Source: Claveliimonas bilis (GTDB taxonomy: Bacteria; Bacillota; Clostridia; Lachnospirales; Lachnospiraceae). Taken from it: a stretch of DNA of 64,000 bases. The position numbers and the translations under genes are program-made. The notes beneath the pieces were generated by a model. That model ran no database searches. It saw only the letters and a list, made by a program, of their open reading frames with translations, and was not told the origin of the DNA. Location of the stretch: the NCBI RefSeq assembly GCF_030296775.1, contig NZ_AP027742.1:1426001-1490000 (forward strand), written 5' to 3'. This document shows positions 1 through 64,000 of this stretch, piece after piece. How positions within the stretch are numbered: the stretch's first letter is position 1; every line of letters starts with the position of its first letter.

Positions 1-383
1 AAAACAAGTCCGATGCCGATGAAGATAACAATAGCCTGGCGCGGAGAGGATGGAGCCATCAGGCCGCCTATTATAAGACCGGTTCCCGCGCCACAGAGAA
101 AGTCTGTCACAGCCTTCTGACGTTTGAAAGACCCGCGTATGCGCTCCTGGTCAATGGTTTTTACCATTCTTGGATTTTCTTTCAATATCTGATCCAGAGA
201 AACAGAGAAGCGGTCGCTTATTTCAATCAGTGTTTTCAGATCCGGATAATTTTTTTCATTTTCCCAATTAGATACGGTCTGCCTTGTGACATGGAAGAGT
301 GCGCCAAATTCTTCCTGGGTCATATTGCAGGCTTTACGGATATTACTGATCTTTTTCCCGATATCTATATCATTTTCTTTCAT
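1..383 (-). CDS. XRE-family HTH regulator, membrane-tailed, 3' end off window
   Basis: A DNA-binding regulator read on the minus strand from ATG at 383, with an AAAGGAGAA ribosome site just upstream. Residues about 6-60 form a Cro/CI-type helix-turn-helix (TQEEFGALFHVTRQTVSNWE is the recognition part), followed by a spacing helix typical of Firmicute XRE proteins. After residue 90 the chain turns hydrophobic and glycine-rich (GAGTGLIIGGLMAP, then IVIFIGIGLV), suggesting one or two membrane segments. The gene runs off the left edge, so only 127 residues are visible. It is divergent from the alcohol dehydrogenase gene and could act on that intergenic region, but no operator is evident. Confidence 0.85.
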   Translation of the reverse strand, partial: MKENDIDIGKKISNIRKACNMTQEEFGALFHVTRQTVSNWENEKNYPDLKTLIEISDRFSVSLDQILKENPRMVKTIDQERIRGSFKRQKAVTDFLCGAGTGLIIGGLMAPSSPRQAIVIFIGIGLV

Positions 384-512
384 GGCGGGTTCTCCTTTCA
401 ATAAAGAGTCTGCTGTTACTGCTATTATGACGGAAGTCCATATGAAAAGTAAAGCAAGAAACGTTTGACATGCGGGGCAATCCGGGTTTTTGTCCGCAGA
501 GAACCGGTCGGA

Positions 513-541
513 TTGAATTGGCCGGTTTCTTGTGATACAAT
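513..541 (+). promoter_or_regulatory. Promoter of the alcohol dehydrogenase gene
   Basis: TTGAAT at 513-518 and TACAAT at 536-541 are separated by 17 bases, with TGTGA before the -10. The start codon lies 39 bases downstream of the -10. An upstream TTGACA at 465-470 has no partnered -10. Confidence 0.6.
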
Positions 542-579
542 GCAAATGAATAGAAAATTGCAGCGCAAGGGGGTCTTTT

Positions 580-1764
580 ATGAAAAATTTTGTACAGTAT
601 GCGCCAACGGAAATTGTATTTGGCGAAGATGCCGAGAATGAAGCGGGAAGACTCGCAAAAAAATGGGGCGGAAGCAAAGTACTGGTTATTTACGGCGGCG
701 GGAGCGTAAAACGAAGCGGCCTTCTTAATAAGGTGGAGGAGGAGCTGGAAAAAGAAGGAATTGACTATGAAGAGCTGGGAGGCGTACAGCCTAATCCGCG
801 CCTTGGACTTGCAAGAGAAGGTGTGAAAAAGGCAGTCAGCTTTCAGGCAGATCTGATCCTGGCGGTAGGCGGCGGAAGCGTCATTGATACAGCAAAGGCG
901 GTAGCCATTGGAGCAGCAGATCCGGGAACAGATATCTGGAGCTTCTGGATGGGAGAAAAGGCAGTGACAAAAGCGCTTCCGGTAGGTGTGATCCTGACTA
1001 TATCTGCAGCGGGAAGTGAGACAAGCGATTCGGCAGTGCTGACAAATGAGGAGACAGGGAAAAAGGCCGGGATCAACACGGATTTTAATCGGCCGAAATT
1101 TGCAGTTATGAATCCAAAGCTTACCTACACTTTGCCGAAATATCAGCTTACATGCGGAATTGTAGATATTATGATGCACACGCTGGAGAGATATTTTACG
1201 CCTGTAGACGGCAATGCTCTGACAGATGAGATTGCAGAAGGACTTTTAAGAACCATGATCACATACGGAGCGAAAGCTTATGAAGATCAGACGGACTATG
1301 ACGCCATGAGTGAGATCATGTGGTGCGGAAGTGTTTCGCACAATAATTTAACCGGACTTGGACGTCCAAAAGATTTTCTCTGTCATAAGCTGGGACATGA
1401 GATCAGCGGTATGTTTGATGTGGCTCACGGAGCGACTTTGTCTGCTGTGTGGGGAAGCTGGGCCAGATATGTGTACCGGATCGATGTTTCAAGATTTGCC
1501 CGCTATGGAAGACGGGTGTGGGGAATTGAGGAAGAAGAGGACGAGGCGGCAGCAGTCAAAGCTATCGAGAAAACAGAAGACTTTTTCCGTTCTCTCCACA
1601 TGCCGGTGTGCATAGGTGAGTTGGAGATCGGCGTTCAGCCGGACGAGATCCTTCGGAAACTGGCGGACAGTGCGACAAAGGGGAATACGATTCTCCTTGG
1701 GGCCTTCAAGAAAATAAACGCTCAGGATGCATATGAGATATACAAGGCAGCTAACCACAACTAG
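580..1764 (+). CDS. Iron-containing alcohol dehydrogenase (butanol dehydrogenase type)
   Basis: A 394-residue group III alcohol dehydrogenase, NAD(P)H-dependent, reducing aldehydes such as butyraldehyde at the end of fermentation. The nucleotide-binding signature GGGSVIDTAK is at 97-106. The metal site is complete: D196, H200, H269 and H283, with the same spacing as in the YqhD/butanol dehydrogenase family. Length is normal. Transcription probably starts from the promoter at 513-541. The 3' end overlaps the MATE exporter gene by about 30 bases, so the two are likely co-transcribed. The family call is firm; the physiological aldehyde cannot be read from sequence. Confidence 0.93.
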   Translation: MKNFVQYAPTEIVFGEDAENEAGRLAKKWGGSKVLVIYGGGSVKRSGLLNKVEEELEKEGIDYEELGGVQPNPRLGLAREGVKKAVSFQADLILAVGGGSVIDTAKAVAIGAADPGTDIWSFWMGEKAVTKALPVGVILTISAAGSETSDSAVLTNEETGKKAGINTDFNRPKFAVMNPKLTYTLPKYQLTCGIVDIMMHTLERYFTPVDGNALTDEIAEGLLRTMITYGAKAYEDQTDYDAMSEIMWCGSVSHNNLTGLGRPKDFLCHKLGHEISGMFDVAHGATLSAVWGSWARYVYRIDVSRFARYGRRVWGIEEEEDEAAAVKAIEKTEDFFRSLHMPVCIGELEIGVQPDEILRKLADSATKGNTILLGAFKKINAQDAYEIYKAANHN

Positions 1765-3136
1765 TCCGGAAATCGACTGGAAAGGATTTTATAGAAGCGT
1801 CTTTGCACTGGTGCTTCCGCTGGCGTTGCAGAATCTGATCAATGTAGGCGTGACGGCGGCAGACGTGATCATGCTTGGAAAAGTAGGAGAAAAGGTGCTC
1901 TCCGGAGCCTCTCTGGCCGGGCAGGTTCAGTTTATCATGACGCTGATCTTCATGGGGATTACATCGGGAGCTACGGTGCTCACGGCACAGTACTGGGGAA
2001 AACAGGATACTGAAACCATTGAAAAGGTACTGGGAATGGGGCTTGTGGCAGGAATCGGCACTGCGCTTGTCTTTGCCGTGGCAGCGATCGGCGCCCCGGA
2101 AATGCTGATGCGGATTTATACATCGGACGTTCAGGTGATCAGTGAAGGGTCAAAGTACTTGAGGATTGTAGGGCTTTCCTATCTTTTCATGGCAGTGACC
2201 CAGGTCTATCTGAATATTATGAGAAGTATTGAGAGAGTGGCTGTGGCTACGCTGATCTACCTTATTTCTCTTCTGGTAAATATTGGGATCAATGCTCTTT
2301 TGATTTTCGGACTTTACGGCGCACCGAAAATGGGTATCGTAGGAGCGGCCATCGGGACCCTGTGTGCCAGGATCACAGAGACAGTTCTCGTTTTGTGCTA
2401 TGCATTTTTCCGCAATAAGACGGTAAGGATCCGATTCCGGTATTTTATCCGTATTGACAGAGTTTTGCTGAAGGATTACATGGTCTATGCCATGCCGGTG
2501 GTGCTCAATGAATTGATGTGGGGACTTGGAAGCTCGGCAAATACAGCGGTGATCGGTCATCTTGGAAGCGCGGCTGTGGCGGCCAATTCTGTGGCCCAGG
2601 TGGCAAGACAGCTGGCGACGGTCGTGGTGTTTGGGATTTCTCATGCAACGGCCATTTATCTGGGGAAGACGATCGGTGAGAAAAAGCAGGCTCATGCAAA
2701 GGCATATGCAAAGCGGTTTGCCGGACTTAGCCTGATCTTAGGGGCAGCGGGAGGGGCGGTTATCCTGATCGCAGCGCCTATTGCAAATGCAAATCTGGCT
2801 CTTTCTGGACAGGCAAAGAGTTATCTTATTTTTATGTTTTTCGTGATGTCGTATTTTACAGTGGCGCAGTCATGGAATACGACTATGGTGGTAGGAATTT
2901 TTCGCTCCGGAGGCGATACAAGATTCGGGCTTATCATGGATGTGTCTACCATGTGGGGATGTTCTATTTTGCTGGGGGCAGTGGCAGCATTTGTGTTTCA
3001 TGCCAGTGTACCTGTAGTCTATGTGATCCTGATGAGCGATGAGCTGATTAAGGTACCTATTACGTTAAAAAGATATTTCAGTTATAAATGGCTGAAAGAT
3101 GTAACAAGAGAAAAAGAAGAATTGGGAGGAAGATGA
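1733..3136 (+). CDS. MATE family efflux transporter
   Basis: A polytopic membrane protein of 467 residues with about 12 hydrophobic segments in two homologous halves, the NorM/DinF-type drug or metabolite/cation antiporter fold. The N-terminal signature around LALQNLINVGVTAADVIMLG is typical of the family. ATG 1733 was chosen because AGG at 1724-1726 gives normal spacing; ATG 1727 is possible. The gene begins inside the alcohol dehydrogenase gene and its stop touches the cyclodeaminase start, so it sits in a tight run. Substrate is unknown. Confidence 0.88.
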   Translation: MRYTRQLTTTSPEIDWKGFYRSVFALVLPLALQNLINVGVTAADVIMLGKVGEKVLSGASLAGQVQFIMTLIFMGITSGATVLTAQYWGKQDTETIEKVLGMGLVAGIGTALVFAVAAIGAPEMLMRIYTSDVQVISEGSKYLRIVGLSYLFMAVTQVYLNIMRSIERVAVATLIYLISLLVNIGINALLIFGLYGAPKMGIVGAAIGTLCARITETVLVLCYAFFRNKTVRIRFRYFIRIDRVLLKDYMVYAMPVVLNELMWGLGSSANTAVIGHLGSAAVAANSVAQVARQLATVVVFGISHATAIYLGKTIGEKKQAHAKAYAKRFAGLSLILGAAGGAVILIAAPIANANLALSGQAKSYLIFMFFVMSYFTVAQSWNTTMVVGIFRSGGDTRFGLIMDVSTMWGCSILLGAVAAFVFHASVPVVYVILMSDELIKVPITLKRYFSYKWLKDVTREKEELGGR

Positions 3137-3138
3137 AA

Positions 3139-4089
3139 ATGCTTTTTTTAGGAAAGGAAGAAATTGAAAAACTGACAGATCCTCAGGAGATGATGGATCA
3201 GATTGAGGAGGCGTATCGTATTTTTGGCGCAGATGAATATTATATGCCGCCGCGTCCGGTGATCGAACATGAAAACAAAACGCTGATTTACATGCCCTGT
3301 TATACAAAGAGCATTATCGGGACAAAAATGCTTACGATTTTCCCGGAAAATGCAAAACTTGGACTGCCGTCTATCGATGGCCTTGTTATCCTCAATGACC
3401 AGGTGACAGGCGCTCCGCTTGCTGTATTGGACGGGCAGGCTGTGACTGCATGGAGAACCGGTGCAGTGGGCGGAGTAGGTATGCGCCATCTGTCCAGAAA
3501 GGATGCTCATACAGTAGGAATCGTAGGAGCCGGTATGCAGGGATTTTACCAGGCAGTCTATGCGTGCGCTGCAAGGGATATTAAAACAGTGTATATCTGG
3601 AACCGCACCAAGAAGGACCTGACAGATTACATAGAAAGACTGAAGAAGACTATTGATAATCCGGCAGTGGAAGTAGTACAATGTAATACAGTGGAAGAAT
3701 TAGTCAAAGCAAGTGATATCATCTGTACGACAACAGCCGCTACGACTCCGGTGCTGCCTGACGATAAAGAGCTTCTGGAAGGAAAATGTATTATCGCCAT
3801 CGGTTCTTATACGCCGGAAATGCGGGAGATACCGGATGCAGTATGGGATCTTGTAGACAATGTATACATTGAACTGCCATATGCATGTGAGGAGAGCGGA
3901 GACTTAAGCGTACCTCTGGCAGAAGGCCGTCTGACAATGGATAAGGTTGTTTTGATGGACAAGTTCCTGGCATCGGATGCAGATGAAGATGAGATTGCAA
4001 AGAAAACCACATACTTTAAATCTGTAGGCATGGGTCTTTTTGACGTGTGTGTCGCACAGAAATTATTAGAAAAGGCAAAGGAGAGATAG
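3139..4089 (+). CDS. Ornithine cyclodeaminase / mu-crystallin family protein
   Basis: A 316-residue NAD(P)-binding enzyme. The Rossmann motif GIVGAGMQG is near residue 130, and the N-terminal half carries the family pattern (YMPPRPVIEH, KMLTIFPENA, TAWRTGAVGG). Members convert ornithine to proline, reduce cyclic imino acids or oxidise amino acids; the sequence does not settle which. GGAGG at 3125-3129 is 9 bases from ATG 3139 but only 3 from ATG 3133, so 3139 is preferred. The start lies at the MATE stop, and RidA follows 2 bases after the stop, which suits an enzyme releasing reactive imines. Confidence 0.85.
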   Translation: MLFLGKEEIEKLTDPQEMMDQIEEAYRIFGADEYYMPPRPVIEHENKTLIYMPCYTKSIIGTKMLTIFPENAKLGLPSIDGLVILNDQVTGAPLAVLDGQAVTAWRTGAVGGVGMRHLSRKDAHTVGIVGAGMQGFYQAVYACAARDIKTVYIWNRTKKDLTDYIERLKKTIDNPAVEVVQCNTVEELVKASDIICTTTAATTPVLPDDKELLEGKCIIAIGSYTPEMREIPDAVWDLVDNVYIELPYACEESGDLSVPLAEGRLTMDKVVLMDKFLASDADEDEIAKKTTYFKSVGMGLFDVCVAQKLLEKAKER

Positions 4090-4091
4090 AA

Positions 4092-4469
4092 ATGAAAGTA
4101 GTAGCAACAGAAAAAGCACCAAAGGCATTGGGACCATATTCACAGGGATATATTTACAACGGCGTATTTTATGCAGCAGGACAGATTGCCATTAATCCTG
4201 CTACAGATGCAGTTGAGGCAGAGACAATTGAAGGGCAGACAGAGCAGGTATGTAAAAATATCGGAGAACTTCTTAATGCCGCTGGAACCACTTATGACAA
4301 AGTTATCAAGACAACATGTTTCCTGGCAGATATGGGAGACTTCGGTGCATTCAATGAAGTATATGCAAAATATTTTACGTCCAAACCGGCAAGAAGCTGT
4401 GTCGCAGTAAAAACACTTCCAAAGAACGTACTGTGTGAGATCGAAGTGATCGCAGCAGTAGAAGAATAA
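4092..4469 (+). CDS. ridA: RidA family 2-iminobutanoate/2-iminopropanoate deaminase
   Basis: A 125-residue cytosolic enzyme that hydrolyses reactive enamine/imine intermediates from PLP enzymes or amino acid oxidation, releasing ammonia. Family features seen are PKALGPYSQG at the N-terminus, the central IKTTCFLADMGDF block and the C-terminal arginine in KPARSCVAV (the keto-acid binding Arg), followed by KNVLCEIEVIA. AAAGGAG lies about 8 bases before ATG 4092. It follows the cyclodeaminase-like gene with almost no gap, so the pair probably works on the same imine chemistry. Confidence 0.92.
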   Translation: MKVVATEKAPKALGPYSQGYIYNGVFYAAGQIAINPATDAVEAETIEGQTEQVCKNIGELLNAAGTTYDKVIKTTCFLADMGDFGAFNEVYAKYFTSKPARSCVAVKTLPKNVLCEIEVIAAVEE

Positions 4470-4498
4470 AACGGAAGATCAGAAAAGAGGTAAAAGAC

Positions 4499-5329
4499 AT
4501 GGCAGAGCAGCAAAATGGTTGTTCCCCTTCCGACTGCGCCGGATGCGCGCATGCGGATTCCTGTGGAAGTAAACCCCAGGATATGAAGGAACCGGCAAAT
4601 CCATTTTCTCATATCAATAAAGTAATTGCAGTAGTAAGCGGAAAAGGCGGTGTCGGCAAGTCCATGGTGACAGCTTCCCTGGCAAGAATGATGCGCCAGC
4701 AGGGATTTTCCGTCGGAATCCTTGATGCCGATATCACAGGCCCGTCTATCCCGAAAATGTACGGCCTGCATGAGAAGGCTAAAGGAAGCGAGCAGGGAAT
4801 TTTCCCCTGTGAGGCGAAGGACGGAACAAGGATTATGTCCGTCAATCTTCTTCTGGAAAACGAATCAGATCCGGTGATCTGGAGAGGGCCGGTTATTGCC
4901 GGCGTGGTGACACAGTTCTGGACCGACGTAATGTGGGGAGAGCTGGATTATCTGTTTGTAGATATGCCGCCCGGAACAGGAGATGTGCCGCTGACAGTAT
5001 TCCAGTCCCTTCCGGTGGACGGTATCGTCATTGTGACATCCCCGCAGGATCTTGTGCAGATGATTGTGGAGAAAGCTTATCATATGGCGGAAAAAATGAA
5101 TATTCCGGTTTTAGGAATTGTAGAAAACTACAGTTATCTCGTATGTCCGGACTGTGGAAAAAAGATTTCTGTCTTTGGAGAAAGCCATATTGAAGAAGTG
5201 GCAGCAGGGCTTGGCATACCGGTTCTCGGAAAAATGCCTGTAGACGCAGGGCTGGCAGAGCTGGTAGAAGAAGAACGTTTCTATGAGGCTGACAACCGGT
5301 ATCTGGAAGATGCGGTGAATAAGATTTGA
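4499..5329 (+). CDS. Mrp/NBP35 family Fe-S cluster carrier ATPase
   Basis: A 276-residue P-loop protein that binds and transfers Fe-S clusters to apoproteins. It has the deviant Walker A GKGGVGKS near residue 51, the Mrp-type DADITGPSIPKM block, DMPPGTGD (switch region), and a C-terminal CPDCG pair for bridging a cluster between two monomers. The N-terminus carries four cysteines in about 15 residues (C8, C13, C16, C22), a second cluster site like that of NBP35. AGAGGT precedes ATG 4499. It is 29 bases downstream of ridA. Confidence 0.92.
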   Translation: MAEQQNGCSPSDCAGCAHADSCGSKPQDMKEPANPFSHINKVIAVVSGKGGVGKSMVTASLARMMRQQGFSVGILDADITGPSIPKMYGLHEKAKGSEQGIFPCEAKDGTRIMSVNLLLENESDPVIWRGPVIAGVVTQFWTDVMWGELDYLFVDMPPGTGDVPLTVFQSLPVDGIVIVTSPQDLVQMIVEKAYHMAEKMNIPVLGIVENYSYLVCPDCGKKISVFGESHIEEVAAGLGIPVLGKMPVDAGLAELVEEERFYEADNRYLEDAVNKI

Positions 5330-5333
5330 TTTC

Positions 5334-5376
5334 AATTTGGGACGTAACACTTTTTAAAAGTGTTACGTCCCAAATT
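5334..5376. repeat. Perfect palindrome, left copy
   Basis: Two 21-bp perfectly complementary arms around a single T at 5355, with core GGGACGTAACACTTTT on the left arm. It starts 4 bases after the mrp stop codon. The same core recurs at 7675-7721. It lacks an adjacent T-run, so it is not a standard intrinsic terminator, although the T-rich tandem repeats begin 6 bases later. Confidence 0.9.
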
Positions 5377-5381
5377 ACGTT

Positions 5382-5425
5382 AAACGGTGTGTTTTTTTGC
5401 GCCAAACGGTGGGTATTTTTGTATA
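5382..5425 (+). repeat. Tandem 22-nt repeats, left set
   Basis: Two adjacent 22-base units (5382-5403 and 5404-5425) share AAACGGTGKGTWTTTTTG; a third, degenerate unit may follow from 5426. The same unit occurs three times in opposite orientation at 7606-7671. Confidence 0.8.
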
Positions 5426-5453
5426 AGGTGGTGTAAATCCGTATAAGTATATA

Positions 5454-5482
5454 TTGACAACAAGAACATATGTTTGTATAAT
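5454..5482 (+). promoter_or_regulatory. Consensus sigma-A promoter of the radical SAM operon
   Basis: TTGACA at 5454-5459 and TATAAT at 5477-5482 are separated by exactly 17 bases, a perfect consensus. It is covered and flanked by two LexA boxes, so strong transcription is expected only when repression is lifted. Confidence 0.9.
5464..5475 (+). promoter_or_regulatory. LexA (SOS) box 1, between -35 and -10
   Basis: GAACATATGTTT followed by G fits the Gram-positive LexA/DinR consensus GAACRNRYGTTY. It fills the spacer of the operon promoter, an ideal place to block RNA polymerase. Confidence 0.85.
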
Positions 5483-5488
5483 TAGCAC

Positions 5489-5500
5489 AAACATATGTTC
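5489..5500 (+). promoter_or_regulatory. LexA (SOS) box 2, at the start site
   Basis: AAACATATGTTC is the mirror of box 1. Together the boxes form a perfect inverted repeat with 19-bp arms (5459-5477 and 5487-5505) around a 9-base centre. Box 2 lies at the expected transcription start. Confidence 0.85.
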
Positions 5501-5523
5501 TTGTTTGCGGAGGGGATAATAAA

Positions 5524-6858
5524 ATGAAGTTACAGGAATCCATGTCAGTATATGAAAAACTCAGGATTTTAACAGATGCTGCAAAATATGATGTGGCCTG
5601 TACGTCCAGCGGAACGGAGAGGAGAAATGATGGTACAGGGATTGGAAGCTGCGCACAGGCGGGAATATGTCACAGTTTTTCAGCAGATGGCAGATGTATC
5701 TCTCTTTTAAAGATCCTTTTTACAAATGAATGTATTTATGACTGTAAATACTGTATCAATCGCCGAAGCAACGATGTGCCGAGAGCCTCTTTTACCCCGG
5801 ATGAAATTTGCAGTTTGACAATGGAATTTTATAGAAGGAATTATATAGAAGGCCTTTTTTTAAGTTCCGGTGTTCTGCACAGTCCAGACTATACGATGGA
5901 ACTTATTTACGCTGCCCTCTACAAGCTGCGTACAGAATTTCATTTTCAAGGCTATATTCATGTCAAAGCGATCCCTGGAACAAGTCAGGAGTTGATCCAA
6001 AAGCTTGGTTTTCTTGTGGACAGAATGAGTGTTAATCTGGAGCTTCCGACAGCCGAAGGATTAAAACGTCTGGCGCCCCACAAAACAAGGAAAAATATAC
6101 TTTCTCCTATGCGTCTTGTGCAGAACAGAATGGAAGAAAATAAGCAGGAGATTCAGGTGTACAGACATGCGTCTCGTTTTGTCCCGGCAGGACAGAGCAC
6201 ACAGATGATCATAGGGGCGACTCCCGATACAGATTTTCAGATTATCCATGTGGCGGAATCTCTTTATAAAAAATTTGGGCTGAAAAGAGTATTTTACTCT
6301 GCTTTTGTACATGTCAATGAGGACAGCAGTCTTCCGGCAAGGACAGGGGAGGGGCCGCCTCTTCTTAGAGAGCACAGGCTTTATCAGGCTGACTGGCTGC
6401 TTCGGTATTATCATTTTGAAGCAAAAGAGCTTCTTACGGAGGATAATCCTAATTTTAATGTCCTGTTGGATCCGAAATGCAACTGGGCCCTGCGGAATTT
6501 GGGCATTTTCCCGGTAGAGATCAGCACCGCGAACTATGAGACTTTGCTAAGAGTCCCGGGAATCGGTTATCGCTCGGCAGGCAGGATTGTCAAAGCCAGG
6601 AGGTATGGAAAGTTGAGCTTTGAAGATTTGAAAAAAATGGGGGTAGTATTAAAGAGAGCACTATATTTCATTACCTGCGGCGGAAAGATGATGTATCCGG
6701 TAAAGATAGAAGAGGATTACATTACGAGAAATCTTCTGAATACAAAAGAAAAACTTCCGGAAGGAATAGATGGGATGACTTATCGCCAGATTTCTTTGTT
6801 TGACGATGTGAGATTTCGGGAGGGATGTTATGAAAATAGTATATGTGTGCAAAGATAG
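5524..6858 (+). CDS. Putative DNA modification/repair radical SAM protein (TIGR03916 type)
   Basis: A 444-residue radical SAM enzyme. The cluster-binding cysteines are C70, C74 and C77 in CIYDCKYC. About residues 340-375 form a helix-hairpin-helix (LLRVPGIGYRSAGRIVKARR), a non-specific DNA-binding element, so the substrate is probably DNA. The family is usually paired with a DUF4130 protein, as here: the next gene starts 29 bases before this stop. GGAGGGG at 5509-5515 precedes ATG 5524. Two LexA boxes on the promoter indicate SOS induction, which supports a repair role (family knowledge plus inference). The reaction is not known. The cassette is bracketed by inverted repeats. Confidence 0.9.
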   Translation: MKLQESMSVYEKLRILTDAAKYDVACTSSGTERRNDGTGIGSCAQAGICHSFSADGRCISLLKILFTNECIYDCKYCINRRSNDVPRASFTPDEICSLTMEFYRRNYIEGLFLSSGVLHSPDYTMELIYAALYKLRTEFHFQGYIHVKAIPGTSQELIQKLGFLVDRMSVNLELPTAEGLKRLAPHKTRKNILSPMRLVQNRMEENKQEIQVYRHASRFVPAGQSTQMIIGATPDTDFQIIHVAESLYKKFGLKRVFYSAFVHVNEDSSLPARTGEGPPLLREHRLYQADWLLRYYHFEAKELLTEDNPNFNVLLDPKCNWALRNLGIFPVEISTANYETLLRVPGIGYRSAGRIVKARRYGKLSFEDLKKMGVVLKRALYFITCGGKMMYPVKIEEDYITRNLLNTKEKLPEGIDGMTYRQISLFDDVRFREGCYENSICVQR

Positions 6859-7609
6859 TATTACGGGGATTTTTTCGGCAGTATATGAGGCGTGGAAGAG
6901 GAGAAATGAAGGAAGAGAACTTAGTATAGCGATACAGGGAAGTGTGGAGCCGGCGCTTTTTTGTGAATACCAGGAAATTGAAGAGTCAGAGAGGAAAGCG
7001 GCAGCTGTGGAGAAGATGATTCTTAAAAATCTGGGAAGTCTTGTATACCGGGATTTGTATTATGCATCGCTGTCAAGAAACCTGGAAAAGGGAGATGCGA
7101 TTCTGGGGACTTTGCTTGCGGCAAGAAAAATTCCGGACAGCAGAAAGATTATGGATCATCTTGGGGAAACACATGTAGAAAAAGTATTTGAATTGAGCAG
7201 AAATGTAGGGGAAGAGGCTCATTTGCTGACAGGGTTTATAAGATTTCGGGAGCTGGAAAATGGAGTGCTTTTATCAGAAATTACGCCTAAAAATCAGGTG
7301 CTTCCCTGTCTGGGGCCTCATTTTCAAGATCGTTTTCCGATGGAAAACTGGATGATATATGATAAAGGGAGACAAATGTTCGCGGCACATGAGGCTGGAA
7401 AACAGTGGGTTTTGGCAGAAGGAGAAAAGCTTGATGAAGAAGTATCCGGACGGTTGTCCGAAAAAGAACTTGAGTTAGAAGAACTGTGGAAAATGTTTTG
7501 CAGAACAATCGCTATCAAAGAAAGGAAAAATCCGGTCTGTCAGAGAAATAATCTGCCGCTGTGGTACAGACAGAATATGACAGAATTTCAGGAAATCCAT
7601 GCAAAGTGA
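6830..7609 (+). CDS. DUF4130 / TIGR03915 probable DNA metabolism protein
   Basis: A 259-residue partner of the radical SAM protein, with which it overlaps by 29 bases and is surely co-translated. The start MKIVYVCKDSITGIFSAVYE and the C-terminal block around TIAIKERKNPVCQRNNLPLW match the family that accompanies radical SAM repair proteins and is sometimes fused to a uracil-DNA-glycosylase-like domain in other species. No such domain is fused here. GGGAGGG at 6818-6824 sets the start. The stop lies inside the first of the mirrored 22-nt repeats. Function is unknown; a role in processing the lesion handled by its partner is inference. Confidence 0.85.
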   Translation: MKIVYVCKDSITGIFSAVYEAWKRRNEGRELSIAIQGSVEPALFCEYQEIEESERKAAAVEKMILKNLGSLVYRDLYYASLSRNLEKGDAILGTLLAARKIPDSRKIMDHLGETHVEKVFELSRNVGEEAHLLTGFIRFRELENGVLLSEITPKNQVLPCLGPHFQDRFPMENWMIYDKGRQMFAAHEAGKQWVLAEGEKLDEEVSGRLSEKELELEELWKMFCRTIAIKERKNPVCQRNNLPLWYRQNMTEFQEIHAK

Positions 7610-7671
7610 CAAAAATGCATACCGCTTGGCGCAGAAATACACACCGATTCATTCAAAAATACACACCATTT
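7606..7671 (-). repeat. Tandem 22-nt repeats, right set (inverted)
   Basis: Three head-to-tail 22-base units (7606-7627, 7628-7649, 7650-7671) read on the minus strand as AANYGGTRTGYATTTYTG plus four variable bases. They mirror the left set at 5382-5425, including the shared GCGCC tail of one unit in each set. The first unit overlaps the stop codon of the upstream gene. Confidence 0.85.
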
Positions 7672-7674
7672 ACT

Positions 7675-7721
7675 GCAAATTGGGACGTAACACTTTTTAA
7701 AAGTGTTACGTCCCAATTTGC
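7675..7721. repeat. Perfect palindrome, right copy
   Basis: Two 23-bp perfect arms around a single T at 7698. The core of about 33 bases is identical to the palindrome at 5334-5376. It follows the right-hand tandem repeats after 3 bases, so the order palindrome-repeats-genes-repeats-palindrome is symmetric. Confidence 0.9.
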
Positions 7722-7746
7722 AAAATCTACTATCCTCTACTATAAT
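7718..7746 (+). promoter_or_regulatory. Probable promoter of the nuclease-helicase gene
   Basis: TTGCAA at 7718-7723 and TATAAT at 7741-7746 with a 17-base spacer. The -35 box overlaps the end of the palindrome. The predicted start of transcription (about 7753) coincides with the ATG at 7754. Confidence 0.6.
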
Positions 7747-7753
7747 GAAAAGC

Positions 7754-10153
7754 ATGGAAGAGCAAGTGATTAGAATATCTGTCCGTGCCCTTGTGGAATT
7801 TATCCTGCAAAGTGGTGATATCGACAACCGTATTGCCTCCGCCGACAAGGATGCCATGCAGATGGGAGCCCGTATGCACCGGAAGATCCAGCGTCAGATG
7901 GGAAGCAGCTATCATCCGGAAGTAACGATGAAGATACAGGTTCCTTTTGAAGGATTTACTCTGCAGATAGAAGGCCGTGCGGACGGAGTGATGGAGACGG
8001 ATGAAGGAACCGTCATTGATGAGATCAAGGGAGTTTTTAAGAATCTGGATACAATGAAAGAGCCTGTGCAGGTACATCTGGCACAGGCAAAGTGTTATGC
8101 TTTCATTTATGGGGAGCAGAACGGTCTGGACAGTATGGGAGTCCAGATGACCTACTGTCATCTGGAGACAGAGGAAATCCGCCGTTTTCGCAGCGAATAT
8201 GAAATGGAGGAACTGCGGAAATGGTTTTATGAACTGACGGATCAGTATGAAAAGTGGGCAAGATTCCAGGTGGAATGGAAGAAACTTAGGAATCAGTCCA
8301 TTAAGCAGACGGAATTTCCCTATGAGTACCGGGAAGGGCAAAAAGATCTGGTTACGTCAGTTTACCGGACAATCCTGCGGAAGAAGAAGCTTTTTATCCA
8401 GGCTCCTACCGGGGTGGGAAAGACGATGGCAACAGTGTTCCCGGCAGTGAAAGCAGTGGGGGAAGGGCTGGCGGAAAAGCTGTTTTACCTGACTGCAAAG
8501 ACCATTACCCGCACAGTGGCACAGCAGGCTTTTGAAATTTTAAAAGAGGGGACGCACCGGGAAAACGGGCAGATATCAGAAAGTGAGCAGATGAGGTATA
8601 AGACAATCGTGCTGACTGCCAAAGAGAAGATATGTTTTTGTGATAAAGCGGAATGTAATCCGGATTACTGCCCCTATGCAAAAGGGCATTATGACCGGAT
8701 CAATGATGCGGTTTATGAGATGATAACAGAGACCGACGATCTAAGCCGGAGCGCCATTGAGCAGCAGGCAAAAAAGTGGCAGGTCTGTCCGTTTGAGCTG
8801 GGGCTAGATCTGTCGCTTTGGGCAGATGCAGTGATCTGCGACTACAATTATGTGTTTGATCCGAACGCAAGACTGAAACGCTTTTTTGGAGATAATGTAA
8901 AAGGTGAGTATCTCTTTTTGATCGACGAGGCCCACAATCTGGTGGAGAGGGGCCGGGAAATGTACAGTGCCAGCTTGTACAAGGAAAATATTATGAAAGT
9001 GCGACGGCTGGTAAAGGAAAGAGACGGAAAGCTTGCACGTCAGCTGGAGGACTGTAATAAGCAGCTCCTTGCTCTCAAACGGGAGTGCGACGGCTGCCAG
9101 GTGCTTGGAAGTGCCGGGGGTATCTACCTGAAGCTGCTCTCCGTTATGGCGGAAATGGAGCGTTATCTGGAGGAATGTACGGAAGAAGAGATACGGGAGG
9201 AAGTACTTGCTCTTTATTTTGAGGTGCGGATGTTTGAGACGATTTATGAGAGGCTGGATGAAAATTATATGATTTATTCGGAAATCGATAAGGAAGGAAA
9301 ATTCCAGATCCGGCTTTTCTGTGTAAATCCCTCGGTCAATCTTAAGGAATCTCTGGATAAGGGCATCAGCACAGTATTCTTTTCGGCAACCCTTCTGCCA
9401 ATCCGGTATTATAAAGAACTTTTGAGTACAGAAAAGGACGACTATGCAGTCTACGCCAGGTCGGTTTTTGATAAAAAGAATCGCCTTTTGATGGTAGGAA
9501 ACGACGTCAGCACCAGATACACGAGGCGGGGGGAGAAAATGTACCGCCGCTATGCCCTTTATCTGAAGGAAATGGCCCTGGCAAAAACAGGGAATTATAT
9601 GGCGTTCTTCCCCTCTTACCGTTTTATGGAAGAGGTATATGAATGTTTCCTGGATATGGTGGAAGAGGAAAACATCCAACTGGACTGTCTGATCCAGGCT
9701 CCCTATATGTCGGAAGAAGCAAGAGAAATCTTTTTAGAAGGATTTGAAGAGGAAAGGGATGTCAGTCTGATGGGATTCTGCGTCATGGGCGGTATTTTTT
9801 CAGAAGGAATCGATCTTTCCGAAGACAAGCTTATCGGAGCGGCGATCATAGGAACCGGATTGCCCCAGGTGTGCAGGGAAAGAGAACTTTTGAAGGAATA
9901 TTTTGATAAAAAAGAAATGCGAGGGTTTGATTACGCCTATGTATATCCGGGTATGAATAAAGTGCAGCAGTCAGCGGGAAGAGTAATACGGACCGAAGAG
10001 GACAGGGGGATTATTCTCCTTCTGGATGACCGTTTTCAGGAGAAACGTTACAAAGAAACCTTCCCGCGGGAATGGGAAGGCTATCAGATGTGTAATATAA
10101 AAAATGTAAAAGAAAAAATCCGGAAATTCTGGGATCAGACCTCTTCAAAATAA
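7754..10153 (+). CDS. PD-(D/E)XK nuclease fused to XPD/DinG-type DNA helicase
   Basis: A 799-residue DNA repair protein. Residues about 40-115 carry a Cas4/RecB-like nuclease motif: H42, D77, the pair E90/K92 in DEIKG, and Q111/Y115. From about residue 200 comes a superfamily 2 Rad3/XPD helicase with Walker A APTGVGKT near 220, four cysteines (CFCDKAECN, CPY, CPFE) suited to a 4Fe-4S cluster, DEAH near 392, and C-terminal motif VI (QSAGRVIRTEEDRG). Family members usually start near IRISVR. ATG 7754 lacks a ribosome site; ATG 7745 and GTG 7766 are alternatives. The 3' end overlaps the convergent LysR gene by 19 bases. Confidence 0.88.
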   Translation: MEEQVIRISVRALVEFILQSGDIDNRIASADKDAMQMGARMHRKIQRQMGSSYHPEVTMKIQVPFEGFTLQIEGRADGVMETDEGTVIDEIKGVFKNLDTMKEPVQVHLAQAKCYAFIYGEQNGLDSMGVQMTYCHLETEEIRRFRSEYEMEELRKWFYELTDQYEKWARFQVEWKKLRNQSIKQTEFPYEYREGQKDLVTSVYRTILRKKKLFIQAPTGVGKTMATVFPAVKAVGEGLAEKLFYLTAKTITRTVAQQAFEILKEGTHRENGQISESEQMRYKTIVLTAKEKICFCDKAECNPDYCPYAKGHYDRINDAVYEMITETDDLSRSAIEQQAKKWQVCPFELGLDLSLWADAVICDYNYVFDPNARLKRFFGDNVKGEYLFLIDEAHNLVERGREMYSASLYKENIMKVRRLVKERDGKLARQLEDCNKQLLALKRECDGCQVLGSAGGIYLKLLSVMAEMERYLEECTEEEIREEVLALYFEVRMFETIYERLDENYMIYSEIDKEGKFQIRLFCVNPSVNLKESLDKGISTVFFSATLLPIRYYKELLSTEKDDYAVYARSVFDKKNRLLMVGNDVSTRYTRRGEKMYRRYALYLKEMALAKTGNYMAFFPSYRFMEEVYECFLDMVEEENIQLDCLIQAPYMSEEAREIFLEGFEEERDVSLMGFCVMGGIFSEGIDLSEDKLIGAAIIGTGLPQVCRERELLKEYFDKKEMRGFDYAYVYPGMNKVQQSAGRVIRTEEDRGIILLLDDRFQEKRYKETFPREWEGYQMCNIKNVKEKIRKFWDQTSSK

Positions 10154-11016
10154 TTTAAAAAAGCAGATGCAGCTTTGGACAGGGGAAGGTGCTGACTGTG
10201 AACAGCAAGAAGCTCTCTGGATGGAAGTTCCTCCTTTGTCTTAACCACAAAAAGGTCCGGATCATCTGGTGGAATGCAGTAGTCGGGAAGGAAAGCGATT
10301 CCCAGACCGATGCGCGCCAGATCGATCAGAAGATCATTGCTGCTAAGCTCTGCTTCCGGCACCAGATCCAGGTGATGCTGTTGGAACAGATTATGGAGAA
10401 ATTCACTGGTAGTGCTTTTTTTGTCCAACATAAGGATTGGATATTCCAGCAGTTCCTGGAAGGAAAGCTGGCGTCCCTTCAGTTCTTTGAAAGACTGATT
10501 TGCCAGAAAAACATCCTGGAAAATTTTGATCCTTTTTATTTTTGTCACGCTTCCCAGATAGGCATTGGGAGAGTTTACCACAATGAAATCCACCTGGCCG
10601 GAGTTTAAAAGTTCCACGCTTTGTATGGAAGTTGCATTTGTGACTTTAATATGGGCACCGGGAAAAGCCTTATGAAACCGTTCGATAAAGGGAACAAGAA
10701 AATAGCGGCAGATGGTGTCGCTGGCTCCAATGCGGATCTGCCCCCCTGTAGAGGCAGAATCAAGAAGCTGGGCCTCGCCCCGTTTAATAAGATTCATAGC
10801 AGGTTCCACATGGCGAAGGAGTATTTCCCCCTCTGGCGTGAGCTGTACTTTTTTCGTGCTGCGAATGAAAAGCACCTGGTCCAGCTTTCGCTCCAGAGTC
10901 TTGATAGACTGGCTGACAGCAGACTGGGAAATGAACAGCTGCTTGGAAGCTTCAGAAAAGCTTAAGGTGGAAGCTACATAATAGAAAACTTTATATAATT
11001 CGTAATTAATATCCAT
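10135..11016 (-). CDS. LysR-family transcriptional regulator
   Basis: A 293-residue regulator with a winged helix-turn-helix at residues about 1-62 (YVASTLSFSEASKQLFISQS, then TLERKL and LTPEGE) and a periplasmic-binding-like effector domain from about 90 to the end. AGGAGG lies 7-9 bases before ATG 11016, which settles the start; further in-frame ATGs upstream have no ribosome site. LysR proteins often control a divergent gene; here that is the Lit-like membrane protein gene at 11111. The effector is unknown. The stop lies inside the helicase gene, which gives a 19-base convergent overlap. Confidence 0.92.
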   Translation of the reverse strand: MDINYELYKVFYYVASTLSFSEASKQLFISQSAVSQSIKTLERKLDQVLFIRSTKKVQLTPEGEILLRHVEPAMNLIKRGEAQLLDSASTGGQIRIGASDTICRYFLVPFIERFHKAFPGAHIKVTNATSIQSVELLNSGQVDFIVVNSPNAYLGSVTKIKRIKIFQDVFLANQSFKELKGRQLSFQELLEYPILMLDKKSTTSEFLHNLFQQHHLDLVPEAELSSNDLLIDLARIGLGIAFLPDYCIPPDDPDLFVVKTKEELPSRELLAVHSQHLPLSKAASAFLNYFEEV

Positions 11017-11110
11017 GATAAGTCCTCCTAATAAGTTCATAAGTATTATAAGGGAAAAGATAAAAAAATACAATCACAGAATAAAAAACAGCAAAAGAAA
11101 GGGGAAAGAC

Positions 11111-11809
11111 ATGAAAAAAGTACAGGGCATTACTGCGGTCATAGGAATGTTTCTTCTGATCATCGCGATCTTGATCACAAGCTTTCAGGCAGCAATTTAC
11201 GGAGATCCGGAATATAAGTTCTATGAAAAAGAGTATGAGAAATATCAGGTTACGGAATCTTTGCAGATGGAGATGGAGGACGTCATGGATGTGACGGAAA
11301 AGATGATGGATTATCTTATTGGAAAACGTCCCGAACTTTCCGTAGAGACAACAGTTAACGGGGAAAAGCAGGATTTCTTTAATGAACAGGACAGACTCCA
11401 TATGGCGGATGTGAAGAATCTTTTTCTGGGAGGCCTTGCGCTTCGCTGGTGGCTTCTGGGCATTTTTGCTCTTTTGATGCTGGTGTTGATTTTTCCTTTG
11501 AAAGCAGACTGGAAGCGCGTTTTGCCCAGAGCCTATTTTATTTCCCTTGGGATTTTTCTGGTTCTTACAGTTTTCCTGGGAGTTTTATTTGCCTCGGATT
11601 TTACAAAATATTTTACCATTTTCCACGAAATATTTTTTACTAACGATCTGTGGCTTTTTGATCCGTCTACAGACCTGATGATACGGATGCTTCCGGAAGG
11701 ATTTTTCTACGACATGGTTATGCGGATAGGGCTGTATTTCCTTGGGGGACTGGCAATTTTTGCAGCTGCTTTTGCCTTGATAGGGAGGTTTGGCAGAAAA
11801 AAGAAATAA
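11111..11809 (+). CDS. TIGR01906/DUF1461 membrane protein, Lit-like lipoprotein transacylase
   Basis: A 232-residue integral membrane protein: one N-terminal membrane helix (about 7-28), an outward soluble loop of about 85 residues and three more helices (about 112-130, 141-162, 200-222). The loop ends in FNEQDRLHMADVKNLF, the characteristic block of the family. Some members are Lit, which moves an acyl chain within lipoproteins to give the lyso form; equating this protein with Lit rests on family knowledge. AAAGGGGAAAG precedes ATG 11111. It is divergent from the LysR gene. Confidence 0.75.
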   Translation: MKKVQGITAVIGMFLLIIAILITSFQAAIYGDPEYKFYEKEYEKYQVTESLQMEMEDVMDVTEKMMDYLIGKRPELSVETTVNGEKQDFFNEQDRLHMADVKNLFLGGLALRWWLLGIFALLMLVLIFPLKADWKRVLPRAYFISLGIFLVLTVFLGVLFASDFTKYFTIFHEIFFTNDLWLFDPSTDLMIRMLPEGFFYDMVMRIGLYFLGGLAIFAAAFALIGRFGRKKK

Positions 11810-11867
11810 AATAAGAAATACTTATAAATAACTTTAGTTATATTAACTTTATTAATAATAAACCTCA

Positions 11868-11876
11868 TGGTATAAT
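11868..11876 (+). promoter_or_regulatory. Extended -10 promoter upstream of purL
   Basis: TGGTATAAT is a TGn-extended -10 box; no good -35 is visible. It leaves an untranslated leader of about 140 bases before purL. Confidence 0.6.
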
Positions 11877-11882
11877 AAACAC

Positions 11883-12021
11883 AGAATGTGCAGTTCGGGA
11901 TGGTATCATCAGCCTGAGTTGTTTCACAGGGGCAATATTTAGAAAGACCGCAGCATGTAAAGGAAGTTTTGCCTCCTTTCCGGGTGCGCGGCAGAAACAA
12001 AATAGTAATGGAGGAAGTTTT
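11883..12021 (+). other. Structured purL leader of unknown type
   Basis: The leader can fold into CACAgaaTGTG, GATGgtatCATC, and a two-tier stem: CCGC (about 11949) with GCGG (about 11988), enclosing AAAGGA with TCCTTT. It matches no purine, PRPP or ZTP riboswitch signature that I can recognise, and there is no T-run before purL. It may be a regulatory RNA or just a leader. Confidence 0.4.
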
Positions 12022-15000
12022 ATGGGTAATGTAAGACGTGTATATGTGGAGAAAAAGCCGGATTATGCAGTACAGGCAAAGGATCTGCGGCATGAGATCA
12101 GGGGATATCTTGGAATTGATTCCCTGGAAAATGTACGTGTGCTCATCCGCTATGATATAGAAAATCTTTCAGACGAAACGTTTGAAAAAGCGTGCAAAGG
12201 TATTTTTTCGGAGCCGCCGGTAGATACCCTGTATCAGGAAGAATTTCCGGTAAAGGAAGGAAGCAGAATTTTTTCAGTAGAATTTCTTCCGGGACAGTTT
12301 GATCAAAGAGCGGACTCTGCCGTACAGTGTGTGCAGTTTATTAAGGAAGATGAAAAACCGGTGATCCGCACTGCAACTACCTATGTAATAGAAGGGAATA
12401 TTTCAGATGATGCGTTTGAGGCGATTAAAAATCACTGTATCAATCCGGTAGATTCCCGTGAGACAGGGATGGAGAAGCCGGATACCCTGGTGACAAAATT
12501 TGAAGAGCCGGCAGATGTGATCATTTTTGACGGATTTAAGGATCTGGATGAAGACAAGCTGAAGGAACTCTATGATTCCCTTGGACTTGCCATGACATTT
12601 AAGGATTTCCTTCATATTCAGAATTATTTTTCCGCGGAAGAAAAAAGAGATCCTTCCATGACAGAGATCCGCGTTCTGGATACGTACTGGTCAGACCATT
12701 GCCGCCATACGACATTTTCCACGGAACTGAAGGAAGTAACATTTGGCGAAGGGGATTACAAAGCTCCGATAGAAGAGACTTACCGCCAGTATCTTGCAGA
12801 TCACAGCGAGATTTTTAAGGGCAGGGAGGATAAATTTGTCTGTCTGATGGATCTGGCGCTTATGGCAATGCGCCGTCTGAAGAAGGAAGGAAAACTTCAG
12901 GATCAGGAAGAATCAGAAGAAATTAATGCCTGCAGTATTGTTGTTCCGGTGACCGTAGACGGCAAAGAGGAAGAATGGCTTGTAAACTTTAAAAATGAGA
13001 CTCACAATCATCCTACAGAGATTGAGCCTTTCGGTGGGGCGGCAACCTGTCTTGGAGGAGCGATCCGCGATCCGCTTTCAGGCCGTACCTATGTTTATCA
13101 GGCAATGCGCGTGACGGGAGCTGCAGATCCTACTGTCTCTGTAAAAGATACCATGAAAGGCAAGCTGCCACAGAAAAAACTGGTAAGAGAGGCAGCGCAC
13201 GGATACAGTTCTTACGGAAACCAGATCGGACTTGCCACAGGAGCGGTCAAAGAAATTTATCATCCGAATTACGTGGCAAAGCGTATGGAAATCGGTGCTG
13301 TATTAGGCGCGGCTCCGCGTCGGGCAGTAATCAGGGAGACATCAGATCCGGGAGATATTATCATTCTTCTTGGCGGACGTACCGGCCGTGACGGCTGCGG
13401 AGGAGCCACCGGATCTTCCAAAGTCCATACAGAAGAATCCATTGAAACCTGCGGTGCAGAGGTGCAGAAAGGAAATCCGCCTACAGAGAGAAAGATACAA
13501 AGACTTTTCAGAAGAGAAGAAGTCAGCCGCCTGATCAAGAAATGTAATGACTTTGGCGCAGGCGGAGTCTCTGTTGCCATTGGAGAGTTAGCTGACGGCC
13601 TTAAGGTGGATCTTGATAAGGTACCGAAGAAATATGCAGGACTGGACGGAACAGAGATCGCGATTTCAGAATCCCAGGAGAGAATGGCTGTTGTTGTAGA
13701 TCCAAAAGATGTAGAACAGTTTATGGGATATGCAAAGGAAGAGAACCTGGAGGCTGTGGAAGTGGCAGTTGTCACCGAAGAACCGAGGCTGGTGCTTTCC
13801 TGGAGAGGAAAAGAGATCGTCAATCTTTCCAGAGCATTTCTTGATACAAACGGCGCTCATCAGGAAACAGCGGTAGCTGTGGATATTCCAAACAGAAAAG
13901 ACAGCATTCTGACAGAGAAGGCAGAGGTTGCTGATGTAAAAGAAAAATGGCTGGATACATTAAAAGATCTGAATGTATGCTCACAGAAAGGCCTCGTGGA
14001 AATGTTTGACGGATCCATTGGAGCTGGCTCTGTATTCATGCCTCACGGAGGAAAGTATCAGATGACAGAGACCCAGGCAATGGTAGCCAAACTTCCGGTA
14101 CTGAAGGGAGACTGCGATACTGTCACGATGATGAGCTATGGCTTTGACCCCTATCTTTCCAGTTGGAGTCCTTATCACGGAGCAGTTTACGCAGTGACGG
14201 AATCCGTTGCAAAAATTGTTGCAAACGGGGGCGATTACAGGAAGATCCGCTTCACATTCCAGGAATATTTCCGTCGGATGTCGGAAGATCCGCATCGCTG
14301 GAGCCAGCCGTTTGCAGCGCTTCTTGGAGCTTACAGCGCACAGATCGGTTTCGGTCTTCCGTCCATTGGAGGAAAGGACAGTATGTCCGGTACATTTGAA
14401 GATATCGATGTTCCTCCGACCCTTGTTTCTTTTGCGGTAGACGTTGCCAAGGAAAAGGATATCATTACACCGGAACTTAAGAAAGCCGGTAGCAAGCTTG
14501 TATGGCTTCGCATACCGAAGGACGAGTACGATCTTCCGGTTTATGATAAAGTGATGGAGCAGTACGGAAAATTTGCAGAGGACATCAAAGAGGGAAGAAT
14601 TCTTTCCGCTTATGTTCCGGACCGTCATGGAGTGATCCCGGCAGTCAGCAAGATGGCTTTTGGAAACGGTATGGGTGTGAAAATAGAGCACAGCATGGAT
14701 CCAAGAGAACTGTTTGCACCGGCATTTGGCGATTTAGTGGCAGAGGTTGCAAAAGACAAGGTAGGCGAACTGCAGATTTCCTACACAGTGATCGGTGAAG
14801 TGACAGCAGACGGAACATTCGCATATGGCGATACGGTGATCGGACTTGACGAGGCGGAAGATGCATGGAAGGGAACACTGGAGAGAGTATTCCCGACTAC
14901 TTCCGGCGCAGAGGAGGATCCGGCTGCCTATTTCCTGGCAGAAAAGGAAACAGAAGAGGGAAGACTGGATGAGGATGGGTGCTTCCATGCGGCTAAGGTG

Positions 15001-15825
15001 CATATCTGCAGCCATAAGATCGGGCAGCCTACTGTATTTATACCGGTATTCCCTGGAACAAACTGCGAATATGACAGCGCAAAAGCTTTTGAAAGAGCCG
15101 GGGCAAAGGTGATCACCAAAGTATTTAAGAATATGGATGCGGCAGATATCGTAGATTCTGTACAGGTATTTGAAAAGGCCATCGGACAGTCTCAGATCAT
15201 CATGTTCCCAGGCGGGTTCAGTGCAGGAGACGAACCGGACGGATCTGCAAAATTCTTTGCAACCGCATTCCAGAATGCGAAACTGAAAGAGGCGGTAGAA
15301 AAGCTTCTTGGAGAGCGGGACGGACTTGCACTTGGTATCTGCAACGGTTTTCAGGCGCTGATCAAACTTGGCCTTGTTCCAAGCGGAAAGATCATCGGAC
15401 AGACAGAAAACTCTCCGACTCTTACCTATAATACTATTGGACGTCACATTTCCAAGATGGTATATACAAAAGTAGTGACGGACAAATCTCCGTGGCTTGC
15501 CCAGGCACAGCTTGGCGGTGTGTATGTGAATCCGGCTTCTCATGGCGAAGGACGTTTTGTTGCGCCTAAGGAGACAATTGAGGAATTATTTGCAAACGGT
15601 CAGGTTGCCACACGCTACTGTGATCCGGAAGGCAATATTTCCGTCGGTGATGAAGAATGGAACATCAACGGATCTTATTTTGCCATCGAGGGAATTACAA
15701 GTCCGGACGGAAGGGTTCTTGGAAAGATGGCTCACTCAGAGAGAAGAGGACGCAGCGTAGCAGTTAATATTTATGGAGAGCAGGATCTGAAGATTTTTGA
15801 ATCCGGCGTCGCTTATTTTAAATAG
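12022..15825 (+). CDS. purL: Phosphoribosylformylglycinamidine synthase (single chain)
   Basis: The fourth step of purine synthesis: FGAR plus glutamine and ATP to FGAM. This is the large 1267-residue form that joins the PurS, PurL and PurQ functions. The order is an N-terminal PurS-like region, linker, two AIR-synthetase-like ATP domains (FKNETHNHPTEIEPFGGAAT marks the first; ATGSSKVHTEES follows), and a C-terminal class I glutamine amidotransferase with C1107 in GICNGFQ and H1238/E1240 in MAHSERRG. Length fits the clostridial single-chain family. GGAGGAAG precedes ATG 12022. No other purine gene adjoins; purA lies 17 kb away. Confidence 0.96.
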   Translation: MGNVRRVYVEKKPDYAVQAKDLRHEIRGYLGIDSLENVRVLIRYDIENLSDETFEKACKGIFSEPPVDTLYQEEFPVKEGSRIFSVEFLPGQFDQRADSAVQCVQFIKEDEKPVIRTATTYVIEGNISDDAFEAIKNHCINPVDSRETGMEKPDTLVTKFEEPADVIIFDGFKDLDEDKLKELYDSLGLAMTFKDFLHIQNYFSAEEKRDPSMTEIRVLDTYWSDHCRHTTFSTELKEVTFGEGDYKAPIEETYRQYLADHSEIFKGREDKFVCLMDLALMAMRRLKKEGKLQDQEESEEINACSIVVPVTVDGKEEEWLVNFKNETHNHPTEIEPFGGAATCLGGAIRDPLSGRTYVYQAMRVTGAADPTVSVKDTMKGKLPQKKLVREAAHGYSSYGNQIGLATGAVKEIYHPNYVAKRMEIGAVLGAAPRRAVIRETSDPGDIIILLGGRTGRDGCGGATGSSKVHTEESIETCGAEVQKGNPPTERKIQRLFRREEVSRLIKKCNDFGAGGVSVAIGELADGLKVDLDKVPKKYAGLDGTEIAISESQERMAVVVDPKDVEQFMGYAKEENLEAVEVAVVTEEPRLVLSWRGKEIVNLSRAFLDTNGAHQETAVAVDIPNRKDSILTEKAEVADVKEKWLDTLKDLNVCSQKGLVEMFDGSIGAGSVFMPHGGKYQMTETQAMVAKLPVLKGDCDTVTMMSYGFDPYLSSWSPYHGAVYAVTESVAKIVANGGDYRKIRFTFQEYFRRMSEDPHRWSQPFAALLGAYSAQIGFGLPSIGGKDSMSGTFEDIDVPPTLVSFAVDVAKEKDIITPELKKAGSKLVWLRIPKDEYDLPVYDKVMEQYGKFAEDIKEGRILSAYVPDRHGVIPAVSKMAFGNGMGVKIEHSMDPRELFAPAFGDLVAEVAKDKVGELQISYTVIGEVTADGTFAYGDTVIGLDEAEDAWKGTLERVFPTTSGAEEDPAAYFLAEKETEEGRLDEDGCFHAAKVHICSHKIGQPTVFIPVFPGTNCEYDSAKAFERAGAKVITKVFKNMDAADIVDSVQVFEKAIGQSQIIMFPGGFSAGDEPDGSAKFFATAFQNAKLKEAVEKLLGERDGLALGICNGFQALIKLGLVPSGKIIGQTENSPTLTYNTIGRHISKMVYTKVVTDKSPWLAQAQLGGVYVNPASHGEGRFVAPKETIEELFANGQVATRYCDPEGNISVGDEEWNINGSYFAIEGITSPDGRVLGKMAHSERRGRSVAVNIYGEQDLKIFESGVAYFK

Positions 15826-15855
15826 TCAAGTAAATGCATTTTTACTCATACAATG

Positions 15856-15895
15856 TTGCAATCCGTTTTGGGAAAATGCACGAAACGGATTGCAA
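15856..15895 (+). other. Strong hairpin after purL
   Basis: TTGCAATCCGTTT (15856-15868) pairs perfectly with AAACGGATTGCAA (15883-15895) around a 14-base loop. No T-run follows. Several further TGCAAAA copies and a second inverted repeat around 15938-15962 lie in the same 245-base gap before gdhA. They could be purL 3' processing signals or gdhA regulatory sites. Confidence 0.6.
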
Positions 15896-16002
15896 AATGC
15901 AGGAATGAAAGTATAAAGTTGCAAAAAAATAATAAAAAATGCAAAAAACACTTGTGTTTTGCCTTGAAATATTTTATCCTTTTAAAGAGGCAAAGAAGTC
16001 AC

Positions 16003-16033
16003 AAAGAGTGGGCAGATTGTCTGCTCTTTTTCT
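16003..16033 (+). terminator. Intrinsic terminator or attenuator before gdhA
   Basis: AAAGA and GCAGA on the left pair with TCTGC and TCTTT on the right, with a GTGG bulge, and the right arm continues into a T-run. It sits about 40 bases before the gdhA start, so it may attenuate gdhA as well as end the purL transcript. Confidence 0.55.
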
Positions 16034-16044
16034 TTGGCGATTAA

Positions 16045-17406
<1,362 letters not shown>

Positions 17407-17427
17407 AATTTTACAGAAATATAAATG

Positions 17428-17475
17428 AAAAAAGCAGATCGGAGGGCAGTGTGATCCGCCGGTCTGCTTTCTCTA
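17428..17475 (+). terminator. gdhA terminator
   Basis: AAAGCAGATCGG (17431-17442) pairs with CCGGTCTGCTTT (17459-17470), followed by TCTCTATTT. Confidence 0.8.
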
Positions 17476-17570
17476 TTTAACAGTTAACAGGGAATTTTAT
17501 ACGAAAATTGGGAAGAAAACGGCCTCTTGGGATACTCGAAAAAAAGGCTGAAAAAAATTGTAAAAAAGTG

Positions 17571-17600
17571 TTGACATTTCATGAAATATAATAGTATAAT
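17571..17600 (+). promoter_or_regulatory. tRNA operon promoter
   Basis: TTGACA at 17571-17576 and TATAAT at 17595-17600, spacer 18. The first tRNA starts 45 bases downstream. Confidence 0.85.
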
Positions 17601-17644
17601 AGCAAAGCGGGTTGCGGGAAAGCGACTTGCAGAAACAAAAATAT

Positions 17645-17717
17645 GGGATCTTAGCTCAGCTGGGAGAGCATCTGCCTTACAAGCAGAGGGTCATAGGTTC
17701 GAGCCCTATAGGTCCCA
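17645..17717 (+). tRNA. tRNA-Val (anticodon TAC)
   Basis: A complete 73-base cloverleaf: acceptor GGGATCT/AGGTCCC with one G-U, D arm GCTC, anticodon stem TCTGC/GCAGA with loop CTTACAA, and T arm GGTTCGAGCC. CCA is not encoded. Confidence 0.95.
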
Positions 17718-17727
17718 TATATATTGC

Positions 17728-17801
17728 GGCGGGATAGCTCAGTTGGCTAGAGCATACGGTTCATACCCGTAGTGTCGCTGGTTCGAATCCAGTTCCCGCT
17801 A
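17728..17801 (+). tRNA. Elongator tRNA-Met (anticodon CAT)
   Basis: A 74-base cloverleaf: acceptor GGCGGGA/TCCCGCT with a G1-U72 pair known from Firmicute elongator tRNA-Met, anticodon stem TACGG/CCGTA with loop TTCATAC. It lacks the GGG/CCC anticodon stem of initiators. Confidence 0.93.
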
Positions 17802-17805
17802 TTTG

Positions 17806-17852
17806 AACAGACATGGTATTAAGAACAATCTTAGTGCTGGGTCTGTTTTTTT
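17806..17852 (+). terminator. Terminator of the tRNA pair
   Basis: AACAGAC (17806-17812) pairs with GTCTGTT (17841-17847), with an inner TAAGA/TCTTA stem, followed by a T-run. Confidence 0.8.
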
Positions 17853-17913
17853 GTTTGACAAGCTGGTGCGGAAAATTATATACTTGTACATATGAAAACT
17901 GGAGGATGAAAAA

Positions 17914-18198
17914 ATGAGTAATAAGACAAGACACGGACTTTGGCTGGTTGCAGGCGTTTACCTGGCCTATAACGGAATCAGTTTGTTTGTAAATGTTATG
18001 AAAGAAAAGCCGGATAATTATATGATGTTTTCAGCGGCAGGCGTGTTGTTTGTTTTGTTTGGGGCTTATATTGCAGTGCAGGGTATAAAAGGGCTGCGTA
18101 AAAAGCAAGACAGTACTGAATCACAGCCTGAAAAAGAGGAGACAGAGGTACAGGAGATAGAAAAGAAAGAAGAGAAAGAAAGTAGAGATGGTGAGTAG
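17914..18198 (+). CDS. Small membrane protein of unknown function
   Basis: A 94-residue protein with two hydrophobic helices (about 8-27 and 38-58) joined by a short polar loop, and a highly charged Glu/Lys tail from residue 63. No family recognised. GGAGG lies before ATG 17914. ispF starts 3 bases after the stop, so the two are probably co-transcribed, which by itself says little about function. The low-complexity tail resembles that of other Firmicute inner-membrane proteins of unknown role. Confidence 0.75.
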   Translation: MSNKTRHGLWLVAGVYLAYNGISLFVNVMKEKPDNYMMFSAAGVLFVLFGAYIAVQGIKGLRKKQDSTESQPEKEETEVQEIEKKEEKESRDGE

Positions 18199-18201
18199 AT
18201 T

Positions 18202-18741
18202 ATGAGGATTGGAATGGGATATGATGTTCACAGGCTGACGGAAGGAAGAAAACTGATTCTTGGAGGCGTGGAGATTCCATACGAGAAGGGGCTTCTCGGA
18301 CATTCGGATGCCGATGTGCTCCTTCATGCTGTGATGGATGCGCTTCTGGGAGCGGCGGCTCTTGGAGATATCGGAAAACATTTCCCGGATACGGATGATG
18401 CATATAAAGGAGCTTCCAGCATGAAACTTCTTGCAAAAGTTGGAGAATTGATAGAACAAGAAGTGTACGTTATCAGTAATATCGATGCGACAATTATCGC
18501 CCAAAAGCCGAAAATGGCTCCTTATATAGAGAAAATGCGGGAAAATATTGCCGGAGTTCTCCGTATAGATAAAAGTCAGGTGAATGTTAAGGCGACAACA
18601 GAAGAAGGCCTTGGTTTCACAGGAACAGGAGAGGGAATCTCTGCACAGGCTGTTGCCTGCCTGGAAACGATTGCAAATTACAGCTATGCAGTTGGTGAAG
18701 AAGGGTGTGCCGGGTGTAAGGGATGCCCGCGAGAGGTTTAA
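18202..18741 (+). CDS. ispF: 2-C-methyl-D-erythritol 2,4-cyclodiphosphate synthase with Cys tail
   Basis: Makes MEcPP in the MEP isoprenoid pathway. The zinc ligands D8, H10 and H42 are present (GYDVH and [10 protein letters not shown]), as are D36/D38 and the C-terminal [16 protein letters not shown] block. The family usually ends near residue 158; this protein is 179 residues and adds a tail with C169, C172 and C175 in a CxxCxxC pattern. The tail looks like a metal or cluster site and is unusual. It follows the small membrane protein gene directly. Confidence 0.94.
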
Positions 18742-18760
18742 AAAGCGGAGGCTTGAGATT

Positions 18761-19756
18761 ATGGAAATCAGAAAATTGGATCCGACAGAGCATTCTGCTA
18801 CAAGATCCCTGTATGAGGAGGTTTTTTCAGAGGACAGCGAAAGCTTTGTAAATTATTACTATACAGAAAAGACGAAAGATAACATTATTTATGCAGTGAC
18901 AGAAGATGGGGAAATTCGTTCCATGATTCATCTGAATCCCTATGATGTCATGGTAAACAAAAAAGAGGAAAAGCTGCATTATATTGTGGCCGTGGCAACT
19001 CAGGAACCTTACCGGAAGAGGGGGTATATGGCTGCGCTTTTAAAAGAGTCTCTTCAGGCAATGTACCGCCAGGGAGAGCCCTTTACCTATCTGATGCCGG
19101 CATCGGAAAAGATTTATTACCCCCACGATTTCCGTACGGTTTATGAACAGACAACAAAATACTGGGAACCGTCAGAGAAGAAGGCGGATATCCGGGAGAG
19201 ACGGGCAGTGCCTAAGGACGCTGCTTCTATGGCCCGAATGGCAACGGCTGCCCTGGAAGGAAATTTTGATGTCTATGCAAAACGGGAAGAAGAGTATTAT
19301 GTCCGTCTTATGAAAGAGTACGAAAGCGACGGCGGCTGTCTGATGATCGGTGAAAAGGACGGGGAGATTTTGTGGTGCTGCCCCCGTGTTTCGGAGATTC
19401 CCAAGGAAAGACCCAAGATTATGGTGCGGCTTGTGGGCGTCAGAAGGATGCTGCTTCTGCTCGATTTGAACTATCTGACAGCAGTCTGTTTTCATGTGAC
19501 GGACCCTCTGATCGAAGAGAACAACCGGTGTTTCCTTATTACCGGCACGGAAGCTTCCGGTGTTATGCTCATGGAGGGGAAAGAGGAGAACAGCGAAGGT
19601 ACGCTTACGGTCGGAGCCCTGGCAAGGCTGATCTTCGGAGCGGCCTCAGTGGAGGAGATTGCAGAAGAAAAAGGCGTAAAAATGTCAGACAGGATGAAAA
19701 ATGAGCTGAAGAAAATCGTACCTTTGTCCCGGATTTTTCTGAATGAGGTTGTATAA
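18761..19756 (+). CDS. GNAT N-acetyltransferase, Eis-like architecture
   Basis: A 331-residue protein. The N-terminal GNAT fold carries the acetyl-CoA loop VATQEPYRKRGYMAALL (about 76-92). A second acyltransferase-like part and a C-terminal sterol-carrier-like region complete the layout seen in Eis-type amine acetyltransferases. GGAGG at 18747-18751 fixes ATG 18761; the reading frame extends upstream but without a start signal. It is 19 bases after ispF. The substrate is unknown. It is followed by the cysteine T-box. Confidence 0.85.
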   Translation: MEIRKLDPTEHSATRSLYEEVFSEDSESFVNYYYTEKTKDNIIYAVTEDGEIRSMIHLNPYDVMVNKKEEKLHYIVAVATQEPYRKRGYMAALLKESLQAMYRQGEPFTYLMPASEKIYYPHDFRTVYEQTTKYWEPSEKKADIRERRAVPKDAASMARMATAALEGNFDVYAKREEEYYVRLMKEYESDGGCLMIGEKDGEILWCCPRVSEIPKERPKIMVRLVGVRRMLLLLDLNYLTAVCFHVTDPLIEENNRCFLITGTEASGVMLMEGKEENSEGTLTVGALARLIFGAASVEEIAEEKGVKMSDRMKNELKKIVPLSRIFLNEVV

Positions 19757-19770
19757 AAGGATTTCAGAGG

Positions 19771-19799
19771 TTGACAAAAGGAAAATTTTCACATAGTAT
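19771..19799 (+). promoter_or_regulatory. Promoter of the T-box operon
   Basis: TTGACA at 19771-19776 with TAGTAT at 19794-19799, spacer 17. Confidence 0.65.
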
Positions 19800-19805
19800 A
19801 TAACC

Positions 19806-20067
19806 AACAGTGAAAAGACGAGGAACGGGAAAAGTAATATGGAGTAAACCTGAAAGAGAGAGACTGTCACCGGCTGAAAGCAGTCTTAAGGGGAGACCAT
19901 ATGAAGTGCCCCCGGGAGTTGATCCGGCGAAAGCAAGGAGTAGCCGGATACGTTTTGCAGGCGTTAACTGCCAAAAGCGGAGAATGGGATATGACGTCCT
20001 GTTCTTTATAAGAGTGGAACCGCGGATTTATTCGTCTCTTACAGATATACTGTAAGGGACGTTTTTT
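19806..20067 (+). ncRNA. T-box leader, cysteine specific
   Basis: The antiterminator signature AGAGTGGAACCGCGG is at 20011-20025. The competing terminator is at 20033-20067: CGTCTCTTACAG pairs with CTGTAAGGGACG, followed by TTTTTT. In stem I, CGGG (19826-19829) and ATATGG (19837-19842) pair with CCCG and CCATAT (19898-19903), leaving AGTA opposite GAAGTGCC; TGC at 19907-19909 is the likely specifier, a cysteine codon. This agrees with the genes below, cysE and cysS: uncharged tRNA-Cys would permit their transcription. Confidence 0.92.
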
Positions 20068-20083
20068 ATTCAAGGAGTGGAGC

Positions 20084-20809
20084 ATGGGACTTATATCATA
20101 CGTAAAAGAAGAAATACAGGTTATCAGGGAAAGAGATCCGGCAATAAAATCAAATTGGGAAGTCTTTTTATATCCCAGTTTTAAGGTAATATTGAGCTAT
20201 CGGGTAGCACACCGCCTTTACCGGAAAAAGCATTATTTTCTGGCAAGATGGGTTTCCCAGAGGGCAGCCAGAAAGACCGGGATCGAGATCCATCCCGGCG
20301 CCAGGATAGGGAAAGGGCTGTTTATCGATCATGGTACAGGGGTCATTATCGGGGAGACAACTATCATCGGTAACAATGTGACTTTGTATCAGGGAGTAAC
20401 CCTGGGAGGAACCGGAAAAGAGAAAGGGAAACGGCATCCTACATTGAAGGATAATGTAATGGTGAGCGCCGGTGCAAAGATTCTGGGATCTTTTACTATT
20501 GGAGAAAATTCTAAGATCGGTGCCGGATCAGTGGTCTTGAAGGAAGTGCCGCCCAACTGTACTGTAGTTGGAGTTCCGGGAAGAGTCGTGCGGATGGGAG
20601 ATCAGAAGATTCCCCGTTCCGACATGGATCAGGTTCATTTGCCGGATCCTATCAGCAATGATATCAGGGAACTGCAAAAAGATAATATCCGCCTTCAGAA
20701 AAAGGTGAAGGAACTGGAGAAACACATGCGCTGCGTGCGTGATAATTCAATAGAAATCCGGCCGGATGAAGCCGGGGAAGACAAGGAGGAAAATCATGAA
20801 AATCTTTAA
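20084..20809 (+). CDS. cysE: Serine O-acetyltransferase
   Basis: Makes O-acetylserine from serine and acetyl-CoA, the first committed step of cysteine synthesis. A 241-residue protein of the short EpsC-like type: N-terminal helical part with [13 protein letters not shown], then left-handed beta-helix hexapeptide repeats from about 65 to 165 with the active-site stretch [17 protein letters not shown]. The C-terminal 60 residues are charged, helical and likely coiled coil ([18 protein letters not shown]). AAGGAGTGG precedes ATG 20084. First gene under the cysteine T-box; it overlaps cysS by 14 bases. Confidence 0.94.
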
Positions 20810-22202
20810 TACAATGACAAGGAGAAAGGAAGAATTTGTTCCGGTGGAGGAAGGAAAGGTAAAAATGTACGTGTGCGGACCTACAGTGTACAATTTTATC
20901 CACATTGGAAATGCAAGGCCCATGATCGTGTTTGACACAGTAAGAAGATATTTTGAGTACAAGGGCTATGATGTGAATTATGTATCCAATTTCACAGATG
21001 TAGATGACAAGATTATCAACAAGGCAATTGAGGAGCATGTTTCCGCAGATGAGATTTCCAAGCGTTACATCGAAGAGTGCAAAAAGGATATGGAAGGGAT
21101 GAACATTAAACCTGCCACCAAAAATCCTCTCGCCACAGAGGAAATCTGCGGGATGGTGGAGATGATCCGGCAGCTTATTGACAAAGGATATGCCTATGAA
21201 AAGAATGGTACAGTATATTTCCGTACAAGAAAATTTGAAGAGTATGGAAAGCTGTCTCATAAAAATCTGGATGATTTAAGATCCGGTAACCGGACCCTTT
21301 TGGTAAGCGGGGAGGATGAAAAGGAAGATCCTTTAGATTTCGTATTGTGGAAGCCGAAAAAAGAGGGAGAACCGGCCTGGGAGTCGCCGTGGAGCGACGG
21401 ACGTCCGGGATGGCATATTGAGTGCTCTGTTATGTCCAAAAAATATCTGGGGGAGGAAATAGACATTCATGCAGGAGGAGAAGATTTGATCTTTCCTCAC
21501 CACGAAAATGAGATTGCCCAGAGTGAGGCGGCAAACGGAAAAACATTTGCAAAATATTGGATGCACAATGCGTTTTTAAATATTGACAACCACAAGATGA
21601 GCAAATCTCTGGGAAATTTCCGTACGGTTCGGGAAATCAGCGAGCAGTATGATCTTCAGATCCTTCGTTTCTTTATGCTGAGTGCACATTACAGAAGTCC
21701 GCTGAATTTCAGCGCAGAGCTGATGGAAGCTTCCAGAAACGGTCTGGAGCGAATTGTAAATGCAGCGGAAAATCTGAAATTCCTGTCCGGAAATGCCAAG
21801 ACAGAAGATATGACTGAAAAAGAGAAGACAGATCTGGAAAAGACAGAAGATTTTGTGAAAGCCTTTGAAGCTGCTATGGATGATGATTTCAATACAGCAG
21901 ACGCAATTGCATCTATTTTTGATCTGGTAAAATACTGCAATACGACAGCAGATGGAAACAGTTCCAGAGAATATACAGAGAAGCTGTTATCCGTTCTTCA
22001 GAAACTGACAGATGTGATGGGACTGATCGTTAATAAGAAAGAAGAAATTCTGGATGAAGATATTGAGGCATTGATCGAAGAGCGTCAGGCAGCGCGAAAA
22101 GCAAAGGATTTTGCAAGAGCTGATCAGATTCGTGATGAATTGGCCGGGAAAGGAATTATTCTGGAAGATACCAGGGAAGGGGTAAAATGGAAAAGAGCTT
22201 AG
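20796..22202 (+). CDS. cysS: Cysteine--tRNA ligase
   Basis: Charges tRNA-Cys. A 468-residue class I synthetase. C27 in YVCGPTVYN is one zinc ligand; the HIGH variant HIGN follows in the same block, ECS and HHENE supply the other ligands, and KMSKS is intact in [19 protein letters not shown] is 6-8 bases before ATG 20796, better supported than an upstream in-frame ATG. It overlaps cysE at its start and mrnC at its end by about 15 bases each, so T-box control should extend over all three genes. Confidence 0.96.
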
Positions 22203-22657
22203 AAGATCGTAACGAGTGGGAATTTGATTCCTGTATGAGAGAAATGTTCAAGATGAGGGATGTGGATGTGCGGGAATATTCCCCCCTCACTCTCGCCTAT
22301 ATCGGGGATGCGATATATGATCTGATCATAAAAAGCCTTATGATAAATGAGGGGAATCAGCCTGTTCAGAAGCTTCACAAAAGAACCAGCTCTTATGTTC
22401 AGGCATCGGCGCAGTCCAGAATGATGCGGAAGATTCAGGAATATCTGACAGAAGAAGAGCACGGAATTTACAAAAGGGGCAGAAATGCAAAAAGCGTATC
22501 CCCTGCAAAGAACCAGTCCGTGACAGATTACAGACGGGCGACAGGATTTGAAGCTTTGCTTGGCTATCTTTACCTGAAAAAAGAGTGGAAGCGAATGCTG
22601 GAGCTGGTGAAGATCGGTCTGGATGATATAGCCTCCCGGGAGTCCCGGGATCTGTAG
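22187..22657 (+). CDS. mrnC: Mini-ribonuclease III
   Basis: A 156-residue double-strand RNA endonuclease that trims 23S rRNA ends in Firmicutes. It has the RNase III catalytic domain without an RNA-binding domain: [15 protein letters not shown] holds the catalytic Asp, and [12 protein letters not shown] the second acidic site. It starts 16 bases inside cysS, with GGGAAGGGG as ribosome site. The usual neighbour rlmB follows after a 134-base gap that holds a strong RNA fold. Confidence 0.94.
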
Positions 22658-22760
22658 ATTTTGCAAGGGCGAGTTTCACTCGGCAAAGGATAGCGTCGGT
22701 GTACAAGGGGACTAAAATCTACCCTTTAGCGACCGTGTTGCCCCTTGTACATCGACGCTA
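22654..22760 (+). other. Structured RNA candidate between mrnC and rlmB
   Basis: A 20-bp stem (22691-22710 with 22741-22760, fully paired if one G-U is allowed) carries a 30-base loop. Within that loop AAAATCTAC (22714-22722) is complementary to GTAGATTTT at 22654-22662, upstream of the stem, so a pseudoknot or alternative fold is possible. A small GCGAG hairpin lies between. There is no T-run. It could be a processing signal, a small RNA or a MITE-like repeat. Confidence 0.55.
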
Positions 22761-22791
22761 AATATATAAAAACAAAAAGACAGGAGTAGAA

Positions 22792-23550
22792 ATGAAAGAA
22801 AAAAATGCGGAGAGCAATCTTACAGTGATCGAGGGGAGAAATGCGGTGCTGGAGGCATTTCGCTCCGGCAAAACGATTGACAAGCTGTATGTGCTGGATG
22901 GATGTCAGGATGGTCCCATCCGTACGATCATAAGAGAAGCGAAAAAAACAGATGCGATCCTTAATTTTGTCAGCAAAGAGAGGCTTGCACAGGTTTCGGA
23001 GACGGGAAAGCACCAGGGCGTTGTGGCTTATGCGGCAGCATACAAATATTCAGAAGTAGAGGATATGCTGGCTTTGGCTGAAAGCCGGAAGGAACCTCCC
23101 TTTTTGATCCTTTTGGATAATATCGAAGACCCCCACAATCTGGGTGCGATCATCCGTACAGCGAACCTGGCAGGTGCGCACGGTGTTATCATACCGAAAC
23201 GGCGTGCCGTGGGCCTGACGGCGACAGTAGCCCGGACATCTGCAGGGGCGCTTCATTATACCCCGGTAGCTAAGGTGACGAACCTTGCGAAAACAATGGA
23301 AGAGCTGAAGCAAAAAGGACTGTGGTTTGTCTGTGCCGATATGGGCGGAACACAGATGTATGATCTGGATTTGAAGGGGCCGATAGGGCTGGTGATTGGA
23401 AATGAAGGAGAAGGAGTCAGCCGCCTGGTGAAGGAACACTGTGATTTCACAGCAAGTATTCCCATGAAAGGAGACATCGATTCTTTAAATGCCTCAGTGG
23501 CGGCGGGAGTACTGGCTTATGAGATTGTGAGGCAGCGCATGAGTGTGTAA
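22792..23550 (+). CDS. rlmB: 23S rRNA (guanosine-2'-O-)-methyltransferase
   Basis: A SpoU/TrmH-class enzyme of 252 residues. The N-terminal ribosome-binding part starts at VIEGRNAVLEAF. The three SPOUT motifs follow: LLDNIEDPHNLGAIIRTAN (about 105-123), IGLVIGNEGEGVSRL (about 199-213) and MKGDIDSLNASVAAGVLAYE near the end, which form the knotted SAM site. Nearby rRNA-maturation gene mrnC supports the assignment over a tRNA methylase. AGGAG precedes ATG 22792; sigH follows after 23 bases. Confidence 0.92.
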   Translation: MKEKNAESNLTVIEGRNAVLEAFRSGKTIDKLYVLDGCQDGPIRTIIREAKKTDAILNFVSKERLAQVSETGKHQGVVAYAAAYKYSEVEDMLALAESRKEPPFLILLDNIEDPHNLGAIIRTANLAGAHGVIIPKRRAVGLTATVARTSAGALHYTPVAKVTNLAKTMEELKQKGLWFVCADMGGTQMYDLDLKGPIGLVIGNEGEGVSRLVKEHCDFTASIPMKGDIDSLNASVAAGVLAYEIVRQRMSV

Positions 23551-23573
23551 CGTAAGGCTGCCGGAGGGATTAT

Positions 23574-24188
23574 ATGTCAAGATATGAGACGATGACCGAC
23601 GAGCAGCTGATTCGTCGGCTGCGAGGCGGCGACAGAGCCATCATAGATTATCTGATGGAAAAATATAAAGGAATGGTCCGCAAGGAGGCCAAGGCAATGT
23701 ATCTTCTTGGGGGAGAGAGTGACGACCTTATCCAGGAAGGGATGATCGGCCTTTTTAAAGCGGTTCAGAATTACGATGCAGATCAGGAGTCGTCCTTTTA
23801 CAGTTTTGCTAAACTGTGTGTGACAAGGCAGCTTTACAGTGCGATCGAGGCGTCCCGCCGGAAAAAGCATATTCCTCTTAATTCCTATGTGTCTCTCTAC
23901 GAAAATGAAAACGACGAGGAGAATACCAATCTTCTTGATACAATAGAGGCCGGGAAGGAAAGTAATCCGGAGCAGGCGTTTTTGAGTAAAGAAAATGCCC
24001 GGAGGTTGGAAAAAGAGTTGGGAGAAAATCTAAGTGATCTGGAGAAACGTGTATTGTATCTCCACCTTCTTGGGACGGATTACCGGACAATTGCGGAGCT
24101 GCTGGATAAAAGTCCGAAGACAGTAGATAATGCCATTCAGAGAATCAAAGCAAAAACAGAAAAGATTCTTTTGAAAGAAGAGGATTGA
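23574..24188 (+). CDS. sigH: RNA polymerase sporulation sigma factor SigH
   Basis: A 204-residue sigma-70 family protein (early stationary-phase and sporulation genes). Region 2 contains GGESDDLIQEGMIGLFKAVQ and region 2.3/2.4 YSFAKLCVTRQLYSAIEASR; region 4 ends in a helix-turn-helix (DYRTIAELLDKSPKTVDNAI). Length and the N-terminal DEQLIRRLRGGD match SigH. GGAGGG precedes ATG 23574. Its place after mrnC-rlmB is common in clostridia and implies that the organism is, or descends from, a spore former. Confidence 0.93.
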   Translation: MSRYETMTDEQLIRRLRGGDRAIIDYLMEKYKGMVRKEAKAMYLLGGESDDLIQEGMIGLFKAVQNYDADQESSFYSFAKLCVTRQLYSAIEASRRKKHIPLNSYVSLYENENDEENTNLLDTIEAGKESNPEQAFLSKENARRLEKELGENLSDLEKRVLYLHLLGTDYRTIAELLDKSPKTVDNAIQRIKAKTEKILLKEED

Positions 24189-24281
24189 CAGAAAGTTTTT
24201 GCTGTGATATCTTATTATTCATCTGAAAGCTGTATAAAGTGAGCATTCAGGATATCAGAAAAGAAAGGTGTGATCAAATAC

Positions 24282-24371
24282 ATGGATGACAGTGGAGAAA
24301 GCGACACTGAACAGGAAAAAAATACTCAGGTAGAAATCAGAAAAAAAATCCATGTAGAACATTATGAATAG
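24282..24371 (+). CDS. Possible small acidic/basic peptide (29 aa)
   Basis: ATG 24282 opens 29 codons ending at TAG 24369-24371: a charged peptide beginning MDDSGESDTEQEKN and ending HVEHYE. AAAGGTG lies about 11 bases upstream, slightly far. A hairpin terminator begins 5 bases after the stop, so a short transcript is plausible. No family is recognised; coding status is uncertain. Confidence 0.35.
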   Translation: MDDSGESDTEQEKNTQVEIRKKIHVEHYE

Positions 24372-24375
24372 ATAA

Positions 24376-24427
24376 GGGTATAGCCTGCACAGGTCTGTAT
24401 ATAGAAAAGCCTGTGCGGGTTATACCC
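24376..24427 (+). terminator. Long hairpin after the small ORF
   Basis: GGGTATAGCCTGCACAGG (24376-24393) pairs with CCTGTGCGGGTTATACCC (24410-24427) apart from two mismatch/wobble positions. A T-run occurs 10 bases later. It lies between sigH and the CNNM gene. Confidence 0.6.
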
Positions 24428-24481
24428 TTCTGCGGTTTTTACAGCGATATTTGTGCTTGAGATTAGGAGGAAAATATAAAA

Positions 24482-25777
24482 ATGATAGGACCAATTGTAC
24501 TGCAGATTGTGCTGATTTTATTAAACGCTACATTTGCAAGTGCTGAAATTGCAGTAATTTCCATGAATGAGACAAAGCTTAGAGTTATGGCGGAAGAAGG
24601 GAATAAGAAAGCCCGCCATTTGTATACACTGACGGAACAGCCTGCCCGTTTTCTGGCTACAATACAGGTGGCGATCACTCTGGCGGGACTTCTGGGAAGT
24701 GCTTTTGCGGCGGAAAGTTTTTCGGGACCTTTGGCAAAATGGATTGTAGGACTTGGGGTGGAAATACCGGAAAACGTCATCAAATCAGTCTCACTTGTGC
24801 TGATTACTCTTGTACTTGCCTACTTTAATCTGGTATTCGGTGAACTTGTTCCCAAAAGGATTGCCATGAAAAAATCAGAGCAGCTGGCACTGGCTCTTTC
24901 CGGGCTCCTCTACGGAGTTTCCAAAGTGTTTGCGCCCCTTGTGTTTCTGCTTACCGGATCAACCAATGGGATTTTAAAACTAATGGGAATTAATCCGGAA
25001 GAAGAGGAGGAACAGGTGACGGAAGAAGAAATCCGTATGCTTCTTGTGGAAGGAAAAGATCAGGGGAATATTGATGAAGAAGAAAGTGAAATGATAAGAA
25101 ATGTCTTTGAATTTGACGACATTTCTATTGAGCAGATCTGCACGCATCGGGTGGATATGGAAACACTTTATCTGGATGAAGATGTGAGTGAATGGGAAGC
25201 CAGAATACATGCTACAAGACATACCCATTATCCGGTGTGCAAAGAAAATCAGGAAGATATCGTGGGAATCCTCGATACAAAGGATTATTTCCGGCTGGAA
25301 GATAAGAGCAGGGAAAATGTGATTCATCATACACTGGAAAAACCATTCTTCGTGCCGGAAACCATGAAGGCAAACACGCTTTTCCAGAAGATGAGAGAAA
25401 AGAGAGTATATTTTGCGGTACTTGTAGATGAGTACGGCGGCGTCAGCGGCATTATTACCCTTCATGATCTGATAGAGTCCCTGGTAGGCGATCTTTATGA
25501 GCAGGATGAAGCAGAGGAACCGGAGGATATTGTGAAAATCGGTGAAAATCAGTGGAAGATCCAGGGAAGCGCCGATGTAGAGGATGTGGAAGAGGAATTA
25601 AAAATAGAAATTGCAGAAGATGATTATGACACATTTGGCGGATTCGTGTGCGGCGTCATTGACCGTATACCGGAAGACGGGGAATGTTTTTCATGTGAAA
25701 CAGAAGAGCTGCAGATTGATGTGCTGAAGGTGGAAAATCACAGAATCGTTGAGATGATAGTAAAAAAGAACTCCTGA
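24482..25777 (+). CDS. CNNM/CBS-domain membrane protein (HlyC/CorC family)
   Basis: A 431-residue protein of the group once called hemolysins, linked to divalent-cation (Mg2+/Co2+) transport or tolerance. Domains: a DUF21/CNNM membrane part with about four helices (1-150), two CBS domains (about 200-320, including HATRHTHYPVCKENQEDIVGI split over the first) and a C-terminal CorC/HlyC domain (about 345-425). AGGAGG precedes ATG 24482. The last codons and stop (KKNS, TGA 25775-25777) lie inside the terminator palindrome that the IS1182-type element duplicated, so the insertion left the protein intact. Confidence 0.92.
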   Translation: MIGPIVLQIVLILLNATFASAEIAVISMNETKLRVMAEEGNKKARHLYTLTEQPARFLATIQVAITLAGLLGSAFAAESFSGPLAKWIVGLGVEIPENVIKSVSLVLITLVLAYFNLVFGELVPKRIAMKKSEQLALALSGLLYGVSKVFAPLVFLLTGSTNGILKLMGINPEEEEEQVTEEEIRMLLVEGKDQGNIDEEESEMIRNVFEFDDISIEQICTHRVDMETLYLDEDVSEWEARIHATRHTHYPVCKENQEDIVGILDTKDYFRLEDKSRENVIHHTLEKPFFVPETMKANTLFQKMREKRVYFAVLVDEYGGVSGIITLHDLIESLVGDLYEQDEAEEPEDIVKIGENQWKIQGSADVEDVEEELKIEIAEDDYDTFGGFVCGVIDRIPEDGECFSCETEELQIDVLKVENHRIVEMIVKKNS

Positions 25778-27320
25778 TATTCAGGAGTTCTTTCAGACTG
25801 TAGACAAAGTTGGTGCTGGAGCTAGGGCTCCAGCACCACTCTTTTTGCCAAAATGCCAACTCCCATATTTTTTTATAAAGGATAAAAAAGAATCCTGATT
25901 TTTTGTCCTGCCTTCCCCTTACATCCAGAATCTTTGCCAGCTTTTTCAGATTCATGCACGCAAAGGTCAGCCCGGCTTTCATTCTCATCCGGGCGTTCCC
26001 GATATATTGTGTGTATCGAAATCCATGCTGTTCTTTTGCACTTCCGAACAATCTTTCAATGGTTTCTTTTCTTAACATATAAATCTCTTTGTTCCCGAGA
26101 GTATAACGAATATCCTCACTGGTTTCCAGATACTCTTCCCAAATGTGGCGGGAGATCGTTTTTTCATGCTCTTTGCTTTCTGTACATTTGGAAAGGTAAG
26201 GACAGTTTTTACAGATACTTTTATCGCTCTTGTATTCTTTGTAACCCTCCCGGTTCGTTGTCCGATAAGTAAGGATCTGATCTGCCGGACAGATATAGCA
26301 GTCATAGTACTCATCATAGACATACTCGTATTTCTTAAAGAATCCTTCTTTTGTCATGGGCCTTTTATACGGAAACAGAGGATCTATCCCGTCTTTTAAC
26401 AATTCTCTGGCAATTGCCGGAGTCTTATATCCAGCATCCAATACCATCCTCTCCATATCCAGATCCTTTATTTTGTCATACAAAGGTTTCCATGTCCTGC
26501 TGTCATGTTCATTCCCCGGATGCACCGTATAGCCCAAGATCCATCCATGTTTGTCACATGCTGTCTCTATGCTGTATGCAAAAACATGTTTATGTTCACC
26601 TTTTCGGAACCAGCCGCTCTCCGGATCTGAAGTACTGCATTTTTGCGTCTTGGCTCCTTCCGGGATTTCCTCTGAAGAACCGCTTTCACCAGAAGTGCCG
26701 CCGCCCGCTGCTGGAGGTGTATTTGAATCATCCTTCTTTTCTTTTAAAGGCTTCTTTCCATGTTTTTTGCGGTCTTCATTGATTTCCTTTTTCAACTCTT
26801 CCTCATACCATAATGCCTCTTGAGATGCGATCCTCTTTCTCATTTTTTTGCTGTTCGCACAGGCTTTTACATGGGTAGAATCCACAAACACAGTGGAGGG
26901 ATCTACCAGATGGAATTTCATGCATTGTTCCAGGATATGGGAAAAAATCTGTTCAAACAGATCCGTATCCTTAAAACGGCGGGTATAGTTTTTTCCAAAA
27001 GTAGAAAAGTGAGGAACCGGATCCAGCATGTCCAGACCGAGAAACCAGCGATAAGCTACATTCACTTCAATTTCTTTTATTGTCTGGCGCATACTTTTAA
27101 TCCCATAGAGATACTGGATAAAAGGGATTTTGATCAGCATCACCGGATCCATGCTGGGTCTACCGTTATCTGCACAATACTTGTCTTCTACAAGATCGTA
27201 AATAAAGTTCCAGTTGATTGCCCGGTCAATCTTTCGGAGCATGTGATCCTTTGGTACCATGTCATCCATGCTGAACATCATCATTTGTTCTCTTTTTTTA
27301 TTGGCATCTCTTGTCATCAT
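25656..27320 (-). CDS. IS1182-family DDE transposase, reading out of the element
   Basis: Start ATG 27320 (ATG 27317 next to it) follows GGGAGG and an extended -10 TGGTATAAT. The DUF772-like N-terminus is followed by the catalytic acids: D147 in FVDSTHVKACANS, D in MVLDAGYKTPAIA and E in ERLFGSAKEQHGF. Within the element there are 509 codons and no stop. The frame runs through the left inverted repeat and the target duplication into the antisense strand of the CNNM gene, ending at 25656 (554 aa). The last 45 or so residues are therefore target-derived. The catalytic part looks intact. Confidence 0.88.
   Translation of the reverse strand: MMTRDANKKREQMMMFSMDDMVPKDHMLRKIDRAINWNFIYDLVEDKYCADNGRPSMDPVMLIKIPFIQYLYGIKSMRQTIKEIEVNVAYRWFLGLDMLDPVPHFSTFGKNYTRRFKDTDLFEQIFSHILEQCMKFHLVDPSTVFVDSTHVKACANSKKMRKRIASQEALWYEEELKKEINEDRKKHGKKPLKEKKDDSNTPPAAGGGTSGESGSSEEIPEGAKTQKCSTSDPESGWFRKGEHKHVFAYSIETACDKHGWILGYTVHPGNEHDSRTWKPLYDKIKDLDMERMVLDAGYKTPAIARELLKDGIDPLFPYKRPMTKEGFFKKYEYVYDEYYDCYICPADQILTYRTTNREGYKEYKSDKSICKNCPYLSKCTESKEHEKTISRHIWEEYLETSEDIRYTLGNKEIYMLRKETIERLFGSAKEQHGFRYTQYIGNARMRMKAGLTFACMNLKKLAKILDVRGRQDKKSGFFFILYKKIWELAFWQKEWCWSPSSSTNFVYSLKELLNIRSSFLLSSQRFCDFPPSAHQSAALLFHMKNIPRLPVYGQ
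25765..25793. repeat. Target duplication of the IS1182-type element, left copy
   Basis: A 29-base palindrome (arms of 13 bases around TAT, core GAACTCCTGA) identical to 27491-27519. It forms the terminator of the CNNM gene and contains its stop codon. Confidence 0.9.
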
Positions 27321-27490
27321 AAGCGGAACCTCCCTATAAAATAATTATACCATGTGGAAGGAGAACACCGTTTAACTTTTGCGTTGATAAGAAGAACATT
27401 TTTCTTGATAAAAACAGAAAAGATATAAAAAAAGTGGATAACTGGAAAAGAAAAGCCCCGGCGTATGCCGGGGACTTTGTCTACAGTCTG
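25794..27490 (-). mobile_element. IS1182-family insertion sequence, 1697 bp
   Basis: Bounded by perfect 17-bp inverted repeats CAGACTGTAGACAAAGT (25794-25810 and, complemented, 27474-27490) and flanked by a 29-bp direct duplication of a palindromic terminator. It holds one transposase gene on the minus strand. Inward-facing hairpins sit at both ends: 25812-25837 followed by T5 on the plus strand, and 27456-27473 followed by T-rich sequence on the minus strand. They should shield the transposase from outside transcription. Members of this family are known for long and palindromic target duplications. Confidence 0.92.
25812..25846 (+). terminator. Inward-facing terminator at left end of the IS1182-type element
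   Basis: GGTGCTGGAG (25812-25821) pairs perfectly with CTCCAGCACC (25828-25837); the T-run is at 25842-25846. It stops plus-strand transcription entering from the CNNM gene. Confidence 0.85.
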
Positions 27491-27519
27491 AAAGAACTCC
27501 TGATATTCAGGAGTTCTTT
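27491..27519. repeat. Target duplication of the IS1182-type element, right copy
   Basis: Identical to 25765-25793. Read on the minus strand, it lies 3 bases after the tRNA-Thr gene and serves as its terminator. Confidence 0.9.
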
Positions 27520-27522
27520 TCA

Positions 27523-27595
27523 AGCTGCCTAGCGGACTTGAACCGCCGACCTCCGCCTTACCAAGGCGACGCTCTACCGACTGAGCCAAGGCAGC
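27523..27595 (-). tRNA. tRNA-Thr (anticodon GGT)
   Basis: A 73-base minus-strand cloverleaf: acceptor GCTGCCT/AGGCAGC, D arm GCTC, anticodon stem TCGCC/GGCGG with loop TTGGTAA, and T arm GGTTCAAGTCC. CCA is not encoded. Confidence 0.95.
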
Positions 27596-27619
27596 ACATA
27601 TTTTTTATGCAACGTGATT

Positions 27620-27648
27620 AATATACAATATGCAAGGTGGTTTGTCAA
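27620..27648 (-). promoter_or_regulatory. Promoter of tRNA-Thr
   Basis: On the minus strand TTGACA (27648-27643) and TATATT (27625-27620) are 17 bases apart, ending 25 bases before the tRNA. Confidence 0.75.
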
Positions 27649-27669
27649 TGGTTTTTGAAAATAATTCTA

Positions 27670-27698
27670 TTGTCGATTTTTTGGAAGTATGATAAGAT
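27670..27698 (+). promoter_or_regulatory. Promoter of glnS
   Basis: TTGTCG at 27670-27675 and TAAGAT at 27693-27698 with a 17-base spacer, 38 bases before the start codon. Confidence 0.6.
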
Positions 27699-27736
27699 AA
27701 AAGCCATGATTAGATTATAGTTAGCAGGAGGTTGCC

Positions 27737-29404
27737 ATGGGAGAAGAAGTGGTTTCTAAAAATTTTATTGAACAGGAAATAGATAAAGATCTGGCAGAAG
27801 GTGTTTATCAGAATGTTTGCACCCGGTTTCCGCCGGAACCAAACGGTTATCTTCATATTGGGCATGCAAAATCAATTCTTTTAAATTATGGACTTGCAAA
27901 AAAATATAATGGAACATTTCATTTAAGGTTTGATGACACAAATCCTACAAAAGAAGATATGGAATTTGTGGAATCCATCAAAAAAGATGTGGAATGGCTG
28001 GGGGCTGACTTTGGTGATCATCTGTACTATGCATCCGACTATTTTGACATTATGTATAAATGTGCAGTAAAACTGATCAAAAAAGGAAAAGCTTATGTCT
28101 GTGACTTAAGCCCCGAAGAAATCAGGGAGTACCGCGGAACGTTGACAGAACCGGGGAAAAACAGTCCTTACAGAGAGCGTTCTGCGGAAGAAAATTTAGC
28201 GCTTTTTGAAGAGATGAAAAACGGCCGGGTGGAAGATGGAAAAAGAGTTCTTCGTGCAAAAATTGATATGTCCTCACCTAATATCAATATGAGAGATCCT
28301 ATTATTTACCGTGTGGCGCATATGTCCCATCACAATACAGGAGATAAATGGTGTATTTATCCGATGTATGATTTCGCTCACCCTATTGAGGATGCGGTGG
28401 AAAAGATTACCCACTCCATCTGTACACTGGAATTTGAAGATCACAGACCGCTGTATGACTGGGTGGTAAGAGAATGTGAGTTTGATCCGGCTCCGCGTCA
28501 GATCGAGTTTGCCAAGCTGTATCTGACAAATGTTGTGACAGGAAAACGTTACATTAAGAAGCTGGTGCAGGATGGTATTGTGGATGGATGGGATGACCCG
28601 CGCCTTGTTTCTATTGCGGCCCTTCGCCGTCGCGGATTTACACCGGAATCCATTAAAATGTTTGTGGATATGTGCGGTGTTTCCAAGAGCCAGAGCTCTG
28701 TGGATTACGCGATGCTGGAATACTGTATCCGGGAGGACTTGAAAATGAAGCGTCCGCGTATGATGGCGGTGCTGGATCCCATTAAACTGGTGATCGACAA
28801 TTATCCGGAAGACCAGGTGGAATATCTGGATGTTGCCAACAACCTGGAAAATGAAGACCTGGGGACGCGAAAGGTTCCTTTTGAACGGGAGCTGTTCATC
28901 GAACGGGACGACTTTATGATCGAGCCGCCGAAGAAATATTTCCGTCTGTTTCCGGGAAATGAAGTGCGCCTGATGCATGCTTATTTTGTGAAATGTGTAG
29001 GATATGAAACAGATGAACAGGGAAATGTAACAGTAGTGCATGTGACATATGATCCGGAGACAAAGGCAGGGACAGGATTTACCGGACGGAAGGTAAAAGG
29101 AACGATCCACTGGGTGCCGGCCAGCCATGCACAGAAAGCAGAGGTTCGGCTGTACGAGAATCTGGTTGATGAAGAAAAGGGCGTCTATAATAAGGAAGAT
29201 GGTTCTTTGAATCTGAATCCTAATTCTCTGGAAATTCGAAGGAACTGCTATGTGGAACCGAGCTTTGACGGATGTGGGGCGTATGACAGTTTCCAGTTTG
29301 TACGGAACGGATATTTCTGCATTGACGCCAAAGATTCCGCTCCGGATACACTGGTGTTTAACAGGATCGTTTCGCTGAAGAGTTCATTTAAATTACCGAA
29401 ATAA
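27737..29404 (+). CDS. glnS: Glutamine--tRNA ligase
   Basis: A 555-residue class I synthetase. The ATP site [15 protein letters not shown] is at about 33-47, and the GlnRS-specific stretch FRFDDTNP appears as [15 protein letters not shown]. The acceptor-binding region and the two C-terminal anticodon-binding beta barrels are present. GluRS-only organisms lack this gene; here direct Gln-tRNA charging is possible. It has no C-terminal YqeY domain, which some anaerobes fuse to it. GGAGG precedes ATG 27737. The MocR-type regulator gene follows after 10 bases. Confidence 0.94.
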
Positions 29405-29414
29405 AGAAGGAACC

Positions 29415-30848
29415 ATGCATGAATTAACGATTAATTTACGACCGTCAGATAAAGAGCCTCTTTATGAGCAGATTTACACTTATATTAAAGATGAGATCAG
29501 AGCCGGAAGGATCCTGTGCAAGGAGAAGCTTCCGTCTACAAGAGCGCTCTCCTCTTACCTGGAGGTCAGCAGAAGCACGGTGGAACTTGCCTATGAACAG
29601 CTTTTATCCGAGGGATATATTGAATCAGTGCCTTACAGAGGTTTTTTTGTAGCGCAGGTGGACGAGCTGTATCATTTGGAGGCGGAAAGAAAAAAGGATT
29701 CTTTTCTGGAGAAAAAAGAGGAGTCCAGGGAACAAATGGAAATAAACGGGGAAAAGAAAATCAAGTATGATTTTACTCCCAATGGAGTGGATCTGAAAAG
29801 TTTTCCCTATAATACCTGGCGGAAGCTATCAAGAGAGATTTTATCCGATGACCGCACGGAACTGTTCCGGCTGGGAGATCCGAGAGGTGAGTATGAGTTT
29901 CGGAGTGTGATCTGCCGGTATCTGTATCAGGCAAGAGGAGTGAACTGTACCCCGGAACAGGTTATCGTGGGAGCCGGAAGCGATTATCTCATGATGCTTT
30001 TTTGCACCATTATCGGAAGAGATCATGTGATCGCAGTAGAGAACCCCACTTATAAGAAGGCTTACAGATTGTTTCAAAGTCAGGAGTATAAAGTGATGCC
30101 TGTTCCTATGGACGGGATGGGAATGAAGATAGATCCTCTTAGAAAATCAGGGGCAGATATTGCATATGTTACGCCGTCCCATCAGTATCCCACAGGGATC
30201 GTAATGCCTATAGGCAGAAGAATGGAGCTTTTGAAATGGGCGGAGGAGGAAGAAGGACGCTATATTGTAGAAGATGATTATGACAGTGAATTTCGCTATA
30301 AAGGGAAACCGATCCCGGCCCTTCAGGGCTATGATGCCCATGGAAAAGTAGTGTATCTCGGCACATTTTCAAAGTCGATTGCTCCGGCTATCCGTTTAAG
30401 CTATATGGTGCTTCCACCGGAGCTTTGTGAAGCCTACCAGCAAAAGTGCCGGTTTTTAAGCTCCACTGTTTCCAAAGTAGATCAGCTGATCGTATGCCGA
30501 TTTATTGAGGAAGGCTATTATGAGCGTCATCTGAATAAGACAAGGGCGCTCTATAAAAGCCGCCATGACCAGTTGATCCTGGGACTTCGGCCATTGGCAG
30601 GACAATGCCGGATATCCGGAGAAAATGCAGGTGTGCATCTTCTTTTGCATTTCCCGGGAGGCCGGGAAGAGTCAGAGTTGATTCTCCGGGCGGCGGAAGA
30701 AGGGATCAAAGTATACGGATTATCCGATTATATTGTAGATGAGGACGAGAAAAGGGAAGAAGCAACGATTTTGCTTGGATATGCCAATATGTCGGAAGAG
30801 AAGATTAAAGAGGCGTGCGCTGTCCTTGGGGAAATCTGGAAAAATTGA
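29415..30848 (+). CDS. MocR/PdxR-family regulator (GntR HTH plus aminotransferase-like domain)
   Basis: A 477-residue PLP-dependent transcription factor. The N-terminal GntR winged helix (about 8-78: LPSTRALSSYLEVSRSTVELAYEQL) is joined to a fold-type I aminotransferase-like domain from about 115. The PLP lysine is in YLGTFSKSIAPAIRLSY and the cofactor Asp in VEDDYDSEFRY. PdxR members control vitamin B6 synthesis, others GABA use; neither target lies in this window. AAGGAACC precedes ATG 29415, 10 bases after glnS. It ends at a bidirectional terminator. Confidence 0.9.
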   Translation: MHELTINLRPSDKEPLYEQIYTYIKDEIRAGRILCKEKLPSTRALSSYLEVSRSTVELAYEQLLSEGYIESVPYRGFFVAQVDELYHLEAERKKDSFLEKKEESREQMEINGEKKIKYDFTPNGVDLKSFPYNTWRKLSREILSDDRTELFRLGDPRGEYEFRSVICRYLYQARGVNCTPEQVIVGAGSDYLMMLFCTIIGRDHVIAVENPTYKKAYRLFQSQEYKVMPVPMDGMGMKIDPLRKSGADIAYVTPSHQYPTGIVMPIGRRMELLKWAEEEEGRYIVEDDYDSEFRYKGKPIPALQGYDAHGKVVYLGTFSKSIAPAIRLSYMVLPPELCEAYQQKCRFLSSTVSKVDQLIVCRFIEEGYYERHLNKTRALYKSRHDQLILGLRPLAGQCRISGENAGVHLLLHFPGGREESELILRAAEEGIKVYGLSDYIVDEDEKREEATILLGYANMSEEKIKEACAVLGEIWKN

Positions 30849-30851
30849 TAA

Positions 30852-30907
30852 AAAATAGCAGAGGATACAACAAAATTACATTCCGCTGTATCCTCTGTTA
30901 TTTTTTA
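30852..30907. terminator. Bidirectional terminator
   Basis: AAAAAATAGCAGAGGATACA on the left pairs with TGTATCCTCTGTTATTTTTT on the right, with A-runs and T-runs outside, so it works for the MocR-type gene (plus) and the convergent small gene (minus). Confidence 0.88.
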
Positions 30908-31180
30908 ATCCTCAGAATCTTCCTCTTCAGAGTTGCTTTCCTCTTCCTTCGTTTCCTCTTCGGCTGTTTCTTCCGTTTCCTTCGGGGTTCCGCCAAGGGG
31001 GACATATTCACGGTCAGTGACAGGTTTCAGATCATTATCAAGATCAAAGTCATCGTCTTCAAAGTCATCAGAATCTTCTTCCGGTGTATCTTTAGAAGAC
31101 TTTTTCAGATAATAAATAAGTCCGGCGATTGCGCTTCCTACAGCGGCCAGTCCTAATAAACGTTTTAACCATTTAGACAT
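30905..31180 (-). CDS. Small single-pass protein with acidic tail
   Basis: A 91-residue protein: a short basic N-terminus (MSKWLKRLL), one hydrophobic helix at about 7-25, and then almost only Asp, Glu, Ser and Thr (DDFEDDDFDLDND, later EETAEEETKEEESNSEEEDSED). It resembles YtxH-like membrane-anchored Firmicute proteins in layout, but no family is certain. AAAGGAG precedes ATG 31180 on the minus strand. It converges with the MocR-type gene at a shared terminator. Confidence 0.75.
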   Translation of the reverse strand: MSKWLKRLLGLAAVGSAIAGLIYYLKKSSKDTPEEDSDDFEDDDFDLDNDLKPVTDREYVPLGGTPKETEETAEEETKEEESNSEEEDSED

Positions 31181-31387
31181 ATATGTGGCTCCTTTCTCTG
31201 CTTTGCAAATATGTTAAGATATATTGTAATACTTTTCGAAAGAAAAAGGAAGGGGGGAGCGTTAAATATTGTACTGAATTTGGACCTTCTGTTTGGAAGA
31301 GTATAGACAGTTCGGATTCACTGTAGATGAGTTGTGGAGATCTTGAAAGTATGTTACACTATATGTTGTGTTTAGAAGGAGGTACAT

Positions 31388-32947
31388 ATGGATCACAAAG
31401 AACCAGGAAAGGCAAAGAAAGGCTTGTCAAGAATTATATTCAGCCGGACGGGTTTCATTCTTTTGCTGATCCTGATACAGCTTGGAATATTTGTCATTAC
31501 AACGAATCTGCTGCAAAACTATGCAATGTTTATCCACGGGACGATGACAGTATTGAGTGTCATTGTGGTAATCTACATCATTAATTCTGAAGATAACCCA
31601 GCTTTTAAAATGACATGGATGCTGTGCATTGTGGGATTACCGGCAGTGGGAACGCTTTTCTATATATATGTAAAAACCCAGGGGGGAGTACGATGGATGG
31701 GGAAACGTCTGGCTACGCTCCGGATTGAGACGGATTCGTATATGCTGCAGGACATGGATGTGGTAGATGCCCTTAGAGCCAGCAAGCCGGCGAATGCCAA
31801 CCTTGCATATTATCTGTCTCATCACCTGGGATTTCCGGTATATCGTAATACGGAAATCACTTATTTCCCGCTGGGTGAGGATAAGTTCCGTGCAATGATC
31901 CCGGAATTGGAAAAAGCCCGGAAATATATTTTTATGGAATACTTTATTGTGGAGAAAGGGTATATGTGGGACAGTATTTTGAAGGTTCTCACCCGGAAAG
32001 CAAGAGAAGGGGTGGAAGTCAGATTTATGTATGACGGCACCTGCGCGATTTCCATGCTTCCCTACGATTATCCTTCAGAGCTGGAAAGCAGAGGAATAAG
32101 GTGTAAGATGATGAACCCTATCAAGCCTTTTTTGTCCACAGTACAGAATAACCGAGACCATAGAAAGATCTGTGTGATAGATGGAAAGGTTGGTTTTACC
32201 GGCGGAATTAATTTGGGTGATGAATATATCAATCGAAAAGAAAGATTCGGGCACTGGAAGGATACGGCGGTTATGCTGAAAGGGGATGCAGTGCAGAGCC
32301 TTACAATGATGTTTCTGCAGCTGTGGAACATCGATGAAAAGCGGCCGGAGAGGTATCAGCGGTATCTGACGCCCAGAAAAGACGGACTGAGAAGGGAATT
32401 GGGATATGTGCTCCCCTATGGGGACAGTCCTTTTGATAACGAAAACGTAGGGGAAGAAGTCTATTTCCATATATTGAATCACGCAAAGAAATATGTACAT
32501 ATTATGACGCCTTATCTTATATTGGACAGTGAGATGATCTCTGCGCTTACAAGAACTGCAAAGAGCGGAATCGAAGTAATCATTATCATGCCGCATATAC
32601 CGGATAAATGGTACGCATTTGCATTGGCTAAAACTTATTACAGAGAATTGATCCGGGCAGGAGTGCAGATCTATGAATATACACCGGGATTTGTACATGC
32701 GAAAGTCTTTGTCTCAGATGACGATACGGCAACAGTCGGAACGATCAACTTGGACTATCGGAGCTTGTATCTGCACTTTGAATGCGGTGTATTTATTTAT
32801 AACAATTCAGTTATCGATAAAATTGAAAGAGATTTTCAGCAGACTCTGGCAAAATGCCACAAAATCAGCCTGTTGGATGTAAGAAAGAGAACAATGCTGA
32901 CCAAACTGGCAGGTCAGGTGCTGCGTCTTTTTGCTCCTCTTATGTAG
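31388..32947 (+). CDS. cls: Cardiolipin synthase
   Basis: A 519-residue phospholipase-D superfamily membrane enzyme condensing two phosphatidylglycerols to cardiolipin. Two or three N-terminal membrane helices (about 18-40, 46-67, 78-95) precede two HKD motifs: HRKICVIDGKVGFTGGIN in the first half and HAKVFVSDDDTATVGTIN in the second. Length is in the normal range. AGAAGGAGGT lies just before ATG 31388. It stands alone, with an approximately 200-base AT-rich upstream region shared with the divergent small gene. Confidence 0.94.
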   Translation: MDHKEPGKAKKGLSRIIFSRTGFILLLILIQLGIFVITTNLLQNYAMFIHGTMTVLSVIVVIYIINSEDNPAFKMTWMLCIVGLPAVGTLFYIYVKTQGGVRWMGKRLATLRIETDSYMLQDMDVVDALRASKPANANLAYYLSHHLGFPVYRNTEITYFPLGEDKFRAMIPELEKARKYIFMEYFIVEKGYMWDSILKVLTRKAREGVEVRFMYDGTCAISMLPYDYPSELESRGIRCKMMNPIKPFLSTVQNNRDHRKICVIDGKVGFTGGINLGDEYINRKERFGHWKDTAVMLKGDAVQSLTMMFLQLWNIDEKRPERYQRYLTPRKDGLRRELGYVLPYGDSPFDNENVGEEVYFHILNHAKKYVHIMTPYLILDSEMISALTRTAKSGIEVIIIMPHIPDKWYAFALAKTYYRELIRAGVQIYEYTPGFVHAKVFVSDDDTATVGTINLDYRSLYLHFECGVFIYNNSVIDKIERDFQQTLAKCHKISLLDVRKRTMLTKLAGQVLRLFAPLM

Positions 32948-32982
32948 AAGAAGGAAATCAGATAGATTAGCAAAAATAATAA

Positions 32983-33011
32983 TGTACAATAAGAAAAAAA
33001 TATAGTATAAT
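32983..33011 (+). promoter_or_regulatory. Promoter of purA
   Basis: TGTACA at 32983-32988 and TATAAT at 33006-33011, spacer 17. Confidence 0.55.
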
Positions 33012-33074
33012 GCTTATGGCTGTTAAAGAGCAGCTATTGGATAGTAATGTAAATGACACACAGGAGGAATTGAT

Positions 33075-34349
33075 ATGGTAAAAGCAGTAGTAGGCGCCAA
33101 CTGGGGCGATGAAGGTAAAGGGAAGATTACCGATATGCTGGGAGAAAATGCGGATATTATTGTCCGTTTCCAGGGAGGAGCCAATGCAGGGCACACGATC
33201 ATAAATGATTATGGTAAATTCGCACTTCATACACTGCCTTCCGGCGTATTCTACAGCCATACAACAAGTATCATTGGAAATGGAGTGGCCCTTGATGTGC
33301 CGAGGTTATTTGAGGAGATCCAGTCCATTGTGGAAAAGGGGGTTCCTATGCCGAAGATCCTTGTATCGGACCGCGCGCAGATGGTAATGTCCTATCACAA
33401 AAATTTTGATGCCTATGAGGAAGAAAGGCTGGGAGGCAAATCTTTTGGCTCTACAAAGTCCGGAATCGCGCCGTTTTATTCAGATAAGTATGCGAAAATC
33501 GGCTTCCAGGTGAGCGAGTTGTTTGATGATGAGCTTCTGAAGGAAAAGACAGTACGCGTGGCGGAACAGAAAAATGTACTGCTTGAGCATCTCTACCATA
33601 AGCCATTGATAGATCCTGCTGATTTATATAATGAGTTGCAAGAATATAAAAGAATGATAGAGCCATATGTGTGTGATGTGGCATTGTTCCTTCATAATGC
33701 GCTGAAGGAAGGGAAAGAAATCCTTCTGGAGGGACAGCTTGGTTCTCTGAAGGATCCCGATCACGGAATTTATCCGATGGTCACTTCTTCTTCCACCCTT
33801 GCTGCATACGGTGCAATCGGAGCGGGAATCCCTCCATATGAGATTAAAAAGATCATCACAGTGTGCAAAGCATATTCCAGTGCTGTAGGGGCAGGAGCTT
33901 TTGTCAGTGAGATCTTCGGGGAAGAGGCAGATGAGCTTCGCCGCCGGGGAGGCGACGGAGGAGAATTTGGAGCTACCACAGGACGTCCGAGACGTATGGG
34001 ATGGTTTGACTGTGTTGCTTCCAAATATGGCTGCAGGCTGCAGGGAACGACAGATGTGGCTTTCACGGTTCTGGATGTTCTGGGATATCTGGATGAGATT
34101 CCTGTATGCGTGGGATATGAAATTGACGGAGAAGTGACAACAGACTTCCCGACTACACATCTTCTGGAAAAGGCAAAACCTGTATTGAAGAAGCTTCCGG
34201 GATGGAAGTGCGATATCCGTGGAATTAAAAAATATGAAGATCTTCCGGAAAACTGCAGAAATTATATAGAGTTCGTAGAAAAGGAGATTGGATACCCGAT
34301 TACAATGATCTCAAATGGACCGGGGCGTCATGATATTATTTATCGGTAA
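33075..34349 (+). CDS. purA: Adenylosuccinate synthetase
   Basis: Converts IMP, aspartate and GTP to adenylosuccinate, the first AMP-specific step. A 424-residue protein with the GTP-binding N-terminus GANWGDEGKGK, catalytic D12 and H40 (GGANAGHTI), the aspartate-binding TTGRPRR loop near 305 and the C-terminal guanine site ISNGPGR. CAGGAGG precedes ATG 33075. Monocistronic, closed by a strong terminator. No purine riboswitch signature is visible in the 127-base leader. Confidence 0.96.
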   Translation: MVKAVVGANWGDEGKGKITDMLGENADIIVRFQGGANAGHTIINDYGKFALHTLPSGVFYSHTTSIIGNGVALDVPRLFEEIQSIVEKGVPMPKILVSDRAQMVMSYHKNFDAYEEERLGGKSFGSTKSGIAPFYSDKYAKIGFQVSELFDDELLKEKTVRVAEQKNVLLEHLYHKPLIDPADLYNELQEYKRMIEPYVCDVALFLHNALKEGKEILLEGQLGSLKDPDHGIYPMVTSSSTLAAYGAIGAGIPPYEIKKIITVCKAYSSAVGAGAFVSEIFGEEADELRRRGGDGGEFGATTGRPRRMGWFDCVASKYGCRLQGTTDVAFTVLDVLGYLDEIPVCVGYEIDGEVTTDFPTTHLLEKAKPVLKKLPGWKCDIRGIKKYEDLPENCRNYIEFVEKEIGYPITMISNGPGRHDIIYR

Positions 34350-34397
34350 TTAAAGGGCGGATATAACAAATAAAATTGAAAAATAGTTCGTACAAAA

Positions 34398-34438
34398 GCG
34401 GAAAAAGTGTCAAAGATGACAATTTTTCCGCTTTTTTT
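34398..34438 (+). terminator. purA terminator
   Basis: GCGGAAAAA and TGTC pair with GACA and TTTTTCCGC, followed by T7. Confidence 0.88.
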
Positions 34439-34607
34439 AAGAAATTCCTTAGTTTTATTTTATCCATTTTCCACAGACTGTACATATTTAACTGCTATAC
34501 TTGAATCTGTAAACAAAAAGAGTCATAACATCGGAAAATGGCAAATATAATAATAAAGCCGAAAGATTTGGATAAAAAGAAAGTCAGTAAAGAACGGAGG
34601 TATGAAC

Positions 34608-34763
34608 ATGAGACATGATATGAGAAAAAGCGGCAGCCAGGAAATCATATCCCTGGAGGAATATCTGGACAGAAGACAAAAAATAAAAGAAAAAGAATCC
34701 AAAAAAGAACAGAGAAAAACAGAAAAGAGCCCCGCCTGGATGTGGGCAGAGCTTTACGTTTGA
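34608..34763 (+). CDS. Small charged protein (51 aa), unknown
   Basis: ATG 34608 is 7 bases after GGAGG (34596-34600), a good start; ATG 34602 is too close. The 51-residue product is rich in Lys, Glu and Arg (REEYLDRRQKIKEKES-like helix in the middle) and ends SPAWMWAELYV. Its end overlaps the convergent small membrane protein gene by 10 bases. No family recognised. A good ribosome site and a terminator upstream make it likely real. Confidence 0.6.
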   Translation: MRHDMRKSGSQEIISLEEYLDRRQKIKEKESKKEQRKTEKSPAWMWAELYV

Positions 34764-35008
34764 TTATCCTGTTCCGTATCATCCTTATAGGAAAGCTCAT
34801 CTGGCTTCTGGTGATCGCCTCTGATATTTTTGTATACCAGTGTGTAGGCATAAAGAAGGACAGGGATAATGATCGTACAGGCAATGGAAGCTTTCAGCAT
34901 TCCCATTGCAGCAGAGCGGTCTGTGAAAGCAAAAAATAAAGTGCTTCCATATAAGGCGAAAAGCAAAACAGCGCCGAACAATGCAAGAAAACGTTTCATT
35001 TTTTTCAT
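34754..35008 (-). CDS. Small two-helix membrane protein, unknown
   Basis: An 84-residue protein with two hydrophobic helices (about 6-28 and 38-59) and a polar C-terminus (NIRGDHQKPDELSYKDD). AAAGGA lies 9 bases before ATG 35008 on the minus strand. It is convergent with the 51-residue gene and divergent from the SEC-C gene. Function unknown. Confidence 0.7.
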   Translation of the reverse strand: MKKMKRFLALFGAVLLFALYGSTLFFAFTDRSAAMGMLKASIACTIIIPVLLYAYTLVYKNIRGDHQKPDELSYKDDTEQDNQT

Positions 35009-35179
35009 AAGCAGAAATCCTTTCTTTGTGCAGCAAGAGGAAGCTTTTGCCGCAAGTTTGTCAGATGTTTCATATTATATATGGAAACAGTGAAAAAATC
35101 AAATACTGGCTCTTTGAAAAAAATGGAAAATGGTATATAATAATTCGTGCAGAATAACTTACAAAGGAGTATATAGAAT

Positions 35180-35686
35180 ATGAGCAATACATTATTAGAG
35201 CAGTGGAGAGCAGTTGCTTATAATGAAAAATCAGACAGAGGACAGCTTCAGCAATTCTGGGCATCCTATTTTCAGATTGAAAAGGAGATCTACGAACAGC
35301 TTCTTTCTAATCCGGAAGAAGAGGTAAGAGGGACAGTAAAAGAGCTGGCTGAAAGATATCATCAGAGCGTCATGACAATGGTAGGTTTTCTGGACGGCAT
35401 TGATGAGAGTCTGAAAGTTCCGAATCCGATTGAGACAATGGATGAGGATACAGAAGTAAACCTTGTATATGATAAAGAACTTCTGTATAAAAATATGGTG
35501 GCTGCAAAGGCGGACTGGCTTTATGAACTGCCGCAGTGGAAAGAAATTTTTTCAGAGGAAGAACGGAAAAAACTTTACAAAGAGCAGAAGGAATCCGGTA
35601 CAATACGCAAGGGCAAAAAAGTGGGACGAAACGATCCTTGCCCATGCGGAAGCGGAAAGAAGTATAAAAAGTGCTGCGGAAGATAG
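35180..35686 (+). CDS. SEC-C motif protein
   Basis: A 168-residue protein. The C-terminus is a SEC-C zinc motif, [20 protein letters not shown], with C154, C156, C165 and C166 as ligands, the same module that ends SecA. The N-terminal 140 residues are helical and acidic with no recognised domain ([19 protein letters not shown]). SEC-C proteins often bind ribosomes or SecB-like partners; the role of this one is unknown. AAAGGAG precedes ATG 35180. The YdcF-like gene starts 3 bases after the stop. Confidence 0.88.
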
Positions 35687-35689
35687 AAA

Positions 35690-36400
35690 ATGACTGAACT
35701 GGGTATATTCTGTCTGTTGTATTTTGTATTAATACGTCTGGCAATGGGAAAGTGGACCTCTACATTTGCAGGCTTCTGGGCGGCGGCCGGGATCGGCTGT
35801 CTGGCTGTCCGTCTGCTGACGGCATATCTTCCGGAATGGCTGGAAACGGTGGTGTGGTTTACTTTTTCCGTTGCTGTTTTTATTTTTTTGGCTGTAGAGA
35901 TCAGAATTTTTTCGGAACTTTTGAATAAGCAGGAAAAGAAGTGCGACTACCTGATCGTATTGGGCGCACATATAGAGGGCGATCAAGTTACAAATTCGTT
36001 AAAAAGACGTTTGGATAAGGCGATGCAGTATAAAGAGAAATTTCCAAAGACCCGGATCATTGTTTCCGGGGGGCGAGGTACGGGTGAAACAGTCACTGAG
36101 GCAGAGGCAATGAAGAAGTATCTTCAGCAGCATGGGATAAAAGAGAGCTGCATTGAAATGGAAGATCAGTCAACGACGACAAAAGAAAACCTTGCGTTTT
36201 CGGCAGCAATGCTTCCGGATATGAATTGTCCGGTGGGGATTGTGACCAATAATTTTCATATTTACAGGGCAAGACAATACGCCAGGAAACTTGGATATCA
36301 AAATACATGCGGCATTCCGGCAGGGTGCAGCAGGATCTTGCTTCTTAATTATGCAGTAAGAGAGTTTTTTGCAGTGTGGAAGATGTGGATTTTGGGATAG
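35690..36400 (+). CDS. YdcF/SanA family (DUF218) protein
   Basis: A 236-residue protein with two or three N-terminal membrane helices (about 4-75) and a DUF218 domain: YLIVLGAHIEGDQVTNSLKR, RIIVSGGRGTGETVTEAEAM, and the EDQSTTTKENL and TNNFHIYRA blocks that line the presumed active site. Relatives (SanA, ElyC, YdcF) affect envelope integrity; the biochemical role is unclear. It begins 3 bases after the SEC-C gene and is followed after 30 bases by the aldo-keto reductase. Confidence 0.88.
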   Translation: MTELGIFCLLYFVLIRLAMGKWTSTFAGFWAAAGIGCLAVRLLTAYLPEWLETVVWFTFSVAVFIFLAVEIRIFSELLNKQEKKCDYLIVLGAHIEGDQVTNSLKRRLDKAMQYKEKFPKTRIIVSGGRGTGETVTEAEAMKKYLQQHGIKESCIEMEDQSTTTKENLAFSAAMLPDMNCPVGIVTNNFHIYRARQYARKLGYQNTCGIPAGCSRILLLNYAVREFFAVWKMWILG

Positions 36401-36430
36401 ACTATAGAGGACCGGAAGGAGAGAAAAGCA

Positions 36431-37294
36431 ATGAAGGATATGTATGATGCATTTCAGTTGAATAACGGTGTGGAAAATCCGTGTATCGGATTTGGTACAT
36501 TCAAAGCGGCTGACAGTAAAAGTGCGGAGATTATAAGGACAGCCATTGACGCTGGATACCGATATTTTGATACTGCATCTTTTTATGGAACGGAAGGATA
36601 TCTGGCCGAGGCAATCAAAGCCAGCGGCATAAAACGAGAAGAGCTTTTTATTACATCAAAAGCCTGGAAAACAGAAATGGGATATGAAAATGTAAAAAAG
36701 GCTTTTGAGAAGACACTGGAGACACTTGAGACAGATTATCTTGATATGTATCTCATCCATTGGCCCTTGCCGGAAGAAGGCTATAAAGACTGGAAGAGAC
36801 TGGATATTGAGACCTGGAGAGGAATGGAGGAAATTTACCGGAGCGGCCGGGTAAGAGCGATCGGCGTAAGTAATTTCCTGCCTCACCATATTGAGAATAT
36901 TCTTCAAAATTGCGAAATCAGGCCGGCTGTAGATCAGATTGAATTTCATCCAGGCTATACTCAGGAGATGACGGTTCAATACTGCAAAGAAAAAAATATT
37001 CAGGTTCAGGCCTGGAGTCCCATAGGGAGAAGTGCACTCCTTAACCATGAAATGCTGATGGAGATCGCTGATTCCTACGGAGTTTCTGTGGCGCAGCTGT
37101 GCATTCATTATGCCCTTCAAAGGGGAATTATTCCGCTTCCGAAATCCTCTACAATAGAGAGAATGAAGCAGAACCAGGATGTATTTGGTTTTGAGATCAG
37201 CAAAGAAGATATGTACCGTATTGGAACAATGGCTCAGGCCGGCTGGTCAGGACTGCATCCCGACTTTGGGAGTATACGCGGGGCTTCCAAATAG
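36431..37294 (+). CDS. Aldo/keto reductase
   Basis: A 287-residue NADPH-dependent reductase of the AKR5 type (2,5-diketogluconate or methylglyoxal reductase-like). The catalytic tetrad is complete: D47, Y52, K77 and H110 (FDTASFYGTE, TSKAWKTE, LIHWPLP). The cofactor site PLPKSSTIERMKQN is near the C-terminus. GGAAGGAGAG precedes ATG 36431. The substrate cannot be deduced. Confidence 0.93.
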   Translation: MKDMYDAFQLNNGVENPCIGFGTFKAADSKSAEIIRTAIDAGYRYFDTASFYGTEGYLAEAIKASGIKREELFITSKAWKTEMGYENVKKAFEKTLETLETDYLDMYLIHWPLPEEGYKDWKRLDIETWRGMEEIYRSGRVRAIGVSNFLPHHIENILQNCEIRPAVDQIEFHPGYTQEMTVQYCKEKNIQVQAWSPIGRSALLNHEMLMEIADSYGVSVAQLCIHYALQRGIIPLPKSSTIERMKQNQDVFGFEISKEDMYRIGTMAQAGWSGLHPDFGSIRGASK

Positions 37295-37354
37295 ATTTTA
37301 GTCAGACTGGGCAGGTGAAATCCGGGGAAAGGTAAGAGAGAAAGGCGGAGCAAA

Positions 37355-37789
37355 ATGAACAATATCAGGCCTTACAGGCATAAAGTACAGTATTATGAGA
37401 CAGATCAGATGGGAGTTGTACATCATTCCAATTATATCCGTTGGTTTGAAGAAGCAAGGACAGATTTCATGGAACAAATGGGGATGGGGTACGATGAGAT
37501 GGAAAGGAGAGGGATCGTAAGTCCGGTCCTTTCTGTGGAGGCAGACTATCGCCGGATGGTTTACTTTGGGGAGAGCGTTACAATAGAGACGAAAATCCGG
37601 GAATATAACGGGATCAAAATGACAGTGGAGTATGAGATCGTTGATGATAAAACAGGTATGGTACACTGCCGGGGACTTACAAAGCACTGCTTTTTAAACA
37701 GCAAGGGCAGACCGGTTTCCCTGAAAAAAGATTTTCCTGATTTTCATGAAATGTTTGTAAATGCACCTGGAATGGAACAGAAAAAATAA
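37355..37789 (+). CDS. Acyl-CoA thioesterase (YbgC/FadM hotdog family)
   Basis: A 144-residue single-domain hotdog thioesterase hydrolysing acyl-CoA. The 4HBT signature is clear: YYETDQMGVVHHSNYIRWFEEAR with the catalytic Asp (YETDQMG) and the following His-His-Ser-Asn-Tyr. It lies 60 bases after the aldo-keto reductase gene, possibly in the same transcript. AGAAAGGCGGAG precedes ATG 37355. Confidence 0.92.
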   Translation: MNNIRPYRHKVQYYETDQMGVVHHSNYIRWFEEARTDFMEQMGMGYDEMERRGIVSPVLSVEADYRRMVYFGESVTIETKIREYNGIKMTVEYEIVDDKTGMVHCRGLTKHCFLNSKGRPVSLKKDFPDFHEMFVNAPGMEQKK

Positions 37790-37852
37790 AAGTATATTTT
37801 ATAAAAAAATGCAGATACTACTTCTGATAAACAAATCTAAGGAGGTAGTATT

Positions 37853-38176
37853 ATGCCGGAATTAAAATGTACTGTACAGACTTGTATGCACAATAAAGAT
37901 TTTTACTGTGCGTTGGACAAAATCCAGGTGGGAGGCTCATCCGCAAAGAATGCAGAGGAGACATGCTGCGACAGCTTTGAGGAAAGAAAAGGATCCGCAC
38001 AGAATTCTTATGGAAATTCCGCCGGACAGACAGCATCTGCATGCAGCAGCGTAGATTGTCAGGCAACACAATGCCGGTACAATGATAATTGCCAGTGCCA
38101 TGCCGGCAAGATCAGCGTGGAAGGCAGTAATGCCTGTCAGTGCGGGCAGACAGAATGTGCGACATTTAAGTGTTAA
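37853..38176 (+). CDS. DUF1540 cysteine-rich protein, two repeats
   Basis: A 107-residue protein with two DUF1540 modules (about 5-45 and 66-107), each with four or five cysteines (CTVQTCMHN, CCDSF; CQATQCRYN, CQCGQTECATFKC). These small Firmicute proteins probably bind metal; their role is unknown, though several are made during sporulation. AAGGAGG sits 7-9 bases before ATG 37853 and next to a small inverted repeat (ATACTAC...GTAGTAT) that could mask it. The IS4-type element begins 9 bases after the stop. Confidence 0.88.
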   Translation: MPELKCTVQTCMHNKDFYCALDKIQVGGSSAKNAEETCCDSFEERKGSAQNSYGNSAGQTASACSSVDCQATQCRYNDNCQCHAGKISVEGSNACQCGQTECATFKC

Positions 38177-38185
38177 ATGATTAAC

Positions 38186-38230
38186 GGGGGACGTAGTAAA
38201 GTTAAACTTCAATGTCATTAAGTTTAGAAA
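38186..38230 (+). repeat. IS4-type element, left inverted repeat
   Basis: Matches the complement of 39778-39822 at 44 of 45 positions. Confidence 0.9.
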
Positions 38231-38350
38231 TTAGGATTCAAAAAAGCATGGAACGAAAAATTCCATGCTTTTTTATAAAAAACACTTGACAAATCATACA
38301 AAATCTGAGGCGAAGCCATTTGAATATATTCTTTTTTTTGGAGGTTTCAA

Positions 38351-39661
38351 ATGGCTGATTATTCTCTTATTACAAAACACAAATTATTGCATATGATGAA
38401 AAAAATGTCCCGCAACTCTGATTCTTATGTAAAACGTCCCGGAAAAGATTTTTCCCGTTCCAGAAAAATTTCCTTTTTTGATACCTTACGTTTCCTTCTT
38501 TCTTTAGGCGCTAAGTCTTTGGATAAGGAACTTTTGGACTTTTTCTCCTATCGCCCGGATCTTCCCACCTCTTCCGCCATGCTGCAACAGCGCGGCAAAC
38601 TCAAGCCCAATACTATGAAAGTACTCTTTTCTGTTTTTACGGCCTCTCTCCCCAAACATTCCAACTTCCATGGCTATCATCTTCTTGCTGCTGACGGTTC
38701 AGAGCTCTCCTTCCCGGAAAATAAAAAAGAACCTCTCTGCCATCGAAAGATCCCTAACACACAAAAAGGGAAAAACGCAATCCATCTAAACGCTTTATAC
38801 CATCTAAACAGCGGTATTTTTGATCAGGTCCTGCTTCAGCCTGTCCATGAAAAAGATGAACATTCCGCCCTTATTACCATGCTGGCACAAACGGAAATTT
38901 CCGGCAAAGTCATCCTTACTGCCGACCGGGGATATGAAAGTTATAATACCTTTGCACATATCTTGGAAAAAGGATGGAATTTTGTGATCCGGGGACGGCA
39001 GGGAGACAGGGGGATCCTTTCCAGTTTAGCCATTCCCGATCAGGAACAATTCGATGTGGAATATCCTGTCGTTATCTGTAAAAAACACTGCCGTGGCACC
39101 AAAGAACAGCCGGAATTCTACAAACGGATCCGATCCGGTGCAAAGTTTGACTTTTTTACGGAAGAGCAAACGGAATATCCGATGAAACTACGAGTGATAA
39201 AGTTGAAAGTAAGCGAAGATCTTTCCGAGATCCTCTTTACGAACCTGTCCAAAGAAGAAATGCCCGTTGGAATGCTTCAGGAACTCTACCGTATGCGTTG
39301 GATGATAGAGACAGCATTTTCCCAGCTAAAATATAATCTTGGGGCCAGTGCGCTTCATTCAAAAAGAATAGAGTATGTCCTGCAGGAACTGTATGCAAAA
39401 GTCATCCTGTTCAATTATTGTAAAAGCATCCTGTTTCACATCTCGCTTCCCCAAAAAACATCCTGGAAATATGATTATCAGATCAGCCTGAGTACAGCAG
39501 TAGATATCTGCTTAAAATCATGGCGCTGTCCAAATGGGACAGCGCCGCCAGATGTTGAAATATTACTGCTTAAATATAAAGTCCCAATAAGAAGGGAAAG
39601 AAGTTTTCCCAGAACACCTTCCCCAAAAGCAGTGATCTATTTCACTTATAGGATAGCATAA
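38351..39661 (+). CDS. IS4-family transposase
   Basis: A 436-residue DDE transposase. The first Asp is in LLAADGSELSFP (about 113), the second in ILTADRGYESYN (about 197), and the IS4-defining Y-(2)-R-(3)-E-(6)-K signature is intact in YRMRWMIETAFSQLK (about 314-328). TTGGAGGT precedes ATG 38351. The base use (T/C-rich coding strand) differs from neighbouring genes, as expected of a recent arrival. No frameshift is seen, so the element may be active. Confidence 0.93.
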   Translation: MADYSLITKHKLLHMMKKMSRNSDSYVKRPGKDFSRSRKISFFDTLRFLLSLGAKSLDKELLDFFSYRPDLPTSSAMLQQRGKLKPNTMKVLFSVFTASLPKHSNFHGYHLLAADGSELSFPENKKEPLCHRKIPNTQKGKNAIHLNALYHLNSGIFDQVLLQPVHEKDEHSALITMLAQTEISGKVILTADRGYESYNTFAHILEKGWNFVIRGRQGDRGILSSLAIPDQEQFDVEYPVVICKKHCRGTKEQPEFYKRIRSGAKFDFFTEEQTEYPMKLRVIKLKVSEDLSEILFTNLSKEEMPVGMLQELYRMRWMIETAFSQLKYNLGASALHSKRIEYVLQELYAKVILFNYCKSILFHISLPQKTSWKYDYQISLSTAVDICLKSWRCPNGTAPPDVEILLLKYKVPIRRERSFPRTPSPKAVIYFTYRIA

Positions 39662-39777
39662 AAGGGGAAAATACGGAACAGGAATTTGAAGCAGACAGCG
39701 GTCTGCTTTATCGGTCTGCATAAAAGAAAGACAGCGTAGATTAGGATACTAACACTGTCTTTCTTTTGAGGACTCAT

Positions 39778-39822
39778 TTTCTAAACTTAATGACATTGAA
39801 GTTAAACTTTACTACGTCCCCC
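39778..39822 (-). repeat. IS4-type element, right inverted repeat
   Basis: Complement of the left repeat with one A/T difference. Confidence 0.9.
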
Positions 39823-39840
39823 GTTAACGTTTTAACAAAT

Positions 39841-39869
39841 TTGATTTTTCCCTTATTCGTTGCTATAAT
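39841..39869 (+). promoter_or_regulatory. Promoter of the AI-2E family gene
   Basis: TTGATT at 39841-39846 and TATAAT at 39864-39869, spacer 17. It lies just outside the IS4-type element, so the insertion spared it. Confidence 0.7.
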
Positions 39870-39913
39870 ATAATCTACATGTGTAATGAGTATCGGAAGG
39901 ATCTGAATAGACA

Positions 39914-41269
39914 ATGGAAAAGGAAACTCAGGAAAAGGACCTGAAAAATAACAAAACCAACAGCGGTTATTATGGTAATCGTCTGCGGATCGGAGCCAGC
40001 AGGGGCTCTTCCTGGATCAGACAGCAGTTTGGAAAAGGAATGACCTATTTTCTGGTGATCGCAGCGAGTATTGTTTTTTATTTTGCGTTGCTTAGAGCAA
40101 CAAACCTTACAGATGTATTCTGGAAGATTATCGATGTATTGAAGCCCATTCTATACGGACTTGTAATTGCCTATCTTTTAAATCCTATTGTGAAAAAGGT
40201 AGATCACTACTTTATTCCATTTTTGGAGAAAAAGCTGAAAAACAAACAAAAGGCGGCAAAGCTTTCACGGGCAACGGGAATTTTTTTTGCGATCATTGTG
40301 TTTTTTGTTATCATCATTGCTTTGTTCAGCATGTTGATCCCGGAATTATATAAAAGTGTCCGTGATATGGTGATTACCCTTCCGGGGCAGTTAAATGATT
40401 TTGTCGCTGATCTCAATGAGCTTTACAGTAACGATTCGGCAGCAGGTAACCTTGTGAAAGCAGGGATTAGTGAGGGGGCACAGATGTTTCAGACCTGGCT
40501 TCGTACGGATCTTCTGCCCCGGGCTAATGATCTGATGTCCAGTCTTACCGTGGGAGTGCTGAATATACTTCGGGAATTATTTAATGCTCTGATCGGTGTC
40601 ATTGTCTCGGTATACATACTGTTCAGTAAAGAAAAATTCGTGCGTCAGACAAAGAAGACGGTATATGCAGTGCTTTCTTTTCACAATGCCAATGTGCTCC
40701 TTCATCTGACAAGAAAGAGCAATGAGATTTTTGGTGGTTTTATCATTGGCAAAATCATAGATTCTGCTATCATCGGAGTGTTGTGCTTTATTGGGATTTC
40801 CCTGCTTGATATGCCATATGTCATGCTTGTGAGCGTCATTGTAGGGGTGACTAATGTAATTCCCTTTTTCGGTCCTTATATTGGAGCAATCCCCAGTGCA
40901 CTCCTGATCCTGCTTTCTGATCCTGTTAAGGGGATTTATTTTATCATTTTTATCTTTTTACTGCAGCAGCTGGACGGAAACTTTATAGGTCCGAAGATCC
41001 TGGGAAATTCAACAGGCCTGTCAGCATTTTGGGTTATTTTTTCCATTTTGCTGGGCGGAGGACTCTTCGGATTCCTGGGTATGCTGATGGGAGTACCAAC
41101 CTTTGCAGTAATTTATTATATCGTCCAAATGATCATTAACAGCCGATTGGAGAAGAAGCATCTTCCCGGGCATTCGGATTACTACGATGAAATGAGTTAT
41201 GTGGATGATGAGGGAAATTATGTGCATTCAGAAGAAAACATTTCACAAAAGGAAAATAAAGGAGAGTAA
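39914..41269 (+). CDS. AI-2E family (UPF0118) transporter
   Basis: A 451-residue membrane protein with about eight helices. The family features are NLTDVFWKIIDVLKPILYGLVIAYLLNP-like start (about 58-85), a large soluble part in the middle and the C-terminal GVTNVIPFFGPYIGAIP block followed by QQLDGNFIGPKILG. Members export AI-2 in E. coli or act as Na+(Li+)/H+ antiporters in bacilli; this one's substrate is open. The C-terminus is acidic. metA starts 3 bases after the stop. Confidence 0.92.
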   Translation: MEKETQEKDLKNNKTNSGYYGNRLRIGASRGSSWIRQQFGKGMTYFLVIAASIVFYFALLRATNLTDVFWKIIDVLKPILYGLVIAYLLNPIVKKVDHYFIPFLEKKLKNKQKAAKLSRATGIFFAIIVFFVIIIALFSMLIPELYKSVRDMVITLPGQLNDFVADLNELYSNDSAAGNLVKAGISEGAQMFQTWLRTDLLPRANDLMSSLTVGVLNILRELFNALIGVIVSVYILFSKEKFVRQTKKTVYAVLSFHNANVLLHLTRKSNEIFGGFIIGKIIDSAIIGVLCFIGISLLDMPYVMLVSVIVGVTNVIPFFGPYIGAIPSALLILLSDPVKGIYFIIFIFLLQQLDGNFIGPKILGNSTGLSAFWVIFSILLGGGLFGFLGMLMGVPTFAVIYYIVQMIINSRLEKKHLPGHSDYYDEMSYVDDEGNYVHSEENISQKENKGE

Positions 41270-41272
41270 GCT

Positions 41273-42193
41273 ATGCCGATTCGAGTACAAAACGATCTTC
41301 CGGTAAAAGAGATATTGGAACAGGAAAATATTTTTGTCATGGATGAGCACCGGGCTGTTCATCAGGATATCCGTCCGATCCGCATCGGACTTTTGAATCT
41401 GATGCCGCTGAAGGAAGATACAGAACTTCAGATTCTCCGCTCTTTGTCCAATACACCTCTGCAGGTGGATGTTGTTTTTGTAAATGTGTCAAGTCATGTA
41501 TCAAAAAACACATCGACCAGCCATTTAAACAAATTTTACCTGCCTTTTACAGATATTAAGGATCAGAAATTTGACGGTTTTATTATTACAGGAGCTCCGG
41601 TGGAGCAGATTCCGTTTGAGGAAGTAGACTACTGGGAAGAACTGACAGAGATCATGGAATGGACAAAGACCCATGTAACTTCCACGCTCCATCTTTGTTG
41701 GGGAGCCCAGGCTGCCCTGTACTATCATTATGGGATCAACAAGGAGCCTTTGGAGGAAAAGTTGTTCGGCGTATTCTGGCATAAGGTGCTGAACCGGAAA
41801 ATTCCTCTTGTGAGAGGCTTTGACGATGTCTTTTTAGCGCCTCATTCCCGCCATACGGATGTGCCTGTGGAAAAGCTCCGTGCAGATGACAGGATTACGA
41901 TTTTAGCAGAATCAGAAAAAGCAGGCGTATTTCTTTCCATGGCAGAGGAAGGAAGACAGATTTTTGTCATGGGTCATCCGGAATATGACAGAATTACTTT
42001 GGATGGAGAATATAAGAGGGATCTGTCCAAGGGACTGCCTATCAAGATGCCCGAAAATTATTATCCGGAAAATAATCCGGAAAACAAACCTTTACTGACC
42101 TGGAGGGCGCACGGTAACAATCTCTATACAAATTGGCTTAATTATTATGTATATCAGGTAACACCGTACGACATGATAGGAACACCGTTTTAA
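41273..42193 (+). CDS. metAA: Homoserine O-acetyltransferase (MetA type)
   Basis: Activates homoserine for methionine synthesis. A 306-residue MetA-fold enzyme with nucleophile C142 (LHLCWGAQAA) and H235/E237 (GHPEYD). Position 111 is Glu (TGAPVEQIPF); in this family Glu111 favours acetyl-CoA and Gly111 succinyl-CoA, so it should be an acetyltransferase despite database names that say succinyl. GGAGAG precedes ATG 41273. Probably co-transcribed with the AI-2E family gene. It is the last clearly core gene before the accessory region. Confidence 0.94.
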   Translation: MPIRVQNDLPVKEILEQENIFVMDEHRAVHQDIRPIRIGLLNLMPLKEDTELQILRSLSNTPLQVDVVFVNVSSHVSKNTSTSHLNKFYLPFTDIKDQKFDGFIITGAPVEQIPFEEVDYWEELTEIMEWTKTHVTSTLHLCWGAQAALYYHYGINKEPLEEKLFGVFWHKVLNRKIPLVRGFDDVFLAPHSRHTDVPVEKLRADDRITILAESEKAGVFLSMAEEGRQIFVMGHPEYDRITLDGEYKRDLSKGLPIKMPENYYPENNPENKPLLTWRAHGNNLYTNWLNYYVYQVTPYDMIGTPF

Positions 42194-42287
42194 GGGCGTT
42201 TTTGCTTGATTTTTCGGGGTTTTTGATAATGCAAAAAACAGCCCAAAATGCCATATTTTGTCATAGTTTTCCATATCTCGTCAAAAA

Positions 42288-42335
42288 AATGGGGTACAGA
42301 TGGGGTACGGAGGTTTAAAAAATGGGGTACGGAGT
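42288..42335 (+). repeat. Three TGGGGTAC direct repeats, integrase-arm-like
   Basis: ATGGGGTACAG, ATGGGGTACGG and ATGGGGTACGG in 48 bases. A diverged version (TTTGGGTACAGATTGGGTAGG) recurs at 44349-44378 on the far side of the IS91-type gene. Confidence 0.6.
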
Positions 42336-42367
42336 AGTTTACATATTGTATAATTTATTTCAACCAA

Positions 42368-42399
42368 CAAATAAAGCCGTTTTTATGGCTTTATTTTTT
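42368..42399 (+). terminator. Terminator hairpin
   Basis: AAATAAAGCC pairs with GGCTTTATTT around GTTTTTAT, followed by a T-run. Being A/T-flanked, it may act on both strands and end the minus-strand IS91-type transcript. Confidence 0.75.
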
Positions 42400-42506
42400 T
42401 CTTTATAGGAAATTCCGATTTTTGGATAAGGGGGAAAAAGCCCTACTGATCGAACATATGTTAAATCAACAGGGGAGTGGGCATGACAATAGGACGATGG
42501 TTAGAT

Positions 42507-42683
42507 TTAGAAGATATAAAAACCTTCTTCTCCAAACAAATCGTCAAAAGGGTCGTCTTCATTCAGAAAATAATCCATATCCAGAAGGTCATCCTCGCTC
42601 ATATGGCGAATGTCCTCGGATGTCATTCCTTCGGGTGGATTCTCTATGTACTTTTTGCGCAGTTCCTCAATATCTGGTTTCAT
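42507..42683 (-). CDS. Small acidic protein downstream of the IS91-type transposase
   Basis: A 58-residue protein from ATG 42683 with AGGAGG 9 bases upstream. It is strongly acidic in its second half (MSEDDLLDMDYFLNEDDPFD), with an N-terminal helix (MKPDIEELRKKYIE). It is read in the same direction as the transposase and starts 41 bases after its stop, so it is probably a second gene of that element. No family recognised. Confidence 0.65.
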   Translation of the reverse strand: MKPDIEELRKKYIENPPEGMTSEDIRHMSEDDLLDMDYFLNEDDPFDDLFGEEGFYIF

Positions 42684-42723
42684 GGTAAGCAACCTCCTTT
42701 GAGAGGATTATATCACAACGGTT

Positions 42724-43890
42724 CTACGCGGAGGAACGCTTTCCACGAGATTTGGACATTACTTTCTCGTACATTTCTTCGAGAGGTACGCGCTTGTGGT
42801 TGTAATAAAGTTCCAAGAACTCCATTTTATGATTACACTCGGAACAATACAGGGGGTCATATCCGAAGGAGAGAAAAAGAGATGTTCTCCATTGAGTGAA
42901 GCTGCGGTATATCCTATGCTTTTCTTTTGAGATGACACGGTGCAGTTTTGAATCAATCTTGCGGTGCCTTGCATACAGACCGCCATAGCGGATCATTTTA
43001 AAATGTTTTTCCGGGATGTGTCGGATGAGACGTTTTATGAAATCCATAACAGGCAAAGTTTCTTCCACATACTGTTCATCTTCGTGACGGTTATAGTGGA
43101 AAGTAACGATATCTCCGTCATACCGGTCAATCCTGGAAGTGGCAATTACTGGCCTGCCAAGATAGCGGCCGATGTATTTAGCCACTACTTTCGGATCGCA
43201 GAGATTCGGTTTAGCATAGACATAGAAGCCCTGCTTATGCTGAGTGTAACATTTCGCTTTCACTTTTTTGAAAGAAGGTCCAATCCGGTCTTCCAGTTCA
43301 TTGAGAAGAGCCGTGCGGAAAGCATTGCGCAGATAGTTGTAGTTAAAGTGTTTTACATGGCGCCAGAAGCCGTCATTACTGTAGCCACCTTCGGAAAGGA
43401 GGCAGTGAATGTGGGGATTCCATTTGAGATCGCGGCCAAAAGTATGAAGGACCATGATATAGCCGGGAGTAAAATTTTGGGCATGGTTTAGATTGAAAAA
43501 CATCCTTGATATTACACTGGAGACGGAATGGAAGAGACAGTTCAGAAGAGATCGGTCCTGAAGGAAGAAGCTGCGGAGATTTTCATCAATAGTAAAAACG
43601 CAATGGCGGTGTTGGACGCTAACGAGTTTGAAAGACATACTGGTGGTGCGTTCCATAGAATATTTGTTGCCACATGAAGGGCAAAAACGGCTGTGACAGC
43701 GGAAAGGAACGAATTTGAAGTTCCCGCAGTGCGGACAATTGTACATGGCACCGCCAAAAGAAGGATCACCACAGTTGATCATCTTATTGATATTTTCCAT
43801 CTCAGTCTCTCTGGGATGAAGAGTATATTTAATTTCTTCATAATGGTCTGCAAAGATTCTTTGTAAGATGTTCATAAGTCTATTATGCAA
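42724..43890 (-). CDS. IS91-family (HUH) transposase
   Basis: A 388-residue rolling-circle transposase. The N-terminal zinc-binding part has CPHCG and CHSRFCPSCGNKY. The HUH motif is in WNPHIHCLLSEGG (about 157-169), and the catalytic tyrosine region is AKYIGRYLGRP (about 236-246). Full length for the group, no frameshift. Related to elements that move neighbouring DNA by one-ended transposition. A G/C-rich hairpin at 43912-43942 lies upstream of the gene, where terIS would be. Element ends were not defined. Confidence 0.9.
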   Translation of the reverse strand: MHNRLMNILQRIFADHYEEIKYTLHPRETEMENINKMINCGDPSFGGAMYNCPHCGNFKFVPFRCHSRFCPSCGNKYSMERTTSMSFKLVSVQHRHCVFTIDENLRSFFLQDRSLLNCLFHSVSSVISRMFFNLNHAQNFTPGYIMVLHTFGRDLKWNPHIHCLLSEGGYSNDGFWRHVKHFNYNYLRNAFRTALLNELEDRIGPSFKKVKAKCYTQHKQGFYVYAKPNLCDPKVVAKYIGRYLGRPVIATSRIDRYDGDIVTFHYNRHEDEQYVEETLPVMDFIKRLIRHIPEKHFKMIRYGGLYARHRKIDSKLHRVISKEKHRIYRSFTQWRTSLFLSFGYDPLYCSECNHKMEFLELYYNHKRVPLEEMYEKVMSKSRGKRSSA

Positions 43891-43911
43891 GAAAAAGTAA
43901 CAAAAGAAAAC

Positions 43912-43942
43912 CCCCTATCCCCTCATGATTGAGGGGTAGGGG
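43912..43942. other. Candidate terIS hairpin of the IS91-type element
   Basis: CCCCTATCCCCTC and GAGGGGTAGGGG pair with one bulged T around ATGATT. Position upstream of the transposase start fits a replication-termination end; the role is inferred. Confidence 0.45.
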
Positions 43943-44026
43943 AGTTGAATAGGCGAAGCCTATTTTTTATCTCTTCTTTTCTCATTTTCTTTTGAAAATA
44001 TATTCTGATAAGAGGAGGAAACAACG

Positions 44027-44236
44027 ATGATTAATTTGAATGAAGTAGTACGGTATTTAGAAGAGAACTATTCCGAGCTTAAACCGGAAATAGTCACAAC
44101 CGCGAAAAACGGTGGGGAGAAAACAGGAATTTCTGTATTGGTCCACGAAGGCTTCTCAGTGATTTACTATCCAGCAGAAGAGGATATAGACCAGCAGGAT
44201 ATTGCAAAAAAGATTCTTGATCAATTGGGAAACTAA
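44027..44236 (+). CDS. Short hypothetical protein (69 aa)
   Basis: A 69-residue protein with a strong ribosome site (AGAGGAGG before ATG 44027). The sequence has an N-terminal helix (VVRYLEENYSELKPEIV), a beta-rich middle (GISVLVHEGFSVIYYPAEED) and a C-terminal helix. It resembles the N-terminal part of DUF5688 proteins in pattern, but the link is weak. Its leader resembles those of the genes at 47613 and 49387. It sits between the IS91-type gene and the att-like repeats. Confidence 0.55.
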   Translation: MINLNEVVRYLEENYSELKPEIVTTAKNGGEKTGISVLVHEGFSVIYYPAEEDIDQQDIAKKILDQLGN

Positions 44237-44571
44237 TTTATCAATCGTAGGACTGGTAAAAGCGAATTAAATAAGGTATTTAAGCGGTTTCTGGCTATTT
44301 TGACAAGTGTTATAAACTACTGTAAAATCTCACAAAATATCGTGCTATTTTGGGTACAGATTGGGTAGGGCATTGGGTAAAGAAATTTACCCAACCTCTT
44401 AACGAGGAATTTGCTTGTTGTTTAAAATAGAAAGGGAACGCTGTGAATGTTGAGGGTGTATTGTATTTTGCAATACGCCCTTAAATTTTTGGGAAAAATA
44501 ATGTTAAAAACTAGGAAATGTGTTAGAATGAAAGAAATAAACAAATTAGAATTTGAAAGGATGTTAAAAAT
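44237..44571. other. Non-coding stretch with att-like repeat and hairpins
   Basis: A 335-base gap. 44349-44378 is the diverged TGGGTA repeat, and TTGGGTAAA/TTTACCCAA form a perfect hairpin at 44373-44394. GGGTGTATTG pairs with CAATACGCCC at about 44455-44481, a possible terminator. A promoter-like TTAGAATG lies before the VOC gene. No gene seen. Confidence 0.45.
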
Positions 44572-44940
44572 ATGGTAGATGAAGTGGTATTAGGGAATGT
44601 TATGGTTGATTGTGATGATGAAAGAAAATTGCAAAGATTCTATGGAGAATTATTAGGTTGGGAAATGTGTGAACTATTTGCAAGACCGGCTGTCCGTAGT
44701 TCTTCGGGGATTGTTTTTTTGTTTATTGAGGAAAAAGATTATGTTCCTCCTGTATGGCCAGAAGATACAGGAAAACAACAAAAACAGATGCATTTTGATT
44801 TTCAGGTTGATAATGTTGCAGAAATGGTTAAGAAAGCGGAATCATTGGGAGCGAAGAAAGCGGAAAGTCAATTTGGAGGAAATGATTTTGTAACCATGTT
44901 TGATCCGGCAGGACATCCGTTTTGTTTATGCCGGAAGTGA
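44572..44940 (+). CDS. VOC-superfamily (glyoxalase/bleomycin-resistance fold) protein
   Basis: A 122-residue protein of two beta-alpha-beta-beta-beta modules: the first around NVMVDCDDERKLQRFYGELLGW, the second around QMHFDFQVDNVAEMVKKAESLGA with the ending FDPAGHPFCLC. VOC proteins bind metals and small molecules (antibiotic sequestration, glyoxalase, dioxygenase); the substrate here is unknown. A weak ribosome site (GAAAGGATG) precedes ATG 44572. AT content is higher than in the core genes, in line with acquisition. Confidence 0.82.
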   Translation: MVDEVVLGNVMVDCDDERKLQRFYGELLGWEMCELFARPAVRSSSGIVFLFIEEKDYVPPVWPEDTGKQQKQMHFDFQVDNVAEMVKKAESLGAKKAESQFGGNDFVTMFDPAGHPFCLCRK

Positions 44941-44991
44941 CAATTCCAGTTTGTAGCAGACAGTTTTGGCAGGACTGTCTGCTTTTCCTTT

Positions 44992-45300
44992 TCAATCATA
45001 ATTGATAGTAGTGGTATAGAATGGCTCGTATCCGTTGTGAAAAGACCATTTAGAGTAGTATAGATTGATTGTAAGGATAGTGGGAGTTCCGTTGATTTGA
45101 TTATGTTCTGCTTCGATTTCCGCTACCACTTCATCAGTATTCCAGTATTGATATACGATAACTTGTAATTCGGTATCACGATTAGCCCTATTACTGAATG
45201 ACATACTGTTAAATACAAGATAATCGGGCAAGCTAATGTAAGAGAGAACGCCTGCAAGCAAGATTAGAATAATAGTGACAAATAATAATTTCTTTTTCAT
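44992..45300 (-). CDS. Secreted or membrane-anchored small protein, unknown
   Basis: A 102-residue protein with an N-terminal signal or anchor (MKKKLLFVTIILILLAGVLSYI) and a beta-rich outer part (ELQVIVYQYWNTDEVVAEIEAEHN, then PTILTINLYYSKW). No lipobox and no family recognised. It is divergent from the HTH gene and shares a 110-base region with three CTATATAGT repeats, which suggests control by that regulator. Confidence 0.65.
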   Translation of the reverse strand: MKKKLLFVTIILILLAGVLSYISLPDYLVFNSMSFSNRANRDTELQVIVYQYWNTDEVVAEIEAEHNQINGTPTILTINLYYSKWSFHNGYEPFYTTTINYD

Positions 45301-45319
45301 TTTGACATACCTCTGTTTC

Positions 45320-45362
45320 TATATAGTTATAAGGATAACTATATAGTACCTCACTATATAGT
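45320..45362. promoter_or_regulatory. Repeated operator-like motif between divergent genes
   Basis: CTATATAGT occurs at 45320-45328, 45339-45347 and 45354-45362; the first two lie in a 12-bp-arm inverted repeat (CTATATAGTTAT/ATAACTATATAG). A related ACTACATAAA follows. It lies in the divergent promoter region and probably binds the HTH protein encoded next to it. Confidence 0.55.
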
Positions 45363-45413
45363 GAATTACTACATAAAGATTTATTGAATATACTTTTATG
45401 TAGAGGTGAGGAA

Positions 45414-45629
45414 ATGAAGTACGGACATTTAGAACTTCACATAGAGGAACTGCTGAAAGAAAAAGGAATTAGTAAGAATACCATTTGTAAGGAATTGGAT
45501 ATACCGAGGTCTAACTTTAATCGTTATTGCAGAAATGAATTTCAAAGATTAGACGCACAACTAATCTGTAAACTGTGCAGTTACTTGGATTGTGGAATAG
45601 AAGAATTGATAGAGTATGTGAAAGAATGA
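45414..45629 (+). CDS. Small Cro/CI-type HTH regulator (HTH_26)
   Basis: A 71-residue single-domain DNA-binding protein: ELLKEKGISKNTICKELDIPRSNFNRYCRN forms the helix-turn-helix, and LICKLCSYLDCGIEELIEY the closing helix, as in the HTH_26/YozG-like group. GAGGTGAGG precedes ATG 45414. The divergent neighbour and the CTATATAGT repeats upstream suggest autoregulation. Confidence 0.85.
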   Translation: MKYGHLELHIEELLKEKGISKNTICKELDIPRSNFNRYCRNEFQRLDAQLICKLCSYLDCGIEELIEYVKE

Positions 45630-45698
45630 GAGCCTGTCGGATTGGAGAAAATTCGTATAGGCTTTTGTTGTGTCAAGAAATAGAGAAAATGTAGTGAG

Positions 45699-45744
45699 GT
45701 CAAGGAACAAGGCGAAGCCGATACGCCGTAGGGCAGTCCTTGAC
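45699..45744 (+). other. Imperfect inverted repeat, possible oriT-like site
   Basis: GTCAAGGA (45699-45706) pairs with TCCTTGAC (45737-45744), with an inner GGCG/CGCC stem. It stands in the non-coding 250 bases after the HTH gene. It resembles folded origins of mobilisable elements, but no relaxase gene is near, so this is only a suggestion. Confidence 0.3.
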
Positions 45745-45778
45745 GGAACGAACACAGCCAACAGAACCATGATACAGC

Positions 45779-45815
45779 AGAGGACTTGAAAGGTCAGAAA
45801 CCTTGCAAGTCCTCT
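45779..45815 (+). terminator. Strong hairpin before the truncated gene
   Basis: AGAGGACTTG pairs with CAAGTCCTCT, with inner AAGGT/ACCTT. Followed by TGTCTGTT, so the T-run is weak. Confidence 0.55.
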
Positions 45816-45879
45816 TGTCTGTTACTGGGCGTTGTGTTTTAAGTAAAGTGCTTCTTTTACCACTTCTTTTTCAAATGCT

Positions 45880-46533
45880 TTGGAAGCAGCAAAAGAAGAT
45901 AGCTCACTTGGCAATATCAAAATGCCCACGAACCTTAGTGAGGTAGAAAATATCCTCTCTATTGGTGTCATGAACGAAAAGTATGAAGAAATGCTGAAAT
46001 CTCATCATGTCATTCTGAAACGAGTGGAAGATCTTATTCTTTATCCGGTTGTCGTGCTGGACCAAAATTTGATCTTTAAGGTAACTGAAAATCTCCTTAA
46101 CTTATGGAACGTAACAGTAGACCAGGTATTCGATGCAGCACTTGCTTCAAAAGAGCTTAATAATGTCAAACTTCTTAGCTTTTTAGATTGCTTTTCAAGC
46201 GAACCTGTAGACTATTTCGTTGGACAATTAGATATACCTGTTGATATTACATTTCTTGTCCTTTCTTCACAAGGAAAATGTACTACTGCCGGCTCTATCT
46301 TTTCCCAGGAAATACAAAATAAGCTGGTATCAACTTTTCCTGATGGTTTCTATATTTTACCGTCAAGTATCTATGAAGTCCTGATTGTGCCATCCAGAAT
46401 GGCAGGAGCAAAAGATGCGGAAGAGTTTAAGTCCATCGTTATGGATGTGAATAGTACACAGGTATCTTCTGAAGACTACCTGTCCGACTCCGTATATACC
46501 ATCGAGAAAGGAAAATTCAAAAAAATTGCATAA
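45880..46533 (+). CDS. DUF5688-like protein, 5' truncated
   Basis: The frame is open from 45847 (after a TAA at 45844) to 46533, but the first start is TTG 45880 without a ribosome site. The C-terminal part has the block FYILPSSIYEVLIVPSR and ends LSDSVYTIEKGKFKKIA, as in DUF5688 proteins common on clostridial mobile elements; these are usually near 300 residues. The N-terminal third seems missing. Upstream DNA (45630-45845) is non-coding, so a recombination junction near 45840 probably cut the gene. If translated, 217 residues. Confidence 0.55.
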   Translation: MEAAKEDSSLGNIKMPTNLSEVENILSIGVMNEKYEEMLKSHHVILKRVEDLILYPVVVLDQNLIFKVTENLLNLWNVTVDQVFDAALASKELNNVKLLSFLDCFSSEPVDYFVGQLDIPVDITFLVLSSQGKCTTAGSIFSQEIQNKLVSTFPDGFYILPSSIYEVLIVPSRMAGAKDAEEFKSIVMDVNSTQVSSEDYLSDSVYTIEKGKFKKIA

Positions 46534-46539
46534 GCAGGA

Positions 46540-46565
46540 AAGGCGCCTTTGGGCGTCTTTTTCTC
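46540..46565 (+). terminator. Terminator after the DUF5688-like gene
   Basis: AAAGGCGCC pairs with GGGCGTCTTT (one wobble) and runs into T5. Confidence 0.65.
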
Positions 46566-46627
46566 GTCTCAGGTAGTCAGCTACCATATTACTATGTAGC
46601 GATAAACACTACCGAAAGGAGATTTGT

Positions 46628-46939
46628 ATGATAACAACAACTGAACAGAAATTTTTGAATAATTTTACAACGATGGCAAATGTCATCAATCATATTGATG
46701 AGGATGGGATTCTCAAGGTAGAACGAAAGGAAGGCGATCTGGTTGTGATGTCTGCCGAAAAATTTGACCAGATTTGCGAAGAGGCGATCTCTATACTTGC
46801 CATGCTAGAAGGAGTTCAGGGCTGTGATGGCGAATGTGAGAACTGTGAATATACAGAGAACTGCCCGCTCGAAGAGATGTTAGAAGAAGAGCCTGCTTGT
46901 GATGGATGTCCTAAGAGAAATACGTGTGCTAAATTCTGA
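46628..46939 (+). CDS. Cysteine-rich small protein, unknown
   Basis: A 103-residue protein. The first 60 residues are helical (FTTMANVINHIDEDGILKVERKEGDLV); the last 40 carry eight cysteines in pairs (GCDGECENCEYTENCP and CDGCPKRNTC), which suggests zinc or Fe-S binding. GAAAGGAG precedes ATG 46628. It lies directly upstream of the RecU-like gene, with a 46-base gap. Similar proteins occur in clostridial mobile elements; function unknown. Confidence 0.65.
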   Translation: MITTTEQKFLNNFTTMANVINHIDEDGILKVERKEGDLVVMSAEKFDQICEEAISILAMLEGVQGCDGECENCEYTENCPLEEMLEEEPACDGCPKRNTCAKF

Positions 46940-46985
46940 AACGGAACCTGGTTCCGCTTTTTCTGAAAAAAAAGAAGGAGATATT

Positions 46986-47498
46986 ATGGATTATTCATAC
47001 AATAATTGCGCTAACAGGGCCCAAGGGCAATATTTTGAAGAGATCATTGCAAGATCCCTAGAATATTACCTAGAAAAAGGATGGGCATCCATCGAGAAGA
47101 CCCCGGAACCGATGAAAACGATCAAAAACAACGGAGATGGCACTTTCCAGGCTGTTTTTACGAAAAAGGCGCAACCAGATTATAAAGGAGTCCTATCTGG
47201 TGGGCAGGCCATCATATTCGAAGCCAAATATACGGAAAAGGACAGGATATACCAAAACGTAGTCACAAAAGAACAGGAGACATATTTGGAACGATATGCT
47301 TCCTTAAATGCAAGATGTTTTATCATGGTTTGTTTGCAGGGCAGCGGTTTTTACCGTGTCCCTTGGACGGTTTGGAAGGGCATGAAAGAAGCTTTTGGCC
47401 ACAAATATATGACCAGAATTAATCTGGAGCACTATAAAGTTCCAAGAAAGAGCATTGTTCATCTGCTTGATGGATTGGAGCTTTTCGACTGCAGTTAA
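46986..47498 (+). CDS. RecU-like Holliday junction resolvase
   Basis: A 170-residue nuclease of the RecU family (once called PBP-related factor A). Features: N-terminal NRAQGQYFEEIIARS, then the catalytic core AQPDYKGVLSGGQAIIFEAKYTE with D, E and K of the nuclease fold, and QETYLERYASLNARCFIMV. AAGGAG lies 6 bases before ATG 46986; the frame extends upstream without a start signal. On mobile elements it probably resolves recombination intermediates during replication or transfer. It is part of a replication/repair module running to 51854. Confidence 0.85.
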   Translation: MDYSYNNCANRAQGQYFEEIIARSLEYYLEKGWASIEKTPEPMKTIKNNGDGTFQAVFTKKAQPDYKGVLSGGQAIIFEAKYTEKDRIYQNVVTKEQETYLERYASLNARCFIMVCLQGSGFYRVPWTVWKGMKEAFGHKYMTRINLEHYKVPRKSIVHLLDGLELFDCS

Positions 47499-47560
47499 AA
47501 TTCCCTGCATTCACTTTTTCTCATATTCTTCTGTAAACTAGCAGAAGAGGAGGAAGACAT

Positions 47561-47620
47561 ATGGAGATAGCAAGAAAGGAATCTATTATTCTCCAGACAG
47601 GAGGGAGGATAGATGGCTAA
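47561..47620 (+). CDS. 19-aa leader ORF overlapping ssb
   Basis: ATG 47561 follows AGAGGAGGAAG, the best ribosome site in the area. The frame encodes MEIARKESIILQTGGRIDG and stops at TAA 47618-47620, 8 bases inside the ssb gene. This arrangement suggests translational coupling to ssb. Whether the peptide itself matters is unknown. Confidence 0.4.
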   Translation: MEIARKESIILQTGGRIDG

Positions 47621-48005
47621 CCCTAAAAATTCAGGAACGTATACAGGCCGTGTAACACGGCTTCATTTCATATGCGACAAAACAAATGAGCCGTTTCAGC
47701 TTCGCTTTGTCATCAAGGTAGAGCGAGTGGATATTTCTAAATCTGGAAAAAAACTGTATGATTTTCTTCCTATGAGGATCAGCGGGGCTAAGAGGATGCA
47801 TATTGCCCAGCGGCTGAAGGAGGGGGACTATATCAGTACTACAGGGGATATGCGGAGCGAGTCATATGAAGTGAATGGAAAACCTTACTACGGGGTATAC
47901 GTCAATGTAGAAGACCTTGCCTGGATCACAAATGGCCGTCCGAATTATTCTTTGGATGGGGATGGGATCCCAGCTCCTCCAATTGAGGAACTCCCTTTCG
48001 GATAG
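47613..48005 (+). CDS. ssb: Single-stranded DNA-binding protein (mobile-element SSB)
   Basis: A 130-residue OB-fold protein: TYTGRVTRLHFI, LRFVIKVERVD, the YDFLPMRISG strand and AQRLKEGDYISTTGDMRSES with YGVYVNVEDLAW. The C-terminal tip is PPIEELPFG, an acidic partner-binding tail like the DDDIPF of chromosomal SSB but with an extra Gly after the terminal Phe. GGAGGGAGG precedes ATG 47613. It lies between RecU and the OB/HD-like gene, as in plasmid or ICE replication modules. Confidence 0.85.
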   Translation: MANPKNSGTYTGRVTRLHFICDKTNEPFQLRFVIKVERVDISKSGKKLYDFLPMRISGAKRMHIAQRLKEGDYISTTGDMRSESYEVNGKPYYGVYVNVEDLAWITNGRPNYSLDGDGIPAPPIEELPFG

Positions 48006-48013
48006 GGAGGATG

Positions 48014-48046
48014 AAAGGCGCTGGCTTGACTGGCGCTTTTTTTCGT
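48014..48046 (+). terminator. Hairpin with T7 after ssb
   Basis: AAAGGCGC and GGCGCTTT form an imperfect stem about TGGCTTGACT, followed by T7. Confidence 0.6.
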
Positions 48047-48121
48047 GCCTATGTGAAAAAATCGAGAAAAAAGAAAAACTGTTACAATATGTTCAGGAAA
48101 TAAAAGGAAGGAGCAAACCAT

Positions 48122-49027
48122 ATGAAATTAAAAGATCTGCAAATCGGAACACAGCAACCAATCACTCTGATGGTAAAGAAAATAGAACAGGCGACTGCAA
48201 GGAACACAACGGTATATCAGCGCCTTACAGTACGTGACACAGATGGCGGAGAAGCTACAATCCTTAACTGGGGTGATCCGATGCGGCTGAATGTTCCTGC
48301 TGTAATCAATGCAAACCTGGAAACGTCTGAATATAGGGAAACACCATCTTACAGACTTATCGGGTTCAAAGTTGATGACAATGCAGACATCCAGTCCTTC
48401 CTTCCTAAGCCAAAAATCGATGCTGTAAAGAGTTGGAATGACCTTGTAACGATGTCGAAAGGGATGCGGGAGAGCTTGCGGCTCATTGTTGGAAACGTCC
48501 TTACAGAAAATAAAGAAAACTTCAAACACTTACCACTTTCCCAGTCTAAGAGCTATGCCCGCCAAAACGGCGTTTTAGAAGCTACATTAAAACTTTGTAA
48601 GCTTGTTGATGGCGTATGTAACCAGATTGAACTTGACCGGGATCTAGCGTTATCTGGAGCGATGCTCTATTACATCGGAGCTGTGGACACCATTGATGAC
48701 GCATTCAATTATACGTCAGCGGACACATTGATCGGACTTGGCGTAAGTTCTTACGCAAAACTGATGGAGACAGTAACCAAAAGTCTGGCAGCCAAAGATA
48801 AAGTCTCAAAGGTGATTGACCTGGAAGAGATCAAAATGGTAGGGCATATCCTCCTTAGCAGAAGCAAGGGAATACAGACATCTATCCCTGAAGCTATTGT
48901 TTTAAGGCACCTAGACCAGATTGTAACTGAAACAGAACTTATGGAAAATAGCATGAGTGATATGGAAGCTGGAACTTCCGCATTCATCAATGGACAAAAA
49001 GTGTACAAAAAAATAGAAAATAAATAA
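48122..49027 (+). CDS. YhaM/CbfA-like OB protein with degenerate HD domain
   Basis: A 301-residue protein with the layout of the YhaM 3'-5' exoribonuclease family: N-terminal OB fold (about 5-95, DTDGGEATILNW within it) and an all-helical HD-type domain (about 110-285). The metal-binding HD residues are not kept: the place of the H-D pair reads SGAMLYYIGAV, and the later His-His-Gly reads SRSKGIQTSIPEA. It is therefore probably catalytically dead or changed. GAAGGAG precedes ATG 48122. It lies between ssb and the sliding-clamp gene, so a nucleic-acid-binding role in element replication is likely. Confidence 0.7.
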   Translation: MKLKDLQIGTQQPITLMVKKIEQATARNTTVYQRLTVRDTDGGEATILNWGDPMRLNVPAVINANLETSEYRETPSYRLIGFKVDDNADIQSFLPKPKIDAVKSWNDLVTMSKGMRESLRLIVGNVLTENKENFKHLPLSQSKSYARQNGVLEATLKLCKLVDGVCNQIELDRDLALSGAMLYYIGAVDTIDDAFNYTSADTLIGLGVSSYAKLMETVTKSLAAKDKVSKVIDLEEIKMVGHILLSRSKGIQTSIPEAIVLRHLDQIVTETELMENSMSDMEAGTSAFINGQKVYKKIENK

Positions 49028-49082
49028 AATGACGGCTTTTCACCCCCTTGATGCCTTCTGTTTGGAAGGAGGGCTATCACAT

Positions 49083-49325
49083 ATGTATGAAGTTACGATT
49101 TTTTTTAGCGAGAAAGAAATGGCGCTGTTGCTTGAAAAAGATGGACTTGAATGTACAGAAAGAGAAGAAGCCTATTATAAGTCCCTCGGTTTTCAAGTAG
49201 ATGCGAGTAAAAATCGGATCACTCTTATACGATATGGAATAACCAATACAGACCAGGAGACAGTAATCCGAAGATTAAATACGATTATCAAACAGGCGAA
49301 CCTGATGTATCATTTTTTTTCCTAA
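49083..49325 (+). CDS. Small hypothetical protein (80 aa)
   Basis: GGAAGGAGGG precedes ATG 49083. The 80-residue product is alpha/beta (YEVTIFFSEKEMALLLEKDG, then ITLIRYGITNTDQETVIRRLNTI), ending in hydrophobic LMYHFFS. No family recognised. It lies between the YhaM-like gene and the sliding-clamp gene. Confidence 0.6.
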   Translation: MYEVTIFFSEKEMALLLEKDGLECTEREEAYYKSLGFQVDASKNRITLIRYGITNTDQETVIRRLNTIIKQANLMYHFFS

Positions 49326-49386
49326 AACAACAAAATCCATTTTACTCATATTCTTCTGGATATAATTATTAGAGGAGGAAGAGATA

Positions 49387-50436
49387 ATGGATAGGAAAAA
49401 ATTATTAAAACTATGTAACAAGGTATCAAGGGCGATAAAGCCATCCACGCAACCCATTATGGAATGCATTTTGATCCATATCAAAGATGGCACTGTAACA
49501 ATACGTGCCGCGGGCAATGGAATGCAAATCATGGTGTGGGATAAAGTAGACGATACATCGACTCAACTGCTTGCAGCCGTAAACGCAGTAAGCCTTAAGG
49601 AATTACTGAACAGACTTCCGTCGGACGAAGTATCCCTTTCTAAAGTGGGTGATACTTTATCCATAAAAAGCGGGAGCATTTCTCTTACTATTCCCTGCAG
49701 AAATGAGCCATTCCCAAAAGAAATGCAGATGGGGAAAACGAAAGTAAAAGCTGCTATTCCTTGTAAGGACATAGAAGCCTGCAAACACTCTGCCCTGCCA
49801 AAAACAATGCTCAACGACAAAATGTCAGGTTATGGTGTTGATATCAAAGGCGATTCCTACATGATTACAACAGTTGATGGACACCGCCTTTCAAGCAGAG
49901 GAAGAAGGACGGTTGTTTTTTCGAATGCATTAACAAAAATTGTTGCACCTGGCGAGATGATGGAAGAAGCAGTCAAAATTTCTGAAGAAGATGAATTTGA
50001 GTTTGCTTATGATGGGAGCAATATACAAGTCTCTGGATCAGGGTATAGTATTATCGGTGCAACCCAGTATAATTGCTTTTTCAATCTTGAGCAGATCCGA
50101 AATCCTGGCTTTACATCATTTTTTGAAGTAAACCGGACAAGTCTTTTGGAGGCTTTGAAGGTAGTCACATTTTTTGATAAGCTGACCGTGCTTAAAATCC
50201 TAAAAGAGAATCTGATTATTAGCAGCAGGGATGCAGCAAAAGGCGACAGCCAAGCGGAAGTACCTATTGTAACAAATGGCAAGGAAATTGAGTTAGGTGT
50301 AAATGGGAACTTTTTATGTGAGGCACTCGACAGCATTTCAGAAGAAACACTTCGGATATACTATTCGTCTAAAATAGCGCCCATTTATTTTGAAAGTGAA
50401 GATATCAAAGAAGTGATTATGCCTGTTCGTTATTAA
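49387..50436 (+). CDS. DNA polymerase III beta subunit (sliding clamp) paralogue
   Basis: A 349-residue protein with the three-domain clamp layout: N-terminal KKLLKLCNKVSRAIKPSTQPIMECI, central KMSGYGVDIKGDSYMITTVDGHRLS (the classic DGHRL block) and the C-terminal end IMPVRY, close to the canonical MPVRL tail. It is shorter than chromosomal DnaN (about 366-378) and embedded among mobile genes, so it is an element-borne second clamp. GAGGAGG precedes ATG 49387. A terminator follows. It may bring the host polymerase to the element or interfere with the host clamp. Confidence 0.85.
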   Translation: MDRKKLLKLCNKVSRAIKPSTQPIMECILIHIKDGTVTIRAAGNGMQIMVWDKVDDTSTQLLAAVNAVSLKELLNRLPSDEVSLSKVGDTLSIKSGSISLTIPCRNEPFPKEMQMGKTKVKAAIPCKDIEACKHSALPKTMLNDKMSGYGVDIKGDSYMITTVDGHRLSSRGRRTVVFSNALTKIVAPGEMMEEAVKISEEDEFEFAYDGSNIQVSGSGYSIIGATQYNCFFNLEQIRNPGFTSFFEVNRTSLLEALKVVTFFDKLTVLKILKENLIISSRDAAKGDSQAEVPIVTNGKEIELGVNGNFLCEALDSISEETLRIYYSSKIAPIYFESEDIKEVIMPVRY

Positions 50437-50443
50437 CGGAAAG

Positions 50444-50471
50444 GGATGTTCCGATATGGAGCATCCTTTTT
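50444..50471 (+). terminator. Terminator after the clamp gene
   Basis: GGATGTTCC pairs with GGAGCATCC (one wobble), followed by T5. Confidence 0.85.
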
Positions 50472-50571
50472 CTTGTGGCAGAAAACCAATCGAACACTAT
50501 ATATGGTATATTACTATTTAGAAGGAGGCAAGTATATCCAATTTAGCAATTAATACTTGGACTGGAAAATT

Positions 50572-51309
50572 ATGATTAAAGAAATAATTGGATGGATCTT
50601 TTATTTTATTGGGACACCATTTCACAAGTTAATTTTATTTTTTAACAAATATGTGGAGCAGGCAACCATGGCTGCAGAAATACCCTGTGTCCTCGTCTTA
50701 CTATATTCTTTATATAAGATTATAGCGGATGGATCCTATATTGGAGAAAGTTCTGCCACGACAGTCTTATACCTGTTGTTGCTTTTGGGTATATGGATAT
50801 TGTTGGCAACTTTTGGGTTCGCTGTGTATTCCCTGGGTGTAATGATCATTTTCTATATTTTATTCTTGGTATCCTTGTTTGGAGATATCATCTTTGAATT
50901 TGGGAAATATCTTCTGGATAAAAGGGAAGAGCAAGGTTCCCAAGGGATAGGAAGAACATTTGATAAAGACGATTTACAAAATGAAAAGATACGGGAAAAA
51001 GAGCGTGAGGAGTTCTGGAGGATGTATAGGGAAGTAAATGCCTTCTATACAAGGGAAAAGACAAGGAAAGAAAGAGAGAGGCATGATGATACATCGTATG
51101 TTCATGTGGATAATATAAAAGAAAATGAGCTCCAGAGGGCAAAGTTACTTTTTGGAGTATCTGATACTTTTACTTACGGAGAACTAAAAGCATCAAGGAA
51201 TCAGTTGATGAGGAAATACCATCCGGACAATCAAGAGGGAAATAGCGCCATGGCCAGAAAGGTTAATGAGTATTATGAATTTCTCTTGCCTTATGCCAGA
51301 AAAACTTAA
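50572..51309 (+). CDS. Membrane protein with C-terminal J-domain
   Basis: A 245-residue protein: three or four membrane helices in the first 125 residues, a charged linker (EKIREKEREEFWRMYREV) and a C-terminal DnaJ-like domain of about 60 residues with the diagnostic loop MRKYHPDNQEG. ATG 50572 is assumed; TTG 50557 in frame is an alternative. Neither has a good ribosome site, and the GGAGG at 50524-50528 is too far away. It should recruit DnaK to the membrane, perhaps for element replication or transfer. Confidence 0.78.
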   Translation: MIKEIIGWIFYFIGTPFHKLILFFNKYVEQATMAAEIPCVLVLLYSLYKIIADGSYIGESSATTVLYLLLLLGIWILLATFGFAVYSLGVMIIFYILFLVSLFGDIIFEFGKYLLDKREEQGSQGIGRTFDKDDLQNEKIREKEREEFWRMYREVNAFYTREKTRKERERHDDTSYVHVDNIKENELQRAKLLFGVSDTFTYGELKASRNQLMRKYHPDNQEGNSAMARKVNEYYEFLLPYARKT

Positions 51310-51362
51310 ACTCTCTTAAACTTTCATATTTGATCGAAATAAAATCAGAGGAGGATTTACTT

Positions 51363-51854
51363 ATGACACTTTATGAACTTACTGAACGGGAACTGGCGCT
51401 TTTGGACCTTATGGAAGATCCAAATACAGACAAAGAAGACTTAAATCTACTGATTGAAGCTTCGGACCAGGAGTTTGGGAGAAAATTGGATGCATATGCA
51501 ACAATCCGTGACCGCATGTTGTCAGATGCCGATATGATCAGCAAAGAAATTAATAGGCTCCAGAAAATAAAAAAAGCAATTGAAGAAAGTGAGGATTCTT
51601 TAAAAGAAAGTATAATCATGTCGATTCGGGCGCTCGGTAAAGCAAAGTACGAGACAAAACTTAGAACCTTTTTAGTCAAAGACTGTGCGCCCAAACTTAT
51701 AGTGGATGACCAGGAAGCTGTTCCAGCTGAGTACCTGGTCAAACAGCCGGACAAAATTAATAATGCAAAACTCAAAAAATACTTAACAGAGCATGGAGAT
51801 GAGGATTGCGAATATGCACATTTAGAGTCCGTTCAGTCACTTGCGATCAAGTAA
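51363..51854 (+). CDS. Siphovirus Gp157-like protein
   Basis: A 163-residue protein matching the Gp157 family of phage and mobile-element early genes: start MTLYELTERELALLDL, a long coiled coil (about 40-95, ADMISKEINRLQKIKKAIEE) and a C-terminal beta part (LRTFLVKDCAPKLIVDDQEAVPAEYL) with the family ending. Family members were linked to phage-resistance or helper roles in lactic acid bacteria phage; the mechanism is not known. GAGGAGG precedes ATG 51363. Its presence points to phage-like ancestry of the module. Confidence 0.82.
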   Translation: MTLYELTERELALLDLMEDPNTDKEDLNLLIEASDQEFGRKLDAYATIRDRMLSDADMISKEINRLQKIKKAIEESEDSLKESIIMSIRALGKAKYETKLRTFLVKDCAPKLIVDDQEAVPAEYLVKQPDKINNAKLKKYLTEHGDEDCEYAHLESVQSLAIK

Positions 51855-51932
51855 AACAATGAGAGGTGCAGATAACTGTACCTCTACTAAAGAAGATTCC
51901 GGCATCTGCCGAAAAAGATAAAGGAGATAATT

Positions 51933-52268
51933 ATGTTCAACCTTGAAGAAAGAAAAGAAGGAATTTCAAAGAAGGAGCTGGAAGAGACAGCGCTCCGGTT
52001 CCGGATTGGTGATGAGGTATATATACCTGCAGCATTGATTGAAGATTATGACAGAGAAAATAAAGAAGCGACCGAAGCGGTAGTGCAGCAGATATGTAGG
52101 CACCATATTGTGTTTAAATTAAAGAAAACTGGAGTTATGCGCTCTTTCGTCCTTCCTGATTGTATGAATATAACAGTAACCAAGCCATCTGATTTTACGG
52201 TTTCTGGCATAGATAGAAAAATGAATGATACACTATCTTCTATGGACAAGAAAGAGGAAGAGCATTAA
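51933..52268 (+). CDS. Hypothetical protein (111 aa)
   Basis: A 111-residue protein with AAAGGAG before ATG 51933. An N-terminal helix (ISKKELEETALRF) leads to a beta-rich part (FRIGDEVYIPAALIEDYD, ICRHHIVFKLKKTGVMRSFVLP) resembling small SH3-like or translation-type barrels. The C-terminus is charged. Its stop overlaps the truncated IS110 gene by 4 bases, so the end of this gene lies at the insertion boundary and may not be native. Confidence 0.6.
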   Translation: MFNLEERKEGISKKELEETALRFRIGDEVYIPAALIEDYDRENKEATEAVVQQICRHHIVFKLKKTGVMRSFVLPDCMNITVTKPSDFTVSGIDRKMNDTLSSMDKKEEEH

Positions 52269-52639
52269 GCCCTCCCCCTCACATAGCTCCCCGGAACCAG
52301 ACCTAATCGAAATAAATCCCCAATCCATTTGGAATCTTTTGTATCATCCTTATTACCTTTGATAGCTTTCACCCATTTAGGATTAGCAATAGTGACATTC
52401 ATTTCGTCCTCCAAAAGGTTAAAGACAGGAACCCAGTATTTACCGGTAGATTCCATACAGACATCATGGCAATCGTTTTCCAGCAGCCATTCTTTGAATT
52501 GCAGAATAGAATGGTTAAAAGTGGAGAACCGCTTCTTCTGATAGGAAGGCTGAACTCCGGAAGAGGTTTTAATGATTGTGGCAACGAGAAAAGATTTGTG
52601 AACATCGACGCCACAACAGGTTTGATAAACAACTTTCAT
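52265..52639 (-). pseudogene. IS110-family transposase remnant
   Basis: ATG 52639 with GAAAGGAG upstream opens the N-terminal part of an IS110/IS1111 transposase: CCGVDVHKSFLVATII (first catalytic Asp) and CMESTGKYWVPVFNLLE (the Glu), then KAIKGNKDDTKDSKWIGDLFRLGLVPGSY. IS110 transposases are about 400 residues; this stops after 124 with an unrelated RGRA end, so about two thirds are missing. The break near 52275 adjoins the 111-residue gene. Upstream sequence of the old element probably extends to about 52850. Confidence 0.85.
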
Positions 52640-53194
52640 AGTCAAAAAACTCCTTTCAAGTTTGATAAAGAAGCCATTGACTGTTCCATCACACAATTAA
52701 CAGAGAAGTTAAAACAATTCTTACTGTGCGGTCTTATAGAGCCACTTATTTGTGCTTGAAAGATGAAACTTACACTGATTACCATGCTGTCTAAAACAGA
52801 AGAAAGTCTTTACGACTCACCTCCCCGTGCTTTGTAGTATAGCTTCTTTAACCATTATTTTATCAGCAACGTGGAGGATTGGAAGACTTTCATTACTATT
52901 TGTGCCGCCAACTTGGCGGCGGAATGGAGATTACTATGAAAAGGGGAAATAATACAGGCATCAATTCGACATTTCTAAACTATTTCGAAGATCCAATAGT
53001 ATCCGTTTCGATGGCATTGTTGATTGTGGACTATGAATAAATAACATTCAATTAAAAATGAAATAAGTGGTTCGGTATATTAAAATAATCTATAAATCAA
53101 ACTGCTTTCCGTGCTGGCATTATGAAGTACAGTATGATATGCTTTTATCTGTGTTTATAGAAAAATATATGAGTGATGAAAGGAAGAATTTTGT
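52640..53194. other. Boundary region between mobile DNA and the DUF4418 cluster
   Basis: A 555-base gap. The first 200 bases look like the 5' end of the truncated IS110 element. From 52853 to 53040 a short open frame encodes about 60 residues ending STFLNYFEDPIVSVSMALLIVDYE, with a possible ATG at 52936. It resembles the broken end of an older gene; coding is doubtful. 53041-53194 is AT-rich and probably holds the promoter of the DUF4418 gene. Confidence 0.4.
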
Positions 53195-53614
53195 ATGAAC
53201 AAAAGAAAAATTAGCGGAATCATTATATTAATTGCAGCTATTTTTATGATTGGGGCAGTGAAAGTCTGGGCACCGGTTTGTCAGAAATCCTTGGAACTTG
53301 CCAATGGTGGCGAAACCCATATGAAGTGTTTTTATTATGGAACGACCATGATGTATATCGGGGTACTTCTTTTGGCGGAGGCTATTGTTATGTTTTTTGT
53401 GAAGAATACAAGAGCAGTCGGTATTATCGCAGTTGTTACAGGTCTTTTGATGATTGCACTGACAAGTGGAAATATAGGAATCGGTGTTTGCCCAAATCCG
53501 GAGATGATGTGTAATTCCACCGCATTGTGGGGAAGAATAGGTGCAGTCGTGGCAATGTTTGGCGGTATCGTTGCAATTATTGGAGAAGGTACCAACATTC
53601 CGCAGGTAAAATAG
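53195..53614 (+). CDS. DUF4418 membrane protein
   Basis: A 139-residue protein with four membrane helices (about 8-26, 47-68, 74-92, 112-131). Cysteines face the same side in the loops: C29 after the first helix, the HMKC pair (about 42-45) before the second and VCPNPEMMC (about 98-106) before the last. This is the DUF4418 pattern. AAAGGAAG precedes ATG 53195. It is the first gene of the cluster and is followed after 37 bases by an FtsX-type permease, a common pairing. Function unknown; the paired cysteines hint at metal or redox chemistry. Confidence 0.82.
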   Translation: MNKRKISGIIILIAAIFMIGAVKVWAPVCQKSLELANGGETHMKCFYYGTTMMYIGVLLLAEAIVMFFVKNTRAVGIIAVVTGLLMIALTSGNIGIGVCPNPEMMCNSTALWGRIGAVVAMFGGIVAIIGEGTNIPQVK

Positions 53615-53651
53615 TGGAATGTTATTTTTATATTGGACTGGTGGTAAAGAA

Positions 53652-54869
53652 ATGGGTAAGGAAAAAAGAATCAATTGTTTTTCAATTGCGGTTAGAAATT
53701 TGAATGCACAGATGTACCGAAGTCTGTTTATGATGTTTTTTGTGCTTCTCATGTCAGCAACATTCTTTTTCAGTAATGTATTAGTAGAGAATATGAGACT
53801 TGGAATCAAAAATACAACGGAGAGAATGGGAGCAGATATTATAGTGATTCCGAATAAGGGAACGGAAGATATCAGAGAATCATTATTTTCCGGAACACCT
53901 TGTTCTGTGGCAATCTCAAAAGACTGGGTGGAAAGGCTTGGAAAAATCGAGGGTGTAAAAAGACTGTCACCGCAGCTTTATGTTGCTACGCAGGCAGCAT
54001 CCTGCTGTGATGCAGCAGTTCAGCTTATCGCATTTGATCCAAAGACAGATTTTGTCGTGAGTCCATGGCTGAGTGAAAAGCAGGAACTGAATCTCGAAGT
54101 GGGAGAAGTTGTGGTCGGCTATAATGTTGCGGCTAAAATTGGTCAAAATATAAAATTTTATAATACGGAATTTAAGGTGGCAGCAAAGCTTGATAAGTCA
54201 GGAATGGGATATGATAATTCTGTTTTCATGACTTTCGATACAATATATAAACTGGCAAATTCCGATATTGTATCTGAGAATCTGGATAAAGAGAATCTGA
54301 AAAATATCGCATCCATGATTATGATCGAGGTAGAGGACGGCGTGTCAGTAGGTTCTTTCGGCGTGGATCTTCAAGAGGCATATCCGGAAGAAGAGGAAAT
54401 CTATGCATGTACAGCAAGTGATTTGATGAGCGGAATGGCAAAGGAAGTGGAAAAATTGTCGGGATACGGCAATTTATTGATTGTATTGCTTGTTGTATCT
54501 ACGGCTCTTGCCTTAATCAGTATTTTTATGCTTACAATCAATGAAAGAAAATATGAGTTTGGTATTTTGTATGTTCTGGGAGCTAAGAGACGACAAGTGT
54601 TCCAAATTATTATATCGGAAGCAATGATTATTAGTTTGGTCGGAGGATTTATCGGGTTAATTGTGGCGTATTTCGGAATGGCTGTTTTTGGTGATGTAAT
54701 TCGTAAAAAACTGGAGATTCAATATATGAGTATGAAATTGGAGCAGGTAGGAATGACGGCTCTAATCTGTATGGGAATTTCATTCTTGACAGGAATACTT
54801 GCTGCTGTTAGTTCTGTATATAGAATCAGTAAAGAAGAACCGTACCGGCTGATAAGGGAGAAAGAGTAA
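53652..54869 (+). CDS. ABC transporter permease, FtsX/MacB type
   Basis: A 405-residue permease: one N-terminal membrane helix (about 25-46), a large outer domain of about 210 residues (MacB periplasmic-core-like) and three C-terminal helices (about 270-385) with NERKYEFGILYVLGAKRRQVFQII, the typical FtsX coupling stretch. Such permeases do not move small solutes through a channel but work mechanically on lipids, lipoproteins or peptides. The ATPase gene follows after 1 base. The outer domain has a CC pair (about 117-118). Confidence 0.9.
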   Translation: MGKEKRINCFSIAVRNLNAQMYRSLFMMFFVLLMSATFFFSNVLVENMRLGIKNTTERMGADIIVIPNKGTEDIRESLFSGTPCSVAISKDWVERLGKIEGVKRLSPQLYVATQAASCCDAAVQLIAFDPKTDFVVSPWLSEKQELNLEVGEVVVGYNVAAKIGQNIKFYNTEFKVAAKLDKSGMGYDNSVFMTFDTIYKLANSDIVSENLDKENLKNIASMIMIEVEDGVSVGSFGVDLQEAYPEEEEIYACTASDLMSGMAKEVEKLSGYGNLLIVLLVVSTALALISIFMLTINERKYEFGILYVLGAKRRQVFQIIISEAMIISLVGGFIGLIVAYFGMAVFGDVIRKKLEIQYMSMKLEQVGMTALICMGISFLTGILAAVSSVYRISKEEPYRLIREKE

Positions 54870-54870
54870 G

Positions 54871-55536
54871 ATGATAAAAACAAAAGGTTTGACAAAAAAA
54901 TTTAGCAGAAACGAAAAAGAGTTTTACACATTGAAAGATGTGAGTCTACATGTAGGAAAAGGTGAATTTGTCGGTATCGCAGGACATTCAGGAAGCGGAA
55001 AAACAACCTTTTTCAATATGATTGCAGGTCTGACAAAACCTACTTCCGGTAAAATCTACATAAACGACAAGGAAATTACAGCAATGTCTGAAAATGAACT
55101 GGCGGAATGCAGAAATAAGGAAGTTGGTTATATTTTGCAAGGTAGCAGTCTTCTTAATAATTTTACGGTATTGGATAATGTCTGCATGCCGGCGTATTTA
55201 GCTTCTTCTTATGAAAAGAAGAGAGAGCATGCAAGAAAGCTGCTGAAGGAAATGGGAATTGAGCATTTGGAAAATGAATTTCCAGAGTTTTTGTCAGGCG
55301 GAGAGCGAAAGAGAGTTTCCATTGCCCGCGCCATGCTGAATGAACCATTAGTTATTCTTGCCGATGAACCGACCAGCAATCTGGATATGGAGAATTCTAA
55401 AAAAGTCATGGAGTTATTAAAACAGATCAGCGAACAGGGAACGACTGTGTTGGTAAGTACACATGAATTGGAATGGTTAAAATATACGGATTATGCCATG
55501 GAGATGGAGGATGGTGTCTTAAAACACTATAGATAA
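54871..55536 (+). CDS. ABC transporter ATP-binding protein (LolD/MacB type)
   Basis: A 221-residue ATPase with Walker A GHSGSGKTT (38-46), Q-loop in GYILQGSSLLNNF, signature LSGGERKRVS, Walker B VILADEPTS and the H-loop STHELEW. It is the partner of the permease 1 base upstream and belongs to the MacB/LolD group. AAGGGAGAAAG precedes ATG 54871. Confidence 0.94.
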   Translation: MIKTKGLTKKFSRNEKEFYTLKDVSLHVGKGEFVGIAGHSGSGKTTFFNMIAGLTKPTSGKIYINDKEITAMSENELAECRNKEVGYILQGSSLLNNFTVLDNVCMPAYLASSYEKKREHARKLLKEMGIEHLENEFPEFLSGGERKRVSIARAMLNEPLVILADEPTSNLDMENSKKVMELLKQISEQGTTVLVSTHELEWLKYTDYAMEMEDGVLKHYR

Positions 55537-55573
55537 TATCTATAAATATAGAAGTATATATTTGTGGAATCGA

Positions 55574-55603
55574 TTGGACATGAAAAATCTACTTAAGTAT
55601 AAT
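55574..55603 (+). promoter_or_regulatory. Promoter of the YdjX-like gene
   Basis: TTGGAC at 55574-55579 and TATAAT at 55598-55603, spacer 18. It marks a second transcription unit inside the cluster. Confidence 0.65.
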
Positions 55604-55664
55604 AGAAATGGTGAGTCATATACAGAAATCACTCTAATACTAAACTACAGGAAAGGAGAAAACA

Positions 55665-56387
55665 GTGGAAGAAAAGGATTTAACGAAAAAAAGAAGTAGA
55701 CGAATTCAACAGATTGTTGTAATTGCCCTTTTTGCAGTGGCTATTTTATCATACTTTTTTGTCCCAGGTGTCAGAAAGATGGTAGGTACTATTACGAAGA
55801 TGTTTGCTACGGGTGATTTTACGGTTGTCAAAGAGTTTGTTGCTTCTTACGGAGCCTACGCAGCAGCAGTTTCTTTCATGTTAATGATTGCACAGTCAAT
55901 AGCAGCGCCGTTGCCAGCCTTCTTGATTACATTTGCGAATGCAAATCTTTTTGGCTGGTGGAAGGGTGCAATTCTTTCATGGAGCAGCGCTATGGCTGGA
56001 GCGGCAGTATGTTTCTGCATCGCAAGAATTCTCGGACGTGATGTGTGCGAGAGACTTACAAGCAAGGCAGGACTCAAGCAGATTGATGAGTTCTTTGAGA
56101 AACATGGAAGAATGAGTATTCTGATTGCAAGACTGCTTCCGTTTATGTCATTTGACATTGTGAGTTATGCAGCGGGTCTTACGTCCATGTCATTTTGGAG
56201 CTTTTTTGTAGCGACTGGTATTGGACAGCTTCCGGCAACTATCATTTATTCTTATGTTGGAGGAATGCTCACAGGTGGAGCAAAACTATTTGTGACAGGT
56301 TTACTTTTATTATTCTCAATTTCAGCATTGGTTGTTTTGTTCAGACAGCTTTATGTAGAAAGACAGAAGAAAAAAGCCAAAAAGTAA
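55665..56387 (+). CDS. TVP38/TMEM64 family membrane protein, YdjX-like (first copy)
   Basis: A 240-residue membrane protein starting at GTG 55665 with GGAAAGGAG upstream. About five or six helices; the family core is PLPAFLITFANANLFGWWKGAILSWSSAMAGAAVCF (about 85-120, over two lines of the pattern), then RLLPFMSFDIVSYAAGLTSMSFW and the GxGQLPATIIYSYVG end. It belongs to the VTT/DedA-like scramblase superfamily. In E. coli, ydjX and ydjZ of this family flank ydjY exactly as here. Substrate unknown. Confidence 0.88.
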   Translation: MEEKDLTKKRSRRIQQIVVIALFAVAILSYFFVPGVRKMVGTITKMFATGDFTVVKEFVASYGAYAAAVSFMLMIAQSIAAPLPAFLITFANANLFGWWKGAILSWSSAMAGAAVCFCIARILGRDVCERLTSKAGLKQIDEFFEKHGRMSILIARLLPFMSFDIVSYAAGLTSMSFWSFFVATGIGQLPATIIYSYVGGMLTGGAKLFVTGLLLLFSISALVVLFRQLYVERQKKKAKK

Positions 56388-56412
56388 AAACAGTAAAGAT
56401 AGGAGAAAAAAT

Positions 56413-57084
56413 ATGAAATTAAGAAAAATGGCAGCAATTTTTGCCGCAGCAGCAATGGTATTTTCTTTGGCAGCATGTGGCGCTAAAGATACAACTTCTG
56501 ATGACGGAACAAAAAAAGATACAGAAGCAGAAACTATGATTGTAGATAAAGAAAATAAAGAAATCACAATGCTTTGCGAAGTAAACGGAACATATTTTAC
56601 AGAGCCTACAAGACACGGTATTGTATATGCAGAAGGTTCTAACGGAGAGAAAGCTGTACTTCGCGGACTTGCTGATGAGAAAGAGTTTTATCAGGCACTT
56701 CTTGATATCGGTGCAACTGCAGGTGACAACCTGACAGATGAGGATATGAAAGCGGGTCCAGATAATGGTAAAGCTGTAGAAGGTGACAAATTAAATGTAT
56801 TTGTAAAATGGGAAGGACAGGATGAGATTCCATTTGCTGATATCATTAAGTGTTCTGAGGGAGAATATGAGATGGACATCCGTTTCGGCGGCAACATTGA
56901 GAGTGCAAAGAAGTATAATACAGGTTGTGTACTTTGCCTTGACAGCTGTGCAACGGGTATCACAAGTGATGCAACATGGCCGACAGGAACAACTCAGAAT
57001 GAAGTTGCAAAATTCTATGGTGATGATTCCGTATTGCCGGAAGATGGAACACAGGTAACAGCAATCTTCCGTTTAGCTGAGTAG
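56413..57084 (+). CDS. YdjY-like lipoprotein
   Basis: A 223-residue lipoprotein: signal peptide with lipobox LAAC, C22. The mature part contains the YdjY-type block EITMLCEVNGTYFTEPTRHGIVYAEGSNGEKAVLRGLADEKEFYQALLDIGATAGDN (spread over about 50-105) and five more cysteines (C54, C142 and GCVLCLDSC near 170), which may hold a metal or cluster. Its place between two TVP38-family genes matches E. coli ydjX-ydjY-ydjZ. AGGAG precedes ATG 56413. A membrane protein gene follows after 2 bases. Confidence 0.82.
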   Translation: MKLRKMAAIFAAAAMVFSLAACGAKDTTSDDGTKKDTEAETMIVDKENKEITMLCEVNGTYFTEPTRHGIVYAEGSNGEKAVLRGLADEKEFYQALLDIGATAGDNLTDEDMKAGPDNGKAVEGDKLNVFVKWEGQDEIPFADIIKCSEGEYEMDIRFGGNIESAKKYNTGCVLCLDSCATGITSDATWPTGTTQNEVAKFYGDDSVLPEDGTQVTAIFRLAE

Positions 57085-57086
57085 TA

Positions 57087-57482
57087 ATGAGTTACATAAA
57101 AAGTATTTATACAGGTTTTTTGTGGGCATTGACAATTGCTACTCTCTGCTTTAAAAATGAGTGGCTTCAAATGCGTGTAAATACAGGATTGATTTTTGGC
57201 GGACTTTTGTTGGTTCTTTCAATTGTGCTAATTTTACTTTCCCAAAAGAAAAAAATAACACTGAATTGGATAACGACGTTAGGAAGCCTTATAATCTGTA
57301 CGGTAATCGGTCTTGCCGTTTACGGTTTTAGCAGAATGAAAGTAGTGCCTGCAGCATTGGTACGAGAAGGAATTAATCAGACAAGAATTCCATTTGCAAC
57401 TATCAATAAGGTGTTGTTAATAGTGACTTTTGGAGGAGCTATTATAATTTTGGCAACAGAGCTAATGAATAGAAAGAAATAA
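57087..57482 (+). CDS. Small four-helix membrane protein, unknown
   Basis: A 131-residue protein with four hydrophobic helices (about 6-22, 33-51, 60-79, 105-126). No family recognised. It begins 2 bases after the YdjY-like gene, so translation is likely coupled. It has no counterpart in the E. coli ydj-ynj cluster. A terminator follows. Confidence 0.72.
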   Translation: MSYIKSIYTGFLWALTIATLCFKNEWLQMRVNTGLIFGGLLLVLSIVLILLSQKKKITLNWITTLGSLIICTVIGLAVYGFSRMKVVPAALVREGINQTRIPFATINKVLLIVTFGGAIIILATELMNRKK

Positions 57483-57495
57483 AATATAACAAAAA

Positions 57496-57541
57496 TGCCT
57501 TGAAGGAATTACAGTTGTTCGTGATTATTCAAGGCGTTTTT
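57496..57541 (+). terminator. Terminator inside the cluster
   Basis: TGCCTTGAA pairs with TTCAAGGCG (one wobble), followed by T5. It divides the cluster between the 131-residue membrane protein and the second TVP38 gene. Confidence 0.75.
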
Positions 57542-57579
57542 ATATAGAAAAGACATGGTGTAATAGGAGACAAGATAAA

Positions 57580-58272
57580 ATGCAAAAGAAAAAGAACTGG
57601 ATTAAAATCATAATATTTGTATGTATTGTGACGGGGATTTTAATGTTAAATCATCATTATGGCTGGTCTTCTTACCTTGGAGATATGAGCAATCTTATGT
57701 TCCTAAAAACCATGGTAGAAGAAAATATTGTGGCTGCATTAGCTTTATATATTATAATTACAATTGTCGGATGTGTCGTACTTGCCCTTCCGGGCGTTAC
57801 TTTTGCAGTAATAGCGGGAATGTTATTTGGCCCGATATGGGGGATTTTTGCTTGCCTTCTAGCAACAACAGTAGGTGCAATGCTGGCATTTCTCGTAGGA
57901 AAGTTCTTTTTGAAAGATGCAGTTAAGCCAATGCTTGAAAAGAATAAATTAATGAAAAAGCTGCTGTTTTCAGATGATAGGAAAAGCGATATTATTATAC
58001 TTATAATAACCAGAATGGTTCCAATATTTCCTTATAATCTGCAAAATTTTGCCTATGGGATTACGGATATCGGGTTTTGGAAATATTCGATTTTAACCTT
58101 TGTATTTATGTTTCCGGGGGTGTCCTTTTTCACAATTGGAGCGGCAGGACTTACTGCGGGAGAAGATAAATGGAAATACTTTTTAATTGCCGGTGTATTG
58201 GCGGTTGCGGTAACGGTAGCCGGACTGTTGATAAAGAAGAAATTTCTTGGAAATGAGATAGACGCGGAGTAG
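57580..58272 (+). CDS. TVP38/TMEM64 family membrane protein, YdjZ-like (second copy)
   Basis: A 230-residue membrane protein of the same family as the gene at 55665 but clearly diverged: ALPGVTFAVIAGMLFGPIWGIFACLLATTVGAMLAFLVGKF is the core (about 72-112), followed by RMVPIFPYNLQNFAYGITDIGFW and the FPGVSFFTIGAAG end. AATAGGAG precedes ATG 57580. Two non-identical copies around a YdjY protein suggest a heteromeric membrane unit. Confidence 0.88.
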   Translation: MQKKKNWIKIIIFVCIVTGILMLNHHYGWSSYLGDMSNLMFLKTMVEENIVAALALYIIITIVGCVVLALPGVTFAVIAGMLFGPIWGIFACLLATTVGAMLAFLVGKFFLKDAVKPMLEKNKLMKKLLFSDDRKSDIIILIITRMVPIFPYNLQNFAYGITDIGFWKYSILTFVFMFPGVSFFTIGAAGLTAGEDKWKYFLIAGVLAVAVTVAGLLIKKKFLGNEIDAE

Positions 58273-58277
58273 AAAAA

Positions 58278-59255
58278 ATGAGTGAAATAAATGTAGAAAA
58301 TTGTATCCATTGCGGTCTTTGCACGAGAAATTGTTCCTTTTTGAAAAAATATGATTTGGATCTTCAGAAGTTTTCAGAGCATCCAGAACTGGCATATTCT
58401 TGTTTTATGTGCAGAAAATGTTCACAAGTTTGTCCTAAAAAAATCAGCGGAGAAAAGATTGCGCTTGCAATGCGCAAAGAACAGGTGCAAAATGGAGAAG
58501 GTGCAAAAAAGGATTTGGCATATAGAGGGCTTTTATGGGAAAAGAACAGATATAAGTTTGCCAATTATAAAAAGAGCAAAAAGAAGTCTGTTTTTATGCC
58601 TGGCTGCAATTTTTCTTCCTTTTTTCCAAAGACAACGAAACGTCTGGAGGAAATTATGAAGAAGCACGATATAGGAATTCTGTATGAGTGCTGTGGAAAG
58701 CCTGTTTATGAATTGGGATTGATATCGGATGCAGAAAATAGTTTGCAACGTATAGAAGAACGATTGAGGAAAAATGGAGTGGAAGAGCTTATTCTTCTTT
58801 GCCCGAATTGTTATCATTTTATGAAAGACAAAATCAGGATTCCGATTGTTACTATTTATGATAAACTGAAAGAATTGGGCGAAGGAAATGTGGTGAAAAA
58901 GGATGTGATTCCTATGTATTATCCGTGCCCAGACAGAAAAGACAAGATTCTTTTTGAAGATATGCGGTACTTTTTGAAAGGGAAAATTGAATCACCGTTT
59001 CAAAATGTACAGTGTTGCGGGCTCGGTGGGTGCGCGGCGGCAAAAGAACCGGAACTATCCAAAGGAATGCCAAAGCAAGTGATTGAAGGAGATACAAAAA
59101 TTCTTTATACATATTGCGCTTCTTGTGTATGTAATTTTAGAAGAAAAGGATTTGAAGAGGCGTATCATGTACTTCCCCTCATATTGGGAGTGGATGAAAA
59201 AGTACCTCTTGGCATGCAGCCATTTTTTAACCGGGCAAAACACTTGGTGATATAA
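58278..59255 (+). CDS. (Fe-S)-binding oxidoreductase, heterodisulfide-reductase-like
   Basis: A 325-residue protein. Two 4Fe-4S sets stand at the N-terminus: C9, C12, C15, C19 (CIHCGLCTRNC) and C42, C45, C48, C52 (CFMCRKCSQVC). Two CCG-type motifs follow, YECCGKPVYELG (about 135) and VQCCGLGGCAA (about 243), as in HdrB/GlpC/LutA proteins that handle disulfides or pass electrons. It starts 5 bases after the YdjZ-like gene. A redox protein in a transport cluster suggests that the substrate is reduced or a thiol; this is inference. Confidence 0.88.
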   Translation: MSEINVENCIHCGLCTRNCSFLKKYDLDLQKFSEHPELAYSCFMCRKCSQVCPKKISGEKIALAMRKEQVQNGEGAKKDLAYRGLLWEKNRYKFANYKKSKKKSVFMPGCNFSSFFPKTTKRLEEIMKKHDIGILYECCGKPVYELGLISDAENSLQRIEERLRKNGVEELILLCPNCYHFMKDKIRIPIVTIYDKLKELGEGNVVKKDVIPMYYPCPDRKDKILFEDMRYFLKGKIESPFQNVQCCGLGGCAAAKEPELSKGMPKQVIEGDTKILYTYCASCVCNFRRKGFEEAYHVLPLILGVDEKVPLGMQPFFNRAKHLVI

Positions 59256-59282
59256 ATCTGCGAAAAGTACGTGGGAGAGAAT

Positions 59283-60167
59283 ATGGCATTAAAAATTATT
59301 ACGGATTCAGCCTCTGATTTACCAAAAGCAGTAACAGAAGCGTTAGAGATAGAAGTGATTGCGACACCTGTGCTTATAAATGGAAGTGATTATTTTGACG
59401 GCGAGACCATACAGGCAAAAAAAATTTATGAAATTTTGCGTGACGGAAAAGAAACGGTATCCACTTACCATATCAATACATATATGTTCATAAAGCATTT
59501 TGAGCCATATGCAAAGCGAGGAGACCAGTTGATTTACATTTGTTTTTCTACGGGAATTGCAGGAACATACAATGCGGCAAATCAAGCAAAAGAGGATTTG
59601 ATGGAGATATATCCGGATTTTGATTTGACAATTATTGATTCGAAATGTGCGTCTTTGGGCTTTGGACTTGTTGTAATGTATGCAGGTTGGATGCTCCGGG
59701 CAGGGGCTCAAAAAGAGGAGATTATAGAAGCTATAAAATATCATTGTGAACATATGAGACATGTGTTTACTGTAGATACACTTGAATATTTGTTGAAGAG
59801 TGGACGAATCGGTAAGACTTCTGCCATAGCCGGAGAGATTTTGAATATTCGCCCTATCATTACTGTGGATGACAATGGAAGTTTGAAAGCGGAAGAGAAA
59901 GTGCGAGGAAGAACAAAATCTATCCGTAGACTAATTGATTATGTGGGAGAGCATGGTGTAGAGCTTTCTAAACAAACGGTTGGAATTGTTCATGGTGATG
60001 ACGAGGAGACGGTGAATAAAATAAAAGAAATGCTAAGAGAAAAATATGGGGTAACCCTTACGATAGATAATTATGTAGGGTGTGCGATAGGTGCTCATAC
60101 TGGTCCCGGAATAGTGGGGATTGTTTTTTTGGATGCGCATTCACCGTATATTACAAAAGAAACCTAG
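59283..60167 (+). CDS. DegV family protein
   Basis: A 294-residue fatty-acid-binding fold protein (FakB-like). The N-terminal ITDSASDLP (7-15) and the C-terminal GAHTGPGIVGIVF are typical. The fatty-acid loop usually reads TSxPS; here it reads VSTYHINTYMF, which lacks the usual Pro and the second Ser, so ligand choice may differ. GGGAGAG precedes ATG 59283. In the cluster it lies between the Fe-S protein and the importer. Confidence 0.88.
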   Translation: MALKIITDSASDLPKAVTEALEIEVIATPVLINGSDYFDGETIQAKKIYEILRDGKETVSTYHINTYMFIKHFEPYAKRGDQLIYICFSTGIAGTYNAANQAKEDLMEIYPDFDLTIIDSKCASLGFGLVVMYAGWMLRAGAQKEEIIEAIKYHCEHMRHVFTVDTLEYLLKSGRIGKTSAIAGEILNIRPIITVDDNGSLKAEEKVRGRTKSIRRLIDYVGEHGVELSKQTVGIVHGDDEETVNKIKEMLREKYGVTLTIDNYVGCAIGAHTGPGIVGIVFLDAHSPYITKET

Positions 60168-60179
60168 GAGGAAAGAAAG

Positions 60180-61430
60180 ATGAAGAAACTATTATCTTTA
60201 CTGTTTGTTGCAATATTGGTATTTCCCCTTGCAGCATGTGGCGGTAATAAAGAGAAAGCTGACACAACAAAGGAAGACAAGAAAGAAATCAGCGTAGAGG
60301 AAATGTCCTTTGATGAGCTCAAAGAAGCGGCAAAAGGTTCCACGGTTACTTTCTATGGATGGGGCGGAGATGAGGTATTGAATGAGTGGCTAGACAATAC
60401 CTTTGCTCCGATTATGAAAGAAAAATATGATATCACTATGGAACGTGTTCCGATGGATATTGATCAGGTATTAAGCCAGCTTTCGGGAGAGATTCAGGGC
60501 GGTGAGGAAGACGGAAGTATTGATATGATCTGGATTAACGGTGAGAATTTCCGTTCTGCAAAGGAAAATAACATGCTTTTCGGACCGTTTACAGAGAAAC
60601 TTCCGAATTTTAATGACTATGTTGATGCGACGAATGAAGACGTAACACTTGACTTTGCTTATCCGATTGAAGGATATGAAGCTCCGTACGGGAAAGCGCA
60701 GTTTGTAATGATGGCTGACACGGACAAGACACCGGAGCTTCCTGCAAGTGCAGAAGAATTCAAGGCATTTGCAGAAAAATATCCGGGGAAAGTAACTTAT
60801 CCTGCACTTCCGGACTTCACAGGCAGTGCATTTGTAAGAAATATAATATATGAACTGTGTGGATATGAGCAGTTCCTTACAATGGAAGCAGACAAAGAAG
60901 TGATCAGAGAGGCAGTTGCACCTGCCATGGAATATTTGAGGAACTTAAATCCATATCTCTGGAACGAAGGAAAGACATTTCCAGACTCTTCTACAACACT
61001 TGACAATATGTTTGCCGATGGGGAAGTTTTATTATATATGACATATGGCGCTTATGATGCAGCGGTTAAGATTGCAGACGGAGCTTATCCGGAGACCGTA
61101 CAGTCCTTCCAGTTTGATAAGGGAACGATCGGGAACACGAACTTTATGGCAATTGCAGGGAACTCGGGAAACAAAGCCGGAGCAATGGTAGCAATCAATG
61201 AAATGCTTTCACCGGAAATTCAGGCCAGCCGTTATGACAGTATGAAAGTGCTTCCTGTTCTTGATAACACAAAACTTTCTGATGAGCAGAAAGCAGCATT
61301 TGATGCGGTTGATCTTGGAAAAGGAACTATTCCGCAGGATGAACTTTTAGCAAAACGACTTCCGGAGATGCCGGCAGAACTTGTGCCGATCATTGAGGAA
61401 ATCTGGGCAGAAGAAGTAGTAGGAAAATAA
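60180..61430 (+). CDS. YnjB-like ABC transporter substrate-binding lipoprotein
   Basis: A 416-residue lipoprotein with lipobox LAAC, C20. The mature N-terminus GSTVTFYGWGGDEVLNEWLD, then IDMIWINGENFRSAKENNMLFGPFTEKLPN, matches the YnjB family (COG4134), distant from iron/thiamine-type binding proteins. AGGAGGAAAG precedes ATG 60180. The two permease genes and the ATPase gene follow in the YnjBCD order. The ligand is unknown also in E. coli. Confidence 0.88.
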   Translation: MKKLLSLLFVAILVFPLAACGGNKEKADTTKEDKKEISVEEMSFDELKEAAKGSTVTFYGWGGDEVLNEWLDNTFAPIMKEKYDITMERVPMDIDQVLSQLSGEIQGGEEDGSIDMIWINGENFRSAKENNMLFGPFTEKLPNFNDYVDATNEDVTLDFAYPIEGYEAPYGKAQFVMMADTDKTPELPASAEEFKAFAEKYPGKVTYPALPDFTGSAFVRNIIYELCGYEQFLTMEADKEVIREAVAPAMEYLRNLNPYLWNEGKTFPDSSTTLDNMFADGEVLLYMTYGAYDAAVKIADGAYPETVQSFQFDKGTIGNTNFMAIAGNSGNKAGAMVAINEMLSPEIQASRYDSMKVLPVLDNTKLSDEQKAAFDAVDLGKGTIPQDELLAKRLPEMPAELVPIIEEIWAEEVVGK

Positions 61431-61431
61431 C

Positions 61432-62298
61432 ATGAAAAAAACGGTACCATATTTATTACTGGTTCCACAGACTATCCTTGCCGTATTATTTTTAATAGGG
61501 CTCATAACCGGAATTATCCAAAGTCTAGGGGTGATTCCGGCTTTTGGCTTAGAGGAACCGACGTTATCTTATTATAAAGAAGTGCTGCAGAGGCCGGATA
61601 TGCTGGAATCTGTGGCGTTCAGTATTAAGACGGCATTCATATCGGCGGCTTTTGCCACTTTGATGGGGGTGTTCTTAGGCGGACTTTGCGTCATGAGGAA
61701 ACGCGCAGAGGGAGGATTCATGCGTGTGGTGCAACTTCCGATCATTGTGCCTCATGTAGTGGCGGCGCTTTTTATGGTCAATATCTTTTCCAGGAATGGG
61801 ATTTTGGCGAGGGTATGCTATATGCTGGGAATGATTAACGATCAACAGCAGTTTCCAATGCTGATTTATGATGCAAATGGTGTTGGAATCATTATGGCCT
61901 ATCTTTGGAAGGAGATACCGTTTATCATTTACTTTGTGATTGCATTGATGGCGAATATTAATGGGAACTTTGGAGAAGCCGCGATTAATTTAGGTGCGGG
62001 GAAGTGGACTGCGTTTTGCAGAATAACCCTTCCACTGTGCAAAAATACTATTATAAGCGGTTTCCTGATCATATTTGTATTTGCGCTTGGAGCATATGAA
62101 CTCCCGTTGATCTTAGGGGCGACAACGCCAAAAGCCTTGCCGATCCTGGCTTACCAGCAGTATATTCACCCGGATTTGCGGAATCGGCCTTACGCGATGG
62201 CTTTAAATGGGATCATTATGATCATTTCATTGATTAGTGCGTTGATTTATTTTATAATGACGCAGAAAAATATGAAAGAACTGACGGATAAAAAATAG
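61432..62298 (+). CDS. ABC transporter permease, YnjC N-half-like
   Basis: A 288-residue permease with six helices and the coupling stretch AAINLGAGKWTAFCRITLPLCKNTI (EAA-type loop). It starts 1 base after the binding-protein stop. E. coli YnjC is a single protein of about twice this size with two permease halves; here they are separate genes. Confidence 0.88.
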   Translation: MKKTVPYLLLVPQTILAVLFLIGLITGIIQSLGVIPAFGLEEPTLSYYKEVLQRPDMLESVAFSIKTAFISAAFATLMGVFLGGLCVMRKRAEGGFMRVVQLPIIVPHVVAALFMVNIFSRNGILARVCYMLGMINDQQQFPMLIYDANGVGIIMAYLWKEIPFIIYFVIALMANINGNFGEAAINLGAGKWTAFCRITLPLCKNTIISGFLIIFVFALGAYELPLILGATTPKALPILAYQQYIHPDLRNRPYAMALNGIIMIISLISALIYFIMTQKNMKELTDKK

Positions 62299-62301
62299 AT
62301 T

Positions 62302-63117
62302 ATGATGAAGAAAAAGAACTCATGGATTGAAAATCTGATATTGGCCTTATTAGCATTGGTGATTTTGCTGCCGATACTCACACTCTTGATATGGACATTT
62401 ACGGAACGCTGGGCATGGCCTGATTTGATCCCTCAGGTATTTTCTGCGAGAGCTTTGCGGGAAATACTGCGCCAGAAGGAGAGTCTTACAAAGATATTTG
62501 TGTCGAGTATTTTGATTTCTACGGTGGTGGCGGTACTTTCGGCGACCATCGGGCTTATGACGGCCAGGGCATTGGTGTTCTACGATTTTGCAGGTAAGAA
62601 GACTATATCATTTTTGACGATATTGCCATTTATGGTACCAGTGACAGTGTTTGCTATGGGAGTGCAGGTCGTATTTATTAAGATGAGGCTTAACAATACC
62701 ATCACAGGTGTGATCATTGCCCATCTCATTTGTTCCCTGCCTTATGCAGTAAGGCTTTTGACGGATGGGACACAGGCTGTTGGCATGAGACTGGAGGAAC
62801 AGGCAAGAGTCCTTGGAGCTTCGGCGTTTACGGCATTTTTTAGGATATCTCTTCCGATGCTTGTACCGGTGATATTATCAGCGGTGAGTATGTCATATAT
62901 CGTTTCATTCAGTCAGTATTTCCTGACACTCATGATCGGAGGGGGAAATGTAAGAACATTTACCATTATTATGGTGCCGTATCTGCAGAGCGGTAATCGG
63001 AATATTGCCTGTATTTATAGTGCGATCTTCCTTGGTATTACGCTGGCAGTGTTTGGTATATTCGATGAGATTGCAAAACATTTTACAAAAAACAATGGCG
63101 GCGATTACTACAGTTAG
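62302..63117 (+). CDS. ABC transporter permease, YnjC C-half-like
   Basis: A 271-residue permease with six helices and the EAA-type loop EEQARVLGASAFTAFFRISLPMLVP. Two adjacent ATGs (62302, 62305) follow the preceding stop by 3 bases; there is no clear ribosome site, which suggests translational coupling. It forms a heterodimer with the preceding permease (family knowledge). Confidence 0.88.
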   Translation: MMKKKNSWIENLILALLALVILLPILTLLIWTFTERWAWPDLIPQVFSARALREILRQKESLTKIFVSSILISTVVAVLSATIGLMTARALVFYDFAGKKTISFLTILPFMVPVTVFAMGVQVVFIKMRLNNTITGVIIAHLICSLPYAVRLLTDGTQAVGMRLEEQARVLGASAFTAFFRISLPMLVPVILSAVSMSYIVSFSQYFLTLMIGGGNVRTFTIIMVPYLQSGNRNIACIYSAIFLGITLAVFGIFDEIAKHFTKNNGGDYYS

Positions 63118-63128
63118 CGGAGGAGAAG

Positions 63129-63959
63129 ATGAGCTTAACGATAGAGAATCTGAAAGTAACATTACAAAAAAAGGAAATACTTCATGGGATAAACCTGGAT
63201 GCGAAAGAGGGAGAATTTATATCCCTTCTGGGAGCATCCGGATGCGGAAAGACTACGCTTTTAAAAAGTATCGCGGGACTTCTGGATGTACAAGACGGAA
63301 ATATCAGAATCCGTAAAGAATCTGTGCTCGGAGTTGCTCCGGAGAAAAGGGGAACGATTATCGTGTTTCAGGATCTGAGATTGTTTCCACATATGACGGT
63401 GGAGAAAAATATTACGTTTCCGATGGAATTGAAGAGAGTACCCAAAGAGGAACAGCGGGCTAATGTAAAGAAACTTTTGGAGGCGGTGCAGTTATCCGGT
63501 TTTGAAAAGCGGAAGATGCGGGAAATGTCCGGCGGTCAGATGCAGCGGGTGGCTCTTGCGAGGGCACTGGCGGCGAATCCGAAGGTACTTCTTCTTGATG
63601 AACCGTTTTCCGGGCTGGATGAAAAACTCAGAGAGGAGATGGGACGCCTTGTGAAAGAACTGCATGAGCTGTGGAAGATTACCACGATCCTTGTAACTCA
63701 CGATATTCGTGAGGCGCTTCAGATGTCAGACCGTATCGCTGTGATGAGCGAAGGAAATGTTTTGCAGTATGATACTCCGAAGAATATAATGGAGCATCCC
63801 GCAAATCAGACTGTGGCGGATTATTTTGGGAAAATGAACTATGTGGAAGGAGTTGTAAAAGACGGAAAGTTCGTAAGCGGACTTTTTGAGGCAGAGGTGG
63901 ATTTGCCAGACGGCGAATATAAAGCCGGAATCACATGGTTTAAGAAAGGAAGAAAATAA
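63129..63959 (+). CDS. ABC transporter ATP-binding protein, YnjD-like
   Basis: A 276-residue ATPase: Walker A GASGCGKTT (about 35-43), Q-loop VFQDLRLFPHMTV, signature MSGGQMQRVALARAL, Walker B VLLLDEPFSG and the H-loop VTHDIREAL. The last 60 residues extend beyond the core and may form a small regulatory domain (YVEGVVKDGKFVSGLFEAEV). AGGAG precedes ATG 63129. The nucleoside hydrolase gene starts 1 base after the stop. Confidence 0.93.
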   Translation: MSLTIENLKVTLQKKEILHGINLDAKEGEFISLLGASGCGKTTLLKSIAGLLDVQDGNIRIRKESVLGVAPEKRGTIIVFQDLRLFPHMTVEKNITFPMELKRVPKEEQRANVKKLLEAVQLSGFEKRKMREMSGGQMQRVALARALAANPKVLLLDEPFSGLDEKLREEMGRLVKELHELWKITTILVTHDIREALQMSDRIAVMSEGNVLQYDTPKNIMEHPANQTVADYFGKMNYVEGVVKDGKFVSGLFEAEVDLPDGEYKAGITWFKKGRK

Positions 63960-63960
63960 T

Positions 63961-64000
63961 ATGAAGCATATCGTATTTGACTGTGACTGTACGTTTGGCG
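63961..64000 (+). CDS. Probable nucleoside hydrolase, 5' end only
   Basis: ATG 63961 follows AAAGGAAGA and the ATPase stop by 1 base. The 13 visible residues, MKHIVFDCDCTFG, resemble the N-terminus of the ribonucleoside hydrolase family (DxDxTxG, calcium-binding Asp residues). With so little sequence the call is tentative. If right, the importer may bring in a nucleoside-like compound that this enzyme cleaves. Confidence 0.5.
   Translation, partial: MKHIVFDCDCTFG

Follow-up and report, generated by a model that had tools for sequence, protein, structure and literature searches.

The window, a stretch of 64,000 nucleotides from the genome of Claveliimonas bilis (G000), ends in a gene cluster (L007) that is part of a set of genes inherited together, found side by side and in some cases fused, and these genes are well supported as forming one system. 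The cluster travels with arsenic-sugar genes, which suggests import and processing of an arsenic-containing sugar. We propose, tentatively, that the window carries one half of a multi-gene system, the part for uptake and redox steps, that the other half lies elsewhere in the genome in a second gene cluster (cluster B, L008), and that the substrate is most likely an organoarsenical of riboside type. The identity of the element, that of the substrate and the individual catalytic steps are our inference.

Sequence analysis bore out the gene content given in the initial annotation: two VTT/TVP38 proteins, YdjY, YnjB, two separate permeases, an ATPase, a protein with Fer4 and CCG domains, a DegV protein and a small membrane protein (smTM; no match in Pfam or NCBIfam). 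The conserved neighbourhood (Table 1) starts 5' of position 55574, because the DUF4418-MacB-ATPase genes (53195-55536) also adjoin YdjY in two other loci, L023 and L093. It extends from about 53195 into a nucleoside-hydrolase-like gene that crosses the end of the window and stops 830 bases beyond it. DegV, previously counted as part of the cluster, was found in one of 54 loci, the window's own.

Table 1. Features of the window cluster and its flanks
Feature	Position	Strand	Evidence and remarks
DUF4418 membrane protein	53195..53614	+	PF14387 77.5 bits; also in L023, L093; recurrent neighbour, membership less sure
MacB/FtsX-type permease	53619..54869	+	PF02687, PF12704; recurrent neighbour (L023, L093, weakly L081)
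ABC ATPase, partner of MacB-type permease	54871..55536	+	ORF; relatives adjoin the permease in L023, L093
Promoter-like site	55575..55603	+	11/12 matches; within 128-base gap 5' of TVP38-a; such sites near background (40 found, 31.7 expected)
TVP38-a, YdjZ type	55665..56387	+	PF09335 98 bits; 53% to YdjZ
YdjY lipoprotein, invariant CxxCxxxC	56413..57084	+	NF040466 140 bits; 22-sequence alignment; AF2 model pLDDT 87
smTM, small membrane protein	57087..57482	+	Follows YdjY in most non-enterobacterial loci; relatives found
TVP38-b, YdjX type	57580..58272	+	PF09335 74.5 bits; 98.6 bits with YdjX
4Fe-4S + CCG protein	58278..59255	+	PF02754, PF13183; aligns to NF045663 residues 311-638, below cut-off
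DegV protein	59271..60167	+	PF02645; absent from other loci of 54; probably outside system
YnjB solute-binding lipoprotein	60180..61430	+	NF008633 (PRK11622) 471 bits; 38% to E. coli YnjB
Permease 1, counterpart of YnjC first half	61432..62298	+	PF00528
Permease 2, counterpart of YnjC second half	62302..63117	+	Profile match; 26% over 152 aa to YnjC
Importer ATPase, YnjD role	63129..63959	+	Profile match
Trp-Asp-type nucleoside-hydrolase-like gene	63961..64000, ends 64830 outside window (L007:12962-13831)	+	PF01156 139 bits

The gene order had been described as that of E. coli, which is wrong, as the two TVP38 types are reversed. The protein at 55665 is 53% identical to YdjZ over 231 aa, compared with 26% over 147 aa to YdjX, and the one at 57580 scores 98.6 bits with YdjX (28% identical) compared with 42.7 with YdjZ. 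Because the first is thus of YdjZ type and the second of YdjX type, the window reads Z-Y-m-X (in full, Z-Y-m-X-CCG-DegV-B-P1-P2-ATP), as against X-Y-Z in E. coli. With the model of UptA, an UndP flippase of the DedA family, TVP38-a scored 35.6 bits, under the cut-off of 250. Searches for ynjA, ynjE and ynjF gave no match in L007; the reported absence of ynjA is right for the window cluster, but an AhpD-like TIGR04169 gene sits in cluster B, with no detectable orthology to YnjA.

YdjY (NF040466, cut-off 50 bits) occurs in one of 196 genomes of the window's order, the window's own, and its neighbours recur, more than by chance, in Clostridia, Brachyspira, Caccocola, Coriobacteriia, one Bacillales genome and Enterobacteria. 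This neighbourhood survey, run as a test of the earlier claim of one pathway across phyla, upheld it: the families co-occur beyond the two cases first compared. Of 19 YdjY loci outside Enterobacteria, 14 have a YdjZ-type TVP38 and three have YnjB, which is present in 5/17 YdjY genomes searched. The smTM and Fe-S genes, once regarded as insertions, occur in 16 and 13 of these 19 loci, and it is E. coli that is without them; smTM is the sole partner in four (L024, L034, L036, L037). Three Cys are invariant among 22 aligned YdjY sequences; a further one is nearly invariant but falls within the signal/lipobox region. This speaks against the annotation of the E. coli protein as a 4Fe-4S ferredoxin, which calls for four conserved cluster Cys.

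Cluster B (within G000:C1:1882000-1901000) encodes ArsS, the TIGR04169 AhpD-like partner, a fused TIGR04282/4283 protein, a kinase-like protein and three rhodaneses. ArsS, located outside the window, scores 438 bits with TIGR04167 (cut-off 300); the corresponding scores and cut-offs are 205/120 for TIGR04169, 189/134 for TIGR04282 and 221/182 for TIGR04283, whose "arsenosugar" names are NCBI labels. One rhodanese is YnjE-like (37% over 428 aa to YnjE), and paralogues of TVP38-a (69%) and the CCG protein (46%) are present. A search of the genome with NF008823 for ArsM found nothing at E<=1e-15, and methylated arsenic would therefore have to come from outside.

Among 245 genomes of the class, which are not independent of one another and include G000 by design, we found ArsS above cut-off in 5, YdjZ-type TVP38 in 7, TIGR04283 and YnjB in 8 each, the kinase in 6, the hydrolase clade in 8 and YnjF in 1. 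TIGR04283 is present in all seven TVP38-a genomes (p 8e-13 by genome, 4e-10 by genus), and the genomes with the kinase are exactly the six with both TIGR04283 and YnjB. In four of the five ArsS genomes, ArsS and TVP38-a lie on separate contigs or at least about 0.6 Mb apart. Five of the eight YnjB genomes are without ArsS above cut-off and three without TVP38-a (G234, G249, G302). E. coli, the search control, gave no TIGR04283 match. Fusions join TIGR04282 (DUF2064) to CCG (L014), CCG to an FAD oxidoreductase (L163, L166), the FAD oxidoreductase to TVP38 (L094, L176) and TVP38 to rhodanese (L163).

The solute-binding protein of the importer belongs to the YnjB subfamily PRK11622 (cut-off 203 bits), and its fold names no ligand. 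Beside YnjBCD, the phospholipid synthase YnjF occurs in 11 of 22 neighbourhoods and the hydrolase in 7, never both. Two Rhodobacterales records have YnjF-YnjBCD by itself, one from S. meliloti has YnjBCD by itself, and none of these stretches contains a gene annotated as arsenic-related; G000 has no YnjF at E<=1e-20. The gene called a probable nucleoside hydrolase does match PF01156 (139.3 bits, cut-off 34.2). Six of the eight genomes with its clade also have YnjB, and G311 and G376 carry a more distant member without it. We rejected a canonical nucleoside hydrolase, as the short DxDPGxDD loop and the His before the late Asp seen in RihC, which we take to be catalytic residues of these enzymes, are absent.

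Other genomes place these families in arsenic contexts. Enterococcus gilvus pCR1C carries arsR-arsD, then acr3-arsC-rhodanese-YdjZ-type TVP38, and Pseudanabaena has the row TVP38-mercuric reductase-ArsM-TVP38-ArsS. TVP38 is annotated in three of five ArsS plasmid neighbourhoods (L087, L088/L176, L094; not L092 or L178), and a YdjZ-type TVP38 in Peptoclostridium has no system genes around it. MTA phosphorylase, which may take the place of hydrolase and kinase in aerobic ArsS clusters, adjoins ArsS only in L088 and L094. An in-frame TGA is found in one ArsS, at a conserved Cys, and in three ArsM relatives.

Under the organoarsenical reading, YnjB, the two permeases and the ATPase would import a small organoarsenical that carries a ribosyl group and resembles a nucleoside or a sugar. 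Thiol/Fe-S redox chemistry on the arsenic centre might be carried out by YdjY and smTM at the outer face, together with rhodaneses, the AhpD-like protein and the CCG protein, whose place an FAD oxidoreductase takes elsewhere. In one branch the unusual hydrolase-like enzyme would cleave the sugar, which could then undergo choline-kinase-like phosphorylation, activation by TIGR04282 and transfer by TIGR04283; in another, in E. coli and others, YnjF may couple the imported sugar to phospholipid. The YdjX/YdjZ pair could move lipid or solute across the membrane, and ArsS, with ArsM where present, would be the de novo source of the same sugar. The missing ArsM, and some YnjB clusters that have no arsenic gene close by, weigh against an organoarsenical substrate. 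The earlier suggestion that a solute linked to a thiol, metal or lipid is taken up and handled by redox chemistry stands in direction; the partners now indicate a solute that resembles a sugar or nucleoside and is probably an organoarsenic compound, and some relatives have an additional arm that makes phospholipid. Arsenosugar phospholipids are an arsenolipid class of algae and plankton. An extended form, which we consider unlikely, would cast ydjXYZ-ynjABCDEF of E. coli, together with the clusters of anaerobes, as an arsenosugar salvage system: a glyceryl arsenosugar would be imported, YnjF would convert it directly to arsenosugar phospholipid, the hydrolase, kinase, TIGR04282 and TIGR04283 would dismantle and rebuild it, YdjX/YdjZ would be arsenolipid scramblases and YdjY an As(III) thiolate protein.

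The element could instead be selenium or tellurium, with the same proteins importing and processing an organoselenium sugar or nucleoside and the anaerobe ArsS adenosylating selenium species. Consistent with this are the in-frame TGA codons, the cluster B rhodanese matches to ExtH, a selenite/tellurite protein (weak, 49-57 bits; cut-off 200), the CCG match to a family whose name refers to proximity to Sec, the missing ArsM, and a DedA protein connected with selenite, as cited in PMC8679861. However, selenocysteine within a protein does not indicate a selenium substrate, and the E. gilvus ars row and the Pseudanabaena row, in which TVP38 genes flank ArsM next to ArsS, make this rather improbable. 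We give a similarly low standing to a stress system of general scope, for thiols, disulfides or soft metals, that handles reactive sulfur or several metals, with arsenic as only one setting. Rhodanese, FAD oxidoreductase and CCG do recur without ArsS (L163, L164, L166, L114), and P-type ATPase-like ORFs lie close to three clusters, but the importer, kinase, nucleotidyl- and glycosyltransferase, hydrolase and YnjF are left unexplained, as is the coincidence of the kinase with YnjB and TIGR04283.

Metalloid-free headgroup salvage would have YnjBCD import an alcohol or sugar, YnjF (or the kinase, TIGR04282 and TIGR04283) build it into lipids or glycoconjugates and TVP38 flip the lipid, the redox genes being secondary. 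The adjacency of YnjF to YnjBCD, in two neighbourhoods without any other set member, and the kinase match to Choline_kinase (32 bits, cut-off 29) speak for it; against it, the TVP38 and TIGR04283 genes in question are also tied to ArsS, rhodanese, CCG and AhpD-like genes, and we regard it as improbable. That loosely related stress and transport genes became neighbours, or that chance brought them together, fits the varying gene order and the single parts found alone, yet is very improbable, since loci far apart are inherited together, parts are fused and the genes recur in several phyla.

Nearly all complete E. coli genomes (5337 of 5426) cover at least 80% of an 8-kb segment that contains these genes, and a literature search, over partly accessible sources, found no paper on the role of the E. 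coli pathway. The link to ArsS-type genes, in several phyla and through fused proteins, offers a testable first guess for an operon of unknown function. If the arsenic reading is true, common gut bacteria would take up organoarsenicals and possibly synthesise arsenolipids.

Among known systems, RihA and RihC share the PF01156 family with the hydrolase clade, which differs in having Trp-Asp instead of His-Asp in 9/9 aligned members and a longer N-terminal metal loop in all eight members covering that region. The window CCG protein covers residues 311-638 of 759 in NF045663 (pyridine nucleotide-disulfide oxidoreductase/dicluster-binding protein) but lacks the FAD domain (108 bits, cut-off 530). 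The Sao ABC system has a related ATPase; membership was rejected, the SaoA score (NF040729) being 199 bits, under the cut-off of 360. Synechocystis ArsM and ArsS are enzymes of the cyanobacterial arsenosugar pathway as cited in PMC8552651 and PMC12159101. ArsS, TIGR04169, TIGR04282/4283 and TVP38 proteins occur together in one genome here, as in that pathway, and ArsM is flanked by TVP38 on both sides on the cyanobacterial plasmid; the window's genome, in contrast, is without ArsM, has a CCG protein without the FAD domain, and adds the importer, hydrolase and kinase. A further likeness is to E. coli ydjXYZ-ynjABCD, which with ynjE and ynjF is FNR-activated: YdjY (39%), YdjZ (53%), YdjX (28%) and YnjB (38%) are identical to these extents, the importer type is shared, YdjY and YnjB exceed their cut-offs, and there is one TVP38 of each type. 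The window cluster differs in its Z-Y-X order, in smTM and CCG, in YnjC as two genes, and in having no ynjA, ynjE or ynjF, with a hydrolase-like gene in place of YnjF. The E. coli operon is a stripped relative.

The window (G000:C1:1426001-1490000 of a 3.11-Mb genome) carries a cluster of 13 co-oriented genes with short intergenic gaps, the two widest measuring 128 bases (ahead of 55665) and 97 bases (ahead of 57580), followed by a 14th gene that runs past the window end. Genes were called as longest ORFs with unrefined starts, and single genes were missed in some enterobacterial loci. Promoter-like (40 observed, 31.7 expected) and terminator-like sites (9 observed, 8.0 expected) were near background. 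As the cluster is flanked by an IS110-type fragment and an IS3-like pair, it may have been acquired.

Features of the window cluster, its surroundings, the second cluster of the same genome (cluster B) and related loci
Feature	Position	Strand
Phage-/mobile-element-like genes left of cluster: DNA polymerase III beta-clamp homologue, weak J-domain match, Siphovirus Gp157	window 49387-51854	
IS110-type transposase fragment, upstream of cluster	window 52268-52696	-
Cluster genes 1-3: DUF4418, MacB-type permease, its ATPase	window, from 53195	+
Cluster genes 4-8: TVP38-a (YdjZ type), YdjY, small membrane protein, TVP38-b (YdjX type), Fer4+CCG protein	TVP38-a 55665; TVP38-b 57580	+
Cluster genes 9-13: DegV, YnjB, two permeases, ATPase	window, to 63959	+
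Cluster gene 14: nucleoside-hydrolase-like protein	63961-64830 (end beyond window)	+
IS3-like transposase pair (HTH_Tnp_1 and rve), downstream of hydrolase gene	L007 (extended window locus):14302-15536	
Flavin oxidoreductase (NADH:flavin oxidoreductase family), past IS3-like genes	L007:16630-18564	
Cluster B genes 1-5: rhodanese lipoprotein, small membrane protein, TVP38-b, CCG, TVP38-a	transcription order	
Cluster B genes 6-9: AhpD-like protein, radical SAM protein, C-GCAxxG-C-C protein, two-domain glycosyltransferase	transcription order	
Cluster B genes 10-13: kinase-like protein, another membrane protein, two further rhodaneses	transcription order	
Natural control pair in genome G331: His-Asp and Trp-Asp nucleoside hydrolases	L154:10413-11339, 11796-12713	
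Aliiroseovarius glyceraldehyde-3-phosphate dehydrogenase gene	L165:5114-6115	
In-frame YnjF-YnjB ORF	L026:12793-14463	
Long YdjY-containing ORFs	L034:9335-10507; L036; L037; L038:5365-7437	

The genome holds six VTT genes, two of them near 1.89 Mb, in cluster B. The CCG protein and TVP38-a of cluster B are 46% and 69% identical to the window copies. By NCBIfam, its radical SAM protein is ArsS (TIGR04167, 438 bits), its AhpD-like protein TIGR04169 and its glycosyltransferase TIGR04282+TIGR04283, all above cut-off; one rhodanese shows 37% identity to YnjE over 428 residues.

A single pattern-based scan of genome contigs for YdjY gave 155 stretches and 26 loci, and because several loci run to contig ends the neighbour counts are lower bounds. 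The 19 non-enterobacterial loci contain the small membrane protein (16), YdjZ-type TVP38 (14), the CCG protein (13), a TIGR04282/4283-like protein (11, that of L023 being weak at 58 bits), ArsS (4) and YnjB (3). At genome level, YnjB was found in 5 of the 17 YdjY-bearing genomes covered, a set without those of L016 and L020. At L024, L034, L036 and L037, the small membrane protein was the sole surveyed partner found. The seven enterobacterial loci have ydjZ, ynjA, ynjB and ynjE, and the small membrane protein, CCG, glycosyltransferase and ArsS were found in none of the seven. The initial annotation had treated the small membrane and CCG proteins as insertions, but they are the usual state outside Enterobacteria; DegV, proposed as a new part of the system, is present in one of 54 loci, the window's own, and was dropped as a component. 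Pelotomaculum (L023) and Acetoanaerobium (L093) also have the DUF4418-MacB-ATPase set. Brachyspira loci L016, L017, L018, L019 and L021 each carry two or three YdjY copies. Some YdjY-containing ORFs are long (389-390 and 690 residues), and no TVP38 turned up in three of their loci, L034, L036 and L037.

Searches for relatives of YdjY by sequence and structure gave no usable result: sequence search of the PDB reached E 0.27 at best, and Foldseek with the YdjY model 0.35. VIA-align paired the model with MTH639 (3cbn; Z 6.0, rmsd 3.5, 122 aligned) and with fluorinase-type chains (Z 3.5-4.7, a range the tool rates middling). Three cysteines are invariant in YdjY, as many as would suit the binding of As(III) or a different soft metal.

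Co-occurrence was profiled in 245 genomes of the class. ArsS exceeded its cut-off, which one of 14 control genomes also passed, in 5, with weak radical-SAM matches in 229. YdjZ-type TVP38 occurs in 7 (8 matches, 52-100% identical), TIGR04283, YnjB and the hydrolase clade in 8 each, the choline-kinase-like protein in 6 and YnjF in 1. All five ArsS genomes have TVP38-a, all seven TVP38-a genomes have TIGR04283, and the kinase genomes (6, from 5 genera) are precisely those with both TIGR04283 and YnjB; YnjB is found in 6/8 hydrolase genomes. For the pairs ArsS/TVP38-a, TVP38-a/TIGR04283, kinase/TIGR04283 and YnjB/hydrolase, hypergeometric p values, which ignore the tree and include G000 (the window's genome) by design, span 8e-13 to 3e-9 by genome and 4e-10 to 6e-7 by genus. 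Since ArsS and TVP38-a lie apart in four of the five ArsS genomes (on separate contigs in three, at least about 0.6 Mb apart in one), their co-occurrence is not mere adjacency. Counted against the proposed arsenic system are YnjB genomes lacking ArsS (five) or TVP38-a (three) and hydrolase genomes without YnjB (two).

Both halves are united in single loci in G301, G331 and the Oscillospiraceae locus L038; the G301 order is CCG-kinase-glycosyltransferase-glycosyltransferase-ATPase-P2-P1-YnjB-small membrane protein-YdjY-TVP38 (P1 and P2, permeases), with a divergent TVP38-a. Natural fusions join TIGR04282 (DUF2064) with CCG (L014), CCG with an FAD oxidoreductase (L163, L166), the FAD oxidoreductase with TVP38 (L094, and L176 by annotation) and TVP38 with rhodanese (L163). 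In the window, the CCG protein aligns with the C-terminal half of a CCG-FAD oxidoreductase-type fusion model. For the in-frame YnjF-YnjB ORF, we consider a deletion in the draft Bacillales genome likelier than a true fusion. P-type-ATPase-like ORFs, named from sequence, lie near clusters in three genomes (L022, L023, L120), and ORFs related to glyceraldehyde-3-phosphate dehydrogenase, a common enzyme, near glycosyltransferase loci L118 and L119.

We are confident that the gene set constitutes one functional system and, equally, that YnjBCD imports a solute. TVP38 is plausibly a lipid scramblase, given its family ties; passages of PMC10127716 describe its DedA subfamily, COG0398, as the one nearest the eukaryotic scramblases and undecaprenyl phosphate flipping by it as unlikely. 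The solute is probably sugar- or nucleoside-like. The YnjB model (pLDDT 75) has an ordinary solute-binding fold, and its 50 listed matches, to proteins that bind sugars, polyamines and other ligands, are tied at Z 21.0-22.7. Of 22 YnjB neighbourhoods (Enterobacteria counted once), 11 have a YnjF-family CDP-alcohol phosphatidyltransferase next to YnjBCD, 7 have the hydrolase clade and 4 have neither; the two never occur together (exclusivity p 0.002, kinship uncorrected). Among the 245 genomes profiled, YnjF occurs solely in G234, a YnjB genome without hydrolase. An ynjF literature search returned matches unrelated by title. The hydrolase clade (PF01156) has Trp-Asp (9/9) where RihC has His-Asp, residues presumed catalytic, and a longer loop (8/8 members covering it), whose residues we take to bind metal. 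These two changes suggest that the group released by the enzyme may not be a normal base. The G331 control pair lies about 450 bases apart, and the Aliiroseovarius dehydrogenase gene adjoins YnjF-YnjBCD.

Whether the solute is organoarsenic is a closer call, and we hold that assignment tentatively. Parts of PMC8552651 and PMC12159101 have ArsS acting on arsenic in arsenosugar synthesis, and arsenosugar phospholipids are described in a portion of PMC7345539; that YnjF makes such a lipid seems unlikely. On Enterococcus gilvus pCR1C, arsR-arsD is followed past the record origin by acr3-arsC-rhodanese-TVP38, this TVP38 being 51% identical to YdjZ. Pseudanabaena has TVP38-mercuric reductase-ArsM-TVP38-ArsS, both TVP38s nearest YdjX, and Acinetobacter and Burkholderia glumae plasmids combine ArsS, TIGR04282/4283, MTA phosphorylase and TVP38/FAD proteins. 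In Thiodictyon and Hymenobacter, by contrast, no TVP38 is annotated in the stretches around ArsS. Counted against arsenic are Rhodobacterales and S. meliloti records, with YnjF-YnjBCD or YnjBCD and no arsenic-annotated gene within their stretches, and Peptoclostridium, whose YdjZ-type TVP38 stands alone while the hydrolase adjoins YnjBCD. So is the lack of ArsM in G000: it passed its cut-off in 6 of 35 genomes searched but had no match in G000 at E<=1e-15, and a simple de novo ArsM-ArsS reading was rejected for that genome. The 'arsenosugar' family names are labels. A literature match pairing TVP38 with arsenic dealt with indium, and among matches combining at least two of TVP38, arsenosugar, ArsS and radical SAM none joins TVP38 and arsenosugar. 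Weak ExtH matches and in-frame TGA codons, likely selenocysteine, in ArsS and ArsM relatives point to selenium as a less likely alternative element. In the ArsS of L042 (G373) the codon falls at a Cys position that is conserved close to the C-terminus, and three ArsM relatives carry one (L122, L126, L127).

The E. coli K-12 operon reads ydjX-ydjY-ydjZ-ynjA-B-C-D-E, with ynjF convergent. Of 5426 complete E. coli genomes, 5337 cover at least 80% of this 8-kb stretch. A ydjX-ydjZ-ynjA-B-C-D-E type operon missing ydjY lies on Klebsiella pneumoniae pINF355 (L091, listed as a plasmid). YdjY and YnjB of the window share 39% and 38% identity with their E. coli counterparts. TVP38-a, first read as YdjX, is closer to YdjZ (53% vs 26%), and TVP38-b scores higher against YdjX (98.6 bits) than against YdjZ (42.7). 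E. coli YnjA aligns to the TIGR04169 protein over 19 residues only (E 0.003) and was rejected as its orthologue. The likeness to E. coli originally proposed thus holds for gene content and fails for order, the window having Z-Y-m-X (m, small membrane protein) against X-Y-Z. Parts of PMC3688515 report that FNR activates ydjXYZ-ynjABCD and ynjE, which fits the abundance of anaerobes among the relatives. Judged by the contents of the window cluster and cluster B, the E. coli operon content is mostly spread over two clusters here, the second tied to ArsS.
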